NCBI GenBank assembly: GCA_023665245.1
Contig: JAMPEH010000002.1
Coordinates: 62,001-126,000 of the forward strand
Origin: Muribaculaceae bacterium
Lineage (GTDB): Bacteria; Pseudomonadota; Alphaproteobacteria; Rs-D84
Reading direction: 5' to 3'
DNA: 64,000 bases
The position numbers were made by a program, and so were the translations under genes. A model generated the notes under the pieces. That model was given only the letters and a program-made list of their open reading frames with translations, did not search any database and was not told the DNA's origin. Shown piece by piece: positions 1 to 64,000 of the stretch; within the stretch, counting starts at the first letter, position 1, and each line of letters starts with the position of its first letter.

Positions 1-1
1 A

Positions 2-649
2 GAATTAGCCGCGGAATACAGACGCCAAATCGAAGAAAAGAATAAGCAATTAGATGCAGAATTTGATATTCAAAAGCCAGTAGAGCCTGAACCATTGGTT
101 ATGCCATACGATAATCTGCCAGATGTGATGGGGCGTGCGAACGTTTGTTTCCAAGCAATTGGATTTTTAATGCAACCAATTCCGGGTTGGAATCAGGTTT
201 CTGCATCTTGTAATGAATCAGACGCAACGGCAAATATCCGTCGCAGTTTTGGAACACTGGGGGATTTTTATGCGATTGCAGGCAATAAAATGCCAAATGC
301 GTTTGTTGATGAATTAGGTGAAGATAATCTGGTTGTACATGCCGTATTACCAACAGTCAAGACAGTTGCATCACAGGACGCGCGTGATGCAGAAAGTATT
401 GTTCGTGACTTGACTACAATATTTCAAGGCATGGGTACAGACGTCGATATTGATATAGTATCTGATACATTAACCAATGGGGTTGATGTGGCCGAATTGC
501 ATATTGTCGAAGTTGCTGCATCTTCTAAGTTGGTGCCGATGCAGTTTATGGAAATATTTTCAGAATTTGGCGGTGTCTATATGGCTAAATGCACATGGGA
601 TGCTGCACGTCGCACATGGAACTATGAGGTAATAATCTATGCAAAGTAA
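2..649 (+). CDS. pilO: Type IVb pilus accessory protein PilO, C-terminal part (partial)
   Basis: The reading frame is open from base 2, so the gene starts before the window; only about 215 C-terminal residues are seen. The visible end has the pattern I know from the PilO accessory protein of R64-type thin pili: a segment choosing a small C-terminal domain and a last strand ending W-N-Y-E-V-I-I-Y. An internal ATG at 95 is not a likely start, because the codons before it encode a charged helix in the same frame. PilO belongs to the inner-membrane assembly platform. The gene overlaps the next one by 11 bases and is followed by pilP, pilQ and pilR, in the R64 order. The order is the main support; the sequence match alone is modest. 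Confidence 0.55.
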   Translation, partial: ELAAEYRRQIEEKNKQLDAEFDIQKPVEPEPLVMPYDNLPDVMGRANVCFQAIGFLMQPIPGWNQVSASCNESDATANIRRSFGTLGDFYAIAGNKMPNAFVDELGEDNLVVHAVLPTVKTVASQDARDAESIVRDLTTIFQGMGTDVDIDIVSDTLTNGVDVAELHIVEVAASSKLVPMQFMEIFSEFGGVYMAKCTWDAARRTWNYEVIIYAK

Positions 650-1358
650 GTTCAATTTAAATTGTTTGTTTATTGTTGGCGCAATGTTCGCATGTGCCTT
701 TGGGGGGCCATCATATGCTGCGACTGTGGTTGATGAAATTGAATTAGTCGAAGAATTTGATGATGATATGGATGATGTAAATATGTCTGCGGCGGATAAA
801 GCGTCGGCAGATGCAGTGTCTGAATATCAGGTTGAGGGTTCACTGTTTGAACAAATAACAACATTAGAACAAGAAAAAGTTTTAATGCAATTGGAAAAAG
901 AACGTGCCCAATTGGATTTAGAACTGGACAGATTGGCGGCAGAAAAAATCAAGTTGCATATGGAAATTGATACTCTGTCAGGTCGGGCCGAGCAGGCACA
1001 ACAGGAATTAGAGACCCAAAAGGCCAAATTAGAAGCCGAGGCAGCAGCAATCGCACGTCAAAAAGAAGAACTATCACGTCCGGTTGAACCTGCAAAATCC
1101 AGCCCGTCGCGTTCTTCCAGTAAAGAACAGGCAGATGATGATCCGATTTCAGATAAATATCGATTAGTTAATGTTGTTGGTGCAGGAAATCAATTGCAGG
1201 CAACGGTTGAAGATTTAGCCACAGGTCAGAATAAGCGTGTATCTGTGGGTAAAACCCTTGCAGGATATACGGTTAAATCAATATCACTGGATGAAGGTGT
1301 GGTATTTGTAAAAGATGGTGTGACCGAAAATTTAAATATTTCTTCATCATCACGATAA
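639..1358 (+). CDS. pilP: Type IV pilus biogenesis protein PilP-like, periplasmic
   Basis: A 239-residue protein with an N-terminal signal peptide ending around the PSYAA stretch (residues 1-28), an acidic segment, a long coiled coil rich in E, K and Q (about residues 65-145), a Ser-rich linker, and a small C-terminal beta domain (about 170-235) beginning near the residues ISDKYRLVNVVG. That last domain resembles the GspC/PilP-like domain of thin-pilus PilP, which contacts the secretin from the periplasm. It sits between pilO and the pilQ ATPase gene, as in R64-type operons, and its ATG overlaps the pilO end. The coiled coil makes it longer than R64 PilP (about 150 residues). Confidence 0.6.
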   Translation: MQSKFNLNCLFIVGAMFACAFGGPSYAATVVDEIELVEEFDDDMDDVNMSAADKASADAVSEYQVEGSLFEQITTLEQEKVLMQLEKERAQLDLELDRLAAEKIKLHMEIDTLSGRAEQAQQELETQKAKLEAEAAAIARQKEELSRPVEPAKSSPSRSSSKEQADDDPISDKYRLVNVVGAGNQLQATVEDLATGQNKRVSVGKTLAGYTVKSISLDEGVVFVKDGVTENLNISSSSR

Positions 1359-1382
1359 GTAACTTGTGGGAAACATATACAG

Positions 1383-3020
1383 ATGGACAACGAAAACGAT
1401 ATTTTAAATAATCTGGGGGGGCAATCCGTACGACCTTCTGTGCCGGCGGGTTTGGAAAATGCCCAAAACAAAGAAATTGTTGATTATCTGTTTTCAAATG
1501 GCAATCGCTTGATGACGGCAACTGGTGGTGCATTGGCATTGCCGACGGATACGCAAAGTTTGATTGCATATTTTTCCGGTGGTGAAATCATTATTTCTCG
1601 TACGCATCGTTATGATGGTCGCGTATTGGCGTTTTTAGATTTATTACAACGGCGTGGTCGTGCAATGCGAACACCGTTCTATTCTGATTTGGGATTGGTT
1701 TCCGCGATATATAAAGCGTACGAAGGAAACTTGGGCGCAGACAGCCATGGACATCAAGATTATGATAACCAAATGCAAAAAGACTTTGTCGATATAATCG
1801 CCAAGGCCGCTGCACAAAAGGTATCAGATGTTCATATTGAAGTGGCGGATCAAACTACGATTTATTTTCGTATTGATGGTAGTATGCAGCCTGTGTTGGA
1901 ATATAATTCAGGTTGGGGTGAATCGTTTGTTCGTGCGGCGTTTGCGTCGTCAGATATGTCGAATTCAAACTATGCCCAAAATGAATATCAGTCTGCACAA
2001 AAGGATGGTCGTACACCTTTGCGCGGGACACGTGATTTGTATCTGCCGATGGGTATTTTAAGTATCCGTATGCAGTTTAATCCAATCGCGTTCGGCAGTC
2101 GTTATGTCGTTATGCGATTACTGTATGATAATCCGAGTGAGGGCATAAAAACAGAACAAGAATTTGGCGAATATGAACAGCGTCTGTTACAACGTCTGCG
2201 TTCATTTCCAACAGGATTGGTGATTGTGGCCGGGCCAACAAGTTCTGGAAAATCTACGACATTGGTGCGTAATATGTCGCTGATGCTGAAAGAGCATAAT
2301 TATGAAATAAACCTAATAACTGTTGAAAACCCAGTTGAACAAAAAATATTTGGCGCACACCAAATGCCGGTGGTCAATACAACCAACGAAGAACAGCGCG
2401 AAGAAAAGTATACTGAGGCCTTGGCGGCCGCCCTGCGCAGTGACCCTGATACATTGATGGTTGGTGAAATTAGAACACTGGCCGCGGCACAGTTAACGGT
2501 GCGTGGTGCATTGTCTGGTCATAATGTGTGGACGACATTACATGCGAATTCTGCCATGGCGGCGTTGACACGATTATTGGATTTGGGGGTTGAACCATTT
2601 AAATTAAAAGAAGAAACATTGATGCGTGGATTGATTTCTATGCGTCTGTTTAAACAAGTTTGTCCCCATTGTCGCGAGGCTTTATCAAATCATCCAGAAA
2701 ATCCGGCGTACGGTCGTGTTATGGACGCATTGGGCGATATTGGTTTGCGCCAGGTTTATATTCGTGGCGCGGGATGTGAACATTGCAAGGGAACCGGAAC
2801 GCTGGGGCGTATCAAGGCTGGTGAAATCATTATTACAAACAGTGAATTTTTGCGTTTGGCGTTGTCGGGTGATACCGATGGGGCTGTAAAATATTGGCTG
2901 GAAGAAATGGATGGTCGCACGTTAAAAGAGGCCGCGGTTTCATTAATGTTGCAGGGCATTATTGATATAGAAGAAGTCGAACGTTGGGTTGGTATGTTGG
3001 ACAGACCGGGGGCGTATTGA
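1383..3020 (+). CDS. pilQ: Type IVb pilus assembly ATPase PilQ (GspE/PilB superfamily)
   Basis: A 545-residue secretion ATPase that would power pilus extension on the cytoplasmic face of the inner membrane. Walker A GPTSSGKST lies near residue 283, followed by Asp-box residues and the Walker B-type DPDTLMVGEIR, then the His-box around WTTLHANS. Near the C-terminus there are two CxxC pairs (CPHC and CEHC-KGTG), the zinc-binding element typical of PilB/GspE proteins. The size matches R64 PilQ (about 520) and the neighbours match the same operon. It ends TGA at 3018-3020, two bases before the ATG of the next gene, so the two are surely translated together. Confidence 0.85.
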   Translation: MDNENDILNNLGGQSVRPSVPAGLENAQNKEIVDYLFSNGNRLMTATGGALALPTDTQSLIAYFSGGEIIISRTHRYDGRVLAFLDLLQRRGRAMRTPFYSDLGLVSAIYKAYEGNLGADSHGHQDYDNQMQKDFVDIIAKAAAQKVSDVHIEVADQTTIYFRIDGSMQPVLEYNSGWGESFVRAAFASSDMSNSNYAQNEYQSAQKDGRTPLRGTRDLYLPMGILSIRMQFNPIAFGSRYVVMRLLYDNPSEGIKTEQEFGEYEQRLLQRLRSFPTGLVIVAGPTSSGKSTTLVRNMSLMLKEHNYEINLITVENPVEQKIFGAHQMPVVNTTNEEQREEKYTEALAAALRSDPDTLMVGEIRTLAAAQLTVRGALSGHNVWTTLHANSAMAALTRLLDLGVEPFKLKEETLMRGLISMRLFKQVCPHCREALSNHPENPAYGRVMDALGDIGLRQVYIRGAGCEHCKGTGTLGRIKAGEIIITNSEFLRLALSGDTDGAVKYWLEEMDGRTLKEAAVSLMLQGIIDIEEVERWVGMLDRPGAY

Positions 3021-3021
3021 T

Positions 3022-4092
3022 ATGAATAGACTGGAATTATTATATGCGAAATTGGTATTTCGTATGAATACCGAAAAACGCATGGCGGTGGCGCGGAAAT
3101 TATCGTCACTGTTGCGTAATGATTTCACGTTGATGAACGCACTGGGGCGGATTGAAATGATTGAATCGCAAAACGGTGCAAAACCAGATGAACCTTTTGC
3201 AATCGTTATGCGTCAATGGCAAAAAAATTTAGAAAAAGGTATGACTTTTTCTGAGGCGACACGTGGTTGGGTTCCTGCAGACGAAACATTGCTGGTCACG
3301 TCTGGTAATTTATCAAATTTGGTTGTTGCGCTGGAAAATGTCGGGCGTGTGGTTGAAGGTACAGAACGTATAAAACGCGCCATGCGCAGCGCAATTACAT
3401 ATCCATTATTTTTGCTGGCACTGACGTTTGGTATAATTATTATGGTGGGTGTGTATCTGGTTCCACCCTTGGCAGAAGTTGCAGGCCAAAGCGTCGTATG
3501 GCGTGGTGCGGCGGCATCGTTGATTGGGTTGTCAAATTTTGCGATAAATTATTGGTATATTTTTATTATCAGTTTTTTTGTTATTGTTGTTGCAATATGG
3601 TTAAGTCTGGCCAATTGGTCGGGGCGTATGCGTGCAGTATTTGATAAGTTGCCACCATGGAATATTTATAAAATTCAGATGTCTGTTGGTTGGTTGATGA
3701 GTTTATCTGCCATGGTATCTGCCGGTGTCGCAATGCCAGATGCAATGCGTATGTTGGCCGATAATGCAAATAAATATCTCAGTAGTATATTGTATGATGC
3801 GTTACGTTATATTTCAAACGGTGATAATTTGGGTGTTGCGTTAAATAATACAGGCCTGGATTTTCCAAATCGTGAAATGATTGGGGATTTGTCAATTTAT
3901 GCTGATATGAACGATTTTGATAAGAATTTGTCGCATATGGCAAATGATTATCTGGATTCATCAGTACGCAAAATGGAATCAATTTCAAATGTATTGAACA
4001 GTCTGGGTATTTTATTGGTATCTGCAATTATCGCATGGGTGGTTCTTGGGACATTCCAAATGCAAGACCAGATAACATCAGCACTATCATAG
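3022..4092 (+). CDS. pilR: Type IVb pilus inner-membrane platform protein PilR (GspF family)
   Basis: A 356-residue polytopic protein with a GspF-like layout: an N-terminal cytoplasmic helical domain, two membrane segments near the middle (the FLLALTFGIIIMVGVYLV stretch and the YIFIISFFVIVVAIWL stretch), a second helical domain, and a C-terminal membrane segment before the end FQMQDQITSALS. GspF/PilC proteins form the rotor on which the ATPase acts. The ATG at 3022 is chosen over an in-frame TTG at 2989 because GGGGG at 3008-3012 gives a good ribosome site. In R64 the pilin pilS follows; here no pilin-like gene follows and a perfect hairpin covers the stop codon. Confidence 0.8.
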   Translation: MNRLELLYAKLVFRMNTEKRMAVARKLSSLLRNDFTLMNALGRIEMIESQNGAKPDEPFAIVMRQWQKNLEKGMTFSEATRGWVPADETLLVTSGNLSNLVVALENVGRVVEGTERIKRAMRSAITYPLFLLALTFGIIIMVGVYLVPPLAEVAGQSVVWRGAAASLIGLSNFAINYWYIFIISFFVIVVAIWLSLANWSGRMRAVFDKLPPWNIYKIQMSVGWLMSLSAMVSAGVAMPDAMRMLADNANKYLSSILYDALRYISNGDNLGVALNNTGLDFPNREMIGDLSIYADMNDFDKNLSHMANDYLDSSVRKMESISNVLNSLGILLVSAIIAWVVLGTFQMQDQITSALS

Positions 4093-4109
4093 ATAGTGCT
4101 GATGTTATC
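4071..4109 (+). terminator. Perfect 18-bp hairpin over the pilR stop codon
   Basis: Two 18-base arms (4071-4088 and 4092-4109) are exact reverse complements with a 3-base loop. The pilR stop codon lies at the loop. There is no T-run after it, so it is not a standard intrinsic terminator; it may act as an mRNA 3' end stabiliser or as a bidirectional end of the operon. Confidence 0.6.
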
Positions 4110-4140
4110 AAAGAACAATTAACAGTGAACAAATAACAAA
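4110..4140 (+). repeat. Left inverted repeat of the four-helix-bundle element
   Basis: This 31-base stretch is the reverse complement of 4508-4538 with two mismatches. The two copies bracket the gene at 4140-4493 with almost nothing else between them, so RNA from the unit would fold as one long stem with the gene in the loop. Confidence 0.8.
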
Positions 4141-4493
4141 TGATGAATAATAATATTGTTAAAGAAAAAAGTGAATTGTTTGCTATACGTATTGTTAACT
4201 TGTATCGACATTTGTCTGTTGGCAAAAAAGAAAATGTTTTATCAAAACAAATTCTTCGTTCTGGTACCAGTATCGGGGCAAATTTAGCAGAGGCAGAATG
4301 TGCTATCAGTAAAAATGATTTTTTATCAAAGATGTATATCGCATTGAAAGAATCATCTGAGACGCAGTATTGGTTAAAATTGTTAAAAAATACAGATTAT
4401 ATAACCGAAGCAGAATTTAATAGTTTATTTTCTGATTGTAATGAAATAACCAAAATATTGGTAAAATCAATCAAAACAATAAAGAGTCAATGA
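4140..4493 (+). CDS. Four-helix bundle protein (23S rRNA intervening-sequence protein family)
   Basis: A 117-residue, all-helical protein with the family pattern: a central ILRSGTSIGANLAEAE segment, then SKNDFLSKMYIALKESSETQYWL, then a final helix. Proteins of this family (S23/IVP) are found in 23S rRNA intervening sequences and as isolated genes; their molecular role is not settled, though they form pentameric helical bundles. The remarkable point is the setting: it is the only gene between 31-bp inverted repeats (4110-4140 and 4508-4538), the same stem-with-ORF plan as a 23S rRNA intervening sequence, but here outside any rRNA. No ribosome site is visible before the ATG. Confidence 0.85.
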   Translation: MMNNNIVKEKSELFAIRIVNLYRHLSVGKKENVLSKQILRSGTSIGANLAEAECAISKNDFLSKMYIALKESSETQYWLKLLKNTDYITEAEFNSLFSDCNEITKILVKSIKTIKSQ

Positions 4494-4507
4494 ATATTGA
4501 TTCTTAA

Positions 4508-4538
4508 ATTGTTATTTGTTCATTGTTAATTGTTCTTT
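4508..4538 (+). repeat. Right inverted repeat of the four-helix-bundle element
   Basis: Pairs with 4110-4140 (29 of 31 positions). A further copy in the same orientation lies at 5228-5258, and weaker relatives are seen near 30680-30710 and 61948-61982. The core is TTGTTATTTGTTCATTGTT. Confidence 0.8.
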
Positions 4539-4560
4539 GTTATGATATTATTTTGTAGAA

Positions 4561-4780
4561 GACCAACGGGAATTGGTGTTCGGGGCTGTGATAAGCCTAT
4601 AACATATACAGTACATTGATTGGCCCGACGGTATGGCCAAGTTCTTTGTATTGAATATCCCCCGATATTTGTCGGGGAGCCATTTGCCATACAACAGGGC
4701 GTGCCTGAAAGCGGTGGAGTCATTTTTATATGTTATGATTTATCAACTCCCCGACCGTCAAATGCTGGCGGTCAAATTTT
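4561..4780 (+). promoter_or_regulatory. Pseudoknotted leader RNA, copy 1
   Basis: Candidate switch RNA. Parts in order: hairpin 1 (ACCAA...TTGGT, loop containing GGGA, 4562-4577); hairpin 2 GGC-TGTGATAA-GCC (4584-4597); A 4599-4608; a hairpin whose arms are b0 4660-4665 and B 4672-4677; A' 4727-4736 (10 bp perfect with A); B' 4747-4755 (9 bp perfect with B 4671-4679); then a terminator-like hairpin GACCG/CGGTC (4753-4773) and TTTTT. A and B pairings interleave, so they make a pseudoknot. AT-rich -10-like sequence lies about 10 bases before hairpin 1. The ribosome site of the next gene follows directly at 4791. I do not recognise it as a known riboswitch class. Confidence 0.7.
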
Positions 4781-4800
4781 TAATAACAAAGGGGAAACAA

Positions 4801-5163
4801 ATGGAAAATTCAGCAAGTGACGCATTAAAATCCGATTTGTATGGATTGGCTTATATATTATCTTTGGTGGTAATATTTATGGTTTGTTATGGGATGTATT
4901 TGTATGCAACGACCAGAATAGAACGTATTACGATTACCAAGATACGCTTTGGACAGGACAAGGGTTCTGCAAAGTATATGATTTATACGCGTGATGGTCA
5001 GGTTTTGACCAATGCAAATACTATATTTTTTATGAAATTCAAATCTGATGAATTGTTTATGAAATTAAAAGAAGGTGATACGTACGAGGTAAAAATCTGT
5101 GGTTTGCGTGTGCCTTTTTTGGGATGGTATAAAAACATTATATCCGCAAAAGAAGTAAAATAG
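4801..5163 (+). CDS. Small membrane-anchored protein, DUF1523-like
   Basis: A 120-residue protein with one N-terminal membrane segment (about residues 15-34, LAYILSLVVIFMVCYGMYLY) and a small beta domain outside. The pattern YMIYTRDGQ, then KFKSDEL, then YEVKICGLRVPFLGWYKNI resembles a family of short single-pass proteins annotated as DUF1523; this is a motif-level resemblance only. The ATG at 4801 has a good ribosome site (AAAGGGG, 4788-4794). The gene lies directly behind leader RNA copy 1, and the RNA plus gene is enclosed by direct repeats at 4508-4538 and 5228-5258. Function unknown. Confidence 0.65.
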   Translation: MENSASDALKSDLYGLAYILSLVVIFMVCYGMYLYATTRIERITITKIRFGQDKGSAKYMIYTRDGQVLTNANTIFFMKFKSDELFMKLKEGDTYEVKICGLRVPFLGWYKNIISAKEVK

Positions 5164-5227
5164 GTATAAAAAACATTTTGTTGTATGTGCAAAAAATTAA
5201 ATCGGTATCAATATTTGATGCCGATTA

Positions 5228-5258
5228 ATTGTTATTTGTTCATTGTTAATTGTTCACT
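5228..5258 (+). repeat. Third copy of the four-helix-bundle element repeat
   Basis: Matches 4508-4538 at about 28 of 31 positions and in the same direction, so it forms a direct repeat around the leader RNA and the gene at 4801. Confidence 0.75.
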
Positions 5259-5261
5259 GAA

Positions 5262-5831
5262 TTACACCATAAATGGCAGGTTTTCGAGTGTGCCCTCTGC
5301 AACGCGGACGTTTACGTCTATCATCATGAACAGTGTGTCGGGGGTTCTGATAATATCAGGGTTGAATAAATCACTGGATAACATGTGACTGGTATTAACA
5401 GTCAATTTTGTTATCAAATGGTCATCATCTAACAGTGTGTAAATAGGCCCGGCATCACGCGGCGTATTTGCGCCGATTTCATGTTCGTTTTGTGGGCAGC
5501 GCAGGCCGTCAAACAATGTCTTCATGCGGTTATCGATATCAGAACGCGCCATGCCAACGATTTCTGGGTGTAAAATTAAAACATCTAATTCAGCCAACAG
5601 TTTCAAATTCGGTGTAATAATCGGATTCCAGTCAATTCCACCAACGTGACGGGTGGTAATTGGGCTTTTTGTGGCGCCTGGCATCATGTATTGCGTCAGG
5701 TTTGTCCAAGGCTGATGTTCAATCAGTTTTTTCAGTTGCGGGTGAAACTGCATCCGGATGTCGGCAATATGCTGGGCACGCTTTTTCGGATTGATTAAAA
5801 TTTCACCAAAATACAGTAATTTAAATTTCAT
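5262..5831 (-). CDS. RusA-like hypothetical protein
   Basis: A 189-residue protein. The middle carries SDIDNRMKTLFDGL followed about 25 residues later by LLDDDHLITKL. This matches the RusA Holliday-junction resolvase pattern, in which D-x-D-N-x-x-K and a later D-D hold the metal ion. N- and C-terminal parts are longer than in RusA (about 120 residues) and I do not recognise them. If active it would cut branched DNA. It is transcribed away from gyrB, with about 75 bases of shared promoter region; no phage genes lie nearby, although RusA is often phage-borne. Confidence 0.5.
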   Translation of the reverse strand: MKFKLLYFGEILINPKKRAQHIADIRMQFHPQLKKLIEHQPWTNLTQYMMPGATKSPITTRHVGGIDWNPIITPNLKLLAELDVLILHPEIVGMARSDIDNRMKTLFDGLRCPQNEHEIGANTPRDAGPIYTLLDDDHLITKLTVNTSHMLSSDLFNPDIIRTPDTLFMMIDVNVRVAEGTLENLPFMV

Positions 5832-5868
5832 TTTATATCCCTTATTTTTCTTGATAATTATAGCATAA

Positions 5869-8307
<2,439 letters not shown>

Positions 8308-8321
8308 AACAGGGGGCTTTT

Positions 8322-8534
8322 ATGCAGGAAAAAAAGACAGTGCATGATTTAGAAGTGCTGACTATTAATGGCGAAGACCTGTATCTGGACAAAGACGGTA
8401 ATGTTGTGCATCGTGAACGCAGGAATAAAAAGAAACTGTTTAATGATGCCAATAAAAAGGTAAAAGACCGGGCAGCTCAACAAGAAATGGAATTGGCAAA
8501 ACTGTTGGCGGCCCAACAAAAACAAAATGATTAA
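8322..8534 (+). CDS. Small charged hypothetical protein
   Basis: A 70-residue protein with a short N-terminal part (VLTINGEDLYLDKDGNVV, probably a beta hairpin) and a C-terminal helix rich in K, E, Q and A. It has a ribosome site (GGGGGC) and lies 14 bases after gyrB and 2 bases before the next gene, so it is translated as part of that operon. I do not recognise a family. Confidence 0.6.
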   Translation: MQEKKTVHDLEVLTINGEDLYLDKDGNVVHRERRNKKKLFNDANKKVKDRAAQQEMELAKLLAAQQKQND

Positions 8535-8536
8535 AA

Positions 8537-9184
8537 ATGTTTACGGCGGATTGGTTTTATGGATTGGATCAAACTTTGCGTGAAATGGGATTGGACAGTG
8601 ACGCGCAAAGGTTTGATGAAATAAAAGAAATGCTGTCAAACAAGCGCCGCTTTTCGCCAGATGCGTTTGCAGATATGTGTGCCTATGTTGTGTTGGCCGG
8701 TGGGTTTTCACAAAAGACGGCCAAAAAAATTCATGCAAAAATTATGGATTATGTTCATGCAAATGGCGCAGATTTTGATGCGTTGATACAGATGTTTAAT
8801 AATAAAAATAAAATAGGTGCCATTTGTAAATTATGGGATGGCCGCGCGTCATATTGCGATGGATATTATGCGTGTTGTGATACGGATGCAAAAATTAAAT
8901 ATCTGCAAAAATTACCGCATATTGGACGTATTACTGCAAATCATCTGGCCAGAAATCTGGGCGAAGATGTGGTAAAATACGACATCTGGATTCAACGTTT
9001 GGGTTGTGTGTTTGCAGGTAATCCCGCATTGGCTGATAAAATTGATAATGGTAAATTGGATGCAGATGTAAAGTCTGCATGTGATGATATGTTTGCGCAT
9101 TTGGTTCGTGTGACAGGTTATCCGCGCGGGTATATAGATGTGGTGCTGTGGAAAAGTTTGCAACAAGGATTAATAAAGGTTTAG
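8537..9184 (+). CDS. HhH-GPD-like DNA glycosylase fold protein
   Basis: A 215-residue helical protein. The stretch LPHIGRITANHLARNLG (about residues 123-139) is a helix-hairpin-helix DNA-binding motif, and the following VVKYDIWIQRLG places an Asp where HhH-GPD glycosylases carry their catalytic Asp. The later VVLWKSLQQG matches the end of this fold. The N-terminal half (GGFSQKTAKKIH) has a second helical hairpin. The exact substrate cannot be told. It sits 3 bases before ung, another base-excision glycosylase gene, which fits a role in DNA repair. Confidence 0.6.
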   Translation: MFTADWFYGLDQTLREMGLDSDAQRFDEIKEMLSNKRRFSPDAFADMCAYVVLAGGFSQKTAKKIHAKIMDYVHANGADFDALIQMFNNKNKIGAICKLWDGRASYCDGYYACCDTDAKIKYLQKLPHIGRITANHLARNLGEDVVKYDIWIQRLGCVFAGNPALADKIDNGKLDADVKSACDDMFAHLVRVTGYPRGYIDVVLWKSLQQGLIKV

Positions 9185-9187
9185 CAA

Positions 9188-9850
9188 ATGGATGTAAAGA
9201 TTGAACAGTCTTGGAAAAACGCGCTGGCGCCAGAATTTGAACAGGATTATTTTGTGAAACTGACCGATTTTGTGCGTGGGGAATATTTATCTGGCAAACC
9301 AATTTATCCGGCACCCGCCAATATTTTTAATGCGTTTAATTTATGTCCATTGGATAATGTAAAGGTTGTGATTATCGGTCAAGACCCATATCACGAACCC
9401 GGTCAGGCGCATGGACTGTGTTTTTCAGTATTGCCACCAACCGCCGTACCACCATCACTTGTTAATATTTACAAAGAAATAAAAAATGACCTGGGGCGCG
9501 ACAGTGTGACGCATGGTGATTTGACATCGTGGGCGCAGCAGGGTGTGTTGTTATTAAACGCAACATTAACGGTTCGTGCGCATGCGGCCGCGTCACATAC
9601 GGGGCGCGGATGGGAACAATTTACCGATGCGGTTATAAGGACACTTGCCACTCGTGAAAATATTGTCTATTTGTTGTGGGGGTCGTATGCCCAGCGCAAG
9701 GCGGAATTAGTAGACCCGACAAAAAATTTGATATTGAAATCAGTGCATCCGTCACCATTGTCGGCATCGCGTGGATTCTTTGGTAATCATCATTTTTCGT
9801 GTGCAAATGAATATTTATCACAACACGGTAAAACCCCGATAGAGTGGTAG
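9188..9850 (+). CDS. ung: Uracil-DNA glycosylase (family 1)
   Basis: A 220-residue enzyme that removes uracil from DNA. The water-activating loop GQDPYH lies near residue 62, the uracil-binding LLLNATLTV near 120, and the DNA-intercalating [13 protein letters not shown] near 185. Length and motifs are those of a complete Ung. It follows the HhH-GPD gene with 3 bases between. The last ~90 bases of the gene and its flank (9771-9860) reappear as a diverged fragment at 20875-20963. Confidence 0.95.
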
Positions 9851-9876
9851 ATTATTAGAGTGAAGGTAAGTAGAGT

Positions 9877-11658
9877 TTAGGTAGTAGGTAATGTGTGGTG
9901 CAGCAGGCTTTGTACCGCCAAGGGGAAATCAGTACTGCGGGCCAGGTATGAGCCGGACACCAGATAGTCTGCCCCGGCGGCCCAGCAGCGTGCGGCCGTT
10001 TTATCATTTATGCCACCGTCAACAGATATTGTAAATTTTAAATCAAAACGTTGGCGGGCGGCGTGTAAAATCGCAATCTTTTTTACGCATGCGTCATTGA
10101 ATTCTTGGCCGGCGGCACCGGGGGATACTGTCATTACCATGATTTCATCCACTTCGCGTAGTATCGGTTTTAATATTGTCACCGATGATTCTGGATTTAG
10201 TGCAATGCCAGCACGACGGCCAGATGCACGAATACGGCGCAGTGCCGATACAACCCCGGATGTGTTTGTTGATACGATAATTGTATTTGCACCGGCGGCA
10301 ATTGCATCAGATGCCCAGAACGATGGATTTTCTGTCATTAAATGCACATGCAGATGTGCGTTTGTTTGACCCCGTATATATTTTAATTCAGAAATTGAAC
10401 CTGCGATTTTATCAACGTACAGCCCATCCATGATGTCAACATGAATCATTGAAATACCGCCCGCCCTGAACAGTGAATATGTATTGGGATTATGCATATC
10501 AAAGCATAATGTACTGGGCAATATGGGGATAAATCGCGCCCGCGTTTTGCGTCGACAGAATATAGATTTTATTTTGTCGCATGTGTTGTTTATGCGTGTC
10601 TTGCGTGCCAGATATGCATCCCGGTGTGCAGATTCAGATGCCCAGATGTATTCAGATAAGGCCTGGACAGATGCGTCTGCCCGCAGATTTGTTGCAGGTA
10701 TCGCAAATGCGTTTTCAAAAAATTCAGGCATTGATTCAATTTCACTGCCACCACCGGTCAGTATTATCTGAACAGGTTTATATTTTTCGATTGCAGTGCC
10801 GCCAGACTCTTTGATTGTGCCGATTATGTCGACGATATGCGGAATAACAATATCATTGATATCAGCACGTGAAAAATCGTATGCGGTGTCGGCGGGGGTG
10901 AATCTGTCCATTTCGCGTGGCAGCATTGCGGCCACGGTACGTTTTATCCGGTCGGCATCTGTCGGCGTTATACCCAATTTCTGGGCAATTTCATTGTTTA
11001 TGTCCATACCGCCATGTGCAATATGTGTATGCCATACCGGGCCGCGTTCTGTCCAGATGGATGCCGTTGTTTGGGTTGCGCCCATATCTATAAACATAAC
11101 GGTTTTACCACGGGGACGGTATACACTGTTGTGTAAGAATTGTGGTGCGTGAAATGATTCCGCCTGGATATGTGCGCGACGTAAAATACGCTGGATTTCA
11201 TCCAAGCGTGCATGTTCAAAGAACATTGCGGCAAATATTGACTTTAATTTTGTGTCTGTCTGGCCAACAGGGGTACGTAAATCGCGTACGGCGGATGTAT
11301 CGTATCGCAATGGTATTATATGCATTGGATAACAATCGGTCGATGCATCAATTTGACTGATTTGGCCCCGGACATCGTTAGGTGTGATTTTGTGTGGATT
11401 GTCCCATGTTGTGGACTGGACACACATTTTAAAATGCGATATGCCAAAGTTTCCGGTAATATATGCAGAATCAAAATGTCGACCGATTTTGTCTTCCAGT
11501 TCGTCAACGACTGCCTTTAATGCGGCGACTGTATCGGTGCTGTCAACACAGTATGTTGCAGAATTTCCAATGTGGCCCGAACGCACACGGTGTGCGATGC
11601 CGCGGACGCCACTGGCACCAATATCAAGGCACAAGAAAGATGAATCAAACAGGTTCAT
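9877..11658 (-). CDS. ftsA-rpe: Cell-division protein FtsA fused to ribulose-phosphate 3-epimerase
   Basis: A 593-residue fusion. Residues 1-376 are FtsA: phosphate-1 loop LDIGASGVRG, phosphate-2 FIDMGATQTTAS followed by GGMDINNEIAQ, and adenosine motif ILTGGGSEI; the part ends in a basic amphipathic stretch KIKSIFCRRK, like the membrane-targeting tip of FtsA. Residues 377-593 are a full-length (217-residue) Rpe of the pentose-phosphate pathway: ILPSTL, metal ligands H406 and D408 in HVDIMDG, H439 in HVHLM, VMTVSPGAAGQ, and D547 in SVDGGIN, all present. No ATG or GTG lies at the junction (near 10530). Downstream of ftsQ by 9 bases. ftsZ, which usually follows, is absent here. Confidence 0.9.
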   Translation of the reverse strand: MNLFDSSFLCLDIGASGVRGIAHRVRSGHIGNSATYCVDSTDTVAALKAVVDELEDKIGRHFDSAYITGNFGISHFKMCVQSTTWDNPHKITPNDVRGQISQIDASTDCYPMHIIPLRYDTSAVRDLRTPVGQTDTKLKSIFAAMFFEHARLDEIQRILRRAHIQAESFHAPQFLHNSVYRPRGKTVMFIDMGATQTTASIWTERGPVWHTHIAHGGMDINNEIAQKLGITPTDADRIKRTVAAMLPREMDRFTPADTAYDFSRADINDIVIPHIVDIIGTIKESGGTAIEKYKPVQIILTGGGSEIESMPEFFENAFAIPATNLRADASVQALSEYIWASESAHRDAYLARKTRINNTCDKIKSIFCRRKTRARFIPILPSTLCFDMHNPNTYSLFRAGGISMIHVDIMDGLYVDKIAGSISELKYIRGQTNAHLHVHLMTENPSFWASDAIAAGANTIIVSTNTSGVVSALRRIRASGRRAGIALNPESSVTILKPILREVDEIMVMTVSPGAAGQEFNDACVKKIAILHAARQRFDLKFTISVDGGINDKTAARCWAAGADYLVSGSYLARSTDFPLAVQSLLHHTLPTT

Positions 11659-11667
11659 TTTCGTTTC

Positions 11668-12348
11668 TTATTTTACCAAAATTCGTGCATCGTCACGCAT
11701 GTCCAAAACACGGATGTCGCGTGCCAGAATCTGATGATTTTTATTCAGCATTACCAGTGTGCCGATTGCGGCATAGGGGTCTTTTTCTGGCAACATTACA
11801 GTTATGCCGCCGGTGGTATGCAGATTCCAACGGCGATTTTCAATCCATTGCATATAATCTAAATCACCACCCAGATTTTGTGCGGCACGTGTAATTTTAT
11901 CAATGTCGTTTGGTACGTCACCCATAAATAATACCGTGCCGGGTGCGCGTACATCTGTTGGACGTTTTACAATCGTGCCATCTGCAGACAAGGGGTAGTA
12001 TGCGTCACCGTCTGTCCACAGGGCAACTGCCTGGTATAATTTAACCCGTATTACCAGATTGCCGTCTGGGCGGCGGCGAACAGCCGATTCCTTGACACCG
12101 GGGACTGCCCCAATGCGGGAATTTAATTGGTCTAAATCAATTGCGTATGCGTGCGTGCCAGGTGTAATTGCCGCGGCGGCTGCAATGGCGGATAAATCCT
12201 TGTTCGCACTGTCTGTAGATATTGATACACGGCGGATATGCGCGGCCGCGCCATGCCCCATACATGTCATGATGATGCGTGATGCAAAGTATACGGCAAA
12301 CGCAATTGCCATAATAAAAAACAGCCAAAAAAGTATTTTACGTTTCAT
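11668..12348 (-). CDS. ftsQ: Cell-division protein FtsQ
   Basis: A 226-residue bitopic protein: a short basic N-terminus, one membrane segment (about residues 5-24), a POTRA domain (about 38-105, ending RPDGNLVIRVKLYQAVALW), and the FtsQ beta domain with WIENRRWNLHTTGGITVMLPE and LDMRDDARILVK. FtsQ links early and late divisome proteins from the periplasm. It is short by comparison with other alphaproteobacterial FtsQ, which often have long N-terminal cytoplasmic tails. It lies directly before the ftsA-rpe fusion in the same direction, the usual ftsQ-ftsA order. Confidence 0.85.
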   Translation of the reverse strand: MKRKILFWLFFIMAIAFAVYFASRIIMTCMGHGAAAHIRRVSISTDSANKDLSAIAAAAAITPGTHAYAIDLDQLNSRIGAVPGVKESAVRRRPDGNLVIRVKLYQAVALWTDGDAYYPLSADGTIVKRPTDVRAPGTVLFMGDVPNDIDKITRAAQNLGGDLDYMQWIENRRWNLHTTGGITVMLPEKDPYAAIGTLVMLNKNHQILARDIRVLDMRDDARILVK

Positions 12349-12400
12349 GGCCGATATTATATCACATTTTTATAGAATAGAAAAGTCGCAGCCGAAAAAA

Positions 12401-12790
12401 TTACATTGCACGTAATAGGTATCCGCGTCTGAACATGCATTTACGATATGCGCCCACAGATTTTGATGTAGTATTGCGTGGGACACTCATTAACGAACGT
12501 TGACCGACGTCTGTATATTCATTGGATTGAAATGTCACCCACAATCCGTCCCAGTCCGGCATAATACCGCTTTGGTTCGGGGCGATTAGTTTTGCCAAAC
12601 GTGAACGTGGCATGTACGATGGCTTGGTTATTCCCAGACATGATTTATGGTCGCGAACAAATTGTTCGGTGGTGACGGCCTCGTTCTCCCAATTCAAGAT
12701 GGTGGCATTATCAATACTGCCGCGGTTGGGTGATGCGCATGCAGTCAAGACTAATAATAATGGCAGGCATTTTATTCTCATGCATAACAT
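12401..12790 (-). CDS. Putative lipoprotein
   Basis: About 129 residues with a lipoprotein signal peptide ending in the lipobox LTAC (Cys near residue 18). A second ATG at 12781 would give the tighter signal peptide MRIKCLPLLLVLTAC and may be the true start; no ribosome site separates them. The mature part has GLWVTFQSNEYTDVG and a C-terminal YRKCMFRRGY with a second Cys. No family recognised. Confidence 0.55.
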   Translation of the reverse strand: MLCMRIKCLPLLLVLTACASPNRGSIDNATILNWENEAVTTEQFVRDHKSCLGITKPSYMPRSRLAKLIAPNQSGIMPDWDGLWVTFQSNEYTDVGQRSLMSVPRNTTSKSVGAYRKCMFRRGYLLRAM

Positions 12791-12857
12791 TATAATTTAA
12801 TTGCGTTATTGTGGCAATAGTTTTTATAATAGCAAAAAGGGATACAAGGATTGAGGT

Positions 12858-13184
12858 ATGGCAATAACTGTTCAGAATTTCATAAAACTGGCAAACTTTT
12901 ATAATCAGATGTCAATGCTGATGTCGGCAATCTGTGTGCAAAAGGGTGGTATTGCGATTGAAAACTATGTCGGACGTTATTTTGCCGCCGATGTCTTGGA
13001 ATATATTGCAGAATATGGGCGACGCCTGCGTGATGGGCGGGCGCCCGGTATCACGCCCCAGATTAATACGTTGATAGATAGATTTGATGAGCAATATGCG
13101 CGGGTTAAAGAATTGACGACGCCTACGCAAAAACCGATATATGAAATGACGCTGGAAGAATTTGAAAAAATTATGAATATTTAG
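12858..13184 (+). CDS. Hypothetical helical protein
   Basis: A 108-residue, largely helical soluble protein with no signal peptide. A ribosome site (AAGGATTGAGG) precedes the ATG. It lies 31 bases before the secretin-like lipoprotein gene and runs the same way, so the two may be coupled. No family recognised. Confidence 0.55.
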   Translation: MAITVQNFIKLANFYNQMSMLMSAICVQKGGIAIENYVGRYFAADVLEYIAEYGRRLRDGRAPGITPQINTLIDRFDEQYARVKELTTPTQKPIYEMTLEEFEKIMNI

Positions 13185-13215
13185 CATAATAGGATAAATT
13201 GACAAGGGGAATCTT

Positions 13216-14541
13216 ATGAATTTTTATAAATACGTTATGTGTATGATGACAGGGTGCGTGCTGTGCGCGTGCCAGTCGCGTCAATCGGATATTCCCCAGT
13301 ATGATACGATTAATGTTGTTGAAAATCTGGTGATTGATGAAAATTCTGTGCCTATTTTTCCGAAAAAGGCGGCGCTGACGACTGATACGGCGCGGCGCTT
13401 TTCTATTGAACTGCCAAAGCGTTGTACGGTGGATTGGAATAATCAATCGGTGGTGTCTGTGGTGCCGGCTGAAAAAATTGAAATGGTGCGTCTGAATACG
13501 GGTGATGCGTTGCCAAAGTTGGCGGTGTCTGATTATGATTTCAAAGAATTAACGGTAAAGCAGGCGTTGGATAAATTGCTGATTGGGACGGATGTTGATG
13601 TCGTCGAAGATGGTGATTTGATTGAAAAGATTACGGGTACTATCACGGCGGGTGATTTGACGGATGCGGTTGAATTAATGTCAAAAATGGGGCGTGTATA
13701 TTATTCGTATGATGCGGTGACAGGTGAAATTCATTTAAATCCACGTGCAAAGTGGATGATAAAAATGCCAAAAGATGAAAGCATTATAATGGCCTTGCTG
13801 GATGCGATGCATGGTGCGGATATGCGTAATCTGTTGGTTGATTGGCAGGACAAGACGGTTATATTTGAAGGCAATTATCAGACCGAGCGCGAGGTTGCAC
13901 GTATCATATCTGATGTATCTGGTAAAAAATATATGATTGCGTGGGATATGGATGTGTATCGTGTATATCCGCGTACCGATAATCCTATAATCTGGATGAA
14001 TATGTTGCCGGCGTTTGGAACAAATAATATAAAAATGTCAATTCCGGGTGTGGTGGGGCGTGCGCTGGTCGTCGGGCCCGAGGTTAATACAAAAACACTG
14101 CAAGAATTCATGTCCCAGCAGGCGAACGTAGTCTTGATTTCCCAGGGACGTTTTGTAATACCAAACGGGTGGCAGTCGCGCTTTGATATCGGTGAATGTG
14201 GCAAGGAAGAAAGACTGGAAACAGATTTGGTTGTTGGTGCAACTGGTAAATATGGTGATTTTGGCGGTTTTAAAAAGATTGATGCAAAAATTGTTCTGCG
14301 GACAAGTCAGGGTGAACTGTCGTCGTTTAATATCCCGTCAAGTATTGGTGATAACTATGTAATTGTGGGTATTCCAACACACTCGTTCGTGACGACGCCG
14401 GAAACGTTGGTCAGCCCATTTGCAGAGTTGGTTGTATTTATGTCGCCGCGTGTGATTTCAATTGTTGACCCGGCAGATATTCCAAATAACCAATATACGC
14501 CACTGGCGGGTGATGCGTTGCGCGCGTTTTTAGATGAATAA
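13216..14541 (+). CDS. Secretin-like lipoprotein (possible PilN-type)
   Basis: A 441-residue protein with a lipobox-like signal peptide (CVLCAC, Cys near residue 19). The middle holds repeated small alpha/beta modules of the STN/N-domain kind (ELTVKQALDKLL; NLLVDWQDKTVIFEGNYQ), and the end carries FAELVVFMSPRVI, close to the ELVIFLTPRVI-type end of secretin barrels. R64-type pilus secretins (PilN) are lipoproteins with this plan, so it could be the outer-membrane pore of a pilus or secretion system, but it is shorter than PilN (about 560) and sits 9 kb from the pilus genes. A ribosome site GGGG precedes the ATG. Confidence 0.5.
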   Translation: MNFYKYVMCMMTGCVLCACQSRQSDIPQYDTINVVENLVIDENSVPIFPKKAALTTDTARRFSIELPKRCTVDWNNQSVVSVVPAEKIEMVRLNTGDALPKLAVSDYDFKELTVKQALDKLLIGTDVDVVEDGDLIEKITGTITAGDLTDAVELMSKMGRVYYSYDAVTGEIHLNPRAKWMIKMPKDESIIMALLDAMHGADMRNLLVDWQDKTVIFEGNYQTEREVARIISDVSGKKYMIAWDMDVYRVYPRTDNPIIWMNMLPAFGTNNIKMSIPGVVGRALVVGPEVNTKTLQEFMSQQANVVLISQGRFVIPNGWQSRFDIGECGKEERLETDLVVGATGKYGDFGGFKKIDAKIVLRTSQGELSSFNIPSSIGDNYVIVGIPTHSFVTTPETLVSPFAELVVFMSPRVISIVDPADIPNNQYTPLAGDALRAFLDE

Positions 14542-14557
14542 TAGGATGTGTTAAATT

Positions 14558-15811
14558 ATGTTTTCAAAACTGGAACGGAAAATTGCATTTAGATATCTGG
14601 CCGCGAAAAAGCGCGGGTTTGGTTCTGTTATATCGTGGGTGTCGCTGATTGGGATAACATTGGGTGTTGCAACGTTGATTGTTGTAATGTCTGTTATGGG
14701 TGGATTTCATGACACATTGTTGTCGCGTATTGTTGGGATGAATGGTCATGTTGTTGTATATCATCAAGATGGTGCGATAACAGACTATGATTTCTTGATT
14801 GATAAAATGAAACAAAACAAGGTTGTTGCACGCGATGTGACAGCTATTGTTCCAATTGCAGAAGGTCAGGTTATGGCCACCGCCAATGGCAACAGCACAG
14901 GTGCAATGATTCGCGGTATTCGTATGTCTGATTTGGCGGCAAAAACAAATTCCGGTACACGTATTTATGGCAAACCCCTAGATGCAATTATTGATGGTGA
15001 ATTAGTTGGTGGGGCGACATTAACGCGCAACTTGCGTGTGACGATGGGTGATAATATTTCGTTGGTATCTGCAAATGGTGCAACACCAACCCCGTTTGGA
15101 ACAATGCCACGTATAATGGCGTATCCTGTTATGTCGTCGTTCTTTATGGGGATGTATGAATATGATTCTGGATACATTTTTATGCCATTGGAAACTGCGC
15201 AAAAATATCTGAATATTCCGGGTGGGGTCACACATATTGATTTGTTCTTGCGTAATCCCGAAGATACAACGCGTGTGGCAGAAAGTTTGGCAACATTATT
15301 ACCAGATGGATTTGTTATTCGTGATTGGCGTGATTTAAATCGCGGATTTGTTGGTGCATTACAGGTTGAATCAAATGTTATGTTTTTGATTTTGATGCTG
15401 ATTGTTATTGTGGCTGCATTTAATATTGTGGCCAGTCTGGTCATGCTGGTCAAAGATAAATCAAAAGATATTGCGGTGCTGCGTACATTTGGTGTGTCGC
15501 GTCGGTCTATGATGAAAATATTTATTTTATCAGGAACCAGTATCGGTGTTATTGGTGCGGTACTGGGCAGTGTGTTTGGCGTGCTGATTGCAATTTATAT
15601 TGAACCGATACGGCACTTTTTCCAATGGTTGACAGGGCGCGATTTATTCCCAGCAGAACTATATTATCTGTCGGAATTGCCGTCAAAACTGGTGTTTGGT
15701 CAGGTCGTTGCAATTGCAATGATTGCGGTGGCGTTGGCATTTCTGGCGACATTATATCCTGCATGGAAGGCGGCATCCACAGATCCTGTTGATGTATTGC
15801 GTAATGAATAA
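14558..15811 (+). CDS. lolE: Lipoprotein-releasing ABC permease LolC/LolE
   Basis: A 417-residue MacB/FtsX-type permease. It starts ERKIAFRYLAAKKRG, the family's signature start, with membrane segment 1 (about residues 22-48), a large periplasmic domain (about 49-275), and three C-terminal membrane segments ending TLYPAWKAASTDPVDVLRNE. With LolD it moves outer-membrane lipoproteins from the inner membrane to LolA. One permease gene next to lolD suggests a homodimeric LolE-type (LolF-like) exporter. It is 13 bases before lolD. Confidence 0.9.
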   Translation: MFSKLERKIAFRYLAAKKRGFGSVISWVSLIGITLGVATLIVVMSVMGGFHDTLLSRIVGMNGHVVVYHQDGAITDYDFLIDKMKQNKVVARDVTAIVPIAEGQVMATANGNSTGAMIRGIRMSDLAAKTNSGTRIYGKPLDAIIDGELVGGATLTRNLRVTMGDNISLVSANGATPTPFGTMPRIMAYPVMSSFFMGMYEYDSGYIFMPLETAQKYLNIPGGVTHIDLFLRNPEDTTRVAESLATLLPDGFVIRDWRDLNRGFVGALQVESNVMFLILMLIVIVAAFNIVASLVMLVKDKSKDIAVLRTFGVSRRSMMKIFILSGTSIGVIGAVLGSVFGVLIAIYIEPIRHFFQWLTGRDLFPAELYYLSELPSKLVFGQVVAIAMIAVALAFLATLYPAWKAASTDPVDVLRNE

Positions 15812-15824
15812 AGGTTGTAAATAG

Positions 15825-16535
15825 ATGGCAAAAATATTGGATTCTTTATCACGGGTAAAACGCGGTGATGTGGTTTTGTCTGTGCGCGATATTAAAAAGA
15901 CTTTTATCGAAGGCGGCCAACCGTTGCATATTTTGCGTGGTGGTGGATTTGATTTGCATCGTGGGGAAATTGTTGCACTGGTGGGACAATCAGGGTCTGG
16001 TAAATCGACGTTGTTGCAGTGTGTAGGATTGTTGGACAAACCAACATCTGGCAGTATTTTGATTTGTAGTGTGCCTGCACAACAAATGGATGATGAAATG
16101 CGTACTGCTATGCGGCGTGATAAAATCGGATTTGTTTATCAGCGGCATAATTTGTTGTCTGATTTTACGGCACTGGAAAATGTTGTTTTGCCGATGTTGG
16201 CCGCCGGTGTGGATGGTGACGCGGCAAATACGCGTGCAATAAAATTATTACGTGCGGCAAATGTTGCACATCGTGCATCACATTTGCCGGGACAAATGTC
16301 TGGCGGTGAACAACAGCGTACTGCTGTTGCGCGTGCATTGGCAAATAATCCAGATATTTTATTAGCGGATGAACCAACCGGCAGTTTGGATCCTGCACAT
16401 GCTGTGGCCGTGTTTGATTTATTGATGGATTTAGTTCGCAAGAATAAAATGGCGATGTTGTTTGTTACACACGATATGAATTTGGCGGCGCGTGCCGATC
16501 GTACAATCACTATCCGCGATGGTATCGTTGGATAA
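15825..16535 (+). CDS. lolD: Lipoprotein-releasing ABC transporter ATPase LolD
   Basis: A 236-residue ABC ATPase: Walker A GQSGSGKST (near residue 53), Q-loop VYQRHN, signature MSGGEQQR (near 158), Walker B ILLADEP (near 178), and the His switch in FVTHD. The sequence follows the LolD/MacB subfamily and the gene directly follows lolE. Together they feed the lipoprotein pathway on which the many lipoproteins in this window depend. Confidence 0.93.
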   Translation: MAKILDSLSRVKRGDVVLSVRDIKKTFIEGGQPLHILRGGGFDLHRGEIVALVGQSGSGKSTLLQCVGLLDKPTSGSILICSVPAQQMDDEMRTAMRRDKIGFVYQRHNLLSDFTALENVVLPMLAAGVDGDAANTRAIKLLRAANVAHRASHLPGQMSGGEQQRTAVARALANNPDILLADEPTGSLDPAHAVAVFDLLMDLVRKNKMAMLFVTHDMNLAARADRTITIRDGIVG

Positions 16536-16558
16536 TATAAAAATAGGAGAGAGATAAA

Positions 16559-17452
16559 ATGAAACAATCACAAAATACAAATCCGCAATACGTATATAAA
16601 CCTGCAACACGGGCCCAGAAAATTTGGGGTGTAATTGCACTTGTTGGATTATTTGCGTGTGGGTTGATGGTTGGTATTACATGGCGTGGTCATGAATCTG
16701 ATACCAGTACTGATAGCACGGTACAATTTACAGAATCTCAGTGTGATATGATTGCAGACAAGATTCAGCGTGCTGTAAAAAATGAGTCTTTTGAAAAACT
16801 GGAAAAATTAACACAAATATATGCAGTGTCTTGTGATGGACATATTCAAACCAAGACAGATGTTATTGCAGAACCAGAAAAGAAATTAAGCACATGCGAG
16901 AAAATTGAAAAGTTATTGCTGCGCAATTTGAATCCGGCCGACAGTCAAGATGCATGGGCGCATCAGCAAAATGCAGAACTGTATAACAAATTAAGTCAAC
17001 ATGGTTGTCCTGAAAATGCAGATGCTTTTAAACAATTGATTGCCCAGGAAACTGCAATTGCAAATGCGTTGGGTGCAACATCACAAAATGCCATCGCAAC
17101 AATGCGCACGTGTGAAGAAATTGAAATGGTTTTAAAACAGCAAATAAACGAGTATGCAAACAATAGTTATGAACGCCTGCATAATGCAGATGTGTACAGC
17201 ACAATGGCAGAACGTGGATGTCCGGAAAACAGTGACAAATATAAAGAATTGGCATTGCGTCAGATAGAAGTGGTATCCGCCGTCAGTGACGAGGCAGAAC
17301 TGGCCCAACCACAAAATGCAAAAACTGTTGTTGATACGTATAAAAAATTACAAATGCAGTCAGAGGCACGCAAGTTCTTGAACAAGATAGATAGATTGAT
17401 TGATCCGGCTACAAACTTTATTTTAGAAATGGAAAGGGTTGTAAATGAATAA
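16559..17452 (+). CDS. Membrane-anchored protein with three Cys-containing repeats
   Basis: A 297-residue protein with one membrane segment (about residues 23-42) and a long periplasmic helical part. Three related units follow each other: one starting at ESQCDMI, one at STCEKIEKLL and one at RTCEEIEMVL; units two and three each end in a Y-x-x-(L/M)-x-x-x-GCPEN motif. Each unit has one Cys at the start and one near the end, so each could hold a disulfide. It overlaps the next gene by 8 bases; a strong ribosome site (TAGGAGAGAG) starts the operon. Function unknown. Confidence 0.65.
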   Translation: MKQSQNTNPQYVYKPATRAQKIWGVIALVGLFACGLMVGITWRGHESDTSTDSTVQFTESQCDMIADKIQRAVKNESFEKLEKLTQIYAVSCDGHIQTKTDVIAEPEKKLSTCEKIEKLLLRNLNPADSQDAWAHQQNAELYNKLSQHGCPENADAFKQLIAQETAIANALGATSQNAIATMRTCEEIEMVLKQQINEYANNSYERLHNADVYSTMAERGCPENSDKYKELALRQIEVVSAVSDEAELAQPQNAKTVVDTYKKLQMQSEARKFLNKIDRLIDPATNFILEMERVVNE

Positions 17453-18170
17453 AATATTAAAATTGGCTTTGTATACATTATTTGCATGTGCCGTGATGCC
17501 GGCGGTGGCGGATGATGTTGATGTGGCATCAACGCAATCTGTTACTGCACGTATGGATTGTAAAACGATGAAGGCAAAAATAGATGAATTGAACGCATCA
17601 GGGGCGACCGATGATGCAGCAAAATTACAACAACAATATCGTCGTGATTGTGTGATGCGTGTCAGTGGACTGCGTTCATCATATCGTGGTGGTGCGCTGA
17701 CTGTGGCTGCGGCCAGTGCAGAAATGCAAAATGTTAAGGCAGATATTGCGGCTGCACAAACAGATGCGTCATCGGAAAATAATAATACTGCAACAACGGA
17801 GACCGTCCAACAAATCAGTGATGAACAGGCAAAAATGTGTGAACGGTTGCCTGATGCAATTGACGCGGCAGCCGATGATACAAAATCTGTTTTGCAAGAA
17901 ACGTATGACGCATATTGTGCAAAAACTGTGGCTGCACCTGATACGGTTATAAAAACAACAATGTTGATTTTAGGACCAGAAACACCTGCTGAAACTGATG
18001 AAGAAAAATATGCGCGTATTGCGGCAAACTTGGATGCGGGATTGTGCCCAGATGGTTCCAAACCAAACAAATTTGGATGTTGTGGGGATGAAGTGTTCAA
18101 AGACTTGGGTAATCTGGAATTTGCATGTTGTCCAAAAGACGGTGGCGAATGTTTTCCGCCTGTTAAATAA
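17445..18170 (+). CDS. Secreted protein with Cys-rich C-terminal tail
   Basis: A 241-residue protein with a signal peptide ending at AVADD (about residue 23), a helical Cys-containing body, and a C-terminal tail of about 40 residues with the pattern CPDG-x7-GCCGDEV-x9-CCP-x5-ECFPP. The same tail ends the next gene product, so it is a small domain with six or more cysteines, probably disulfide- or metal-bound. The gene overlaps its upstream neighbour by 8 bases and precedes the next by 18. I know no function for it. Confidence 0.65.
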   Translation: MNKILKLALYTLFACAVMPAVADDVDVASTQSVTARMDCKTMKAKIDELNASGATDDAAKLQQQYRRDCVMRVSGLRSSYRGGALTVAAASAEMQNVKADIAAAQTDASSENNNTATTETVQQISDEQAKMCERLPDAIDAAADDTKSVLQETYDAYCAKTVAAPDTVIKTTMLILGPETPAETDEEKYARIAANLDAGLCPDGSKPNKFGCCGDEVFKDLGNLEFACCPKDGGECFPPVK

Positions 18171-18188
18171 TTATTAGGAATAGAAAAT

Positions 18189-18497
18189 ATGAAAAACAAA
18201 ATTTTGGTTGCGATTGGTTTTGTTGTTTGCTTTGCGGTTGGATTTGTGTGTGGGATGTATGCACAATCGCGTATTGTTGCGGGCAATGATGAAGATTCTG
18301 GCGTATTCGTTTTTGTTCAAAAAAACTTGTTCGTGGCAAATAAAAATAATAATAACCATGATGATTTGTCGTGCCCGGATGGTACCACACCTGATGGTAA
18401 TGGTTGCTGTGGGGACGAGGTTTATACCGACCTGGGCGAAAATGGGTTTAATTGCTGTCCGCCCGGCAATGGTGATTGTTTTCCACCGATAATGTAG
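18189..18497 (+). CDS. Small membrane-anchored protein with the same Cys-rich tail
   Basis: A 102-residue protein with an N-terminal membrane segment (about residues 4-24) and a C-terminal tail CPDGTTPDGNGCCGDEV ... CCPPGNGDCFPP. The tail is paralogous to that of the upstream gene; the rest of the two proteins is unrelated. Ribosome site AGGAATAG before the ATG. Confidence 0.65.
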   Translation: MKNKILVAIGFVVCFAVGFVCGMYAQSRIVAGNDEDSGVFVFVQKNLFVANKNNNNHDDLSCPDGTTPDGNGCCGDEVYTDLGENGFNCCPPGNGDCFPPIM

Positions 18498-18509
18498 GGG
18501 GGGGATAAT

Positions 18510-18899
18510 ATGACGCAAAATGTATTTAAGTCACGTCAATCACAGGAATTGATTAAATATATCGCAAATCAATATGGGCGTGATTTGGAATTTTTGTGGG
18601 TGAAATTTTCTGATAACGCAATATGGCGACGTGGTGATAATCAGAAATGGTTTGGCGCATTACTGACCGTGCAAAAAAATAAAATTATCCCGGGTGATGA
18701 TGATGCTAAAATTGAAATACTGGATATTCGTTGTCGTCCGGATATGGTGGATTTTGTGGTTGATAAAAAACTGATATTTCCAGGCTGGCACATGAATAAG
18801 CGCAATTGGATAACAATACCATTGGATGGCCGCATGCCAATTAAACAAATATATGCGTTGTTGGATAATAGTTATGAATTGGCGGGTTTTCGGAAATAA
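18510..18899 (+). CDS. MmcQ/YjbR family protein
   Basis: A 129-residue protein with the family pattern: KWFGALL near residue 49, a central ILDIRCRPD, and FPGWHMNKRNWITIPLDG near residue 90, where the His-Met-Asn-Lys block is the family hallmark. These are single-domain proteins with a CyaY-like fold, thought to bind DNA; their role is unclear. It is the last gene of the operon and is followed by a strong terminator. Its ribosome site is a run of G. Confidence 0.8.
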   Translation: MTQNVFKSRQSQELIKYIANQYGRDLEFLWVKFSDNAIWRRGDNQKWFGALLTVQKNKIIPGDDDAKIEILDIRCRPDMVDFVVDKKLIFPGWHMNKRNWITIPLDGRMPIKQIYALLDNSYELAGFRK

Positions 18900-18900
18900 A

Positions 18901-18930
18901 AACATCGCCCCATCGGGCGATGTTTTTATT
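18901..18930 (+). terminator. Intrinsic terminator, usable in both directions
   Basis: Ten-base-pair stem AACATCGCCC/GGGCGATGTT with loop CATC and a T-run on the + strand, between two convergent genes. Confidence 0.9.
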
Positions 18931-18937
18931 ATGGTGT

Positions 18938-19693
18938 TTACTTTGTTATTTGTAATTGATGCAATATGTATGGGATTTTTGGTTTATGGCGGCTCTGTTT
19001 GTCCAATGCACGCATTGCGGCGGCGGTGTCTGCGCCGTGATGTTTTTTGATGAAATGGTCGGCAATATGCGCGTTTATTTCAGGACGCACGGCGGATAAT
19101 GCATACGGCTTTTGCTTTGTTTTGTGGTTGGTCGCATTTGCCATGATCAACGCGTCTAATAATATTGGTAAAACATCGGATAAATTGATGACAAACACAT
19201 AAACTTGGTTTGTGTGATATATCGGGTCATCTGCAAAATTTGGTGCGCGCGATGTCTCTACAAATTGGCGCAATGATTCATTGTCTGCATTGATGGTGCT
19301 GGCACGGTTGGTGTCATGTGTTTCCAGTTCGGATATAACATCCGCCATCCATTGTTCAGATGCCGATGGTGTGTTGTCAAAGTATTGGGCCAATGCAGCC
19401 TTGTTCACGTTATTGCGATATTTTGAACGGTGTTTGGGTTGATATGTTTTTGTCGTGGGCGTGATTGCAATTGGTGCATCAATCGCCGGGCGGTCAGTAT
19501 GTGCAATAATTTTGCGTGTGTTGCCCATTGGGTGGCGCACTGGTATGGATACCGGTTTTGGTGCGTTTTCTGTCAATGGGTATATGGTGTGCGCATATTG
19601 TGTTGATGCGTGATTTGGAATTTTCTTGTAATTTGGGCTGTTCAGTATCGAAATAGTATATGGTGATAAATGTATTGTGTATGTACGGGTCAT
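18938..19693 (-). CDS. Hypothetical protein
   Basis: A 251-residue protein without signal peptide or membrane segment. The N-terminal 90 residues are rich in T, P and N and low in complexity; the C-terminal half (from ALAQYFDNTPSASEQWM) is helical. It runs convergent to the YjbR gene. The frame is long and the base use matches its neighbours, so I take it as real, but I recognise no family. Confidence 0.5.
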   Translation of the reverse strand: MTRTYTIHLSPYTISILNSPNYKKIPNHASTQYAHTIYPLTENAPKPVSIPVRHPMGNTRKIIAHTDRPAIDAPIAITPTTKTYQPKHRSKYRNNVNKAALAQYFDNTPSASEQWMADVISELETHDTNRASTINADNESLRQFVETSRAPNFADDPIYHTNQVYVFVINLSDVLPILLDALIMANATNHKTKQKPYALSAVRPEINAHIADHFIKKHHGADTAAAMRALDKQSRHKPKIPYILHQLQITK

Positions 19694-19786
19694 TCAAAAT
19701 CCTTTATTTTAGTACAGTATTATATACATAGTGTGCGTTTTTATTTCAAGGAAAAATCTTTTGTAAATTGGCGTGATAATAAATGC

Positions 19787-19814
19787 TTGCAATTGGGTTA
19801 AAATTGGATATAAT
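19787..19814 (+). promoter_or_regulatory. Promoter of the tRNA-Gly/tRNA-Tyr unit
   Basis: TTGCAA (19787-19792) and TATAAT (19809-19814) with a 16-base spacer; transcription would start about 14 bases before tRNA-Gly. Confidence 0.75.
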
Positions 19815-19834
19815 CACAGGGCTTTGAATTTGTT

Positions 19835-19909
19835 GCGGGCATAGTACAAAGGCTAGTATGCAAGCCTTCCAAGCTTGAAATGCGGGTTCGATTCCCGCTG
19901 CCCGCACCA
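19835..19909 (+). tRNA. tRNA-Gly(TCC)
   Basis: 75 bases with encoded CCA. Acceptor GCGGGCA/TGCCCGC, anticodon loop CTTCCAA, T-arm GCGGG-TTCGATT-CCCGC. All stems pair. Confidence 0.95.
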
Positions 19910-20024
19910 AAAAATTGTGAAAAATGGAATCTGCTTGATTTTGATTCCGGTCGTGTACGCATTGTACACTCGCCTTTATCAAAATCGTCGCATCTTCTGC
20001 TTTTTGACAATTTTTTAGGAGATT

Positions 20025-20111
20025 GGGCGTGCGCCGGAGTTGGAGAGCCGGGGCAGACTGTAAATCTGTTGTCTTATGACTGAGCTGGTTCGAATCCAGC
20101 CACTCCCACCA
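20025..20111 (+). tRNA. tRNA-Tyr(GTA)
   Basis: 87 bases with encoded CCA. Anticodon loop CTGTAAA, long variable arm (GTC-TTAT-GAC), T-arm GCTGG-TTCGAAT-CCAGC. The acceptor GGGCGTG/CACTCCC has one C-T mismatch at the fourth pair, which is unusual. The last 18 bases recur at 20266-20283. Confidence 0.9.
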
Positions 20112-20118
20112 GTAAAAT

Positions 20119-20145
20119 CACCCACCCATCGCGGTGGGTGTTTTT
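20119..20145 (+). terminator. Terminator after tRNA-Tyr
   Basis: Stem CACCCAC/GTGGGTG followed by TTTTT. A diverged copy of this terminator and of the preceding CCA lies at 49733-49773. Confidence 0.9.
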
Positions 20146-20150
20146 GTTGG

Positions 20151-20283
20151 TGAAATGTGGTTTAAGGATTTGAATCATGCGACGTATGTCGCAGGTTCGC
20201 GTACGAGTTAGATTTCACAAGTTTTTCGCAGTGAAATCTGTACGAGTGGTGAGCAACGCGAACTATCCAGCCACTCCCACCAG
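20151..20283 (+). repeat. Repeat ending in a duplicated tRNA-Tyr 3' end
   Basis: The last 18 bases (20266-20283, TCCAGCCACTCCCACCAG) repeat the tRNA-Tyr end at 20095-20112 exactly. The part before it, with GTACGAGTTAG and GCGAACTATC, is related to 39599-39711, at the left edge of the restriction-modification island. Direct duplication of a tRNA 3' end is what site-specific integration leaves behind. Confidence 0.7.
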
Positions 20284-20336
20284 AAAACTAACCGCCGTTT
20301 TGGCGGTTTTTGTTGTGATAGTGATAATATTTCTAT

Positions 20337-20588
20337 TTACACTTTTGGTGTAAAGTCATGCTTTGGCATGTATTTATCCACAAAATCATGTATGCCGATT
20401 TCATAAGTATTTAATATCTTGGCAAGTGTTTCTGTTGATATCCAACGTGGTTGACCATATTTAGAGTGACGCTTGCTTTTATTAAAAACAGTCGTATTTA
20501 AACCGCAGTTTCGGGCAAGCCCACAACAGGTGATTCCTTGTTCAAGTACAAAATTATCCACCGCCAGCCACAGTTCAGAATTGTTCAT
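20337..20588 (-). CDS. Stand-alone phage-repressor-type HTH protein, copy 1
   Basis: An 83-residue protein matching the N-terminal DNA-binding part of alphaproteobacterial LexA/CI-like (S24) repressors: CCGLARNCGLNTTVFNKSKR, then RWISTETLAKIL. The peptidase domain normally following is absent, so it cannot be cleaved in the SOS manner. The ribosome site AAAAGGAG precedes the ATG. A perfect 18-bp palindrome about 60 bases upstream of the start is a likely operator for self-control. A second copy with seven or so changes lies at 49897-50148. Confidence 0.75.
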   Translation of the reverse strand: MNNSELWLAVDNFVLEQGITCCGLARNCGLNTTVFNKSKRHSKYGQPRWISTETLAKILNTYEIGIHDFVDKYMPKHDFTPKV

Positions 20589-20646
20589 AGTTTCTCCTTT
20601 TATCGGGTTAACAAAAGGATTTTATTCGTGTGCCTTGTATGTGCAT

Positions 20647-20664
20647 AGGAGCATATATGCTCCT
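20647..20664. promoter_or_regulatory. Perfect 18-bp palindrome upstream of the HTH gene
   Basis: AGGAGCATATATGCTCCT is its own reverse complement and is unchanged in the second element copy (50207-50224). Candidate operator of the HTH protein. Confidence 0.6.
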
Positions 20665-20874
20665 TGGATTAAAGTAGTTGGCTATGCATAATTATATGTT
20701 TTACACAATGTTGAACTTATACTTTCATATGACCGATTGTTATTATGTTAATTGATTGATACTGTTTATGTATCAGTATTATATCATTTATATGAAACTG
20801 TCTGTGTTCAAGATGTTTTTACTGTTAAGATAAAGAAATTAATGGCGGGTTGCGCAAAGTGTGGGGTTGGTGTA

Positions 20875-20963
20875 GTGGATTCTTTGGCAATTATCATTTC
20901 TTACGTGCAAATGAATATTTATCACAACACGGTAAAAAACGATAGAGTGGTAGATTATTAGAG
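20875..20963 (+). pseudogene. Duplicated 3' fragment of ung
   Basis: This 89-base stretch matches the last codons of ung and its downstream flank (9771-9860), including the stop region GAGTGGTAGATTATTAGAG. It lacks the rest of the gene and has a few changes and one deletion. The remainder of 20589-21034 holds the HTH element flank and nothing else I can support. Confidence 0.85.
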
Positions 20964-21034
20964 GAAAGAGAAATAAGTTGTGGCGCATGTTGCGCCACAT
21001 ATTAACTGCTTACTAATAATTACTATCTTGGCCC

Positions 21035-21589
21035 TTATTCAATACAGCAATTGACGGCATTTTTTACCCAGGTTTTCAGTTTGCTGACCTTGCCATCGGT
21101 GGGTACTGGTTCAATTGCGACATCTTTTTTTTGTTTTGCGGATTTGGATGTTGTCTTGACATATTTAACATCGTTTTCGCCGTTTAGCATGCCCATATTT
21201 AATCCCCAGAATATGCAATACAGGCCATATGAATCATCAAACAAACTGTATGCCTGGTCTGTGTCACCGGCGGCCAGGGCTTTGGTACCAACCTCAAACA
21301 AACGCATGGCAGATGCCAGCAAGTGTTTTGATATGCACCAGACTTCGCCTTCGTATGATGGGATAATTTTCTGCATCATACGTTTTCGCATTTCGCGAAC
21401 TTCGTTTATCATATCATAGAATTCAGTCTTGCCGGTTTTTGCGCCAGAAAACATCAAGTGTTCTTCGATTGATATCAGGTTCATGATGCCGATGGTTAAA
21501 TCTTGGTCGGATGACAGGTCTTTTGGATTAACCTTTTTGGCGGCGTCTAATTTTTCAACGTATTCTTTTACATTTTTGATTTTTTGCAT
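21035..21589 (-). CDS. Hypothetical helical protein
   Basis: A 184-residue cytoplasmic protein from the ATG at 21589, which has a clear ribosome site (GAAAGGAAAC); an in-frame start at 21625 overlaps the upstream gene. It is mostly helical, with repeated-helix character around LLASAMRLFEVGTKALAAGDTDQAYSLFDDSYGLY, and ends in NCCIE. It lies directly after the membrane protein gene at 21619-22113, probably in one operon divergent from the ArsR gene. No family recognised. Confidence 0.6.
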   Translation of the reverse strand: MQKIKNVKEYVEKLDAAKKVNPKDLSSDQDLTIGIMNLISIEEHLMFSGAKTGKTEFYDMINEVREMRKRMMQKIIPSYEGEVWCISKHLLASAMRLFEVGTKALAAGDTDQAYSLFDDSYGLYCIFWGLNMGMLNGENDVKYVKTTSKSAKQKKDVAIEPVPTDGKVSKLKTWVKNAVNCCIE

Positions 21590-21618
21590 GGGTGTTTCCT
21601 TTCTTCCTTTTTTATCTT

Positions 21619-22113
21619 TTAACATGTGGCGGCAATCAGACTAGCCATCGCAAGTACGACAATGGGCAGAACGACTTTCTCAAACGGGAAATGCGCGTGA
21701 CCATTATTTTTTGCCTTCATAAAATCGTATAGTTTTTCTGTGACAATAAACAGTGTTGCGCCAATAATTGCGCCGAACAATACCGGGTCTATTTTTAATA
21801 TGCCAAAATAAGTGCATGGGTTATACGGTGTGATGCCCATATATATAAATCCAATTGATGCAACCGATAGTGCCAATATAATCGCGTTGCGACCGGGAAA
21901 ATTCCAATTGCGATTTTCAAAGAATTTAATAATCCAATACCCCAGTATCGCCAGAAACGCCCCAGACCAAATGCCAGCCACGATGTCTGGTACACCCATG
22001 CGCCGTGTTAATGGCAACGCTGCGCCAATGGCGATTGTGCATACAGGACATGCCGGGTTTGCAAATGCAGATATAGGCATTGTGCACAATAATGCAGTTA
22101 ATAGTTTTTTCAT
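21619..22113 (-). CDS. Membrane protein with an N-terminal CPVC motif
   Basis: A 164-residue protein with a signal peptide (cleavage near SAFANP), an immediate CPVC, and about four membrane segments. CxxC at the start of the mature part and a lone C-terminal Cys suggest metal or redox sensing, but no family is recognised. A His-rich patch NGHAHF lies before the last membrane segment. It is divergent from a double-ArsR regulator with a palindrome between them, which points to metal or stress control of this gene and its downstream partner. Confidence 0.6.
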   Translation of the reverse strand: MKKLLTALLCTMPISAFANPACPVCTIAIGAALPLTRRMGVPDIVAGIWSGAFLAILGYWIIKFFENRNWNFPGRNAIILALSVASIGFIYMGITPYNPCTYFGILKIDPVLFGAIIGATLFIVTEKLYDFMKAKNNGHAHFPFEKVVLPIVVLAMASLIAATC

Positions 22114-22156
22114 GTTTCCTTTCCTTGTTATCTATTAAAAACGATATGTATTATAA

Positions 22157-22170
22157 TTGATATATATCAA
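22157..22170. promoter_or_regulatory. Candidate ArsR operator
   Basis: TTGATATATATCAA is a perfect 14-bp palindrome in the 124-base gap between the divergent genes; a related AATTGCTATATATAAT follows at 22205-22220. Confidence 0.5.
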
Positions 22171-22237
22171 AAAGTCAAATTATTCGTTTGCGACCTGACT
22201 TTATAATTGCTATATATAATATCAAGGGTATCAATTC

Positions 22238-22906
22238 ATGTCACGTAGTAAATCATTGGATGTACATATTTCGTCACTGTTGCCGCGGGATATTATGGCG
22301 CGGGCGGCGCGGGGGCTGGTGTATGTGGCGCATCCGTTGCGGTTGCGGATATTGGAATATCTGGATGTGTATGGTATGTCGTCGGTGTCGGCGATTGCGC
22401 GGGGTGTTGGTGCCGAACAGGTATTTGTATCACAATCACTGCGTAAAATGCGTGATGCAGGCCTGGTGCGTACGACGCGGCGCGGGGTATTTATATATTA
22501 TGAAATATGCGAAGAATATCCGGCCAGTATATTTGTGTGTATGCGAAAACTGTTTGGTCATATGACCGACCAATTAAAATTTATGCGTGATGGTTTTCGG
22601 GAAATCTTGCCGACGGATTATACAACAATGGCGGCCAATCGGATTAAGTTATTTGCACATATTGATAAAATGCGAATACTGGAATTCTTGATATACCAGG
22701 GTGAAACATGTGTGTGTGATATTGCGCGTGGTGTTGATATGCCACAGATAAAGGTATCACAGTATTTAAAAAAATTATCAGATGATGCGTTTGTAAAATC
22801 GCGCAGGGCAGGGCGCTTTGTCTACTATGAAATAACGCCGGGCGTTCATGCAACAACAATCGGTTGTATACATAAACGATACGAACGCGTCGGCGATGGA
22901 TTTTGA
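22238..22906 (+). CDS. Tandem double ArsR-type winged-helix regulator
   Basis: A 222-residue protein made of two complete ArsR-like winged helices in a row. The first (about residues 28-92) has HPLRLRILEYL, FVSQSLRKMRDAGLV and RRGVFIYYEI; the second (about 133-200) has DKMRILEFLIYQGETCVCDIA, KVSQYLKKLSDD and RAGRFVYYEI. ArsR proteins normally have one domain and dimerise, so this chain is a built-in pseudo-dimer. The ETCVCD motif in domain two matches the CxC metal site of ArsR/SmtB sensors; domain one lacks it. It is divergent from the CPVC membrane protein. Confidence 0.85.
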   Translation: MSRSKSLDVHISSLLPRDIMARAARGLVYVAHPLRLRILEYLDVYGMSSVSAIARGVGAEQVFVSQSLRKMRDAGLVRTTRRGVFIYYEICEEYPASIFVCMRKLFGHMTDQLKFMRDGFREILPTDYTTMAANRIKLFAHIDKMRILEFLIYQGETCVCDIARGVDMPQIKVSQYLKKLSDDAFVKSRRAGRFVYYEITPGVHATTIGCIHKRYERVGDGF

Positions 22907-22930
22907 TTATAATAAATGGATGTTAAAATA

Positions 22931-23869
22931 ATGAAAAAAATATATGCGTTTATTAATCTTTGTTTGTTGGCTGGGTGTAGTTTGGGTGGATCGTCGTCTG
23001 ATTATCAGGCGATACAAGTGCAGACCACAACCAGTAATAATCAAATAACCGGTATGGACACACGCGTGATTGTTGATGGTAAAACGGTAAAACTGAGTGA
23101 TGCAGAACTTTATGCCCTGTTTGATGATAATGGTACGGATAATCATGCAATTAAATTTATTGTGAACAATAGTGGACAAATTAAAAAAATTATCGTGTCA
23201 GATATAGAATTGAATACAAAAACTGCACCTGGGGGTGCGGCTTATGATATTATTGCGGCGCGTGTCGGGAATACGAACAGTTTTGCGGTTGTTAATGATA
23301 AAGATACATCCATTTATGGTGATATAACTTATAACAGTATAGGTAAGGAAATAGGTCTGCAATATGCGGACTTTGGTACATTGCAGGTGGATATTGAAAA
23401 TACATTTGATAAAACTACAATTGAAAATGTGGCTTTTTTTACCGGTGGGTATGATGTAAAAAAGTTAAATCCAAATGATAATGATACGGATACGAAATTA
23501 GAGTTCACGGGCAAGGCCATCGGTCGGGTGACTGCCACCAGCAATACTGATAATAAAATTAATACCATACTATTATCTGGTGATGCGAAACTGGTATTTG
23601 ATAATGGGATAGAGAAAACAACAACGCATTTTGATAACTGGTACGATGTGAATATAGAGAAAGCACAAAATGCGACGCCTGTGGTGACGCTGAATAATTA
23701 TAGCCCAGAAAACCCCAGTGGCACAGATGAAATGTATGGGATGAAAACACCACTGGTGACACAATATGATATAAATTACTATGGTGATGATATTCCGTCT
23801 GAGGCTGTGGGTATTGTCGGATTCAAGGATAAAAATGTAAATGCGGTAATTGGGTTTGGTGTGAAATAG
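22931..23869 (+). CDS. Slam-dependent surface lipoprotein candidate
   Basis: A 312-residue lipoprotein: signal peptide ending LLAGC (lipobox), then SLGGSSSD, the Gly/Ser tether common to surface lipoproteins. The C-terminal half has the beta-barrel pattern of TbpB/factor-H-binding-like domains (KLEFTGKAIGRVTA, then SGDAKLVFDNGIE, then YDINYYGDDIPSEAVGIVGF and a final FGVK). Its stop overlaps the GTG of a Slam-like gene by one base, which fits substrate and exporter. An upstream in-frame ATG at 22916 is less likely. Confidence 0.7.
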   Translation: MKKIYAFINLCLLAGCSLGGSSSDYQAIQVQTTTSNNQITGMDTRVIVDGKTVKLSDAELYALFDDNGTDNHAIKFIVNNSGQIKKIIVSDIELNTKTAPGGAAYDIIAARVGNTNSFAVVNDKDTSIYGDITYNSIGKEIGLQYADFGTLQVDIENTFDKTTIENVAFFTGGYDVKKLNPNDNDTDTKLEFTGKAIGRVTATSNTDNKINTILLSGDAKLVFDNGIEKTTTHFDNWYDVNIEKAQNATPVVTLNNYSPENPSGTDEMYGMKTPLVTQYDINYYGDDIPSEAVGIVGFKDKNVNAVIGFGVK

Positions 23870-25218
23870 TGAAACGAATTGTGGCACTTTTTCTGATTTG
23901 TTTTCTGCCCGGTGTTTGCCGGGCAGAAATGCATAGCGTCAAACATTCGTCCGAAATAACAATGTCTGCTGTTGACGTGTTGAAAATGACTGGGGCGATG
24001 ATTGATCGGGGCGATATAGATAATGCCGACCAGATATTGAACAGTTTGCCAAAATTTAATAACGTTGCGCTGGATATTGAAAGGCAATTTTTACAGGGGC
24101 GTGTTGCCGCCGCACATAAAGAATATGACAAGGCAATAGCAATATATCGTCGCATTCTGGACGCGTATCCAGATTTGGCGCGTGTTCGATTTGAGTTGGC
24201 GGTATGTTATATGCAAACCAAGCAATGGCGACGTGCGGACTATCAACTGCGCCGTGCGATGGCGGGGGATAACCTGCCAGACAACGCAAAAGACGCGATG
24301 AACTATCTGCGGTACGTCGTCCGCCAGAACAAGAATTGGAATATATATTTTAATACAGGGGTGGCCCCGGATAACAACATAAATACATCTGCCGGGGGCG
24401 AAGAATGCGTGGATACAATATTCGGGTTGCTGTGCCGCCAACTGCCAAAGCCAGAAAAAGCCGTTGGGTTTAATATTATGACAGGCGGCGATTATGAATT
24501 CAGGTTGACCGATCGCTGGCGGTGGAAATCAGATGTCCACGTTTATACAAATATATATAACAAACATGATTTTGACGATTTATATTTATCCGCCGGCACC
24601 GGTCCACGATACGTGTGGCAAAGGGGCGATATATGGATGTCGGCAATGGCCGGCCGCAGATGGTACGGATGGAATGCATACAACTGGTCGGCAGGCGGTC
24701 GCATGGATGCCAATTATGACTTTTCACGCAAGACATCCGGACACATCGGCCTGCGGGTCACAGAAAATACTTTTGACGAATTTGGCGATATTTTAGATGG
24801 TCAAACATACGATGCGAGCCTGCGGTTAACACACTCCTTTGACGCATCAAAATACATAATTCTGCGTTGGGGCTTGGCGCGTGAGGCAGCAAAAGATGAT
24901 ATTTATTCGCACTGGCGACCAAGTGCCGGTTTAGGATTGGGCATCGAACTGCCAGCTGGATTTAATTTATACTTGGACGCGTCAGCATACTGGCAACGAT
25001 ACGACGGACAGCGTTGGATTGTAAAACATGGGGCGTTTGAACAGGTTGCCGAAAGCAGTTTTACCCACCGGTACGCAGCATCAATATCAAACAACAAGCT
25101 ATCGGTCTGGAATTTTGTGCCGACATTGACGGTAAGTTATACGCGACGCGATTCAAACATTTGGCAACGTGAATTTGACAAGCTGGGGCTTGAATTTTCA
25201 GTGCAACAAAGGTTCTAA
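23869..25218 (+). CDS. Surface lipoprotein assembly modifier (Slam, DUF560-like)
   Basis: A 449-residue outer-membrane protein: signal peptide (about residues 1-19), an N-terminal TPR-like helical domain (about 30-150, with FLQGRVAAAHKEYDKAIAIYR), and a C-terminal beta-barrel (about 165-449) starting WNIYFNTGVAPDNNINT and ending in an aromatic FSVQQRF, as barrels do. This is the two-part plan of Slam, which moves lipoproteins to the cell surface. The GTG start overlaps the lipoprotein stop. Barrel strand detail cannot be confirmed by eye. Confidence 0.75.
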   Translation: MKRIVALFLICFLPGVCRAEMHSVKHSSEITMSAVDVLKMTGAMIDRGDIDNADQILNSLPKFNNVALDIERQFLQGRVAAAHKEYDKAIAIYRRILDAYPDLARVRFELAVCYMQTKQWRRADYQLRRAMAGDNLPDNAKDAMNYLRYVVRQNKNWNIYFNTGVAPDNNINTSAGGEECVDTIFGLLCRQLPKPEKAVGFNIMTGGDYEFRLTDRWRWKSDVHVYTNIYNKHDFDDLYLSAGTGPRYVWQRGDIWMSAMAGRRWYGWNAYNWSAGGRMDANYDFSRKTSGHIGLRVTENTFDEFGDILDGQTYDASLRLTHSFDASKYIILRWGLAREAAKDDIYSHWRPSAGLGLGIELPAGFNLYLDASAYWQRYDGQRWIVKHGAFEQVAESSFTHRYAASISNNKLSVWNFVPTLTVSYTRRDSNIWQREFDKLGLEFSVQQRF

Positions 25219-25239
25219 AAAACGTCCAAAATGACGGTT

Positions 25240-25261
25240 AATTTTGGTAGCGAAGGAGGGA
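25240..25261 (+). repeat. Duplicated 3' end of tRNA-Met
   Basis: These 22 bases repeat 25465-25486 exactly and contain the tRNA-Met 3' end on the - strand. Another short tRNA-like piece, TTGAACCCCC, occurs at 25352-25361. Apart from these and the tRNA terminator, 25262-25434 holds only short inverted repeats and no gene. Confidence 0.8.
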
Positions 25262-25434
25262 ATTCGTCTGCGGTGCTGGTGGCACCTTGCCGGAACTGCG
25301 CAAATTTGCGTAATGCGCAACCGGCATGTTCCCACATGCCTATTTGCTTGTTTGAACCCCCGGCTGTCACCCACAAAAATTTACAATTTTTGCGGGGCCC
25401 GAATTCGTGGGTTCTGCGTCCTCCCCATTGTACC

Positions 25435-25461
25435 AAAATTAAAACCGGACTTACGCCCGGT
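25435..25461 (-). terminator. Terminator of tRNA-Met
   Basis: On the - strand, a stem ACCGG/CCGGT is followed by TTTTAATTTT. Confidence 0.75.
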
Positions 25462-25469
25462 CTGAATTT

Positions 25470-25546
25470 TGGTAGCGAAGGAGGGACTTGAACCCCCGAC
25501 ACGCGGATTATGATTCCGCTGCTCTAACCAGCTGAGCTACTTCGCC
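25470..25546 (-). tRNA. tRNA-Met(CAT), elongator type
   Basis: 77 bases with encoded CCA. Acceptor GGCGAAG/CTTCGCT with a G-U first pair, anticodon loop ATCATAA, T-arm CGGGGG-side pairing with CCCTC-side. The sequence is close to alphaproteobacterial elongator Met; a lysidine-type Ile(CAT) is less likely. Confidence 0.9.
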
Positions 25547-25697
25547 AATGCACCGAATTATAACAGGCTTTTTTATAAATGCAAGTGTCAAATGTGATAT
25601 AGCACCCATCCTTAGGAATTTGTTCTGATTTAAAATAATTATGTTTTTTAATAAATTTTGATTGACCCATTTTTACAAATAATATAGTATAGCGCGT

Positions 25698-26267
25698 ATG
25701 AAAAATTTCGTATTGTTTCTTATTCCTTTGTTTGTTGTGGTATTGGCGGGGCCGACAAATGCGGTGGCCGCCAATCCTTTTATGGGCGATAATCAAAATC
25801 AGGTTGCATTTAATCTGGGGCAGGGTGTGGATAGTGGTTTCTTGGTGCCACCACCGTTCCGTTTGGTGCCGTTTTATTTTATGCATTTTCAATATTCGCA
25901 ACCAACAACGTTTTTTCGGATACCTGCACGTCAATCATTTAATATCGGCCAGACTGTCGGATTTGGTACAAAGTATAGATGGCGTTGGGATAGATATTCT
26001 ATACCAATGGTGTTTTTAAGTGAAGATATTGCGGTTCTGCATGGGCGTCAGTGGTATTTTTCTGTGGGTGCTGGTGGTGGTTTGCAGGCGAAACAAAACG
26101 AACGCATCGGTTCAAAATGGTTGTTTCAGTTTAAACTGGCGGGCGGATATCGGTTTACGGATAATTTTGGTGGTGAATTGTTTGTTCAACATTTTTCAAA
26201 TGGAAATACCGCCGACGAAAATTATTCGTATGCATTTTATGGAATGGGCCTGACGTACAGTTTTTAA
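25698..26267 (+). CDS. PagL-like lipid A 3-O-deacylase
   Basis: A 189-residue outer-membrane protein with a signal peptide (cleavage near AVAAN) and a small beta-barrel. The motif QHFSNGN near residue 168 matches the catalytic His-x-Ser-Asn of PagL enzymes, which remove an acyl chain from lipid A; the barrel ends in GMGLTYSF with the terminal Phe. Length agrees with PagL-family proteins. It stands alone between tRNA-Met and tRNA-Thr. Confidence 0.7.
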   Translation: MKNFVLFLIPLFVVVLAGPTNAVAANPFMGDNQNQVAFNLGQGVDSGFLVPPPFRLVPFYFMHFQYSQPTTFFRIPARQSFNIGQTVGFGTKYRWRWDRYSIPMVFLSEDIAVLHGRQWYFSVGAGGGLQAKQNERIGSKWLFQFKLAGGYRFTDNFGGELFVQHFSNGNTADENYSYAFYGMGLTYSF

Positions 26268-26329
26268 ATGCGTGTGGTGCATTTTATCCTTGCATTTTAG
26301 GATGGTCACCGTTATCATTGCCAATGCTT

Positions 26330-26403
26330 GCCCTAATAGTCTAGTGGTAAAACACGTCCTTGGTAAGGACGAGTCGCAAGTCCGATTCTTGCTTAGGGCA
26401 CCA
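26330..26403 (+). tRNA. tRNA-Thr(GGT)
   Basis: 74 bases with encoded CCA. Acceptor GCCCTAA/TTAGGGC, anticodon arm CGTCC-TTGGTAA-GGACG, T-arm GCAAG-TCCGATT-CTTGC. The D-stem is weak and the T-loop has C instead of the usual second T, so it is somewhat degenerate. Confidence 0.85.
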
Positions 26404-26473
26404 GTTTTGTCCGCATTTGTTGCGGATTTTTTTATTATATTTTGCATTAAATACCTGTATAATACATGACGGA

Positions 26474-26704
26474 ATTCACAGGGGACTGTGTATCCGGGGC
26501 TGTCGAAAGCCTGAATTAGCCGGTGTGGTTGTTGCTGTCGTTAAGACGATATATGCGATTCCTGCATCGTTATGTATCCCTGACCTTTATGTATAAGGGT
26601 CGGGGAGCTGTTGGTTATATAATAGGGCTTTTCCGAAAACCACAGAATCACTGCTAATTTGATTTTCGAACTCCCCGGCCATCAAATCATTGATGGCGTT
26701 TTTA
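26474..26704 (+). promoter_or_regulatory. Pseudoknotted leader RNA, copy 2
   Basis: A -10 TATAAT lies at 26458-26463. Hairpin 1 is CACAG-GGGA-CTGTG (26477-26490); hairpin 2 is GGC-TGTCGAAA-GCC (26498-26511); A is 26514-26520; b0 26577-26585 can pair with B 26599-26607; A' is 26653-26659; B' is 26671-26679; the terminator-like hairpin GCCATCA/TGATGGC (26678-26697) overlaps B' and runs into GTTTTTATT. Same plan as copies 1, 3, 4 and 5. The ribosome site of a lipoprotein gene follows. Confidence 0.75.
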
Positions 26705-26724
26705 TTACAATAAAAGGGATGAAA

Positions 26725-27132
26725 ATGAAAAAAACTTTGATATGCCTTATGGGCGGTATTGCATTAACAGGATGTGCATCAATAGTCGATGGTTCAACAC
26801 AAAATATAAATATTGTTCCATCAAATTCAAAAGATAAAGTGAATGCGACGGTTATAACTGAAACAGGTGTACAGGTTATTAAATTGCCAGGTATGATTCA
26901 CACAAAGAAATCTGGTAAGGATATAACAATAAAAATTGATGAAGATGAAAATCCGTGTTATGAAACAAGTATGCAAATAGTATCTAGTTCGCTAAATCCA
27001 TTTATTCTGGGTAATGTTATTACTGGTGGAGTATTTGGTTCAACAACTGATGCTGCAACGGGTGCTGCGTGGAAATATGATGATACAGTCGTTGTGTATC
27101 CAACACGAAAAGATTCATGCAACGTTAAATAA
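26725..27132 (+). CDS. Small lipoprotein behind leader RNA copy 2
   Basis: A 135-residue lipoprotein: signal peptide ending ALTGC (lipobox), then ASIVDGSTQNI, the common start of a family of small lipoproteins. The end has FILGNVITGGVFGSTTDAATGAAW followed by a beta strand VVVYP, the Gly-rich hairpin typical of that family. The ATG at 26725 is preferred to 26719 because of spacing from AAAAGGGA. It is 10 bases before the DUF4105 gene, so the leader RNA would control both. Function unknown. Confidence 0.7.
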   Translation: MKKTLICLMGGIALTGCASIVDGSTQNINIVPSNSKDKVNATVITETGVQVIKLPGMIHTKKSGKDITIKIDEDENPCYETSMQIVSSSLNPFILGNVITGGVFGSTTDAATGAAWKYDDTVVVYPTRKDSCNVK

Positions 27133-27141
27133 TAGCAGGCT

Positions 27142-28671
27142 ATGAAAGGCTTTGTCATATCTGTATTAATTAGTGTGCTGTATATTAATACAGGTGTGGC
27201 AATGCCGTATGATTCTGATATTTGGAAAAATTTGTTGCACTATGACAAAGGGCGCAGTCTGATTAATTCAGATAGCTCTTTTTTCTTGTCAGGTAATGGA
27301 TATAAATTACCGGAATCAGAATATTTTGAAACTATAAATCAATTACAAAATTCAGATTTAATTGGTGATAATTCAATTCAGTGCCGGTATCCAGCACGTA
27401 CACGCTTTATTTTACAACATAATCCAGAACTAAAAATATCACACCAGAATTGTGATGGATATCAAGAATTTATTAACAAGGTGCCAATAGATAAAATAGA
27501 GGTTGCGTTTGCAGCTGAAAATACAATGAGCCCGATGTCAATGATGGGGCACACTTTTTTGATATTATCCGGAACGCATGATGGGCTAAATAGAAAGCAT
27601 GCGTTTGGTTATTCTGCATTTATAAATGATATCAATCCAGCGGGGCTGGTATTTAATGGATTGTTTTTTGGACTAGATGGTGTATACGGGTTGCTACCAT
27701 ATGATGACTATAAATCCAGATATTTATTACAAGAAAATCGTTCTATATGGAAATTTTGCTTGGATTTAACGTCAGAACAAATTGATAGACTAAAAGAACA
27801 TTTGTGGGAACTGAATCAACAACAGATAAAGTATACAATGTTGTTTCATAATTGTAATACTGCGACGGTTAGTTTATTAAAAATTATGAATGATGATTAT
27901 AGCGAAAAAACAATAAAACCTTTTTCGACGCCATTGGAATCAATTCAATATTTATATAATAAAGGATATTTATCAGATATTGCATTAGAACCAACAGATT
28001 CAACAAAGCAAGTAATATCAGAATATGGATTGAATAATATTTTGGATGTACCGCGTCCTATGCGTTTTTCATTGGGATATGAAAAATCAGGTTTATCTTT
28101 TGAATTTTCGCCGGTATATCAGGATATTCGTGATTCAACAGATGCATATTTTGATATGATGGAAAGTAAGATGGGTGCTATGTCTGGCCGAATTATTCAT
28201 GGACATGGTATCGTCTTAGATTCTGTTGAATTTATAAAAGCGCGTTCAATTGTTGATTATCGAATAAACAAGAAATTTTCAAAGTATATTAATATTGGCT
28301 TTGAAAACAGGCCTTTGTCACGTCGTTTCAGATTATATCCAAATGTACAATTCGGGGCTGGGCAGAGTATTCATATAAAACTGGTTCGATTATATTTTTT
28401 GCCAACAGTATCATATAAGTATACAAATAAAAGTAATGTGTATATAACGCCTGAAATCGGTGCAATTTCGCAAATGTCAAATAAAATTAGATTGCTGGTT
28501 TCATATAATTCAAATATAGATATAACAGGCAAATGGAATAAATATGACTTTGTACAGGCCAATATAAGTTATAATCCAACTGGTAGATATGATATTTTTA
28601 TAAATGCAAAATATTATCCAAATATGGGTGATGATTATCGGATATCCGGTGGTGTTGCATTGCATTTTTAA
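27142..28671 (+). CDS. DUF4105-like envelope protein with C-terminal barrel
   Basis: A 509-residue protein with a signal peptide (about residues 1-20). The front half has the DUF4105 pattern: CRYPARTRFI, then ENTMSPMSMMGHTFLIL with its conserved His, then LFHNCNTATVSLL, an NlpC/P60-like Cys-Asn element. The back half (from about 310) alternates like beta-barrel strands and ends VALHF. DUF4105 proteins are thought to be outer-membrane-linked hydrolases, unproven. Ten bases after the lipoprotein gene. Confidence 0.7.
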   Translation: MKGFVISVLISVLYINTGVAMPYDSDIWKNLLHYDKGRSLINSDSSFFLSGNGYKLPESEYFETINQLQNSDLIGDNSIQCRYPARTRFILQHNPELKISHQNCDGYQEFINKVPIDKIEVAFAAENTMSPMSMMGHTFLILSGTHDGLNRKHAFGYSAFINDINPAGLVFNGLFFGLDGVYGLLPYDDYKSRYLLQENRSIWKFCLDLTSEQIDRLKEHLWELNQQQIKYTMLFHNCNTATVSLLKIMNDDYSEKTIKPFSTPLESIQYLYNKGYLSDIALEPTDSTKQVISEYGLNNILDVPRPMRFSLGYEKSGLSFEFSPVYQDIRDSTDAYFDMMESKMGAMSGRIIHGHGIVLDSVEFIKARSIVDYRINKKFSKYINIGFENRPLSRRFRLYPNVQFGAGQSIHIKLVRLYFLPTVSYKYTNKSNVYITPEIGAISQMSNKIRLLVSYNSNIDITGKWNKYDFVQANISYNPTGRYDIFINAKYYPNMGDDYRISGGVALHF

Positions 28672-28674
28672 TCC

Positions 28675-28702
28675 TTGCACGGGGCGTTTTTTAGTTTATA
28701 AT
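28675..28702 (+). promoter_or_regulatory. Promoter of the aspS transcript
   Basis: TTGCAC (28675-28680), 16-base spacer, TATAAT (28697-28702); start expected near 28709. Confidence 0.75.
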
Positions 28703-28708
28703 ACCCAC

Positions 28709-28876
28709 ATGTTTAGGTGCGGTTTTGTGTTGATGTGACTGACAACCACGGAATAAAATACGTACAAGGTAAAGTTATAAATCAGGGTGGCACCGCGCAG
28801 AATATGCGCCCCTGAAATTAAAAAAATATGTTCGGGTGCCGCGATTTTTGTCGGCCCTGGAAACAAAAAAAGGGAC
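28709..28876 (+). promoter_or_regulatory. T-box-like leader of aspS
   Basis: AGGGTGGCACCGCG at 28784-28797 is an exact match to the T-box consensus AGGGUGGNACCGCG. It sits in a proper antiterminator: helix TCAGG/CCTGA (28782-28786 with 28811-28815), a bulge with TGGC, and helix GCGC/GCGC (28795-28798 with 28806-28809). TGGC would pair with a tRNA end GCCA, that is discriminator G, as in tRNA-Asp. An upstream hairpin (28717-28749) exposes GAT and GAC, both Asp codons. The 3' side GCGCCC..GAA can re-pair with TTCGGGTGC (28831-28839), and a later hairpin (GGCCCT/AGGGACC) would hide the ribosome site. Stem I is short. Confidence 0.75.
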
Positions 28877-28880
28877 CAAA

Positions 28881-30650
28881 ATGTTATCATTAAAATCAAA
28901 ATACAGAACGCATACTTGTGGTGAATTGACTGCAAAAAACGTTGGTGAAACGGTGACGTTATCTGGATGGGTTCATCGTAAACGTGACCATGGATCATTG
29001 TTGTTTATCGACCTGCGCGATAATTATGGAATTACACAGTGTGTGTTTGACGGCGGGGACGAGGCATTGGAAAAAGTGCGCCCAGAATCCGTTATTAAAA
29101 TTACAGGCACGGTTGTGGCGCGTGATGCGTCGGCAGTAAATGATAAAATCCCAACCGGTGCCATCGAAGTAAAGGCGGCCGAGTGGGAAGTCTTGACTAA
29201 TTCTGATGTATTGCCGTTCCAAGTGTTTGGTGATGATGATACAGTTGCCGAAGATTTGCGTTTGAAATATCGCTATATCGATTTGCGTCGCGAAAGTCTG
29301 CATCACAATATTTTAATGCGTAATCGCGTTATTAAATTTATGCGTGATAAAATGTGGGAAATGGGATTCTCTGAATTCCAGACACCAATTCTGACCGCAT
29401 CCAGTCCAGAGGGTGCACGTGACTTTATCGTCCCAAGTCGTAATCATCACGGGATGTTCTATGCGTTGCCCCAGGCACCACAACAGTTTAAGCAATTGTT
29501 GCAGATTTCAGGATTTGACCGCTATTTCCAGATTGCGCCGTGTTTCCGTGACGAAGATTTGCGTGCGGACAGATTGCTGGAATTCTATCAGTTGGATTTG
29601 GAAATGTCGTTTGTTGATCTGCCGGATATTCAGGCGGTGGGTAATACTTTAATGCCGGCGATGATACGTGAATTTGTAAAGGATGCAAAAATATGTCCGG
29701 ATATTCCACATATTGCGTTTGACGAGGCAATGCTGAAATATGGTTCTGATAAGCCTGATTTGCGTAATCCTATTATCATCCATGATGTGACGGATGTTTT
29801 CCGTGGGTCTGATTTTGGAATCTTTGCAAACGCAATCGAAAACGGCAGTGTTGTTCGTGCGATTCCGGCACCAAATTCTGCGGACAAGGCACGTTCGTGG
29901 TTTGATAAACTGGGCGACTATGCCGTCAAAGAATTGGGACTGGGTGGACTGGGGTACATCGTGTTTGCAGATGCGCCAAAAGGCCCGGTTGCCAAGAAAT
30001 TAGACGAAGCCCGCATTGCAAAACTGCATGAAATTTCCGGGGATAATTCATCGTTGTTCTTTGTATGTGATGCGCCGGATGTGGCTGCCAAAGCGGCGGG
30101 TAAATTGCGTACCAAATTGGGTGAAGATTTAAGCTTGATTGATGACAAAGAATTCCGCTTGTGCTGGATTGAATCATTCCCGTTCTTTGAAGCAGATGAA
30201 GAGTCACCAACCGGTATCGCGTTTACGCATAATCCATTCTCGTTCCCGATGGCAACGTTGGATGAATTGAATACTAAAAATCCATTGGATATCAAGGCGG
30301 CACAGTTCGACATGGTATTAAATGGTGCGGAAATTTGCAGTGGTGGGTTGCGTAACTTTAACCCAGAAATTATGGTTAAATGTTTTGAAATCACCGGTTA
30401 TCCCGAAGAAACCGTACGTGAAAAATTCGGTGGTATGTACACTGCGTTTCAATATGGCGCACCACCGCACGGTGGATGTGCATTCGGTATCGATCGATTA
30501 GTCCAGATTATGTTGGCAGAACCAAACCTGCGTGCGGTTGTCGCATTCCCGACAAACCAGCGTGGTCAGGATTTGATGATGGGTGCGCCAACAAATGTCA
30601 CCGAAAAACAATTACGCGAGGTACATATCCAAGTACGCAAAAAAGGATAA
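28881..30650 (+). CDS. aspS: Aspartyl-tRNA synthetase
   Basis: A 589-residue class II synthetase. The N-terminal OB-fold (about residues 1-110) has VTLSGWVHRKRDHG, motif 2 lies around CFRDEDLRADRLLEFYQLD, the bacterial GAD insertion follows in the middle, and motif 3 reads GGCAFGIDRLVQIM. The ATG at 28881 matches the usual AspRS start (KYRTHTCGEL) and has AAAGGGACC as ribosome site; an in-frame start at 28836 would lie inside the leader RNA. It charges Asp and, depending on the organism, also Asn tRNA. Its leader looks like a T-box. Confidence 0.96.
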   Translation: MLSLKSKYRTHTCGELTAKNVGETVTLSGWVHRKRDHGSLLFIDLRDNYGITQCVFDGGDEALEKVRPESVIKITGTVVARDASAVNDKIPTGAIEVKAAEWEVLTNSDVLPFQVFGDDDTVAEDLRLKYRYIDLRRESLHHNILMRNRVIKFMRDKMWEMGFSEFQTPILTASSPEGARDFIVPSRNHHGMFYALPQAPQQFKQLLQISGFDRYFQIAPCFRDEDLRADRLLEFYQLDLEMSFVDLPDIQAVGNTLMPAMIREFVKDAKICPDIPHIAFDEAMLKYGSDKPDLRNPIIIHDVTDVFRGSDFGIFANAIENGSVVRAIPAPNSADKARSWFDKLGDYAVKELGLGGLGYIVFADAPKGPVAKKLDEARIAKLHEISGDNSSLFFVCDAPDVAAKAAGKLRTKLGEDLSLIDDKEFRLCWIESFPFFEADEESPTGIAFTHNPFSFPMATLDELNTKNPLDIKAAQFDMVLNGAEICSGGLRNFNPEIMVKCFEITGYPEETVREKFGGMYTAFQYGAPPHGGCAFGIDRLVQIMLAEPNLRAVVAFPTNQRGQDLMMGAPTNVTEKQLREVHIQVRKKG

Positions 30651-30651
30651 A

Positions 30652-30682
30652 AATAACGCCCCATTTGGGGCGTTATTTAATT
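30652..30682 (+). terminator. Terminator of aspS
   Basis: Stem AATAACGCCCC/GGGGCGTTATT with loop ATTT, ending in TTTAATT. Confidence 0.85.
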
Positions 30683-30777
30683 AACAGATAACAAGGTACA
30701 AATAACAAATTAGGTTTATTAACCTGTTAAAAAATAATAATTCCATTCGTATAATTTTAGAAAAAAACGGGTGGGAT

Positions 30778-31125
30778 ATGAGTACGCAAACAGATTTTGA
30801 AAAACTGGTTTATACATTAAATTTATCACCATTTCAGGCGCGTGAAATTTATTTAAATCGTGATTTATACGATATATCACGGATTGAAAAGCGTGGGCCG
30901 GTATTGTTTGTGCCACATCGTGCGTCGTTGATGTCACGTATTGTGCGCCCGCGCCGTGGCGACATTATTGGGCGTGACCGCATGTTTCTGGCGGGGGCGC
31001 AACGCGTTAAAATGTGTGCAGGTGGTTATCATACAGGATGTGTTGGGGTTTCTACATACTATGGCACACCAGATGGGCGCGCAATTATGCGTGACGCATT
31101 TGATGACGCGGTACGTGGTAAGTAG
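30778..31125 (+). CDS. Hypothetical protein
   Basis: A 115-residue soluble protein with ribosome site GGGTGGG. The middle has RRGDIIGRDRMFLAG and CAGGYHTGCVGVSTYYGTPDG. No signal peptide, no known family. Just upstream (30680-30712) lies a weak relative of the four-helix-bundle element repeat. Confidence 0.55.
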   Translation: MSTQTDFEKLVYTLNLSPFQAREIYLNRDLYDISRIEKRGPVLFVPHRASLMSRIVRPRRGDIIGRDRMFLAGAQRVKMCAGGYHTGCVGVSTYYGTPDGRAIMRDAFDDAVRGK

Positions 31126-31172
31126 TGTTTATAAAGATTCTGGCACATATCCAGTGCTACGCAGGTAAATAT

Positions 31173-31201
31173 TTGCAAACGCGAAAATAATCCGATATAA
31201 T
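31173..31201 (+). promoter_or_regulatory. Promoter of leader RNA copy 3
   Basis: TTGCAA (31173-31178), 17-base spacer, TATAAT (31196-31201). The RNA's first hairpin begins 8 bases later, so the 5' end of the RNA can be placed well. Confidence 0.8.
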
Positions 31202-31207
31202 GTGCAT

Positions 31208-31382
31208 GCACAGACGTGTTGTCTGTGTGGGAGTCAATATCCCGTAAAAGGCGTTTTGGGAAACAAAACGATAAATCTCCAACCAAATAGGTTGGAGGGT
31301 TGCGAATATATTGAATAAGCACACTATTCCTTTTAATAGTATTGACCTCCAACCGCTTGGATTTTTCCTGGTGGTTTTTTTG
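31208..31382 (+). promoter_or_regulatory. Pseudoknotted leader RNA, copy 3
   Basis: Hairpin 1 CACAGAC/GTCTGTG (31209-31227); hairpin 2 GGG/CCC (31229-31243); A 31245-31251; an extra hairpin CGTTTT/AAAACG (31252-31270); b0 31277-31284 pairs with B 31290-31297; A' 31329-31335 (7 bp with A); B' 31346-31354 (9 bp perfect with B 31290-31298); terminator-like hairpin AACCGC/GTGGTT (31351-31376) with a T-run. Between B and A' it shares GAATATA and GCACACTAT with copy 4. Followed by a short secreted protein gene. Confidence 0.75.
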
Positions 31383-31398
31383 TTGGGGAAAATCTGCG

Positions 31399-31740
31399 TT
31401 GCGTGTTTTTGTTTTGATGTTTTTATTAATATCATTTAATGTCCATGCGGCACATAAAATGCCGGAACGTGAATATCAAAAAATTCTGTGTCCATATAAT
31501 GCCGAGGTACGCTTGCTGGACGGTACCCGTGTTGATTGTTTAACAGATATGTATGCGATAGAATTTGACTTTGCGTCTAAGTGGGCCGAGGCCTTGGGGC
31601 AATCATTACACTATGCGCGTATGACTGGGCGTAAACCTGCCATATTTTTAATAATCGAACGTGACAGTGATATGCGATATGTCGGGCGTTTGCGACCACT
31701 GTGTGAAAAATACGGCGTGTGGTTAACACTGGTTTATTAA
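31399..31740 (+). CDS. Secreted protein with PD-(D/E)XK-like motif
   Basis: About 113 residues from a TTG start at 31399 (GGGG ten bases before it); an earlier in-frame TTG at 31342 would lie inside the leader RNA. A signal peptide (FVLMFLLISFNVHAA) precedes KMPEREYQ. The core RVDCLTDMYAIEFDFASKW, then EALGQSLHYARMTGRKPAIFLII, has the Asp, Glu-x-Asp and Lys arrangement and the following helix and strand of small PD-(D/E)XK nuclease-like proteins. A nuclease-like fold exported from the cell is unusual. It ends overlapping the convergent AsmA gene by 4 bases. Confidence 0.6.
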   Translation: MRVFVLMFLLISFNVHAAHKMPEREYQKILCPYNAEVRLLDGTRVDCLTDMYAIEFDFASKWAEALGQSLHYARMTGRKPAIFLIIERDSDMRYVGRLRPLCEKYGVWLTLVY

Positions 31741-34214
31741 AACCGATTATGTGTTTTTATAAATGCACGCATGTATGCCGCGTCAAAGTTTGACATTATT
31801 TCTGACAATGAATATCCACGTGACCCGTCTGGTGCGATATCCAGTTGTATTGGGGCAGGTGTTGGTGCCGTGCCACGCATTGTGATATCAAATACTGCGT
31901 TCATCTGGCCGTTGCGTATATCAATCATACCGATTGCATCGGTATGTCTGATTTGCAGTGTTGCCGGTTCGGTTGTTTGAAATACACTGTCAGAATATGT
32001 CCCGATGATATGTGCACTTTTTAATTGTGTTGTACCTGATTCCAGTGCATTTGCCAATGCGTATTCAGCGTTAAATGTTGTTATGTTTTCTGCCGATGCA
32101 TAGAAATCATCAATACCGATACCAGAAATAAATCCGGCATCAATGGTCATGTCGATTGTGCCAGCCATATTATAGGCCAAATCATGGGCAATCATACCAT
32201 GTGTTTTTAAATTTATATCGGCGGTAATCGTCACGTCTTGCAGGTTCAGTGGCATCGTTGGCGATAACAATGGCCCGGTTGTGACAAACCGGTTTACCTG
32301 GATAGATATGTCGTATGCATCTTTATTTTTTTCTATTATCGCCAGTAAATTTCCGCGTGCATTGTCGGTGATAGATAATGCCTGGACGTTTGGTTTTAAT
32401 GAATATGTAAAGTTCTGATATTCATCACCATTGTATATAACATTGTCGGCGGATATAAATACGTTTGATTTTATTTCAAACGGTATGACGATTGGGCTGT
32501 TGGCCAAGAATTGTAATTCATCATAATTATCAATGAATTTTTGATTTATAAATGCATCCAGGTTTAACAGGCCTGTGGTCAGGCGCAGGGCATTGTCTGT
32601 CATGGTGCCTGTAAATTTTTGACCGGCAATTTCAATGGATAAATCTGAAATATTATTTTTATTATACGCACCGGAAATCGTGTATTCTATATCGTTTACA
32701 GACTGTAAATCTAAATCAGGAAACAAATCTTTGATATTTTTACCAGACATATAGAACCGGTTGCCGGACAGTGATAAAAACCATTGGCCAGAACGTGGGC
32801 TAAAATCCATTGTGTCACCACGCCATATGAAATTGCCAATTTCATGTGTCATAAAATCCGGTAAAAAATGAAAGTTAGGATTTAACCACTTTAATGTTTT
32901 ATTACGTGCAAATTCATATTTCGGTGTTGTATTACGTTTATCAATTGTGACCGTGCCACCGATATCTGCAAATGTGAATGCAACACGGCCGCGCCGCCCC
33001 AGATTTGCCAAGTGGCGTGCAATTGTATCATTATCTGGCATATTGTCAGGCGATATTACTGTCACATCAAATGTATCACCGTGCACGGATATACTGCCGT
33101 AAATATTGCCCCATGTAAACTGGGTGCATTGCCAGTTTTCAGGTGTGCCGGAAAATACGCATGTGGCAGGTCGCCCTTCGTATGGCATTTGTATTGTGAT
33201 ATTGTGCGCACCGTTTTTATCAATTGTGCCACCCGTCAAAGACAGATTATCAGCGACAATTTCTTCAATCTTTAATTCATTTGGATTTCCAATCGCGCGG
33301 GCCAATAAGTGATGAAAGTCATATTTGCCAAATGTCATGTCGCCGTACAGGTCTAAATCCAAAATGATATTTTGGAACAAGGCCGATGGTGTCGTTAGAA
33401 ATGAAAAATCAAAATTCAAATCTGTTGCGCGTAATTGAATAATGCGTGTGCCATTTGGTTCTAGATTTATATTTCCGGTGATATTGTCGTTTGCGTATAT
33501 GTCTGAAAATGCAAATCCATATTTGCCATCCCAGTCAAAGTTTGCAGTCATGCGAACACGACCCGGAATTTTTGGTGTTGTAAATTCAAACCAGCGGTTT
33601 ATATCGTTTGTATCAATTGCCATGCGGCCGCGTGCCGTGCCGTCACCATACAGGCCACCATATATTTCTAAATTGTCGTTTTGATTATGGATGTAAAATT
33701 CATTGTCTGAAAAGTCAATGTCATATTTATGTTGGTCGGTGCGGATTGTGCCTGTTATACCACCATCGGATAGTGTGCCACGTACAACCGTATAATCATG
33801 GCCCAAGAATTGTGCGGTTGTGTCGTATATTTCAATATCGTGATTTAATGGTAATGGGGACAGACTGTCTATTTGCAATTTGCCACCATGAATAGATATG
33901 TCACCAGACAGTGGCGCATTTTCAATATCAAATATATTTTTTAACGGCACACGAAATGCAACATTGTTGATTTTGCCCATTGGTATCGTCACATCATGTG
34001 CGACAATTGTGGCGTGACCCAACAGACTGAAATGTACGTCACCGCTGATTGTTGCATCAATACCGGTCTGTTGTAGAATTGCAGATTGAATTTTTGGCTT
34101 TAATTTATTCAGGTTTATCATCGGTGGCACAATAACCACGCCCAGTGCCGATATACCAATGATACCGGTTAACGTCCATAATATACGTCGCTTGAATCTA
34201 GGTTTTAATGCCAT
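31737..34214 (-). CDS. AsmA-family protein
   Basis: An 825-residue protein with one N-terminal membrane segment (about residues 10-30) followed by PPMINLNKLKPKIQSAILQQTG, the AsmA start pattern, and then a very long beta-rich periplasmic part. AsmA-like proteins are built as repeating-beta-groove bridges that help move phospholipids to the outer membrane. The end (MRGTAPTPAPIQLDIAPDGSRGYSLSEIMSNF) fits the AsmA C-terminal region. It is divergent from uvrB. Confidence 0.85.
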   Translation of the reverse strand: MALKPRFKRRILWTLTGIIGISALGVVIVPPMINLNKLKPKIQSAILQQTGIDATISGDVHFSLLGHATIVAHDVTIPMGKINNVAFRVPLKNIFDIENAPLSGDISIHGGKLQIDSLSPLPLNHDIEIYDTTAQFLGHDYTVVRGTLSDGGITGTIRTDQHKYDIDFSDNEFYIHNQNDNLEIYGGLYGDGTARGRMAIDTNDINRWFEFTTPKIPGRVRMTANFDWDGKYGFAFSDIYANDNITGNINLEPNGTRIIQLRATDLNFDFSFLTTPSALFQNIILDLDLYGDMTFGKYDFHHLLARAIGNPNELKIEEIVADNLSLTGGTIDKNGAHNITIQMPYEGRPATCVFSGTPENWQCTQFTWGNIYGSISVHGDTFDVTVISPDNMPDNDTIARHLANLGRRGRVAFTFADIGGTVTIDKRNTTPKYEFARNKTLKWLNPNFHFLPDFMTHEIGNFIWRGDTMDFSPRSGQWFLSLSGNRFYMSGKNIKDLFPDLDLQSVNDIEYTISGAYNKNNISDLSIEIAGQKFTGTMTDNALRLTTGLLNLDAFINQKFIDNYDELQFLANSPIVIPFEIKSNVFISADNVIYNGDEYQNFTYSLKPNVQALSITDNARGNLLAIIEKNKDAYDISIQVNRFVTTGPLLSPTMPLNLQDVTITADINLKTHGMIAHDLAYNMAGTIDMTIDAGFISGIGIDDFYASAENITTFNAEYALANALESGTTQLKSAHIIGTYSDSVFQTTEPATLQIRHTDAIGMIDIRNGQMNAVFDITMRGTAPTPAPIQLDIAPDGSRGYSLSEIMSNFDAAYMRAFIKTHNRF

Positions 34215-34270
34215 TATTCTCTTACTCTCTGTCCCTTGTATTTCGATTATAATGGATTATACTAATAGTT

Positions 34271-36262
34271 GTGAATAAAAAAATATTTAATCTTGAAAGT
34301 GCATATAAACCCATGGGGGACCAGCCGACGGCAATATCTGAATTGACCGCGGGTGTCCGTTCCGGCCGCCGCAGTCAGGTATTGCTGGGGGTGACAGGGT
34401 CTGGCAAAACATTTACCATGGCGAATATTATCGCGAATTTGGGACGACCGGCATTATTAATGGCGCCAAACAAAATTTTGGCCGCACAGTTGTATACGGA
34501 AATGAAGTCTTTCTTTCCACGCAATCATGTTGAATATTTCGTGTCATATTATGATTATTATCAGCCAGAGGCATATATGCCCACCACCGACACCTATATT
34601 GACAAGGATGCATCTATTAATGAACAACTGGACCGTATGCGCCACAGTGCCACACGTGCCATGTTAGAAGAACGCGATGTTATCGTTGTGTCGAGTGTGT
34701 CATCTATCTATGGTATGGGGTCGCCGGAACAGTATTCTGGAATGCGTGTTGTTCTGCATACCGGCGACCAGATTGGTATGGCCATGGTTATGCGGGAACT
34801 GGTGGATATTCAGTATAAACGCAATGATATGGCGTTTGAACGTGGGAACTTTCGTGCACGTGGTGATACGCTGGATGTGTTCCCGTCACATTCGCAAGAC
34901 AGGGGATGGAAATTATCTTTCTTTGGGGACGAGATTGAAGAAATTTGGGAATTTGACACGTTAACAGGTGCCAAGTTGCAAAAGTTAGACCGTATCGCGA
35001 TTTATCCGAACACACACTATGCAACACCAATGCCCAGTATTTTACAGGCCATTGGTCAAATACGCACAGACCTGGATGAACGATTAAAATATTTTCATGA
35101 AAACATGAAATATATTGAAGAACAACGCCTGCGTGAACGCGTGAACTTTGATATTGAAATGATGGAAAGCACGGGAACATGTCGTGGGATTGAAAACTAT
35201 TCACGGTATTTGTCGGGGCGACTGCCGGGTCAACCACCACCAACGTTATTTGAATATCTGCCCAAAGACGCCATTTTATTTATTGATGAAAGTCACGTGA
35301 CCGTACCCCAGATTGGCGCAATGAGCCGCGGTGACCGTGCACGCAAGGAAACGCTGTCACAATATGGATTTCGTCTGCCGGCGTGCATTGATAACCGCCC
35401 CCTGACGTTTGACGAGTGGGATGCATTGCGTCCGCAAACTATATTTGTATCGGCAACACCTGCCGCGTGGGAATTGGAACAGTCTGGTGGTATCGTATCC
35501 GAACAGGTTATACGTCCAACCGGCCTATTAGACCCGATATGCGATGTGCGTCCAACGGCACACCAGGTTGATGATTTATTAGAACAGATAAAGGGTGTCA
35601 CGGGGCGCGTGCTGGTGACGACACTGACCAAGAAAATGGCAGAACAGTTGACAGACTACCTAAATGAAAATGGTGTGCGTGCACGATATTTACACAGTGA
35701 TATTGAAACACTGGAACGTATTGAATTGTTGCGCGATTTGCGCCTGGGGAAATACGATGTGTTGGTTGGAATTAATTTGCTGCGCGAAGGATTGGATGTC
35801 CCCGAATGTGAATTGGTTGCGATTATGGATGCGGACAAAGAAGGATTCTTGCGTTCGACACGTTCACTGATTCAGACAATTGGTCGTGCGGCGCGTAATG
35901 CAAATGGCCGTGTGATTTTATATGCGGACAAGATGACAGATTCTATGAATGCGGCACTGACGGAAACAGCGCGTCGTCGTGAAAAACAGATGGCATATAA
36001 CACCGCGCATGGTATTACACCGACGACTGTATCCAAGGCTGTATTTGCCGAGGTTGGCGACCGCGATGAAAAGACAGATAAAAAGAAACGTTTTGTATAT
36101 GATAAATCCGGTGGCGTTATGGATGCGGAATCCTTGCGTAAACAGATTCGCGATATGACAAAACAAATGCACAAGGCGGCAGAAGACCTGGAATTTGAAA
36201 CGGCCGCAGAACTGCGTGATGCAATTCATAGACTGGAAGACGACTTGCTGTTATTGGAGTAG
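34271..36262 (+). CDS. uvrB: Excinuclease ABC subunit B
   Basis: A 663-residue damage-verification helicase of nucleotide excision repair. Walker A GVTGSGKT lies near residue 39, the beta-hairpin around [11 protein letters not shown], the helicase motifs DESH and [23 protein letters not shown], and a C-terminal UVR domain ([18 protein letters not shown]). It starts with GTG and the expected N-terminus [24 protein letters not shown] at 34248-34253 leaves only about 10 untranslated bases and no ribosome site, so it may be translated almost leaderless. Confidence 0.96.
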
Positions 36263-36266
36263 GCAA

Positions 36267-36512
36267 ATGGAAATAAATAAAAAAGAAATATTTAAAATAA
36301 ACGGGGTTTATACATCGGCATTGTGGAAAGATTGGTATGCGGCGGAGTTTTTGGTGCACCGCGACGGACATGTTTTCAGATTGCGCATCCCGTATAAGAC
36401 AAAGGTGCGTGCGCAACAGATGGTGCAATATTTGAAAGGAAATATGTCAAAGGCACCTGCGCCGGATTACGAACCACATATTCACATAATCAAAAATGGA
36501 CGTGTAAGATAA
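36267..36512 (+). CDS. Small hypothetical protein between uvrB and tsaE
   Basis: An 81-residue protein from ATG 36267, four bases after uvrB; its stop overlaps the tsaE start by one base, so it is part of this operon. It has YAAEFLVHRDGHVFRLRIPYKTKVRAQQM, with mixed strand and helix, and many basic residues. Unknown family. Confidence 0.65.
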   Translation: MEINKKEIFKINGVYTSALWKDWYAAEFLVHRDGHVFRLRIPYKTKVRAQQMVQYLKGNMSKAPAPDYEPHIHIIKNGRVR

Positions 36513-36907
36513 TGGAATGCATAACTAAAAATATTGAACAAACGCGTGCCTGGGCACAGGAATTTGCAAAAACATTGCATGCGCCGGTGACGATTGCGTT
36601 GCATGGTGATTTGGGTATGGGTAAATCTGAGATTGCACGTACAATTATACACACGTTGCGCGGGGCGGATACTGTCGTCCCCAGTCCGACATTTACCATT
36701 GTACAATCATATGATGGGATTTCACACTTTGACCTGTATCGTGTGTCAGATGCATCAGAACTGGTGGAAATCGGTTTAGATTATGCAATTGCAAATGATA
36801 TTACGTTGATTGAGTGGCCAGATATTGCAGCCAACATGTTGCCACCAGATACGGTGCATATTTATATTACCGAAGCCGGCACAGGTCGTAAAATAGTTGT
36901 GAAGTAA
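36512..36907 (+). CDS. tsaE: tRNA t6A biosynthesis ATPase TsaE
   Basis: A 131-residue P-loop protein: GDLGMGKSE (near residue 31), SPTFTIVQSY, HFDLYRV, and LIEWPD, the family's order of motifs. TsaE helps TsaB-TsaD put threonylcarbamoyl groups on A37 of tRNAs. Size is typical (about 130-160). It ends before a strong terminator. Confidence 0.93.
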   Translation: MECITKNIEQTRAWAQEFAKTLHAPVTIALHGDLGMGKSEIARTIIHTLRGADTVVPSPTFTIVQSYDGISHFDLYRVSDASELVEIGLDYAIANDITLIEWPDIAANMLPPDTVHIYITEAGTGRKIVVK

Positions 36908-36927
36908 AATGTTATTGTTGGTAAAAA

Positions 36928-36958
36928 AACACCGGCGTATGCCGGTGTTTATATTTTT
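36928..36958. terminator. Terminator between convergent genes
   Basis: Stem AACACCGGC/GCCGGTGTT with loop GTAT and T-rich tail on the + strand and A/T-rich flank on the other. Confidence 0.85.
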
Positions 36959-37430
36959 AGCGTGTTTTGATTTTCATCAATGAATCGCGACGTGCACGCA
37001 ACATATCTTGTTCATTATATAATGCGTGGAATTCGTCATGGTGATTTTTTACGATTTGTTCCTTTACATGATTTGCGTTCATTATAGAATCAATCAGCAG
37101 TGAACCAATTTTTTTGTTAAACGCCTTGATTCTGACACTGTCTTTTGGGGATGTCTTTTTTACTTTGTTTAACCCTTGTTTGTAATGGGTGATTTTTTCG
37201 GATAATTCGATAGACCGTGGGTTGCGTGGCAAAGAATCCAATGCCAATGAATCTGTCTGTTGTACCAGTATGGTCAGTTTTTGTTCCACAGATTCCAGTT
37301 TTGCATCAGTGTCAGCCAATTCGGCATCAACATTGGTGTTTTTCTGTTCACCGCATGCCGCCATCAATAAAGGCAAAATTGAGCACAATGCTGTTTTTTT
37401 AAGATTGATTAATATTATGTTTTTGTTCAT
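36957..37430 (-). CDS. Putative lipoprotein with coiled coil
   Basis: A 157-residue lipoprotein from the ATG at 37430, which has the strong ribosome site AAAGGAG; a longer in-frame start at 37538 has none. The lipobox is LLMAACG. The mature part is highly helical (ELADTDAKLESVEQKLTILV, then a long charged helix to the C-terminus), a likely coiled coil. No family recognised. Confidence 0.65.
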   Translation of the reverse strand: MNKNIILINLKKTALCSILPLLMAACGEQKNTNVDAELADTDAKLESVEQKLTILVQQTDSLALDSLPRNPRSIELSEKITHYKQGLNKVKKTSPKDSVRIKAFNKKIGSLLIDSIMNANHVKEQIVKNHHDEFHALYNEQDMLRARRDSLMKIKTR

Positions 37431-37560
37431 ATCGAACTCCTTTGGGTTAGAAGTATTTTTAGTATAGTACAAAATAATCAATCTGTCTATGCTTTTGTGG
37501 GGGCTGGAACGATGACGTTTTTTATTAATATTAGACATCGTTTTTGTTATAATAAGTACG

Positions 37561-37745
37561 TCACGATGATTTTTCGTGATGGGGTGTCGTAACCCGTTTT
37601 AGATGCGTCACATGATTGTGTGATGAAAATACTCCTGCCTGGTCAAAAGGGTGGGAGGGTGGTTGAATATACAAGAATATGCCACACTATCTCATCTAAA
37701 ATAGTTACGAACCTCCCACCACCGAATATATGGTGGTTTTGTTTT
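37561..37745 (+). promoter_or_regulatory. Pseudoknotted leader RNA, copy 4
   Basis: A -10 TATAAT lies at 37548-37553. Hairpin 1 TCACGA/TCGTGA (37561-37579); hairpin 2 GGG-TGTCGTAA-CCC (37582-37595); A TTTTAGATG 37597-37605; an extra hairpin TCACA/TGTGA (37608-37623); b0 37632-37639 pairs with B; B GGTGGGAGG 37650-37658; A' CATCTAAAA 37693-37701 (9 bp perfect); B' CCTCCCACC 37712-37720 (9 bp perfect); terminator hairpin ACCACC/GGTGGT (37718-37737) with TTTTGTTTT. The clearest example of the interleaved A-B-A'-B' pairing. Confidence 0.8.
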
Positions 37746-37764
37746 ATAAAAAGGGAAAATAACG

Positions 37765-39378
37765 ATGCGAAAATTGTTTATATTGATGTTATTGTGTGTT
37801 GCACCAATTGCGTCATGGGCGGATTGTGGGGCGCGTTCCATTCAACTTTCAAAAGGTTGGTGGAATGACGATTTGTCTGATAATGATTTATTATTCACAT
37901 CGCAATCCACCCAGCAAGATTTAGCTATTAAATATGAAGAACAAAAAAGGAGAACTCCTGGTAAAGGGGCTATAACTATGGTTAGTTTCAGTACCACACG
38001 TGGCAGTGTGTATATGTGTGGTCACGGCTGTGACAGGGGAACATTGGTTCTGGCGCATTCCGGATGGCGTTTCAAAAATGCAGATATATCCGGTGATGTG
38101 TTATATAAATGCGATGGTGCAATTGATAAAGAATGGGTGGCATACAGTTTACCTGTATGTACTGCAACTAATTTGAAGTCGGCGAATATAAACAATGCCA
38201 CAAATCATGATATTTATGTAAATGGTAATGGTTTTTGCAAAATGTCACGCGAATTCTTGCAGAAAAAAGAAAAATGCTTACAGGCAAACGGTTCTAAAAA
38301 TTTAACAGATTCTTACAAGATTGGTGACGTTATGGCCTGGTGGGATGACAAGACTGGAATATGCGAGTGTCGTGAATTTTTAGTAAACGGTTTTTCTGGT
38401 AAACCATCGTGGCAAACCAGTATGAATTATACGTGGAATGGTACCGCCTGTGTCGGCAATGGGCAAAAAACACAACAAAGTGCACAATATGCGCAACAGA
38501 ATACAAATGCCTGCAAATTAAAAGATAATACGGTTTTATTAGTTGGCAAGGCAAAAAAGTTAAATGGGGCCGATTGTGTAAAATATGTTGATGATAAATA
38601 TATTATGGAAAAACAAAACGGCACTGCATTTGAAGTCGTATGCAGGTCAGGGGCGGTTGCCGTATGCAAGGCTACGGCATGTAAACAGAACTATACCGTA
38701 GATAATGGCACAGGCAAATGCATAAAAAATAAATCTGAACAAAAGACATCTGCCACAGGGACAAAGAAAAGCACAACATCAAATGTGAACGCAAAATCGA
38801 CAAATGAATCTGATAAAAACATAACCACAACAACAGAACCAGAAACAGCAACAGACGATGAACTAACGTCAGAAGAGCCAGAAGAAACAAAACAAGAAAT
38901 CGTACAATTTACGTGTGATAATGATGCACTGGTCCAGGTTGCAGTGTGGCGCAACACATATTCTGATGTGTCTGATATTGCAAGCCCAGCGGATGCGTTG
39001 GTACAATATTGCGGGCGTGATGATGCCGATGCGTCTGGGTTTAATATGCGATATAATAATTTATTGCAAATGGTTGAATTGCAGCAGCAATCGTTGCAAA
39101 CGGCGGATTCTTTAAGAAAAAATATTGCGCTGATGGCAGATAATTTAAATTCATTTAATTTTGAAAAAAGCCATTGGAAAACCGCCAGCGGTAATTTTAA
39201 CGGGGCGCGCCTTGCATCTGATTCAATCGCGGGTGTTGTGTTGGGAACCATTGGTGGTGTTGTCACCAGTAATGTCATAAAAAAGAATCAGACCAAACAT
39301 GGGTTTGAAGACATTAGATGTGTAATCGGCGGCCAGACAGTTGCGGATTATGCGGATGATTTTGTCGTTGGCCAATAA
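37765..39378 (+). CDS. Large Cys-rich secreted protein
   Basis: A 537-residue protein with a signal peptide (MRKLFILMLLCVAPIASWA). The N-terminal 320 residues hold about twenty cysteines in spaced pairs (MCGHGCDRG, GICECREF, CKATACKQNY), then a low-complexity Ser/Thr/Glu linker (about 325-385), then a helical part ending in DSIAGVVLGTIGGVVTSNVIKK, a Gly-rich hydrophobic hairpin that may enter a membrane. The order suggests a surface adhesin or matrix protein. Behind leader RNA copy 4, with ribosome site AAGGGAAAA. No known family. Confidence 0.6.
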   Translation: MRKLFILMLLCVAPIASWADCGARSIQLSKGWWNDDLSDNDLLFTSQSTQQDLAIKYEEQKRRTPGKGAITMVSFSTTRGSVYMCGHGCDRGTLVLAHSGWRFKNADISGDVLYKCDGAIDKEWVAYSLPVCTATNLKSANINNATNHDIYVNGNGFCKMSREFLQKKEKCLQANGSKNLTDSYKIGDVMAWWDDKTGICECREFLVNGFSGKPSWQTSMNYTWNGTACVGNGQKTQQSAQYAQQNTNACKLKDNTVLLVGKAKKLNGADCVKYVDDKYIMEKQNGTAFEVVCRSGAVAVCKATACKQNYTVDNGTGKCIKNKSEQKTSATGTKKSTTSNVNAKSTNESDKNITTTTEPETATDDELTSEEPEETKQEIVQFTCDNDALVQVAVWRNTYSDVSDIASPADALVQYCGRDDADASGFNMRYNNLLQMVELQQQSLQTADSLRKNIALMADNLNSFNFEKSHWKTASGNFNGARLASDSIAGVVLGTIGGVVTSNVIKKNQTKHGFEDIRCVIGGQTVADYADDFVVGQ

Positions 39379-39404
39379 TCCCTAGGAAAAGGTGCCTGTT
39401 GAGA

Positions 39405-39545
39405 ATATGGCGGTTTTGCGGCATATTTATGATGGTTGCAAAGGCAACTGTGTGATGTAAAAAATCGCACAACATGCACCGCACAAAAAGGGCTTTTCAA
39501 ACAGTCCCGAACCCACATCCCTATGGATTCAAATGAATTCATAAA
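39405..39545 (-). other. Degenerate relative of the leader RNA 5' half
   Basis: Read on the - strand, AATCCATA-GGGA-TGTGGGTT is hairpin 1 with the same GGGA loop as copies 2 and 5, followed by TTCGGGACTGTTTGAAAAGCCC as hairpin 2. I find no convincing A/B pseudoknot after it and no gene for it to lead, so it may be a decayed or distinct RNA. Nothing else is seen in 39379-39562. Confidence 0.4.
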
Positions 39546-39562
39546 ATGCGTTGCAATGTAAA

Positions 39563-39590
39563 ATCCCGCGATACCTTCGCGGGATTTTTA
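39563..39590 (+). terminator. Strong intrinsic terminator
   Basis: Stem ATCCCGCGA/TCGCGGGAT followed by TTTTTA. Confidence 0.85.
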
Positions 39591-39598
39591 TTGTCGTA

Positions 39599-39711
39599 AT
39601 GTGGTTTATGTGTTTGGTATCAACAACGCAGTTATAGTTTTGTGTACGAGTTAGGTTTTGTGAATTTTTTTTGCAGTGAATTCTGTATAGGTGGTAAACA
39701 TAGCGAACTAT
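39599..39711 (+). repeat. Left-edge repeat of the restriction-modification island
   Basis: Diverged copy of 20151-20265: both have ATGTGGTTTA, GTACGAGTTAG, GCAGTGAA, TCTGTA and GCGAACTATC in order and at similar spacing. It lies just before the island, as its partner lies just before the HTH mini-element. From 39712 to 39917 I see only AT-rich sequence that may hold the island promoter. Confidence 0.65.
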
Positions 39712-39917
39712 CTGTTCTTTATGCATGTCTCCAGAATAAAAAACTCATGTTTGTCAGGCATTTTTTTTTGTGGGGATGCACAGAAATTTTATACCCGCTT
39801 GTGATTGTATGGTAATATATAAATATTGTTAAAAAGCATAGTTCGTTCGTAATATTTATATATTGTAAAATTATTGTGATTGACTTTGGTGAAAAATGCT
39901 GGTATTTTATTAGTGTT

Positions 39918-40475
39918 ATGCAAGCGAAAACATTAAAACAAATTTCGAGTATTAAATCTGGATACGCCTTTCGTGGGGCGATTGTGGGTAATGCTGTTTC
40001 TGGGGTGCGTGTAATTCAGCCGCGGGATATTATAACGAATAACATATTGGATTTGGTAATAAGAAAAACAGAGAATTGTTTTTGTGGGTGTTTGTTGAAT
40101 CCGGGGGATGTTTTAATTACAAATCGTGGCACAATACGGGCGATGGTATTTCGTGAGAAGTTTAAGGCAATAGCAACAAGTGCTGTTTTTATTTTGCGTG
40201 TTTCGGATGTTGTATTGCCTGAATATTTGGCGGTGTATATCAATTCAGAAATGGGTCAGCATCAGATAAAAATGCGCCAAGAATTGTCCACGGTTGCGGC
40301 CCTGACGGTACGGCAGGTTGCGGAACTTGTGGTTCCGATTCCGGCGATGGATGTGCAAGAAAAATTGGTGCGTTTATATGAATTACAACAGCGTCAAAAA
40401 AATTTACAAAATGAATTAATTGTTTTAAGAGATAAAATTTTTAACAATACACTCAAGGGGGTATTAAATGGCTAA
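39918..40475 (+). CDS. Single-domain (half) type I specificity subunit
   Basis: A 185-residue protein with one target-recognition domain (about residues 5-150) and one helical dimerisation stretch at the end (QEKLVRLYELQQRQKNLQNELI), instead of the two of each in a full HsdS. Half-size S subunits can dimerise to rebuild a specificity unit. It overlaps hsdM by 8 bases. A complete hsdS lies downstream at 43815, so the locus has two candidates to guide one methylase. ATG 39918 has a poor ribosome site. Confidence 0.7.
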   Translation: MQAKTLKQISSIKSGYAFRGAIVGNAVSGVRVIQPRDIITNNILDLVIRKTENCFCGCLLNPGDVLITNRGTIRAMVFREKFKAIATSAVFILRVSDVVLPEYLAVYINSEMGQHQIKMRQELSTVAALTVRQVAELVVPIPAMDVQEKLVRLYELQQRQKNLQNELIVLRDKIFNNTLKGVLNG

Positions 40476-41973
40476 AGTTACGCAGGATGAGTTGAATAAA
40501 TTACTGTGGTCGGCGGCGGATTCGGCACGTGGCACGGTTGATGGCGGGGTTTTTAAAGATTATGTATTATCGCTGTTGTTTTATAAGTATATGAGCGATA
40601 TGCATGTTGCTGAACGTAAAAAATTGATTGCGCGTTATGGTGGTGATGTGATTCGTGTTAAAATGCGGTTAAAGAATGCGCGTTTTGTAATGCCAGATGA
40701 TGCCAGTTTTTACGATGTTTATGCACAACAGTCTGCGGATAATATTGGCGAAATATTAAATGTTGCGTTACAAAAAATAGAAGATGCCAACGAAGAAAAA
40801 TTACGTGATATTTTCACGGTTGATTTTAATTCACAGGCTATTTTGGGTCCAACGGTCCAGCGTAACAAGATGATACGCGATTTGTTAAATGACTTTAATC
40901 GTGTTGATTTAAGTGATGTTGATGATGATATTTTGGGCAATGCATATATGTATATGATTGAACGCTTTGGTACAGATGCGGGCAAAAAGGCCGGGGAATT
41001 TTATTCGCCGCGCAGTTTATGTAAATTGGTGGCGCGTTTGGCGGCACCGTCCGATGGAAATCGCATTTGTGATCCTGCGTGCGGTTCGGGTGGATTGTTG
41101 TTGCTTGCCGGGGCCGAGGTTGAAAAAACAGGTTCTAAAAATTATGCATTATACGGTCAGGAAAAAACCGGGGCAACGTATAACCTGGCACGAATGAATA
41201 TGTTTCTGCATGGAATGGATTCGGCACGTATTGAATGGGGTGATACATTAAATAACCCACTGTTGCGTGATGGAAATGGACTGATGAAATTTGATGTCGT
41301 TGTGGCGAATCCACCGTTTTCGTTGGATAAGTGGGGTGACAAATCACTGGAAAATGATAAATATAATCGTTTTTGGCGCGGTATGCCGCCGGCCAGCAAG
41401 GGCGATTATGCATTTATTTCCCATATGATTGAAACGGCAAAGGTAAAAGAGGGGCGTGTGGCGGTAATTGTCCCGCATGGTGTTCTGTTCCGTGGCGCGG
41501 CCGAGGGGCGAATTCGTCGTGCATTGATAGAAGAAAATTTGCTTGATGCGGTTATTGGTCTGCCGGCGGGGCTGTTCCAAACCACGGGGATCCCAGTGGC
41601 AATATTGATATTTGACCGCACGCGAGAGGTGGGTGGCAAAAACGAAAATCGCAAGGATGTTTTGTTTATTGATGCCAGTCGCGAATTTGTATCGGAAAAG
41701 AAGCAAAACCAGTTGTCCGATGAAAATATTGAAAAAATTGTGAACACATATCGTAATCGTGCAGAGGTTGAAAAATATTCACACATAGCATCGCCACAGG
41801 AAATTGCGGATAATGATTTCAACCTGAATATTCCACGCTATGTTGATACGTTTGAAGAAGAGAAAACGGTGGACATCCCAGCGACCTGTGCGCGTATTGC
41901 AGAGATAGAGGCCGAACTTGCCAAAACCACCGCCGAGATGGATAAGTATTTGAAAGAATTAGGAATAAAATAA
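40468..41973 (+). CDS. hsdM: Type I restriction-modification methylase HsdM
   Basis: A 501-residue N6-adenine methyltransferase: an N-terminal helical domain, SAM-binding ICDPACGSGGLLL (near residue 200) and catalytic NPPF (near 280), then a helical end with a coiled stretch. With HsdS it methylates the target, with HsdR it cuts unmethylated DNA. The order here is half-hsdS, hsdM, rhuM, HEPN gene, hsdS, HEPN-like gene, hsdR, ygjP-like, all on one strand with small gaps or overlaps. Confidence 0.95.
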   Translation: MAKVTQDELNKLLWSAADSARGTVDGGVFKDYVLSLLFYKYMSDMHVAERKKLIARYGGDVIRVKMRLKNARFVMPDDASFYDVYAQQSADNIGEILNVALQKIEDANEEKLRDIFTVDFNSQAILGPTVQRNKMIRDLLNDFNRVDLSDVDDDILGNAYMYMIERFGTDAGKKAGEFYSPRSLCKLVARLAAPSDGNRICDPACGSGGLLLLAGAEVEKTGSKNYALYGQEKTGATYNLARMNMFLHGMDSARIEWGDTLNNPLLRDGNGLMKFDVVVANPPFSLDKWGDKSLENDKYNRFWRGMPPASKGDYAFISHMIETAKVKEGRVAVIVPHGVLFRGAAEGRIRRALIEENLLDAVIGLPAGLFQTTGIPVAILIFDRTREVGGKNENRKDVLFIDASREFVSEKKQNQLSDENIEKIVNTYRNRAEVEKYSHIASPQEIADNDFNLNIPRYVDTFEEEKTVDIPATCARIAEIEAELAKTTAEMDKYLKELGIK

Positions 41974-41986
41974 AAGGGAAAGTGCA

Positions 41987-43000
41987 ATGACAAGAACGGC
42001 GGATAATCAACTGGTTATGTTTAATGCCCCTGATGGAGGAATTGCATTAGAGGTTCTGTTTGCAGATAATAATGTATGGTTGTCGCAAAAAAAGATATCT
42101 GAATTATATGATACAACACCCCAAAATATCATTATGCATTTAAAGAACATTTATGCCGCTAATGAATTGGATGAAGGGGCAACTTGTAAGGAATCCTTAC
42201 AAGTTCAAAATGAAGGCAACAGGCAAGTTAGTCGTCATATAAAATTATACTCGTTAGAAGCTATATTGGCCGTTGGGTATCGTGTAAATTCACCACGTGG
42301 TATTCAATTCAGGCAATGGGCAACGGAAATCTTGCATAATTATGTATATAAGGGTTTTGCTATTGATTCTGATCGCTTTAAATATGGTTCAAAATTCAGT
42401 ACTCGTTTTTTTGATGAGTTATTGGAAGAAATTCGTGATATTCGTGCATCAGAACGAATGGCGTATCAAAAAATTACCGATATTTATGCGACCAGTATTG
42501 ATTACTTCAAAGATGCTGAAATAACCAAAATGTTCTTTGCTACGGTTCAAAATAAACTGCATTTTGCAATTACTGGTCATACCGCTGCAGAAATTATAGT
42601 GAAACGTGCCAACAGTAAACAACCAAATATGGGATTGACAACGTGGAAGCGTGCGCCAAAGGGAAAAATTATGCTGTCTGATGCGGTTGTTGCAAAAAAT
42701 TATTTGAAACAAGACGAAATATCCCATTTGAATCGTATCGTTTCAATGTATATAGACTATGCGGAATTACAGGCGGCGCGTCATATTCCGATGAAAATGG
42801 CAGATTGGGCAGATAAATTAAATGCCTTTTTGCAGTTTAACGAATATGATATTTTGAACAATGCTGGCAAGGTAAGTCATGCAGTTGCAGAAAAACTGGC
42901 AACCCAAGAATACGAAAAATTCAGACCGATTCAAGATGCCAAGTATATCTCTGATTTTGATCGTGAAGTAGAAAAATTGGAAAAGAATTTAATGAAATAA
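41987..43000 (+). CDS. RhuM-family protein
   Basis: A 337-residue protein with the RhuM pattern: VWLSQKKISELYDTTPQNIIMHLKNIY at the front (a helix-turn-helix), then the SVQNEGNRQVSRHIKLYSLEAILAVGYRVNSPRGIQFRQWAT region, split here as QVSRHIKLYSLE and GYRVNSPRGIQFRQW. RhuM proteins are very often found in type I restriction loci and mobile islands; their role is not known. Ribosome site AAAAGGGAAAG. Confidence 0.85.
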   Translation: MTRTADNQLVMFNAPDGGIALEVLFADNNVWLSQKKISELYDTTPQNIIMHLKNIYAANELDEGATCKESLQVQNEGNRQVSRHIKLYSLEAILAVGYRVNSPRGIQFRQWATEILHNYVYKGFAIDSDRFKYGSKFSTRFFDELLEEIRDIRASERMAYQKITDIYATSIDYFKDAEITKMFFATVQNKLHFAITGHTAAEIIVKRANSKQPNMGLTTWKRAPKGKIMLSDAVVAKNYLKQDEISHLNRIVSMYIDYAELQAARHIPMKMADWADKLNAFLQFNEYDILNNAGKVSHAVAEKLATQEYEKFRPIQDAKYISDFDREVEKLEKNLMK

Positions 43001-43022
43001 TTAATGTTGTAAAGGAGCAGAA

Positions 43023-43796
43023 ATGGATTATAAAGAAATTAAAGACGAGTTGCACGCATTGTTGCATGATTTTGCAGATGTCAAACATGCATACGTTTAT
43101 CAGCATATGTCTGCCTTTGTAATAGATGATGATAATAAAAATGCATTGAGGAAATTAAAAAATGTTAATATACCTCATCGGTATCATTCTGTGTATACAC
43201 GAGCATTGAAAGCTGTAAAAGTATTCATTCCTGACAGGTATCAAGATTTTATTTATCTTTATGCTAATCCAAACCGCAAGAAAGATTTCTCTTTAGACTC
43301 ATACGATATATCTTTAGGGTTAACAGGGATAACAAAAACAATACAGGAGGAAGCATATATTAGACAAATGTATACATTATTAGATTTACAAGAAGGAATA
43401 TTGAGGAGTATTCTTCCTACATTAGATTCTAAACTTTTTGATATTCAAGGTGAAATACAGTATGAATTATTTATGCGAGAACTTGATGCTGCCGAACATT
43501 TGTTAAAAAATAAGTTTGTACGAGCGGCTGGTGCTATGGCGGGTGTTGCTCTGGAGGCTCATTTAAAAAGTGTGTGTCTAAATAGAAATATCAAAATAAC
43601 TAAACGTGACGATTTGTCAAAATATAATGATTACCTAAAGTCAGAAAGTATTATAGACCAACCAAAATGGCGCAAAATTCAATATTTAACAGATATTCGG
43701 AATGCATGCGATCATAAGCGAGATGCGGAACCAACAAAAGAGCAAGTTGCAGAATTGATAAATGGAACGAAGCAAATAATTTCAGAAGTGTTATGA
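43023..43796 (+). CDS. HEPN-domain protein in the type I island
   Basis: A 257-residue protein. The C-terminal half (about residues 150-257) is helical with AAGAMAGVALEAHLKSVC and, near residue 228, RNACDHKRD, which gives the R-x4-H signature of HEPN ribonucleases. The N-terminal half is unlike known families. HEPN proteins in restriction islands commonly serve as abortive-infection RNases; here this is inference from the motif and place. Ribosome site AAAGGAG. Confidence 0.6.
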   Translation: MDYKEIKDELHALLHDFADVKHAYVYQHMSAFVIDDDNKNALRKLKNVNIPHRYHSVYTRALKAVKVFIPDRYQDFIYLYANPNRKKDFSLDSYDISLGLTGITKTIQEEAYIRQMYTLLDLQEGILRSILPTLDSKLFDIQGEIQYELFMRELDAAEHLLKNKFVRAAGAMAGVALEAHLKSVCLNRNIKITKRDDLSKYNDYLKSESIIDQPKWRKIQYLTDIRNACDHKRDAEPTKEQVAELINGTKQIISEVL

Positions 43797-43814
43797 TGGC
43801 GAAGGGATCTCGGA

Positions 43815-45020
43815 ATGCAAAGAGTTAATATTCCAAAGGGTTGGGAAAGTAAAAAATTGAGCACTATAGGCCAGATTGTATCTGGTGGAACACCCGACAC
43901 GGATAATATAGAGTATTGGAATGGTGATGTCGCATGGCTAACCCCATCTGAAGTGTCTGGTTGTGATACAAAATATTTGTCTGATACAGTGCGCTATATA
44001 ACAGATAGTGGGCTACAAAAAAGCTCTGCCATACTGTTACCAGAAAAAACTCTAATTATTTGTACGCGTGCCACAATTGGCGATTGTTGTATAAATAGTG
44101 TGCCAATGTGCACAAACCAGGGATTTAAATCTATAATATCATCAGACGCATCTGTTGAATTTTTATATTATGTTGTAAAACATAATAAGAACGCTTTTAT
44201 ACGAAAAGCTTGTGGGAGTACATTTTTAGAAATTTCAAAAAAAGATGTAGAAAATTTGACTTTTGCAATCCCGCCATTGTCCGAGCAGGAAAAGATTGCG
44301 GAGATTTTAAGTTGTTGGGATGATGCGATTGAGCAGTTACAGAATCTGATCGCAGAAAAGAAAGAATTAAAACGTGGTCTGATGCAACAACTGCTAACTG
44401 GCAAAAAGCGACTGCCTAGCTTTTCTAAACCGTGGGACAAAATAAAGCTATGTGTTATTTTACGTGAAATATCAGAAAAAACAATCGTTAATAACCAGCA
44501 CAAAGTATTATCTGTTACAAAAAACGGCGTCTGTTCACAAGAAGATTATTTTGATAAACAAATCGCAAGTGAAAATAATATAGGCTATAAAATTTTACAC
44601 AAACACAATTTAGTGTTTAGTCCTATGAATTTATGGATGGGCTCTTTGGGCTTTTCAGATTATGACATAGGAATAGTTAGCCCAGCATATAAAATTTTTA
44701 CAATAAACGAGGATATCGCAGATTACAGATTTTTAAAATATCTTATGATTACATCAAATATGATTTATCTGTACAGGGTAAATTCAGAAATAGGTGCAAG
44801 TATTGTTAGGAGAAACTTAGATTTAGAAGGCTTGTTGTCTTCTTGGGTGTTTTTTCCATGTTTAGAAGAACAACATGCAATTGCGGACATGCTTATGTCG
44901 GCGGATGCGGAAATCGACCTGCTGAATAAAAAATTAGATGTTTTGACAGAGCAGAAAAAGGGGCTGATGCAAAAATTGCTGACCGGTGAAATCAGGGTAA
45001 AGGTTGATGCACATGAATAG
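43815..45020 (+). CDS. hsdS: Type I specificity subunit HsdS
   Basis: A 401-residue protein with two target-recognition domains (about residues 5-150 and 205-350), each followed by a helical spacer with LSEQEKIAEILSCWDDAIEQLQNLIAEKKELKRGLMQQLLTG, here split as SEQEKIAEILSCWDDAI and KELKRGLMQQLLTG, and the second with KKGLMQKLLTGEIR. It decides the bipartite DNA target of the methylase and nuclease. Its stop overlaps the next gene. Confidence 0.92.
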   Translation: MQRVNIPKGWESKKLSTIGQIVSGGTPDTDNIEYWNGDVAWLTPSEVSGCDTKYLSDTVRYITDSGLQKSSAILLPEKTLIICTRATIGDCCINSVPMCTNQGFKSIISSDASVEFLYYVVKHNKNAFIRKACGSTFLEISKKDVENLTFAIPPLSEQEKIAEILSCWDDAIEQLQNLIAEKKELKRGLMQQLLTGKKRLPSFSKPWDKIKLCVILREISEKTIVNNQHKVLSVTKNGVCSQEDYFDKQIASENNIGYKILHKHNLVFSPMNLWMGSLGFSDYDIGIVSPAYKIFTINEDIADYRFLKYLMITSNMIYLYRVNSEIGASIVRRNLDLEGLLSSWVFFPCLEEQHAIADMLMSADAEIDLLNKKLDVLTEQKKGLMQKLLTGEIRVKVDAHE

Positions 45021-45633
45021 GGATTTTCAGATTTTTGAACAGATTAAAAATATTTTACAAGAGAATAACAAAGAAATTCGTGCGGGCACATCGTGGTTAA
45101 CGACTGTATATCGTGGGTTATGTAATCATCTATATTATTATATGGATGCCTATAAACTGTTATTTGAAAATGATAATTATTATGTGTGTAAAACGATAGA
45201 ACGTGCAATATTGGATTTGTATGTTAAAACACGTTGCTTAGTAATCGCTGAAAATATTGAAATGTTGGCTCAGGAACTGGTTAAAACTGGAAAAATTGAT
45301 AAACAGTATTTAAAACCTGATGTTATAAAAAATTGTAGTACTACATATTTATGTGAATATTTTGACGAACAAGATGGTAATGTTTTTTCAGAAGATGTGA
45401 ATACTGGTCAGAAAAGTGGTGTGTTAACAACCAAATACAGGGATGCGTGCAAATTTGTACATCCAGCATTTCCGTGTATTTGGTCTTATACAACAGATTC
45501 AAGGAACAATTGGCAAACTATTATACAAAATGATAGGGATGAGTTTATAGGGCTTGTTTTAAAGGAAAATTCATTATTGTCCATATTAAGTGGCAAGATT
45601 ATAGAAAATCAGAGAGGGGTTTCTGATGAGTAA
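45013..45633 (+). CDS. HEPN-like / DUF5677-like protein between hsdS and hsdR
   Basis: About 206 residues, helical. The motif YRDACKFVHPAFP near residue 140 fits R-x6-H, so it too may be a HEPN-fold protein; the general look (helical bundle, late Y-x-x-x-C-x-x-x-H) recalls DUF5677. ATG 45013 is preferred to 45007 for spacing from AAAGG. It overlaps hsdS by 8 bases and hsdR by 8, so it is translationally coupled to both. Confidence 0.6.
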   Translation: MNRDFQIFEQIKNILQENNKEIRAGTSWLTTVYRGLCNHLYYYMDAYKLLFENDNYYVCKTIERAILDLYVKTRCLVIAENIEMLAQELVKTGKIDKQYLKPDVIKNCSTTYLCEYFDEQDGNVFSEDVNTGQKSGVLTTKYRDACKFVHPAFPCIWSYTTDSRNNWQTIIQNDRDEFIGLVLKENSLLSILSGKIIENQRGVSDE

Positions 45634-48600
45634 TTGTGATAATCCATACTATTTACCAGATTTTGATGAGGCGTCTAGCAGTCAAATTCCTGCGATTATT
45701 CAGTTGATAAATATGGGCTATACCTATATCGGGCGGCGCGATGTTGATAAAATGCGTGAATCGCATGGGCAATATATCCTGCGTGATATTGCATTTAATG
45801 CGTTGCGTGCAATCAATGATGCAGCAAAAATTTCTGATAATAGTATCCGGGAAGCCATATTGGATTTAGAAAAAATCAAGATGGATGACGGTATTATAAA
45901 AGCGTCTGAGATAGTGTTTTCTAACCTGTTGGCAGGTGTTGCGGTATCTGAATTTATAGATGGAAAAAAAGTATCACCCCAGTTGCGTTTTATTGATTGG
46001 GAAAATCCAGAAAATAATCAATTTCATGTCGTTCCAGAATTTGAGATATCTGAGGAACAAAATCGCCGCCCTGATATTGTTTTATTTGTTAATGGTATTC
46101 CGTTTGCGGTTATTGAGAATAAAAAGGCGTCAGTCCCGGTTGATGCGGCGATTGATCAAATGATACGCAATCAATCTGGTAATCAAACACCACGTTTCTT
46201 TATTTATCCGCAAATCCTTATTGGGACAAATGTCAATGAATTAAAATATGGAACTATGTTGACACCGCGGAAATTTTATTCTGTATGGAAAGAAAAAGAT
46301 AAAAACAATAACTTTGATGCAAATGTTCTAAATAGTGTAAATAAGCCAATAGATTACAATATATTAAAACAAATATCACATGACTTGTTGCGTGGTGATT
46401 ATGTGCAAGGGCAGAAACAAGTGCCAACATCCCAGGATTATGGTATTTATAGTTTGTTGGAACCGGTGCGAATGTTGGATATTGTTCGTAATTTTGTGAT
46501 TTATGATAATGGTGTAAAGAAATTGCCACGGTATCAGCAATATTTTGCCATTAAAAAGACGTTAGAACGTATTCAAAATAAAGATAAAAATGGAAAGCGT
46601 CAGGGTGGACTTATATGGCATACCCAGGGTTCGGGTAAATCTTTGACGATGGTTATGCTGACCAAGAATCTGATAGAGCATATTCAAAATCCGCGTATTA
46701 TTGTTGTGACAGACAGAACAGATTTAGATCGTCAAATACGGGATACTTTCCAGGCTTGTAATATAAAGGTTGGTGTGCAACAGGCCACATCATGCAAAGA
46801 TTTAATAAAACGTATAAAGTCAAAAACGACGGATGTGATTACCACGTTGATACAAAAATTTGAAGCAGACAGGTATAAAGATACGGATAATAATATTTTT
46901 GTCCTGATTGATGAGGCGCACCGAACACAAGGCGGTGAAGATAATGGTAATATGAACTTAATTTTGCCAAATGCATGTCAAATTGCGTTTACGGGTACGC
47001 CATTGATGACAAAAAAGAAACGTCAGACCGAAGAAAAATTTGGTGGAATCATAGATTCTTATACTATATCAGAAGCTGAAGCTGATGGTGCAATTTTGCC
47101 ATTGGTATATCAGGGACGGTTTGTAGAACAAAGTGTTAGTCCTATAGTAGACAAGTTCTATGAACGTGTTTCCGGTAGTATGACAGAGCAAGAACGTAAA
47201 GATTTTGAGAAAAAATGTGTTTCAAAGGCTGTTTTAGAAGAAACGTCACAACGTATTGATATGATTGCAGTAGACGTTCATGAGCATTATACAAAGTTTT
47301 TCCAAGGGACTGGATTAAAAGGTCAATTGGTGGCCCCGTCCAAATATTCCGCAGTATTGTTTAAAAATGCATTTGATTTGTTGGGGGGGGTACAGTCAGC
47401 GGTTGTTATTTCTGATACGAAAAGTGGTGAAGAGGACAAGGATAAAATGCCAGAACAAAAGGCGGTTGTTGAACGCTATTTACAGGAGCAAAAGCGACTG
47501 TATGGTTCTTTGGAATCGCGCGAGAAACAAATAATCCAGGATTTTAAGAAAAATCCGGACGGTATTGAGTTGTTGATAGTTGTTGATAAGTTGTTAACCG
47601 GATTCGATGCGCCGCGTGATACTGTGTTATATTTGGCAAAGCAGTTAAAAGATCATAACCTATTGCAGGCAATTGCCCGGGTCAATCGCCTGTTTGATGG
47701 GGATGATAGCAAGCCTGCAAAGGCAAATGGTTTGATTGTTGATTATTCAAAAAATGCAAAAAATTTGAAAACTGCGTTAGAATTATTTTCTAACTATGAC
47801 CCCGATGATGTACATAGGGCATTGTTAGATACGTCCGAACAAATTTATATTTTGGAAACCTTGTATCAAAAATTACATGCTGCATTCACTGATATAAAAG
47901 ATGCAACAAATACAGATGCATATGTTCAAAAATTATTAGATCCAAAGAATGAAGAGATAAAAAAAGAATTCTATGAAAATGTAAATAATTTTATACGTAC
48001 ATTTTCATCTTGTTCCTGTTTATATGATTTCTATGAAAAATTTGATGAAGAAAAATTGAAACGTTATAAACTCGATCTAAAACGTTTTGTTGAAATAAAA
48101 AAGATATCACAATTGGTTGCCGGTGAACGTGTTGATTTCTCGAAATATAAAGATCAATTGAAAAAATTGTTGGATAAGTATGTGACAGCAACAGATGTTG
48201 AAATTTTATCCCAAGAGATAAGTTTAACAAACATGCGTGAGTTTAATCAGTTTGTAGAGGATGAACAAAATGGTTTGTCAAAACGTTCGCAGGCAAAGGC
48301 CATTGCAGCACAAACAAGTCGGGTTATAAGCGAACGTTATAAACAGGACGAGGTTTTTTATAAGAATTTTTCTGACAGGATAAAAAAATTGCTGGAAGAA
48401 TTAAGAACTGCAAAACAAGAAGATATTGCATCGTTGTTTGAACAGGCAAAGACTTTGCAGTCCCAAGTGGATAATTATGAAGATTCTGATATTCCGTCTG
48501 TATTACTGGCGCAAAAAAGTACGCATGCATTTTTTAGAAATACTTGGGATGCCGTCATAGAAACAGGAATAAACAGGGATGATTATGCAGATGCAATAAT

Positions 48601-48793
48601 GCATATTGTGCAAATTATTCAAAAACACAAAATTGTGGATTTTGAAAGCAATATTTCTGTGCGGCGTGCTGTTTTAATAGAAATAGAGGATTTTCTCATG
48701 GATGATCTTGCTGTTCCGCTAAGGCCAGAGATAGCCGAACATGTTGCGCAGAAATGCTGGACATTGGCAGTTGAAAATCGGGAGAAACTGTAA
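45626..48793 (+). CDS. hsdR: Type I restriction endonuclease HsdR
   Basis: A 1055-residue ATP-dependent nuclease-translocase. The N-terminal PD-(D/E)XK domain shows RRPDIVLF and AVIENKK (about residues 150-165); the SF2 motor shows TQGSGKSLTM (near 332), DEAHRTQGG (near 430), FTGTPL, and late KLLTGFDAP and QAIARVNR; the C-terminal helical part binds the methylase. All catalytic motifs are intact, so the system looks active. ATG 45626 overlaps the preceding gene. Confidence 0.96.
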   Translation: MSNCDNPYYLPDFDEASSSQIPAIIQLINMGYTYIGRRDVDKMRESHGQYILRDIAFNALRAINDAAKISDNSIREAILDLEKIKMDDGIIKASEIVFSNLLAGVAVSEFIDGKKVSPQLRFIDWENPENNQFHVVPEFEISEEQNRRPDIVLFVNGIPFAVIENKKASVPVDAAIDQMIRNQSGNQTPRFFIYPQILIGTNVNELKYGTMLTPRKFYSVWKEKDKNNNFDANVLNSVNKPIDYNILKQISHDLLRGDYVQGQKQVPTSQDYGIYSLLEPVRMLDIVRNFVIYDNGVKKLPRYQQYFAIKKTLERIQNKDKNGKRQGGLIWHTQGSGKSLTMVMLTKNLIEHIQNPRIIVVTDRTDLDRQIRDTFQACNIKVGVQQATSCKDLIKRIKSKTTDVITTLIQKFEADRYKDTDNNIFVLIDEAHRTQGGEDNGNMNLILPNACQIAFTGTPLMTKKKRQTEEKFGGIIDSYTISEAEADGAILPLVYQGRFVEQSVSPIVDKFYERVSGSMTEQERKDFEKKCVSKAVLEETSQRIDMIAVDVHEHYTKFFQGTGLKGQLVAPSKYSAVLFKNAFDLLGGVQSAVVISDTKSGEEDKDKMPEQKAVVERYLQEQKRLYGSLESREKQIIQDFKKNPDGIELLIVVDKLLTGFDAPRDTVLYLAKQLKDHNLLQAIARVNRLFDGDDSKPAKANGLIVDYSKNAKNLKTALELFSNYDPDDVHRALLDTSEQIYILETLYQKLHAAFTDIKDATNTDAYVQKLLDPKNEEIKKEFYENVNNFIRTFSSCSCLYDFYEKFDEEKLKRYKLDLKRFVEIKKISQLVAGERVDFSKYKDQLKKLLDKYVTATDVEILSQEISLTNMREFNQFVEDEQNGLSKRSQAKAIAAQTSRVISERYKQDEVFYKNFSDRIKKLLEELRTAKQEDIASLFEQAKTLQSQVDNYEDSDIPSVLLAQKSTHAFFRNTWDAVIETGINRDDYADAIMHIVQIIQKHKIVDFESNISVRRAVLIEIEDFLMDDLAVPLRPEIAEHVAQKCWTLAVENREKL

Positions 48794-49482
48794 TGGATAT
48801 TAGCGGAGTTTGTTTCGCTGATTTGGTAAAGGAGAAACGTAAAAGTTTGTCCGTACGGGTATTTCCGGATTTAAGGGTTGTTATAAAAACACCAATTCAG
48901 TCAACAGATGAGGAGATTGCAAAATTTGTTCAAAAAAGGCGTTTGTGGATAAAAAAACAGTTGGAGTATTTTAAGCAGTTTGGTAACTGCAATAAAATTT
49001 GCAATGTATCTGGTTGTTCTATTGTATATTTGGGGCGACAATATAAGTTGATTATAAAGAAGAATCTGCGAAAACAAGTCAAAATAGAAAAAAACAAGAT
49101 AGTTTTATGCACCCCCTTGCCGAATAAAATTGCGGAAAACCAGAATATTCTGGATGAATGGATGTTGGGGCGTGCGACAGATATTTTTTATGAAAGGTTG
49201 GTGGTGATGTGCACGCTGTTTGATATGCCAATAATCCCAATATTAAAAATTCGCAAATTGTCCAAACGTTGGGGCAGTTATTTAAAATCGCATACGGTTG
49301 TTTTAAATCCTTATTTAATACAAGCGTCTAGACAAGCGATAGATTTTATAATAGCGCATGAATTATGCCATTATTATTATAAAGAACATAATGCGGATTT
49401 TTATAATTTATTGAATTCAAAAATACCTAATTGGAAACAAATAGAAGAGAAAATGGAGCTAAAATTATTGGGTGTTAATTAG
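48793..49482 (+). CDS. YgjP/DUF45-family metallopeptidase-like protein
   Basis: A 229-residue protein with the zinc motif HELCH (near residue 190) and a later His in KEHNADFY, preceded by RKLSKRWGSY and VVLNPYLIQ, the family pattern. Such genes commonly follow hsdR in type I loci; their task there is unknown. It shares the hsdR stop region (overlap of 1 base) and closes the island. Confidence 0.85.
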   Translation: MDISGVCFADLVKEKRKSLSVRVFPDLRVVIKTPIQSTDEEIAKFVQKRRLWIKKQLEYFKQFGNCNKICNVSGCSIVYLGRQYKLIIKKNLRKQVKIEKNKIVLCTPLPNKIAENQNILDEWMLGRATDIFYERLVVMCTLFDMPIIPILKIRKLSKRWGSYLKSHTVVLNPYLIQASRQAIDFIIAHELCHYYYKEHNADFYNLLNSKIPNWKQIEEKMELKLLGVN

Positions 49483-49732
49483 GGTTATTTACCTGTTTTT
49501 AATAGATGTTTTCCTTGATATGGGGAATAAAATCCCTGTTATTAAAATTAGGGAATTTTGATGGGATGTTTGATAATGTGGTAGAATTTAATATATAAAA
49601 TCAACCTGTGGCTGTATTGTTCGGTCTGTGACGGGTAAAAATAGATAAAATTCGTTGCAAATTTCCTGTTAATCCCAGTTATTTCGTTTCTGTGGCGTTT
49701 TGTATATGCGAATATCGTAAGTTTGGAATATT

Positions 49733-50384
49733 CCACCAATAAAATTACTCACCCTTCGCGGTGGGTGTTTTTATTTTGGTGGTTGTGGTTTATGGTTTAC
49801 CCACAGTCCCGCGTAAGCCGGCGATGGAATCAGCCCCGAACACCAGAGAATTATCCGCCATTTTGGCGGTTTTTGTTGTGATAGTGATAATATTTTTTAC
49901 TCTGTTTGTGTAAAGTCGTGTTGGGGCATGTATTTATCTACAAATTCATGTATGCTGATTTCATAAGTATTTAATATCTTGGCAAGTGTTTTTGTTGATA
50001 TCCAACGCGGTTGGCCATATTTAGAGTGGCGCTTGCTTTTATTAAAAACAGTCGTATTTAAACCGCAGTTTCTGGCAAGCCCACAACAGCTGATTCCTTG
50101 TTCAAGTACAAAATTATCCACTGCCAGCCACAATTCAGAATTGTTCATAGTTTATCCTTTTATCGGGTTAATAAAAGGATTTTATTCGTGTGCCTTTTAT
50201 GTGCATAGGAGCATATATGCTCCTTGGATTACAGCTATTGGCTATGCATAATTATATGTTTTACACAATGTTGAACTTATACTTTCATATGACCGATTGT
50301 TATTATGTTAATTGATTGATACGATTGATGTATCAGTATTATATCTTTATATGAAACTGTCTGTGTGCAAGATGTTTTTTAGTG
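49733..50384. repeat. Right-edge repeat of the island, with HTH mini-element copy 2
   Basis: Begins with CCACCAATAAAATTACTC and the terminator CACCC..GGGTG, a diverged copy of the tRNA-Tyr end and terminator (20105-20145), then after a shorter middle part continues as a near-copy of 20286-20826. The middle (49795-49849) differs from the tRNA-Tyr locus. From 49483 to 49732 I see no gene. Confidence 0.75.
49897..50148 (-). CDS. Stand-alone phage-repressor-type HTH protein, copy 2
   Basis: An 83-residue near-copy of the protein at 20337-20588 with about seven changes (for example ISCCGLARNC for ITCCGLARNC, and STKTLAKIL for STETLAKIL) and a different last few residues. Reading frame, ribosome site and upstream palindrome (50207-50224) are kept, which suggests selection on both copies. 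Confidence 0.75.
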   Translation of the reverse strand: MNNSELWLAVDNFVLEQGISCCGLARNCGLNTTVFNKSKRHSKYGQPRWISTKTLAKILNTYEISIHEFVDKYMPQHDFTQTE

Positions 50385-50442
50385 TGTGGATTAAAATTTA
50401 AATGTGGTTTAATATCTAGTCAAATAAAGCATGGGGCAGGTT

Positions 50443-50979
50443 ATGCATTATACAAGTCTTTATCAATCGTCGGTTGGGGAATTGTTGTTGGCGGCGGATG
50501 ATGTTGGGGTGGTTGGTGTATGGTTTCAGGGTGCCAAATATTTTGCGCAATGTCTGGATAAAGAAAATAATACGCCATGTGAAACGCCGATTATCAAGGA
50601 ATTAAAACGCTGGCTGGATATTTATTTTGCGGGGGATAAACCTGACTTTGTGCCGCCAATTCACATGATTGGTACACCGTTTCAGATGGATGTATGGCGC
50701 ATATTGGCCCAAATTCCATATGGCGAAACAATGACGTACAGTGCTATTGCTGCACAGATTGCGCACAATCGTGGTGTGGCATGTATGTCAGCCCAGGCGG
50801 TGGGTACGGCGGTTGGCAGGAATAACATAAGTTTAATTGTGCCGTGTCATCGTGTTGTTGGGTCAAATAACAGTTTGGCGGGATATGCCGGTGGTATTGA
50901 TAAGAAAATAAAACTGTTAGAGTTAGAAGGTGCGTTTCATGATAAATATTTTGTGCCAAAACACAGTACGGCCCCATAA
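50443..50979 (+). CDS. ogt: Methylated-DNA-protein cysteine methyltransferase
   Basis: A 178-residue O6-alkylguanine repair protein. The active-site PCHRV lies near residue 133, preceded by the helix-turn-helix IPYGETMTYSAIA and AVGTAVGRNN and followed by LAGYAGG. It moves the alkyl group from guanine to its own Cys. ATG 50443 fits the usual start; an in-frame ATG at 50431 is too close to its ribosome site GGGG. Confidence 0.92.
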   Translation: MHYTSLYQSSVGELLLAADDVGVVGVWFQGAKYFAQCLDKENNTPCETPIIKELKRWLDIYFAGDKPDFVPPIHMIGTPFQMDVWRILAQIPYGETMTYSAIAAQIAHNRGVACMSAQAVGTAVGRNNISLIVPCHRVVGSNNSLAGYAGGIDKKIKLLELEGAFHDKYFVPKHSTAP

Positions 50980-51011
50980 TCAAAAAAACAAAACCGGGTA
51001 TATGCCCGGTG

Positions 51012-51146
51012 TTATTTTGCGTTTTTGTTTTTCAAATGTTCGGCGCATTTTGTGCATGTGTGTGTTGTTTCACGACCGCCGCATGGGCAATTATCCCCAC
51101 ATGGACAGTCGGGGCCGCATGGACAATTTGGATTATTGCATGACAT
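51012..51146 (-). CDS. Metallothionein-like mini-protein
   Basis: A 44-residue protein with ten cysteines: NCPCGPDCPCGDNCPCGG and, near the end, TCTKCAEHL. The spacing CPCG repeated three times is that of small bacterial metallothioneins, which bind zinc, copper or cadmium. ATG 51146 has a strong ribosome site (AAAGGAG); longer in-frame starts have no support. Convergent with ogt. Confidence 0.75.
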   Translation of the reverse strand: MSCNNPNCPCGPDCPCGDNCPCGGRETTHTCTKCAEHLKNKNAK

Positions 51147-51291
51147 GGTGTATCTCCTTTGATTAATAATTATACAATATGGTTGTGGTATTTTTGTATA
51201 GGTATAAAAGCAGTGAGTCTGGGGAGTCTGTATTCTGTTGACAAACGGGGCGTATTTGGTATCGTTGTTTTGGATATAAAAGATATAGAAA

Positions 51292-52230
51292 ATGGGACTT
51301 ATAGGAAATATTAAAACATTGGTTAAATTGCAACGCGATGGTAAATTGGCGGACGCCATTGATTTGGTAAAAAAGATGCAGGATACGGAATCAAGCCTGA
51401 ATCAATTGGCGCATGATGTCGGTGTGGCACGGGTGCGTTTTGGAAATGTTGTTGATTCAGGTGTGCGCCATGCGTTAAATGTTCCAAATGCTTCCGATAA
51501 TTCTGTTTTACATTCATCGTTTTCGGATGTTTATCGTATCGTTGCCGCCGGGTGTTCGCCGTTTCTGGTTGGTCCCGCAGGCAGCGGAAAAAGTACCGTG
51601 TTAGAGCAGGTTGCAAAATCCATGAATTTGGATTTTTATCCGATGTCGGTAAATGCGCTGACCAGTGACTATAACATAATTGGATATAATGATGCCAATG
51701 GACGCTATGTTTCAAGCGCGTTTCGTGATGCCTATGAAAAAGGTGGATTGTTCAGTTTTGAAGAAATTGATGCGGGCAATCCGAATGTTATGACGGTTAT
51801 AAACAATGCGATGAGTCAGAATCAATATTTGTTCCCAGATAAAATTGTAAAAAAGCATCCGAAATTTGTAATGGCAGCCAGTGGAAACACATACGGTACC
51901 GGTGCAAATATACAATATGTTGGGCGTAATTCGTTGGATGCAGCGACACTGGATAGGTTTGTGACGGTCTATGTTGACTATGATAATGCGATGGAAGAAC
52001 GCCTGTGTGGTGATAAAGACTGGTTAAATTTTGTGCGTTCGGTTCGCAATATTGTCAACAGCCAGGGTATGAAATTTATTGTTTCAACGCGTGCGGTTCT
52101 GGATGGTGCGCGTTTGATAAACGCTGGCATGGCGCCAGACAAGGTTGCAAAAATGGTTGTGTTCAAGGGTATGGCGCAATCTGATATTGATAATATTTAT
52201 AGTGCTTTTGAAAATGGCAAAACGCGTTAG
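51292..52230 (+). CDS. MoxR-like AAA ATPase
   Basis: A 312-residue protein: an N-terminal coiled helix (about residues 1-50), then an AAA domain with Walker A GPAGSGKST (near residue 93), Walker B FSFEEID (near 153), sensor region AASGNTYG and arginine-finger context TLDRF. This is the NorQ/CbbQ-like branch (AAA_5) that remodels partner proteins, usually VWA-domain ones. It overlaps its downstream gene by 17 bases, so they work as a pair. Confidence 0.85.
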   Translation: MGLIGNIKTLVKLQRDGKLADAIDLVKKMQDTESSLNQLAHDVGVARVRFGNVVDSGVRHALNVPNASDNSVLHSSFSDVYRIVAAGCSPFLVGPAGSGKSTVLEQVAKSMNLDFYPMSVNALTSDYNIIGYNDANGRYVSSAFRDAYEKGGLFSFEEIDAGNPNVMTVINNAMSQNQYLFPDKIVKKHPKFVMAASGNTYGTGANIQYVGRNSLDAATLDRFVTVYVDYDNAMEERLCGDKDWLNFVRSVRNIVNSQGMKFIVSTRAVLDGARLINAGMAPDKVAKMVVFKGMAQSDIDNIYSAFENGKTR

Positions 52231-53347
52231 ATTATTTGGTTCCAAAAAATCAGAAGATGCGTATACGCGCTATCGGCGTGCCACAGATGATTTTATGGAT
52301 GCGATTGAACAAGAGCGGTCTGGTAATAACGCAACGCGTTATCGTGTTGATAATTATTCAATTGGATTTATGTCGGATTGTTTCTTGCCTGCTGATGCGC
52401 GAAAAAAGCGGATAGCAAGGATAGAATATTGTATAAAACAATATGATAAAAGTTTACAAGAAGTTGATAAAAATCCACGTATGATATGTCATCAATATGA
52501 CTGGGGCCAATTCTTGGAATATGTTAATTGGCATGGAAATGAAGATAAACGTGCATCACAGAGAAATTATTTATTCAATGATTGGTGTGGTACGAAGACA
52601 TTTCAAGAAGCAATGGATTTGGCGCGGAATGGTTGGAACGATTTGGATAAAATAATACCAAATGTACAACGTTTCCCATTACCAAAAATAAAAAGCGTTT
52701 CGGATATGGTTTGTCGGTATAATGTTGCAGGTGGTGCGGTTGATATCGGGCGATATTTGGCAGGTATGCCTGATTGTATGCGCCATATGGCTGTCAATGA
52801 TGAATTTATGCGTCCGGCAAAGTGTATGAAGTTGCTGTTTACGTTTGATATACATTGTGGGTATTCGGCAATGCAATTGGCGTCGGCAGGATATCGCGCA
52901 TATGAGATGGTTGATATGATGGAATCTGCCAATATTCACACAGAAGTTGTTTTTCATGTGCGGGATCAGGCGATGGCACTGGGGGTGGAACGGAAACCAT
53001 GTTGTACAGGTATATATGATGTGTATGTGACGGTAAAAAAACCGGACGAGGTGTTAAACCTGTCGCGGATTATGTTTGCAATGGCACATCCGTCAATGTT
53101 GCGACGTTTGGTCTTTTCTGAAATGGAAAGAAATCCACAGGATGTTATTAAACAGTTTTTGTTTGTTGACCGTTGTGGATATGGCCATCCGACCACATTA
53201 GACCGTGGGCAATTTGAAAACACGGATGATGTTATATATATGATTGCGTCTGATTTGTTTTCTGAAAAATTCCAAGACGTTGTTCATGCACAAAATGAAA
53301 AGATTGCGCGTGCGCTGGCGTCACAAAAATATTCGCATTGGCGGTAA
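52214..53347 (+). CDS. Partner protein of the MoxR-like ATPase (DUF7192-like)
   Basis: About 377 residues from ATG 52214. The middle (LPKIKSVSDMVCRYNVAGGAVDIGRYLAGMPDCM) and the back half, with alternating strands and helices (KLLFTFDIHCGYSAMQLASAGYRAYEMVDMM), look like a VWA-type fold; the resemblance is to phage-type DUF7192 proteins found beside AAA ATPases. The MIDAS motif DxSxS of true VWA domains is not seen. Coupled to the ATPase gene. Confidence 0.55.
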   Translation: MAKRVRLFGSKKSEDAYTRYRRATDDFMDAIEQERSGNNATRYRVDNYSIGFMSDCFLPADARKKRIARIEYCIKQYDKSLQEVDKNPRMICHQYDWGQFLEYVNWHGNEDKRASQRNYLFNDWCGTKTFQEAMDLARNGWNDLDKIIPNVQRFPLPKIKSVSDMVCRYNVAGGAVDIGRYLAGMPDCMRHMAVNDEFMRPAKCMKLLFTFDIHCGYSAMQLASAGYRAYEMVDMMESANIHTEVVFHVRDQAMALGVERKPCCTGIYDVYVTVKKPDEVLNLSRIMFAMAHPSMLRRLVFSEMERNPQDVIKQFLFVDRCGYGHPTTLDRGQFENTDDVIYMIASDLFSEKFQDVVHAQNEKIARALASQKYSHWR

Positions 53348-53349
53348 AA

Positions 53350-53381
53350 AATCCCATCCGATTGAATGGGATTATTTTTTT
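53350..53381. terminator. Terminator between convergent genes
   Basis: Stem AATCCCAT/ATGGGATT followed by TATTTTTTTATT. Confidence 0.85.
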
Positions 53382-54999
53382 ATTCTTCAATTTCTATTTC
53401 GTCGATGTATGTCCGGTTTACTGTTTCCAATGCGACAGGTTTATAGTCGGGCGTTTCAATTGCCGGGCCGTCGTCTGATGGTACGATAACGATATTTTCC
53501 TGGCGTGGCTGGGTGGTGCGGCCGGTCATGTTTGCACCATATGTTTTTGATTTATATTTGCTGCGCAGGCGTTCCGGTATCTGGATATAGTTCATTGGAT
53601 TTACGCCTAGTGTTTCTAATGACATGGCTGATGCCGGTGTTATGTGACGCTGTTCAATATTGTAGATTGGCGTCATAAAGTTTGTGGGGGCATTTTTTAC
53701 CGTGCGTGGTGTGCCGGTGCCATCCAATTCAACAATACGCAGGGCGCGTTCGCTTTCGCCGGTGGGTTTCAGGCGGAACAGGCCGTCCATGCCCATATAA
53801 CCACTGGGGTCTAGTAAATATGCCGCATTTGATTTGTTTGAATAAATCATGCCCATCGCCATATTTGCTGCGTCATAACCAAATGTTGCCAGACGGTTCG
53901 GTGCCGTGCCATCAATTCGTTCATACAGGTTTACAAATGATTCAGATACAGGAGGTAATGTTGCAAATTTTGCGCCACTGAGTGTTAAATCTGATGCAAT
54001 ATCTGACCCATCCCATACGGCGGTGCCATAGAATTTTACATCACGTGCGCCGACGCCATAGTATCGCAGGAATGATGCCAGACTTTTGGTATCATCGCCA
54101 GAGCCCAAGAAAAACACGGCGTCATATGGCAGGTTGCCCAGGGTATCTGTCTTGGATAATTTATCCAATTGCATATTCAGTGATGATTTTTCAATCGCGG
54201 TTAATGTTTCATTTGTTAATATATCCGACAGGATTTCACGTGCGCGATTATTTGCCGCGACGCGGGCGGCGTTCATTGATGCAGATGCCATTGTGCTCTT
54301 GATAGATTCTGCATCCTTTTCCGTGTAATAGAATACGCCGACGTTTGGCATGTCATAGATAGATGCCGCATTGCGTGCTGTGCCGGCCAATATTTCACCG
54401 GATGTTGTTTTTGGCGCGATGATAATGAAATTCTTGGCGCCGTCTGTTTTCATTTCGCGGACAATTGCCTCGACACTATTTGTTGGCATTAATGACATTG
54501 ACATAACGCCGCGACCAACCGCCGTTGCATCTGTTGTAAATGCCAATACAGGCAGACTGTCTGGTTTTGATTCGCGCAGAATTTGTGCGTTTTTCGCAAA
54601 TAGTGGGCCAATTATTATTTCTGGATTTTGGGCCAGGGCTTGGTTTATTGCGTCTGTATTATTTGCCGCCGTGTCATAGAAAGATACTGCCAGATTTTGT
54701 GGTCCGCGTTGCAAAACTGCTGTTTCAATTGATGTGCGAATTGTGCGACCGGCCACCGCATTGTCGCCAGATAATGGCAACAGCACAGCAATACGCTTGG
54801 CATCTGCCATGTTTATATTATCGGGCATAATTTCGGTTTGCTCATACGTGCCGTATGTGCCAAATGTGCCATACTGCATCTGAACCGGGGTGCCGGTCGT
54901 CATGGTGCCGTATTCACCAAACCAATCATCCTGGGGGGTGCCGCATCCCGCCAATATTGTGATTAATCCGCCAAGACCTAAAATTCTGTTTATATGCAT
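53380..54999 (-). CDS. LpoA-like penicillin-binding protein activator lipoprotein
   Basis: About 539 residues with lipobox ILAGC. The mature part from AKRIAVLLPLSGDNAVAGRTI is a periplasmic-binding-protein (Leu/Ile/Val type) fold: IIGPLFAKNAQILRE, then AVFFLGSGDD, then GTAVWDGSD. LpoA-like proteins reach from the outer membrane to switch on peptidoglycan synthases. The starts 55011 and 54999 are both possible; neither has a ribosome site. It is divergent from rsmI with less than 50 bases between. Confidence 0.75.
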   Translation of the reverse strand: MHINRILGLGGLITILAGCGTPQDDWFGEYGTMTTGTPVQMQYGTFGTYGTYEQTEIMPDNINMADAKRIAVLLPLSGDNAVAGRTIRTSIETAVLQRGPQNLAVSFYDTAANNTDAINQALAQNPEIIIGPLFAKNAQILRESKPDSLPVLAFTTDATAVGRGVMSMSLMPTNSVEAIVREMKTDGAKNFIIIAPKTTSGEILAGTARNAASIYDMPNVGVFYYTEKDAESIKSTMASASMNAARVAANNRAREILSDILTNETLTAIEKSSLNMQLDKLSKTDTLGNLPYDAVFFLGSGDDTKSLASFLRYYGVGARDVKFYGTAVWDGSDIASDLTLSGAKFATLPPVSESFVNLYERIDGTAPNRLATFGYDAANMAMGMIYSNKSNAAYLLDPSGYMGMDGLFRLKPTGESERALRIVELDGTGTPRTVKNAPTNFMTPIYNIEQRHITPASAMSLETLGVNPMNYIQIPERLRSKYKSKTYGANMTGRTTQPRQENIVIVPSDDGPAIETPDYKPVALETVNRTYIDEIEIEE

Positions 55000-55047
55000 T
55001 GAAAAATCCATTTTATTTTGTATCATTTTACTATAAAAGGAATTCAA

Positions 55048-55851
55048 ATGCAATCAGGGCTTTATATTGTCGGCACGCCGATTGGAAATTTATCAGATAT
55101 GTCGCCACGTGCGATTGATGTGTTGCGAAATGTTGATTTGGTTGCGGCCGAAGATACGCGTGTCTTTGGACGCCTTGCGGCGCATTTTGATATAAAAACG
55201 CCACGTGTGTCTTGTCACGAGCATAATGAACGCGATGTTGTGCCAGAACTGATTGAAAAATTGCAATCAGGGATGTCAATCGCGGCGGTTAGTGACGCCG
55301 GTATGCCGGGGGTCAGTGACCCAGGTTTTCGTCTGGTGCGGGCGGCACGCAGTGCGGGTGTGCCGGTCTATGTTGTGCCGGGGCCGGTGGCTGCGATATC
55401 TGCACTGGTGTTATCTGGATTTCCGACAGACAGATTTACGTTTTGCGGATTCTTTGATGACAAGAAATTGCGTGATGATAATCGTATCCGCCATACGATA
55501 ATTTATTACGAAAGCCCCAATCGCATTATGGCGACGATTGCGGCACTTGCGCGTGTTATGCCGGAACGCAAAATTGCGATTGTTCGCGAAATAACAAAAA
55601 TGTATGAAGAGACTATTATCGGGTATCCGGCGGATTTATTAAACATTGAACCGCCACGCGGGGAAATTGTAATTGTGGTTGGGCCTGCCCCAGAACACAA
55701 GATGACGGAATCTGAGATATCGGAAATTGTAAATGATGTTGTTGGCGCATCAACCAAATCTGCGGCGGCAGAACTGGCGGTGCGTGCTGGTATTTCAAAG
55801 AAAGAGGCATATCGTCGCCTGATTGCAAAGGGGGATGATAATGGCGATTAA
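55048..55851 (+). CDS. rsmI: 16S rRNA 2'-O-ribose C1402 methyltransferase
   Basis: A 267-residue tetrapyrrole-methylase-fold enzyme with the RsmI start YIVGTPIGNLSDMSPRA, then AAEDTR, SDAGMPGVSDPG and ESPNR. ATG 55048 has the ribosome site AAAGGAATT; it overlaps engB by 11 bases. Confidence 0.95.
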   Translation: MQSGLYIVGTPIGNLSDMSPRAIDVLRNVDLVAAEDTRVFGRLAAHFDIKTPRVSCHEHNERDVVPELIEKLQSGMSIAAVSDAGMPGVSDPGFRLVRAARSAGVPVYVVPGPVAAISALVLSGFPTDRFTFCGFFDDKKLRDDNRIRHTIIYYESPNRIMATIAALARVMPERKIAIVREITKMYEETIIGYPADLLNIEPPRGEIVIVVGPAPEHKMTESEISEIVNDVVGASTKSAAAELAVRAGISKKEAYRRLIAKGDDNGD

Positions 55852-56398
55852 ATTTGTTGGCAGTTTTGAAAATGTTAAATCGTTGCCGCGGACTCAGTTT
55901 GCAGAATATGCATTTGTCGGGCGCAGTAATGTTGGTAAATCGTCACTGATTAATGCGATTGTTGGGGCGCCTGTTGCGCGCACGTCAAACACGCCGGGGC
56001 GTACGCAAAGTTTGAATCTGTTTAATATTGACGACAGAATTATGATTGTTGATTTGCCGGGGTATGGTTATGCGCGTGTGTCCAAAGAGCAGGCGGCGGC
56101 GTGGTTGGATAGGCTGGAAGATTATTTGTTAAACCGTCGTCAGTTATCGCGATTATTTGTTTTGATTGATTCGCGTATTGGGGTACGGCCATCTGATTTG
56201 GAATTAATGGATTTCTGTGATGCGCATGGGATTGCGTATCAGGTTGTCTATACCAAAAAAGACAAACGCGTGCGTGAAAAAAATCAGGCGGACATATCGC
56301 ATGAAACGCACGGCGCGATGATTGCAGAAATAATTGAAACATCGGCGGAAAAGAAAATTGGCCTTGAAAAAATAAGGGCGGTAATTGGCATCAAATAA
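55841..56398 (+). CDS. engB: Ribosome-biogenesis GTPase EngB (YsxC/YihA)
   Basis: A 185-residue GTPase: G1 GRSNVGKSS (near residue 27), G2 with NTPGRTQSLN, G3 DLPGYG, G4 TKKDK. It acts in 50S subunit assembly. It is coupled to rsmI on one side and to addB on the other by overlapping reading frames. Confidence 0.95.
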   Translation: MAIKFVGSFENVKSLPRTQFAEYAFVGRSNVGKSSLINAIVGAPVARTSNTPGRTQSLNLFNIDDRIMIVDLPGYGYARVSKEQAAAWLDRLEDYLLNRRQLSRLFVLIDSRIGVRPSDLELMDFCDAHGIAYQVVYTKKDKRVREKNQADISHETHGAMIAEIIETSAEKKIGLEKIRAVIGIK

Positions 56399-58967
56399 CA
56401 ATATCTTTTGTGCGACAAATCCGGCGCGGATTATGGATGCGTTGTGGCGTATGATTGATACGTCGGGTGTTGCGATGTCTGATATGCTGATATTTTTGCC
56501 CAGTCGTCGCGCCGTTCGTTCTGTTGAACGTATGCTGTGTGACAGGGTGGGGCATGCCGTCCTATTACCGCATTTGGTGGCACTGGGCGAAGGAGCGCCG
56601 GATGATGACGTGGATACGGATGCATATTCTGATGATGATGTGATATCTGATGTGGCGCGTGTTGTTGCCGTGGCGCGGTTGTATGCGGCGTCAAATATCG
56701 GGGCAAATATGCGCAGTAATTTATCTGTTGCGCATGATTTGGTGCGTATGGCGGATTATATGGAAAATGAAGGAATTGACATCGCAACCATTAATTGGGA
56801 TGCGATTGTTGATGAAAAATATGCCACGCATTTTCAGCGCAAGGCACAGATACTGAAAATCATATCTGAATTTTTGCCGGCATTTTGCAATGGGCGAAAA
56901 ACGACGGCGCATGCACGAAATGCGGGCATACGGCGATGGATTGAACAGTTGGGAAAATACAAACTGGTTATCGTATGTTCGTCCACAGCCAGTGTTCCTG
57001 CCACATCTGATTTAATGGCGGCGGTGGCGGGGTTGTCATATGGTCGTATTATTTTACCAGGACGGATATCGGGCTGTGTGGCGGACTTTGATTTAGATAC
57101 AAATCCATACAATGCGGAATATAAATTTTTATGCAAGATTGGGGCCACGCCTGATGATGTTATACCGATTGATGTCGGGCCGTCTGCAATTGATTTTATG
57201 AACATAGCATTTGGTAATGATGCGACTGTGCGTGGTAATGCGTCGGATGTGGCGCATTGCCATCTGATTACGTGTGAGCGCGAGGCAGCCGAGGCCGCGG
57301 CCATTGCGGAAATTGCATTTAACGCGCGTGGGCAGAAAAAATCTGTTTTGGTGATAACGCCCGATGCTGCCGGAAATCAGCGTTTGGCAAATGCATTTGC
57401 TGCGCGGAACCTGACGGCGGATTTTTCCGGTGGTCTGTCCGGTGGCCAGACACCTGTGGCGCGTGCGATATTAAATGAATTTGACCGTTGGATTGAATCT
57501 GGGGATAATACGTTTGATAAACTATATCTGGCAAATGATTGTGATTTAATGCAGACGATAATCGCGATTGTCGATCGTGACGCGGTCACATTTACACCCC
57601 AGTTTGATGTTTCGGATGCGGCATCACGTCAGATATGGACGGCGATTGAACAGTTATCAATTGCGGTGAAAAATATCGGTATGTCGTTAAATACACGTGA
57701 TGCGCGTGATTTGTTGGCAGATGTGTTTTCAACTGTGACAGTGCGTGGTGCGCAAAATGAAAATGCAGATGTTGTTGTGTTGGGTACAATTGAATCACGT
57801 ATGCAGACCGCAGATGTTGTTATATTGTCTGGTCTGAACGATGGGATGTTCCCGGCACGTGGGTATGAAAACAATTGGCTGCCGCGCAGTGCGGCCAGAC
57901 AAATCGGACTGCCGTCGCCTGATAGAAAAGTATCACTGATGGCGCTGGATTTTATGAATCTGTCATGTGGACGGGATGTTTATTGGACGCGATGCGCGTC
58001 AGCAGGTGGTACAGAAAAAACAGAATCACGATTTTTATCCCGTGTCGCGGTGGCGGGTGGCGCATATGATGCCATCACAGAACGTGAAATTTTGCCATAT
58101 GATATTGATACTGGTCGCGCAATTATGGATGTGGTGCATATGGCGGATGTTGCAGATGCAGAACCGTTAGACTATGCCGCGCCGTGTCCGCCGGCAGACT
58201 GGTCAGATGTATATGTGACGCGGTTGGAATTACTGATTCATAATCCATACGCGTTCTATGCGGCGCATATATTGAAATTGCATCCTGTGGATGATTATTG
58301 GGATACGCCACTGGCTGCAGATTTTGGAACCCTGGTTCATGATGTAATTGAAAAATGTGCCAAAATAAAAAATCTGACACCAGATATTTTGATCAATGCG
58401 CTGGACAGGGCAGCGGTGGCAAAAATTGGGGCGGATAATATTGTGTTTGATTTTTGGCATCGGCGGTTTGTTGGATTTGCGCAGACTGTTGTTGATGAAA
58501 TAAAATTGCATCCAGATATGGAATTTGAAATCGCCGGCAAAATAGATGTGTATCTGGATGATGATAAAAAAATTAAACGTACCGTACGTGCACGTGCAGA
58601 TGGTGTATGGGATGGGGGCGTTATGGATATCAAGACGGGTACAATTCCGACATCAGCACAATTCAAAGACGGCACCATGCCACAATTACCGTTAGAGGCA
58701 TTAATGCATATTCAGGGTGGTTTTTGTGGAAACGTTTTGCCAAACCCAAATCCCCAAATGCGTTTCTTGCAATTGCAGAAAAAGAACGTTCGCAGTGTTG
58801 AAGTCCCGCGCATGATAAAAGATATTGATGTTATTCAGGCGGCATATGACAAGGCGGCCGATGTATTTCGTATATATTCGGCCGGTAATACACCCTATGA
58901 ATACAGACCTACCAAGGGTTCTGTTAAATATCATGCATGGGATGATTTGGCACGGGTTGACGATTAA
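56385..58967 (+). CDS. addB: Double-strand break repair protein AddB
   Basis: An 860-residue protein, helicase-like in front (LIFLPSRRAVRSVERML; SVLVITPDAAGNQRLANAF; ILSGLNDGMFPAR) with a C-terminal PD-(D/E)XK nuclease (FGTLVHDVIEKC; VRARADGVWDGGVMDIKTG). This is the alphaproteobacterial AddB; its partner AddA is not in the window and does not follow directly. The TTG at 56385 overlaps engB by 14 bases; the ATG at 56433 is a less likely start because it would lose conserved residues. Confidence 0.85.
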   Translation: MASNNNIFCATNPARIMDALWRMIDTSGVAMSDMLIFLPSRRAVRSVERMLCDRVGHAVLLPHLVALGEGAPDDDVDTDAYSDDDVISDVARVVAVARLYAASNIGANMRSNLSVAHDLVRMADYMENEGIDIATINWDAIVDEKYATHFQRKAQILKIISEFLPAFCNGRKTTAHARNAGIRRWIEQLGKYKLVIVCSSTASVPATSDLMAAVAGLSYGRIILPGRISGCVADFDLDTNPYNAEYKFLCKIGATPDDVIPIDVGPSAIDFMNIAFGNDATVRGNASDVAHCHLITCEREAAEAAAIAEIAFNARGQKKSVLVITPDAAGNQRLANAFAARNLTADFSGGLSGGQTPVARAILNEFDRWIESGDNTFDKLYLANDCDLMQTIIAIVDRDAVTFTPQFDVSDAASRQIWTAIEQLSIAVKNIGMSLNTRDARDLLADVFSTVTVRGAQNENADVVVLGTIESRMQTADVVILSGLNDGMFPARGYENNWLPRSAARQIGLPSPDRKVSLMALDFMNLSCGRDVYWTRCASAGGTEKTESRFLSRVAVAGGAYDAITEREILPYDIDTGRAIMDVVHMADVADAEPLDYAAPCPPADWSDVYVTRLELLIHNPYAFYAAHILKLHPVDDYWDTPLAADFGTLVHDVIEKCAKIKNLTPDILINALDRAAVAKIGADNIVFDFWHRRFVGFAQTVVDEIKLHPDMEFEIAGKIDVYLDDDKKIKRTVRARADGVWDGGVMDIKTGTIPTSAQFKDGTMPQLPLEALMHIQGGFCGNVLPNPNPQMRFLQLQKKNVRSVEVPRMIKDIDVIQAAYDKAADVFRIYSAGNTPYEYRPTKGSVKYHAWDDLARVDD

Positions 58968-58970
58968 AAA

Positions 58971-58995
58971 AACGCCGTGTGGCGTTTTTTTTTTT
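58971..58995 (+). terminator. Terminator of addB
   Basis: Stem AACGCC/GGCGTT with loop GTGT and an 11-base T-run. Confidence 0.9.
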
Positions 58996-59024
58996 AGTGA
59001 AGATAGTAGGTAGAAGAGTATAGG

Positions 59025-59795
59025 TTATTTGATACTTAACATTAATCCACAATGGTCTGTTGGTTTGTCTGCCAGGCGTGGGGTCAGGTCAATTTCACAT
59101 GCTTTAATCTCTTGCATTGCGGCATGGTTTGCCAAGAAATAGTCCAAACGCAGGCCTTGCTTTTTACCAATAGTGTCGCCACCACGATATCCGTACCATG
59201 TGTAATCTATATCGTTGGGGTGCATCGTGCGCCATACGTCCTGCCAACCCATATCAATCCAGGATTGCATAACAGCACGTGCGGCCGGCGCGGCAATTGC
59301 AATTCCGACATAGTTTGCAGGTTTCCATACATCACGGTCTGTCAGCGCAACATTAAAGTCACCACCGATTATGACGGATTCTGGTGAATTTGTGTATTGT
59401 TCAATATACTTTGTAAATGCGGCCATCCAATCCATTTTGTATGGGAATTTTGGTGAATCAATTGTGTCGCCGTTTGGCATGTATACGTTTATCAGACGGA
59501 TGCGGCCGTCAATAACGCACTCTATAAATCGCGCATTTACGTCCGGATATGTCGGCAGGCCCAATGTTACGTCTTCTATTGAATATTTTGAAAATACGGC
59601 GACACCGTTCCAACTTTTTTGGCCAAAAACCTTTACATTATAGCCATATTCATCAAACAGGTTGTGTGGAAAACTGGCTGTTTCTACTTTTAGTTCTTGG
59701 ACCATGATTGTGTCATATTCGCCAGAACGTAAAATGTCGATAAAACTGGCCGCATGGGCGCGTATAGAGTTGATGTTAAGTGTAAGTATTTTCAT
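59025..59795 (-). CDS. xthA: Exodeoxyribonuclease III (AP endonuclease)
   Basis: A 256-residue enzyme: LNINSIRAH, QELKVE with the metal-binding Glu, RLINVYMPNG, GGDFNVAL and the catalytic PTDHCGL near the end. It cuts at abasic sites left by glycosylases such as Ung. Convergent with addB, divergent from the ligase gene. Confidence 0.95.
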   Translation of the reverse strand: MKILTLNINSIRAHAASFIDILRSGEYDTIMVQELKVETASFPHNLFDEYGYNVKVFGQKSWNGVAVFSKYSIEDVTLGLPTYPDVNARFIECVIDGRIRLINVYMPNGDTIDSPKFPYKMDWMAAFTKYIEQYTNSPESVIIGGDFNVALTDRDVWKPANYVGIAIAAPAARAVMQSWIDMGWQDVWRTMHPNDIDYTWYGYRGGDTIGKKQGLRLDYFLANHAAMQEIKACEIDLTPRLADKPTDHCGLMLSIK

Positions 59796-59865
59796 ATTTG
59801 CAATCCATTGTTTTCAGAAGTATAATAATCCCAGTCCAATATAAAAACAACAAGGATTTTTTATT

Positions 59866-61446
59866 ATGAATATGTATCAGTTGTTGGAAAAGGCGGTCGC
59901 AACATGGCCAGATAATTTGTTCTTGGTGCGCGAAGGTGTAACTTTTTCAGCATTTATTGAAGATGTTAAGGCGCGCGCGGCATCATTGCATGCGGCGGGT
60001 GTTAAGCGTGGTGATGTAGTTGGTATCTTGTCACACAATATTCCGCAGTTTCCATTAACATTGTTTGCAGTGTGGTATCTGGGTGGAACGGTGTTATTAC
60101 TGGATACGAATTTGACACCATTTGAATATGATAATATGACGGCAACAACTGATTGCCATATCGTATGTGCAGAAAAGTCATTTTTCTATAAAACAGATAA
60201 GTTTAAATTTTTTGATATCACTAAAAAAGATGGCAAACAAAATCCAGACTTGTCACCAGCGGCACTGGAATCATTAGATGTTGCAACATTGTCATTTACA
60301 TCTGGTTCAACTGGTACGCCAAAGGTTGTGCCATTAACACACTTTAATTTAATCGAGTGTGCAAATTCGCTGGATGATATGCGTGACTATATCCATCCGG
60401 GTGAAATTATGTACGGATTTCTGCCGATGTATCATATTTTTGGATTTGCAGTTGAAATATTGGCAGGACTGCATTTTGGGGTCGGTATGTTGTTGCAGCC
60501 GACAGTTAATCCAAAAGAAATTATGGCGGACTTTAAAGAATTCCGTCCACATGCAATTCCGGCGGTGCCTCGTTTGTTCGAGGTTATCAGAAATCGTATC
60601 ATCGACCAGATAAAGGCACAGCATAAATGGTGGCTGGCGTCATTGGTGCTGAAATACGGCAAGATAATGAATAAAATTGGTTTGGGATTCTTGGTTAAAA
60701 AAGTTCAAGACCCAGTGCGTGCAATATTTGGTGGACGTGTGTCATTACTGATTGCCGGTGGTGCCGCAACCAAGCCAGAGGTTGAAACATTCTATGAACG
60801 TTTGGGAATGCGATTTATCCAGGGATATGGTTTGACCGAAACAGTTGGGCCAATCTGTATTTCAAAGCATAATAAAAAGCGTATCCCGTTTGCATTTGGC
60901 GCGCCGACAACAAACAATGAATGTGAAATCCGCGACATGAACGAAGACGGTGTCGGTGTTCTGTGGTTGCGTGGTCACCAGGTGTTTGGTGGATACCTGA
61001 ATAACCCGGGTGTAAATGAAACTGTGTTTGATGAACGTGGTTTCTTTAATACCGGTGATATGGTATCGATGGATAAAAACGGTGAATTGCACTTTGCCGG
61101 CCGCAAAAAGCAGGTGATTGTTTTGGATTCTGGTAAAAATGTTTATCCTGACGAATTGGAAGCATTGTTTATGGAAATTCCGGGCGTTAAAAATGTCGCC
61201 GTGTTTGAGCACAAGGTCAAAGACAAAACGGTCACATACGGTGTATTCAGTGTCGAAGACGGCATGACGATTGAAGCACTGGGGGCGGCGGTTGCAAATG
61301 CAAACAAAAAGGTCGCCAGTTATAAGTGGGTGACACACTTTGCAATGACAACGGATGAATTACCGATGACCAGTACGCAAAAGGTTAAACACCATGTCGT
61401 GCGTCAAAATCTGATAGAAGGTAAATATCCAATTCGCAAAGAATAA
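59866..61446 (+). CDS. AMP-forming acyl-CoA ligase-like enzyme
   Basis: A 526-residue adenylate-forming enzyme. The P-loop TSGSTGTPKVVPLTH (near residue 147), the YGLTETVGP motif, FFNTGDM and GRKKQVIVLDSGKNVYPDELE, with the C-terminal Lys near STQKVKHHVVR. The nearest groups are long-chain fatty-acyl-CoA synthetases; substrate not certain. Ends before a strong terminator. Confidence 0.85.
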   Translation: MNMYQLLEKAVATWPDNLFLVREGVTFSAFIEDVKARAASLHAAGVKRGDVVGILSHNIPQFPLTLFAVWYLGGTVLLLDTNLTPFEYDNMTATTDCHIVCAEKSFFYKTDKFKFFDITKKDGKQNPDLSPAALESLDVATLSFTSGSTGTPKVVPLTHFNLIECANSLDDMRDYIHPGEIMYGFLPMYHIFGFAVEILAGLHFGVGMLLQPTVNPKEIMADFKEFRPHAIPAVPRLFEVIRNRIIDQIKAQHKWWLASLVLKYGKIMNKIGLGFLVKKVQDPVRAIFGGRVSLLIAGGAATKPEVETFYERLGMRFIQGYGLTETVGPICISKHNKKRIPFAFGAPTTNNECEIRDMNEDGVGVLWLRGHQVFGGYLNNPGVNETVFDERGFFNTGDMVSMDKNGELHFAGRKKQVIVLDSGKNVYPDELEALFMEIPGVKNVAVFEHKVKDKTVTYGVFSVEDGMTIEALGAAVANANKKVASYKWVTHFAMTTDELPMTSTQKVKHHVVRQNLIEGKYPIRKE

Positions 61447-61450
61447 TAAA

Positions 61451-61478
61451 AATGCCCCGAATGGGGCGTTTTTTTTGT
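61451..61478 (+). terminator. Terminator of the acyl-CoA ligase gene
   Basis: Stem AATGCCCC/GGGGCGTT with T-run. Confidence 0.9.
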
Positions 61479-61570
61479 GACCTTTTTTATGATGTTGCAT
61501 GGGACGGAATTCTTTGATATAATTATTTTGATAATATCTGGTATAGGGAGAGAGATTTAAGGATAACAAA

Positions 61571-61924
61571 ATGAAACAAATTCTGGGGTTTGCATTGTTT
61601 GTATTTGTTTGTGCAACGGGTGTGTCTGTTGCGGATATTCCATCTGTGGATTTTGTTGATGGGCGTTTATCGCAGTTGTCTGATGTTGTTGATACCAAGG
61701 CGGATGATGCGGCGGTTATGCATTTGATGGGTGATGAAGAAATCGCGGGTGCGAAAACTTTTTCTGGCACGGTGACATTGGGTACGGCGGTTGCGGACGC
61801 GTCAAACGATAATCAGGTTGCGACAACCAAATGGACAAACGACAGGGTGGCATCTGCCAAGGGTGATATTCCCGTTGGCGGCAAGGATTCAACAACGTTT
61901 ACCAAGATTTGGATAGAAGAATAA
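61571..61924 (+). CDS. Short secreted protein with phage-fibre-like motif
   Basis: A 117-residue protein with a signal peptide (about residues 1-21), followed by DFVDGRLSQLSDVVDTKAD and, near residue 70, the pattern ASNDNQVATTKWTNDRV. That pattern is typical of the collar part of phage tail-fibre proteins, in which VATT-x-W is repeated; here it appears once on an exported host-like protein. Ribosome site AAGGA. Function unknown. Confidence 0.6.
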   Translation: MKQILGFALFVFVCATGVSVADIPSVDFVDGRLSQLSDVVDTKADDAAVMHLMGDEEIAGAKTFSGTVTLGTAVADASNDNQVATTKWTNDRVASAKGDIPVGGKDSTTFTKIWIEE

Positions 61925-61929
61925 GAAAA

Positions 61930-61949
61930 AACGCCGAGAGGCGTTTTTT
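61930..61949 (+). terminator. Terminator after the short secreted protein
   Basis: Stem AACGCC/GGCGTT followed by TTTT. A weak relative of the four-helix-bundle element repeat follows at 61948-61982. Confidence 0.85.
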
Positions 61950-61988
61950 CAAATAACAATTAGCAAAGAACAAATAATAATTATTTGA

Positions 61989-62798
61989 TTATTCAATATT
62001 GTATTTAAACTGACCGGTGCCAGAATTATAAAAGAATTTGTTTGAAACCGTGTCATAGAATGTGGGTGTATCGGCAGCGTCAAGGACGGGTATCAGGTTC
62101 ATAATCAGTGTGTCGTTTCGCCAAAAACGGGCATAATATACGCGTCCCATAAATTTTCGTGAATCTGTTTTTGAATTAAATGTGACCGCCCCCAGGGATA
62201 AATTGTTTGTTGTTGGTGTTTCGGACAGTGTCGGTATATTTTCTATTGTTTTGTCGTTTACAGTGAGGGTGTCATTGTACCAGCGTATTGTTTGTGGCGT
62301 ATCATCTACGATTATTTCTGTGTATGTATGGTTGCCGAATGCGGTCAAAATATGTGGCGCACCATCACAATAGTTTGTTGCATTTGTGTACCATACCAGG
62401 TATTGTCCGTTTTTTATCAGGCCCGTAAGGCCACTGCGTGCGCCCAGCAGACAGCCGTCATGATTTGGGACTGTATTATCCATCCAGGCTTTTATTTCGA
62501 ATTGCAGTTCGGCAGATGGTGGAAATCCCAAATCAATATGTTGTGAGCCATCAAAATATAAATAGTCCAGAACTGTTATTCCGATGTTATATTTTGTTTC
62601 GTTATATATGGTGCAAAGTTTACAGGTTGAATTCTGCGACATCGGTGTGTAAACAATTTTATCGCCGATGGCGGCTGCTAAACTAGGGGTGGTGGTTTTG
62701 TGTGGTGTTAACAGGATTTTCTTGTCGCCAATATGTAAAAATGCGCCATGTGCTGAAATGGTGTATATATATAATATAAATATTATAAATTTTTTCAT
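61989..62798 (-). CDS. Secreted LamG/concanavalin-like protein
   Basis: A 269-residue protein from the ATG at 62798 with a signal peptide (KFIIFILYIYTISAHGA). From about residue 85 it has the LamG-type beta-sandwich pattern seen in gut phage and surface proteins: FDGSQHIDLGF, then LLGARSG, then FMGRVYYARFWRNDTLIMNLIPVLD and FYDTVSNKFFYNSGTGQF. Such domains bind sugars or proteins. An in-frame start at 62870 would lie inside leader RNA copy 5, so it is rejected. Confidence 0.7.
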   Translation of the reverse strand: MKKFIIFILYIYTISAHGAFLHIGDKKILLTPHKTTTPSLAAAIGDKIVYTPMSQNSTCKLCTIYNETKYNIGITVLDYLYFDGSQHIDLGFPPSAELQFEIKAWMDNTVPNHDGCLLGARSGLTGLIKNGQYLVWYTNATNYCDGAPHILTAFGNHTYTEIIVDDTPQTIRWYNDTLTVNDKTIENIPTLSETPTTNNLSLGAVTFNSKTDSRKFMGRVYYARFWRNDTLIMNLIPVLDAADTPTFYDTVSNKFFYNSGTGQFKYNIE

Positions 62799-62821
62799 GT
62801 TTTGTACTGTTTTTTCCTGTG

Positions 62822-63058
62822 AAAAAAAAACCGTCACATGGAAATGACGGTCGGGTATTTTCAAGGTCATAATCTGAATGACTCTGTGGTTTTTAATTAT
62901 GTTAAAATTTATTGTATAGCCACAGATACCCGACCCAAAATGTTAGGTCAGGAAAAAACAGTGCGAACACATCGGTGTACGCTGTGGATGACGATGCCAT
63001 TCGCACCGCAGATTATGGGTCTTGAAAACCCCGAACCCCAAATCCCTTTGTGGTTCAT
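62822..63058 (-). promoter_or_regulatory. Pseudoknotted leader RNA, copy 5 (minus strand)
   Basis: Read on the - strand: hairpin 1 with loop GGGA (63056-63035), hairpin 2 GGGGTTTTCAAGACCC (63032-63017), A ATAATCTG (63016-63009), b0 62952-62946, B GGTCGGGTAT (62935-62926), A' CAGATTAT (62876-62869, 8 bp perfect), B' ATACCCGACC (62858-62849, 10 bp perfect), terminator hairpin CCGTCA/TGACGG (62850-62831) and nine T. A -10-like TATACA lies about 10 bases before hairpin 1. Leads into the LamG-like gene. Confidence 0.8.
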
Positions 63059-63110
63059 GTTAATTGTATAACAAAGGATTAATAAAATCTATGTTAAATT
63101 ATTCGGGTGT

Positions 63111-64000
63111 TTATTTCCCCAAACACAATTGTCCGAATGTTGCGTCCAGTACATCGGTGGCGGTAATTGTTCCGAGGATTTTGCCAATGTTGTCAGCGGC
63201 GCGACGTGTGTGTTCGGTAAATATGTCATAGTTGCTGCTTGACAAATCCAGTGCGTTTTTTAACTCAATCGCCGCGTCGGTCAACAGGCGACGTGTTCGA
63301 TTATTAATTGCAACCTGGGATTCTGTCGTATCCAAATCGTGATGGATTTTATCCCGTATTGCGTTCATTAAATTATTTATGCCATTGCCTGTTTTGGCAG
63401 ATGTATAAATAATGTTTTCTGATGTCTTTTCAGATAATAAATCTGATTTGTTAATAACGATTATTTGATTTGGTTGATAATTTACTTTAACTTCTGTGGT
63501 AAATACACGGATAACTAAATCAGCGTTTTGTATTTCGTTATTTGTGCGTTCAATACCGATTTTTTCAATTGTGTCGACTGCGTCATCACGCAGTCCAGCG
63601 GTGTCTGATAAATTGACAAAATATCCATCAATATCCAGATTCACAGACACAACATCACGTGTCGTGCCAGGGACATCGGATACGATTGCGCGGTTTGAAC
63701 CGACGATGCGATTGAATATTGATGATTTGCCGACGTTTGGTTCGCCCACCAATACGATATTGTATCCGCCCCGTATTGCGCGTGCGCGGTGTGCATTATT
63801 TAATGCGGTTGTGATTTCGTTATACAGTTTTTCGGTGCGCGTGCGCAATGTATCGCCAATATTTTGGGGCAGGTCGTCTGGTTCATAATCCAAAATGGCG
63901 GCTGCATATGCGGAAATTTCAATCATCTGATTGCGCCAAGCGGTGTAAATACGACTGTCGGTACCGGTCATTGATTGCAATGCTGTCTGACGTTGTTTAT
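63111..64000 (-). CDS. mnmE: tRNA modification GTPase MnmE, C-terminal part (partial)
   Basis: The frame stays open past the right edge (codons upstream of 63980 are in frame), so about 297 C-terminal residues are seen. G domain: GEPNVGKSS, DVPGTTRD, DTAGLR, NKSD; a helical domain follows, and the protein ends CLGK, the C-x-G-K end needed for catalysis. With MnmG it makes cmnm5U at wobble position 34 of tRNAs. Confidence 0.95.
   Translation of the reverse strand, partial: KQRQTALQSMTGTDSRIYTAWRNQMIEISAYAAAILDYEPDDLPQNIGDTLRTRTEKLYNEITTALNNAHRARAIRGGYNIVLVGEPNVGKSSIFNRIVGSNRAIVSDVPGTTRDVVSVNLDIDGYFVNLSDTAGLRDDAVDTIEKIGIERTNNEIQNADLVIRVFTTEVKVNYQPNQIIVINKSDLLSEKTSENIIYTSAKTGNGINNLMNAIRDKIHHDLDTTESQVAINNRTRRLLTDAAIELKNALDLSSSNYDIFTEHTRRAADNIGKILGTITATDVLDATFGQLCLGK

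What the first reader, a model, noticed from the sequence alone, without database searches (positions are those of the whole stretch)
37561..37745. A family of five pseudoknotted leader RNAs in front of envelope and secreted-protein genes
Seen in sequence: copies at 4561-4780, 26474-26704, 31208-31382 and 37561-37745 on + and 63058-62822 on - share one plan: hairpin 1, hairpin 2 (loop near TGTCGAAA), strand A, b0:B hairpin, A', B', terminator-like hairpin with T-run, ribosome site. A:A' is 7-10 bp and B:B' is 9-10 bp in every copy, with different bases each time, which is covariation. The pairings interleave, so they form a pseudoknot. A -10-like box lies about 10-15 bases before hairpin 1 in all copies. 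Every downstream gene encodes an exported, lipid-anchored or membrane protein. I know no riboswitch class with this plan.
Basis: partly seen in the sequence, partly recalled or inferred. Interest (0 to 1): 0.95.

Follow-up and report, generated by a model that had tools for sequence, protein, structure and literature searches.

The report
c4-like RNA switches before surface genes
The five leaders are real members of a large family of knotted RNA switches, found in dozens of copies per genome in some gut alphaproteobacteria and built like the antisense RNAs that phages use to control their own genes.

Summary
The five copies are real. Covariance models and 143 resolved relatives show A:A', B:B', b0:B and a terminator with strong covariation. 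So C-A upstream meets a bipartite antisense strand, A'-C'.

One model rings in 55 of 59 genomes of a gut alphaproteobacterial order, dozens of times in some. Downstream genes are enriched for secreted proteins, but small HTH proteins and glycosyltransferases also occur.

It is not wholly unknown. A sister copy passes Rfam's cut-off for sRNA-Xcc1 (RF02221); the window's copies do not. Most sRNA-Xcc1 and phage c4 loci tested share the order C-A, then A'-C' in the RNA, plus a second C-A copy at the downstream Shine-Dalgarno. The gut family largely lacks that second copy; it has b0 and a terminator whose 5' arm overlaps B'.

Best reading: a c4/sRNA-Xcc1-type antisense core rebuilt as a cis transcription attenuator. 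Near-identical paralogues in one genome carry different, compensated address strands, hinting at copy-specific recognition, but address sharing overall is not rarer within genomes than between them. Signal, direction and any trans action are inferred.

The parts
37548..37553 (+). -10-like box TATAAT of the focal copy
   Evidence: sequence; family statistics
37561..37579 (+). hairpin H1 (TCACGA...TCGTGA)
   Evidence: sequence
37582..37595 (+). hairpin H2 (GGG-TGTCGTAA-CCC)
   Evidence: sequence
37587..37593 (+). strand C (TCGTAAC) in the H2 loop, pairs with C'
   Evidence: covariation
37596..37605 (+). strand A (GTTTTAGATG)
37632..37639 (+). strand b0, alternative partner of B
37650..37658 (+). 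strand B (GGTGGGAGG)
37659..37685 (+). hairpin H4 (GTGG...CCAC) with the conserved AUAYAA/GAA-type loop
   Evidence: sequence
37693..37702 (+). strand A' (CATCTAAAAT)
37704..37710 (+). strand C' (GTTACGA), the A'-B' linker
37712..37720 (+). strand B' (CCTCCCACC)
37718..37745 (+). terminator: stem 37718-37737 (ACCACC/GGTGGT) and T-rich run; 5' arm overlaps B' by 3 nt
   Evidence: sequence
37765..39378 (+). downstream gene, 537 aa, signal-peptide-like N-terminus, no Pfam match
4563..4785 (+). copy 1 (type I); C 4589-4595, A 4598-4608, b0 4660-4666, B 4671-4679, A' 4727-4737, C' 4739-4745, B' 4747-4755
4801..5163 (+). gene after copy 1, 120 aa, membrane stretch by eye
   Evidence: no Pfam
26484..26704 (+). 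copy 2 (type I); -10 26458-26463, C 26503-26509, A 26512-26520, b0 26577-26585, B 26598-26607, A' 26653-26661, C' 26663-26669, B' 26671-26680
26725..27132 (+). gene after copy 2, 135 aa, lipoprotein-like N-terminus
   Evidence: no Pfam
31212..31382 (+). copy 3 (type II); -10 31196-31201, C 31233-31240, A 31245-31251, b0 31276-31284, B 31290-31298, A' 31329-31335, C' 31339-31346, B' 31346-31354
31399..31740 (+). gene after copy 3, 113 aa (start inferred), signal-peptide-like
   Evidence: no Pfam
62818..63058 (-). copy 5 (type I); C 63021-63028, A 63009-63017, b0 62946-62952, B 62926-62935, A' 62868-62876, C' 62858-62865, B' 62849-62858
61989..62798 (-). gene after copy 5, 269 aa from the ATG near 62798, signal-peptide-like
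   Evidence: no Pfam

Best explanation
Each copy is a cis-acting 5' leader built on the core of a c4/sRNA-Xcc1-type antisense RNA. Strand A'-C' is a bipartite antisense to the upstream segment C-A (C in the H2 loop, A just after H2). Strand B, made after b0, pairs either with b0 (hairpin) or with B'. B' ends inside the 5' arm of the terminator. State 1: b0:B forms, B' is free, the terminator forms, the gene is off. State 2: A:A', C:C' and B:B' form a triple pseudoknot, B' is taken, the base of the terminator stem is broken, transcription reads through. In sRNA-Xcc1 and c4 loci the same A'-C' strand instead has a second target over the Shine-Dalgarno; the gut lineage has largely lost that target and gained b0 plus the terminator. 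Shown by sequence: all strands, their covariation, the overlap, the position before genes. Inferred: that the two states occur, which is on, and what shifts the balance (a protein, small molecule or RNA acting at H4, H2/C or A).
For: 143 resolved copies: C:C' score >=13 in 132 of 143 against 13.9% of mismatched copies; A:A' (best anywhere upstream) >=18 in 85 of 143 against 4.3%. Bipartite C-A with A'-C' >=28 in 124 of 143 against 2.5%. Column counts. Terminator-like stem in 139 of 143; its 5' arm overlaps the extended B:B' helix by 3-6 nt in 112 of 139; T-rich tail (>=6 T of 12) in 124 of 139, but in 0 of 21 sRNA-Xcc1 loci with a hairpin there. b0:B >=16 in 116 of 143 gut copies, 6 of 143 shuffled, 2 of 28 sRNA-Xcc1 loci. 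All five elements together in 116 of 143. Window energies: b0:B -12.3 to -20.1, B:B' -16.9 to -21.4 kcal/mol, B:B' the stronger in all five. In G032, 36 of 40 matches are followed after 11-28 nt by an ORF start on the same strand and 37 of 40 chosen starts have a loose SD motif. sRNA-Xcc1 homology. c4 layout.
Against: No transcript, probing or reporter data. The descriptor, ORF choice and resolution of copies were made by me after seeing the pattern; B:B' is a selection criterion, and 24 of 167 model matches were lost before the counts (12 duplicates, 12 near contig ends or unresolved). The overlap with the terminator is short, so both might coexist. b0 was a weak part of the criterion that placed B. 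A small excess of A'-C' complementarity to the gene side remains in gut copies (>=24: 28 of 143 against 8.5%; >=28: 6 of 143 against 0.9%), so a few copies may also have a Shine-Dalgarno target. 27 of 143 copies lack at least one element at the thresholds used.
Confidence: 0.6

Rival explanations
1. Copy-specific antisense feedback: the terminated leader is itself an RNA whose A'-C' strand invades C-A of newly made transcripts of the same leader, stops their pseudoknot from forming and so favours termination (compare antisense-driven attenuation of plasmid pT181, recalled). A and C are private addresses.
For: The architecture is that of trans-acting antisense RNAs. In G032, 36 copies carry 35 distinct A' strands. 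Two pairs of near-identical paralogues in one genome (L196/L199, 99% protein identity, G032; L096/L101, 98%, G002) have different, still complementary A/A', while three pairs of relatives in different genomes (L089/L162, L146/L164, L003/L028) keep the same A.
Against: A' 7-mers are shared by 7 of 1007 within-genome pairs and 23 of 9146 between-genome pairs, and A'C' 9-mers by 61 of 1007 and 300 of 9146: sharing is not rarer within genomes. Among the 21 protein pairs over 60% identity, A is shared in 0 of 8 within-genome and 3 of 13 between-genome pairs, too few to decide. L196 has a broken B' and may be decaying. One pair in G032 (L152/L154) has the same address.
Confidence: 0.15
2. A ligand-binding riboswitch of an undescribed class: H2, H4 and the linker form a pocket for a metabolite or second messenger and the pseudoknot is the bound state.
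For: Conserved H4 internal loop (AUAYAA...GAA) and short conserved linker in both subtypes; terminator coupling.
Against: H2 loop and linker turn out to be a helix with changing bases rather than a fixed pocket; dozens of copies before unrelated genes; kinship to antisense RNAs.
Confidence: 0.12
3. Stand-alone small RNA genes (as sRNA-Xcc1 was described) that merely sit upstream of genes and act on other mRNAs.
For: Own promoter-like box and terminator; tandem triplets at L093, L147, L086 and L106; RF02221 is filed as an sRNA.
Against: 36 of 40 matches in G032 lie 11-28 nt before an ORF start on the same strand, which free sRNA genes need not do; b0 and the terminator overlap are attenuator features.
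Confidence: 0.1
4. A DNA element (integron attC-like or transposon end) rather than RNA.
For: RF02221 was described from integron cassettes (passages of PMC12444791; title of Chen 2011 in reference lists).
Against: Promoter-like box, terminator, SD spacing and RNA-type G-U and compensatory changes; copies scattered singly; no attC test was run.
Confidence: 0.03

Closest known systems
sRNA-Xcc1 (Rfam RF02221)
   Same: B, H4 with AUACAA...GAA loop, linker, B' align directly to a sister copy at 55.5 bits. The flanks of RF02221 loci hold H2 with C, A upstream, and A'-C' inside the Rfam model: bipartite C-A with A'-C' >=28 in 25 of 28 loci against 15.5% mismatched.
   Different: RF02221 loci have a second C-A copy at the Shine-Dalgarno (>=28 in 19 of 28 against 6.1%), present A' in a small hairpin, have a terminator-like hairpin between A and B (by eye), rarely b0 (2 of 28) and no T-run after B' (0 of 21). 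Rfam models only the B-to-B' fragment. Downstream genes are Bro-N (5 of 24), Rha (3), SymE (2), P22_AR and KilA-N (1 each).
c4 antisense RNA (Rfam RF01695) and the c4-a1b1 motif
   Same: Same order: hairpin with C loop, A, hairpin with T-run, RNA with A'-C', then C-A at the Shine-Dalgarno (13 loci printed; 26 loci scored: upstream >=30 in 23 of 26 against 5.9%, downstream >=28 in 21 of 26 against 10.2%). Also upstream of its target gene on the same strand.
   Different: Different helix sequences and an A'-presenting hairpin; no Rfam match of any gut copy to RF01695; no terminator coupling. That a' and b' bind at the target's ribosome site, and the names a1b1/a2b2, are recalled (Citron and Schuster 1990, not read); PMC2864571's table row for c4-a1b1 was seen.
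trp-type transcription attenuators
   Same: Alternating strands b0-B-B'-terminator arm, where 1:2 plus 3:4 competes with 2:3.
   Different: No leader peptide was found by eye; the middle strand belongs to a pseudoknot.

Membership tests
sRNA-Xcc1 RF02221 | Rfam covariance model score at or above the gathering score of 53 bits | tested here: not met
   Best window copy 32.3 bits, absent from the window-wide list. Met by one sister copy, L084, 55.5 bits, and in 2 of 59 genomes of the order; 37 of 59 have E <= 0.01.
sRNA-Xcc1 RF02221 | B-H4-A'-C'-B' core with AUACAA loop | tested here: met
   Alignment; family alignments.
sRNA-Xcc1 RF02221 (architecture found here) | Second C-A copy over the Shine-Dalgarno of the next gene | tested here: not met
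   Gut copies: mean 20.4 own against 19.7 mismatched; small excess at >=24 (28 of 143 against 8.5%).
c4 antisense RF01695 | Rfam match | tested here: not met
   No RF01695 hit for the window or for 18 family loci; G003 has none.
c4 antisense RF01695 | Upstream bipartite segment complementary to a strand of the RNA | tested here: met
   124 of 143 gut copies against 2.5%; c4 itself 23 of 26 against 5.9%.
c4 antisense RF01695 | Acts in trans as a processed RNA | not testable with these tools
   No expression data.
metabolite riboswitch | Ligand binding | not testable with these tools
   Needs probing.
transcription attenuator | Terminator exclusive with an upstream pairing | tested here: met
   Overlap of 3-6 nt in 112 of 139 copies, T-rich tail in 124 of 139; function itself untested.

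The most novel reading that the evidence does not exclude
Each genome carries dozens of parallel self-sensing RNA circuits: every terminated leader is an antisense RNA for its own nascent transcript only, with hypervariable C/A addresses, so each surface or secreted-protein gene has a private feedback dial derived from a phage immunity RNA.
Probability: 0.15. Interest if true: 0.95.

Novelty: new variant of a known kind. Interest (0 to 1): 0.8.

Why it matters
It joins two Rfam families (sRNA-Xcc1 and c4) and a new gut family in one architecture, suggests that sRNA-Xcc1 as modelled is a fragment of a larger leader whose antisense strand can cover a Shine-Dalgarno, and shows a phage-type RNA logic spread to dozens of chromosomal genes, many for secreted proteins, in small uncultured gut genomes. 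If the addresses are private, it would be a natural set of orthogonal RNA regulators.

Tried and rejected
Metabolite riboswitch, attC-like DNA element and free sRNA were weighed and ranked low. A leader peptide in H1-H2 was looked for by eye in the focal copy (a short ATG frame ending in the H2 loop) and not followed because other copies lack it by eye. A first combined alignment of both subtypes (A4) misaligned H4 and was dropped for two models. A first relative search with an AsmA-like protein found nothing. The claim that addresses are under selection to be unique in a genome was tested and not borne out on the whole set; it rests on two paralogue pairs. The first -10 count had an edge effect and was replaced.

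Counts lost: of 167 model matches, 155 were unique and 143 resolved. Of 30 RF02221 loci fetched, L239 (a gut copy) was set aside, L236 failed, 28 were scored; of their 28 ORFs, 24 went to Pfam (L221, L223, L225, L232 left out as doubtful). Of 30 RF01695 loci, 26 were scored (L252, L253, L258, L264 left out, contig ends). Searches over 40 genomes use stricter filters and capped candidates, so counts are lower bounds; whether the 14 positive genomes beyond G003, G011 and G015 belong to other orders is not told, only suggested by their larger size.

Papers: passages only of PMC2996969, PMC12444791, PMC12189769, PMC2864571, PMC11701678, PMC8201110, PMC8546580; reference-list passages of PMC8876359 and PMC6557892; the rest listings. 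That this link is not in print rests, in an open-licence library only.

Full report
Observation. My descriptor finds the five and one chance place; four Markov windows give 1, 0, 0, 1. The same descriptor on 80 loci around aspS relatives (1.42 Mb) gave 79 hits, of which I judged 16 to be true copies by eye. From these 21 sequences I built two models: R1 for copies like 31208 and 37561 (type II, 11 sequences) and R2 for copies like 4561, 26474 and 63058 (type I, 10 sequences).

Host. The window's AspS is 96% identical to that of a MAG titled uncultured Rickettsiales bacterium and 85-87% to Candidatus Enterousia MAGs; NCBI places Candidatus Enterousia in Alphaproteobacteria incertae sedis. No whole genome is held for the window.

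Spread. R1 rings at E <= 0.001 in 55 of 59 genomes of the order of G003, and in 17 of 289 genomes drawn from the class at E <= 1e-4, three of which were also in the order sample. In six relatives' genomes R1 gives 8 to 68 and R2 4 to 49 matches at E <= 0.01; the two overlap in part. In the 980 kb taken of the 1.0 Mb contig of G032 there are 40 merged matches, a few of them weak. The type II core pattern is in only 2 IMG/VR stretches.

Structure. 143 copies were resolved out of 167 matches. Besides A:A' and B:B', the H2 loop pairs with the linker: in the window TGATAAG/TTTATCA, TCGAAAG/TTTTCGA, GTCAATAT/GTATTGAC, TCGTAAC/GTTACGA and TTTTCAAG/CTTGAAAA. C:C' scores >=13 in 132 of 143 copies against 13.9% of mismatched pairs. 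In alignment A11 (61 distinct rows) all 7 C:C' pairs and in A12 (49 distinct) 6 of 7 show changes on both sides, with 89% and 95% of cells paired, although neither model held C:C'. Because C precedes A and C' follows A', the two form one bipartite antisense.

Alternative states. B follows b0, and b0:B and B:B' exclude each other. B' runs into the terminator's 5' arm: overlap 3-6 nt in 112 of 139 copies. In all five window copies B:B' is computed as more stable than b0:B. I infer an attenuator with b0:B plus terminator against the triple pseudoknot.

Genes. In G032, 36 of 40 matches have an ORF start 11-28 nt downstream on the same strand. By a crude rule 22 of 38 such proteins are signal-peptide-like against 183 of 794 predicted genes (Fisher p 7.5e-6; my gene finder misses odd genes, so the background is rough); over the resolved set it is 73 of 122. 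Others are HTH proteins (4 of the 10 proteins, two of these below Pfam's cut-off), glycosyltransferases, LicD and Stealth proteins. A small Cys-containing secreted family (MKKHLIIAGIIC...) recurs in G032 and has no Pfam match in the member tested.

Kinship. Rfam gives no match over cut-off in the window except tRNAs. The focal copy scores 32.3 bits with sRNA-Xcc1; sister copy L084 scores 55.5, over the cut-off of 53. The flanks of its loci show H2 with C, A, and a second C-A at the Shine-Dalgarno. c4 loci show the same. In Xanthomonas integrons sRNA-Xcc1 lies upstream of symE and its authors note a divergent regulatory mechanism (PMC12444791, passage); Xylella has five clustered copies (PMC12189769, passage). 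I therefore read the three as one architecture: in c4 and sRNA-Xcc1 the antisense strand has a target at the ribosome site; in the gut lineage that target is mostly gone and a terminator switch stands in its place. Common descent of c4 with the other two is inferred from layout, not from sequence.

Addresses. Paralogues L196 and L199 in G032 are 99% identical in protein; in their alignment promoter, H1, terminator and gene are nearly identical while H2 loop, A, A' and linker differ and still pair. L196, however, has a damaged B'. Over all copies, address sharing is not rarer within than between genomes. Private recognition is thus a lead, not a finding.

Limits. Everything is computed from sequence; MAGs are incomplete; thresholds were chosen after inspection; mismatched-copy controls keep composition but not phylogeny.

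Noticed in passing
window 28562-28816 (+), motif at 28784-28797: T-box-like leader before aspS with the motif AGGGTGGCACCGCG; Rfam T-box score 26.5, far below the cut-off of 93. GGGTGGCACCGCG is present upstream of aspS in 21 of 21 related loci checked (19 by the pattern, L060 and L063 read from the printed sequence). T-boxes in Alphaproteobacteria would be unusual (recalled).
   Followed up: partly
L093:1501-2073, L147:1019-1655, L086:1301-1864, L106:1501-2127: Tandem triplets of the leader; by eye in L093 each copy has its own -10-like box and only the last is next to a gene.
   Followed up: partly
L164:549-971 and relatives in G032: A small secreted Cys-containing protein family recurs in many copies behind these leaders; no Pfam match in the member tested.
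   Followed up: no
RF02221 and RF01695 loci between A and B: Both groups share a hairpin followed by a T-run ending in GTGCC between A and B, which looks like a conserved early terminator.
   Followed up: no
window 40468-48793: Type I restriction-like locus: N6_Mtase and HsdM_N match at 40468-41973; neighbours not searched.
   Followed up: no
L220:2890-2958 (-): A c4-2 (RF02944) match of 34.8 bits, below its cut-off of 41, near an RF02221 locus.
   Followed up: no
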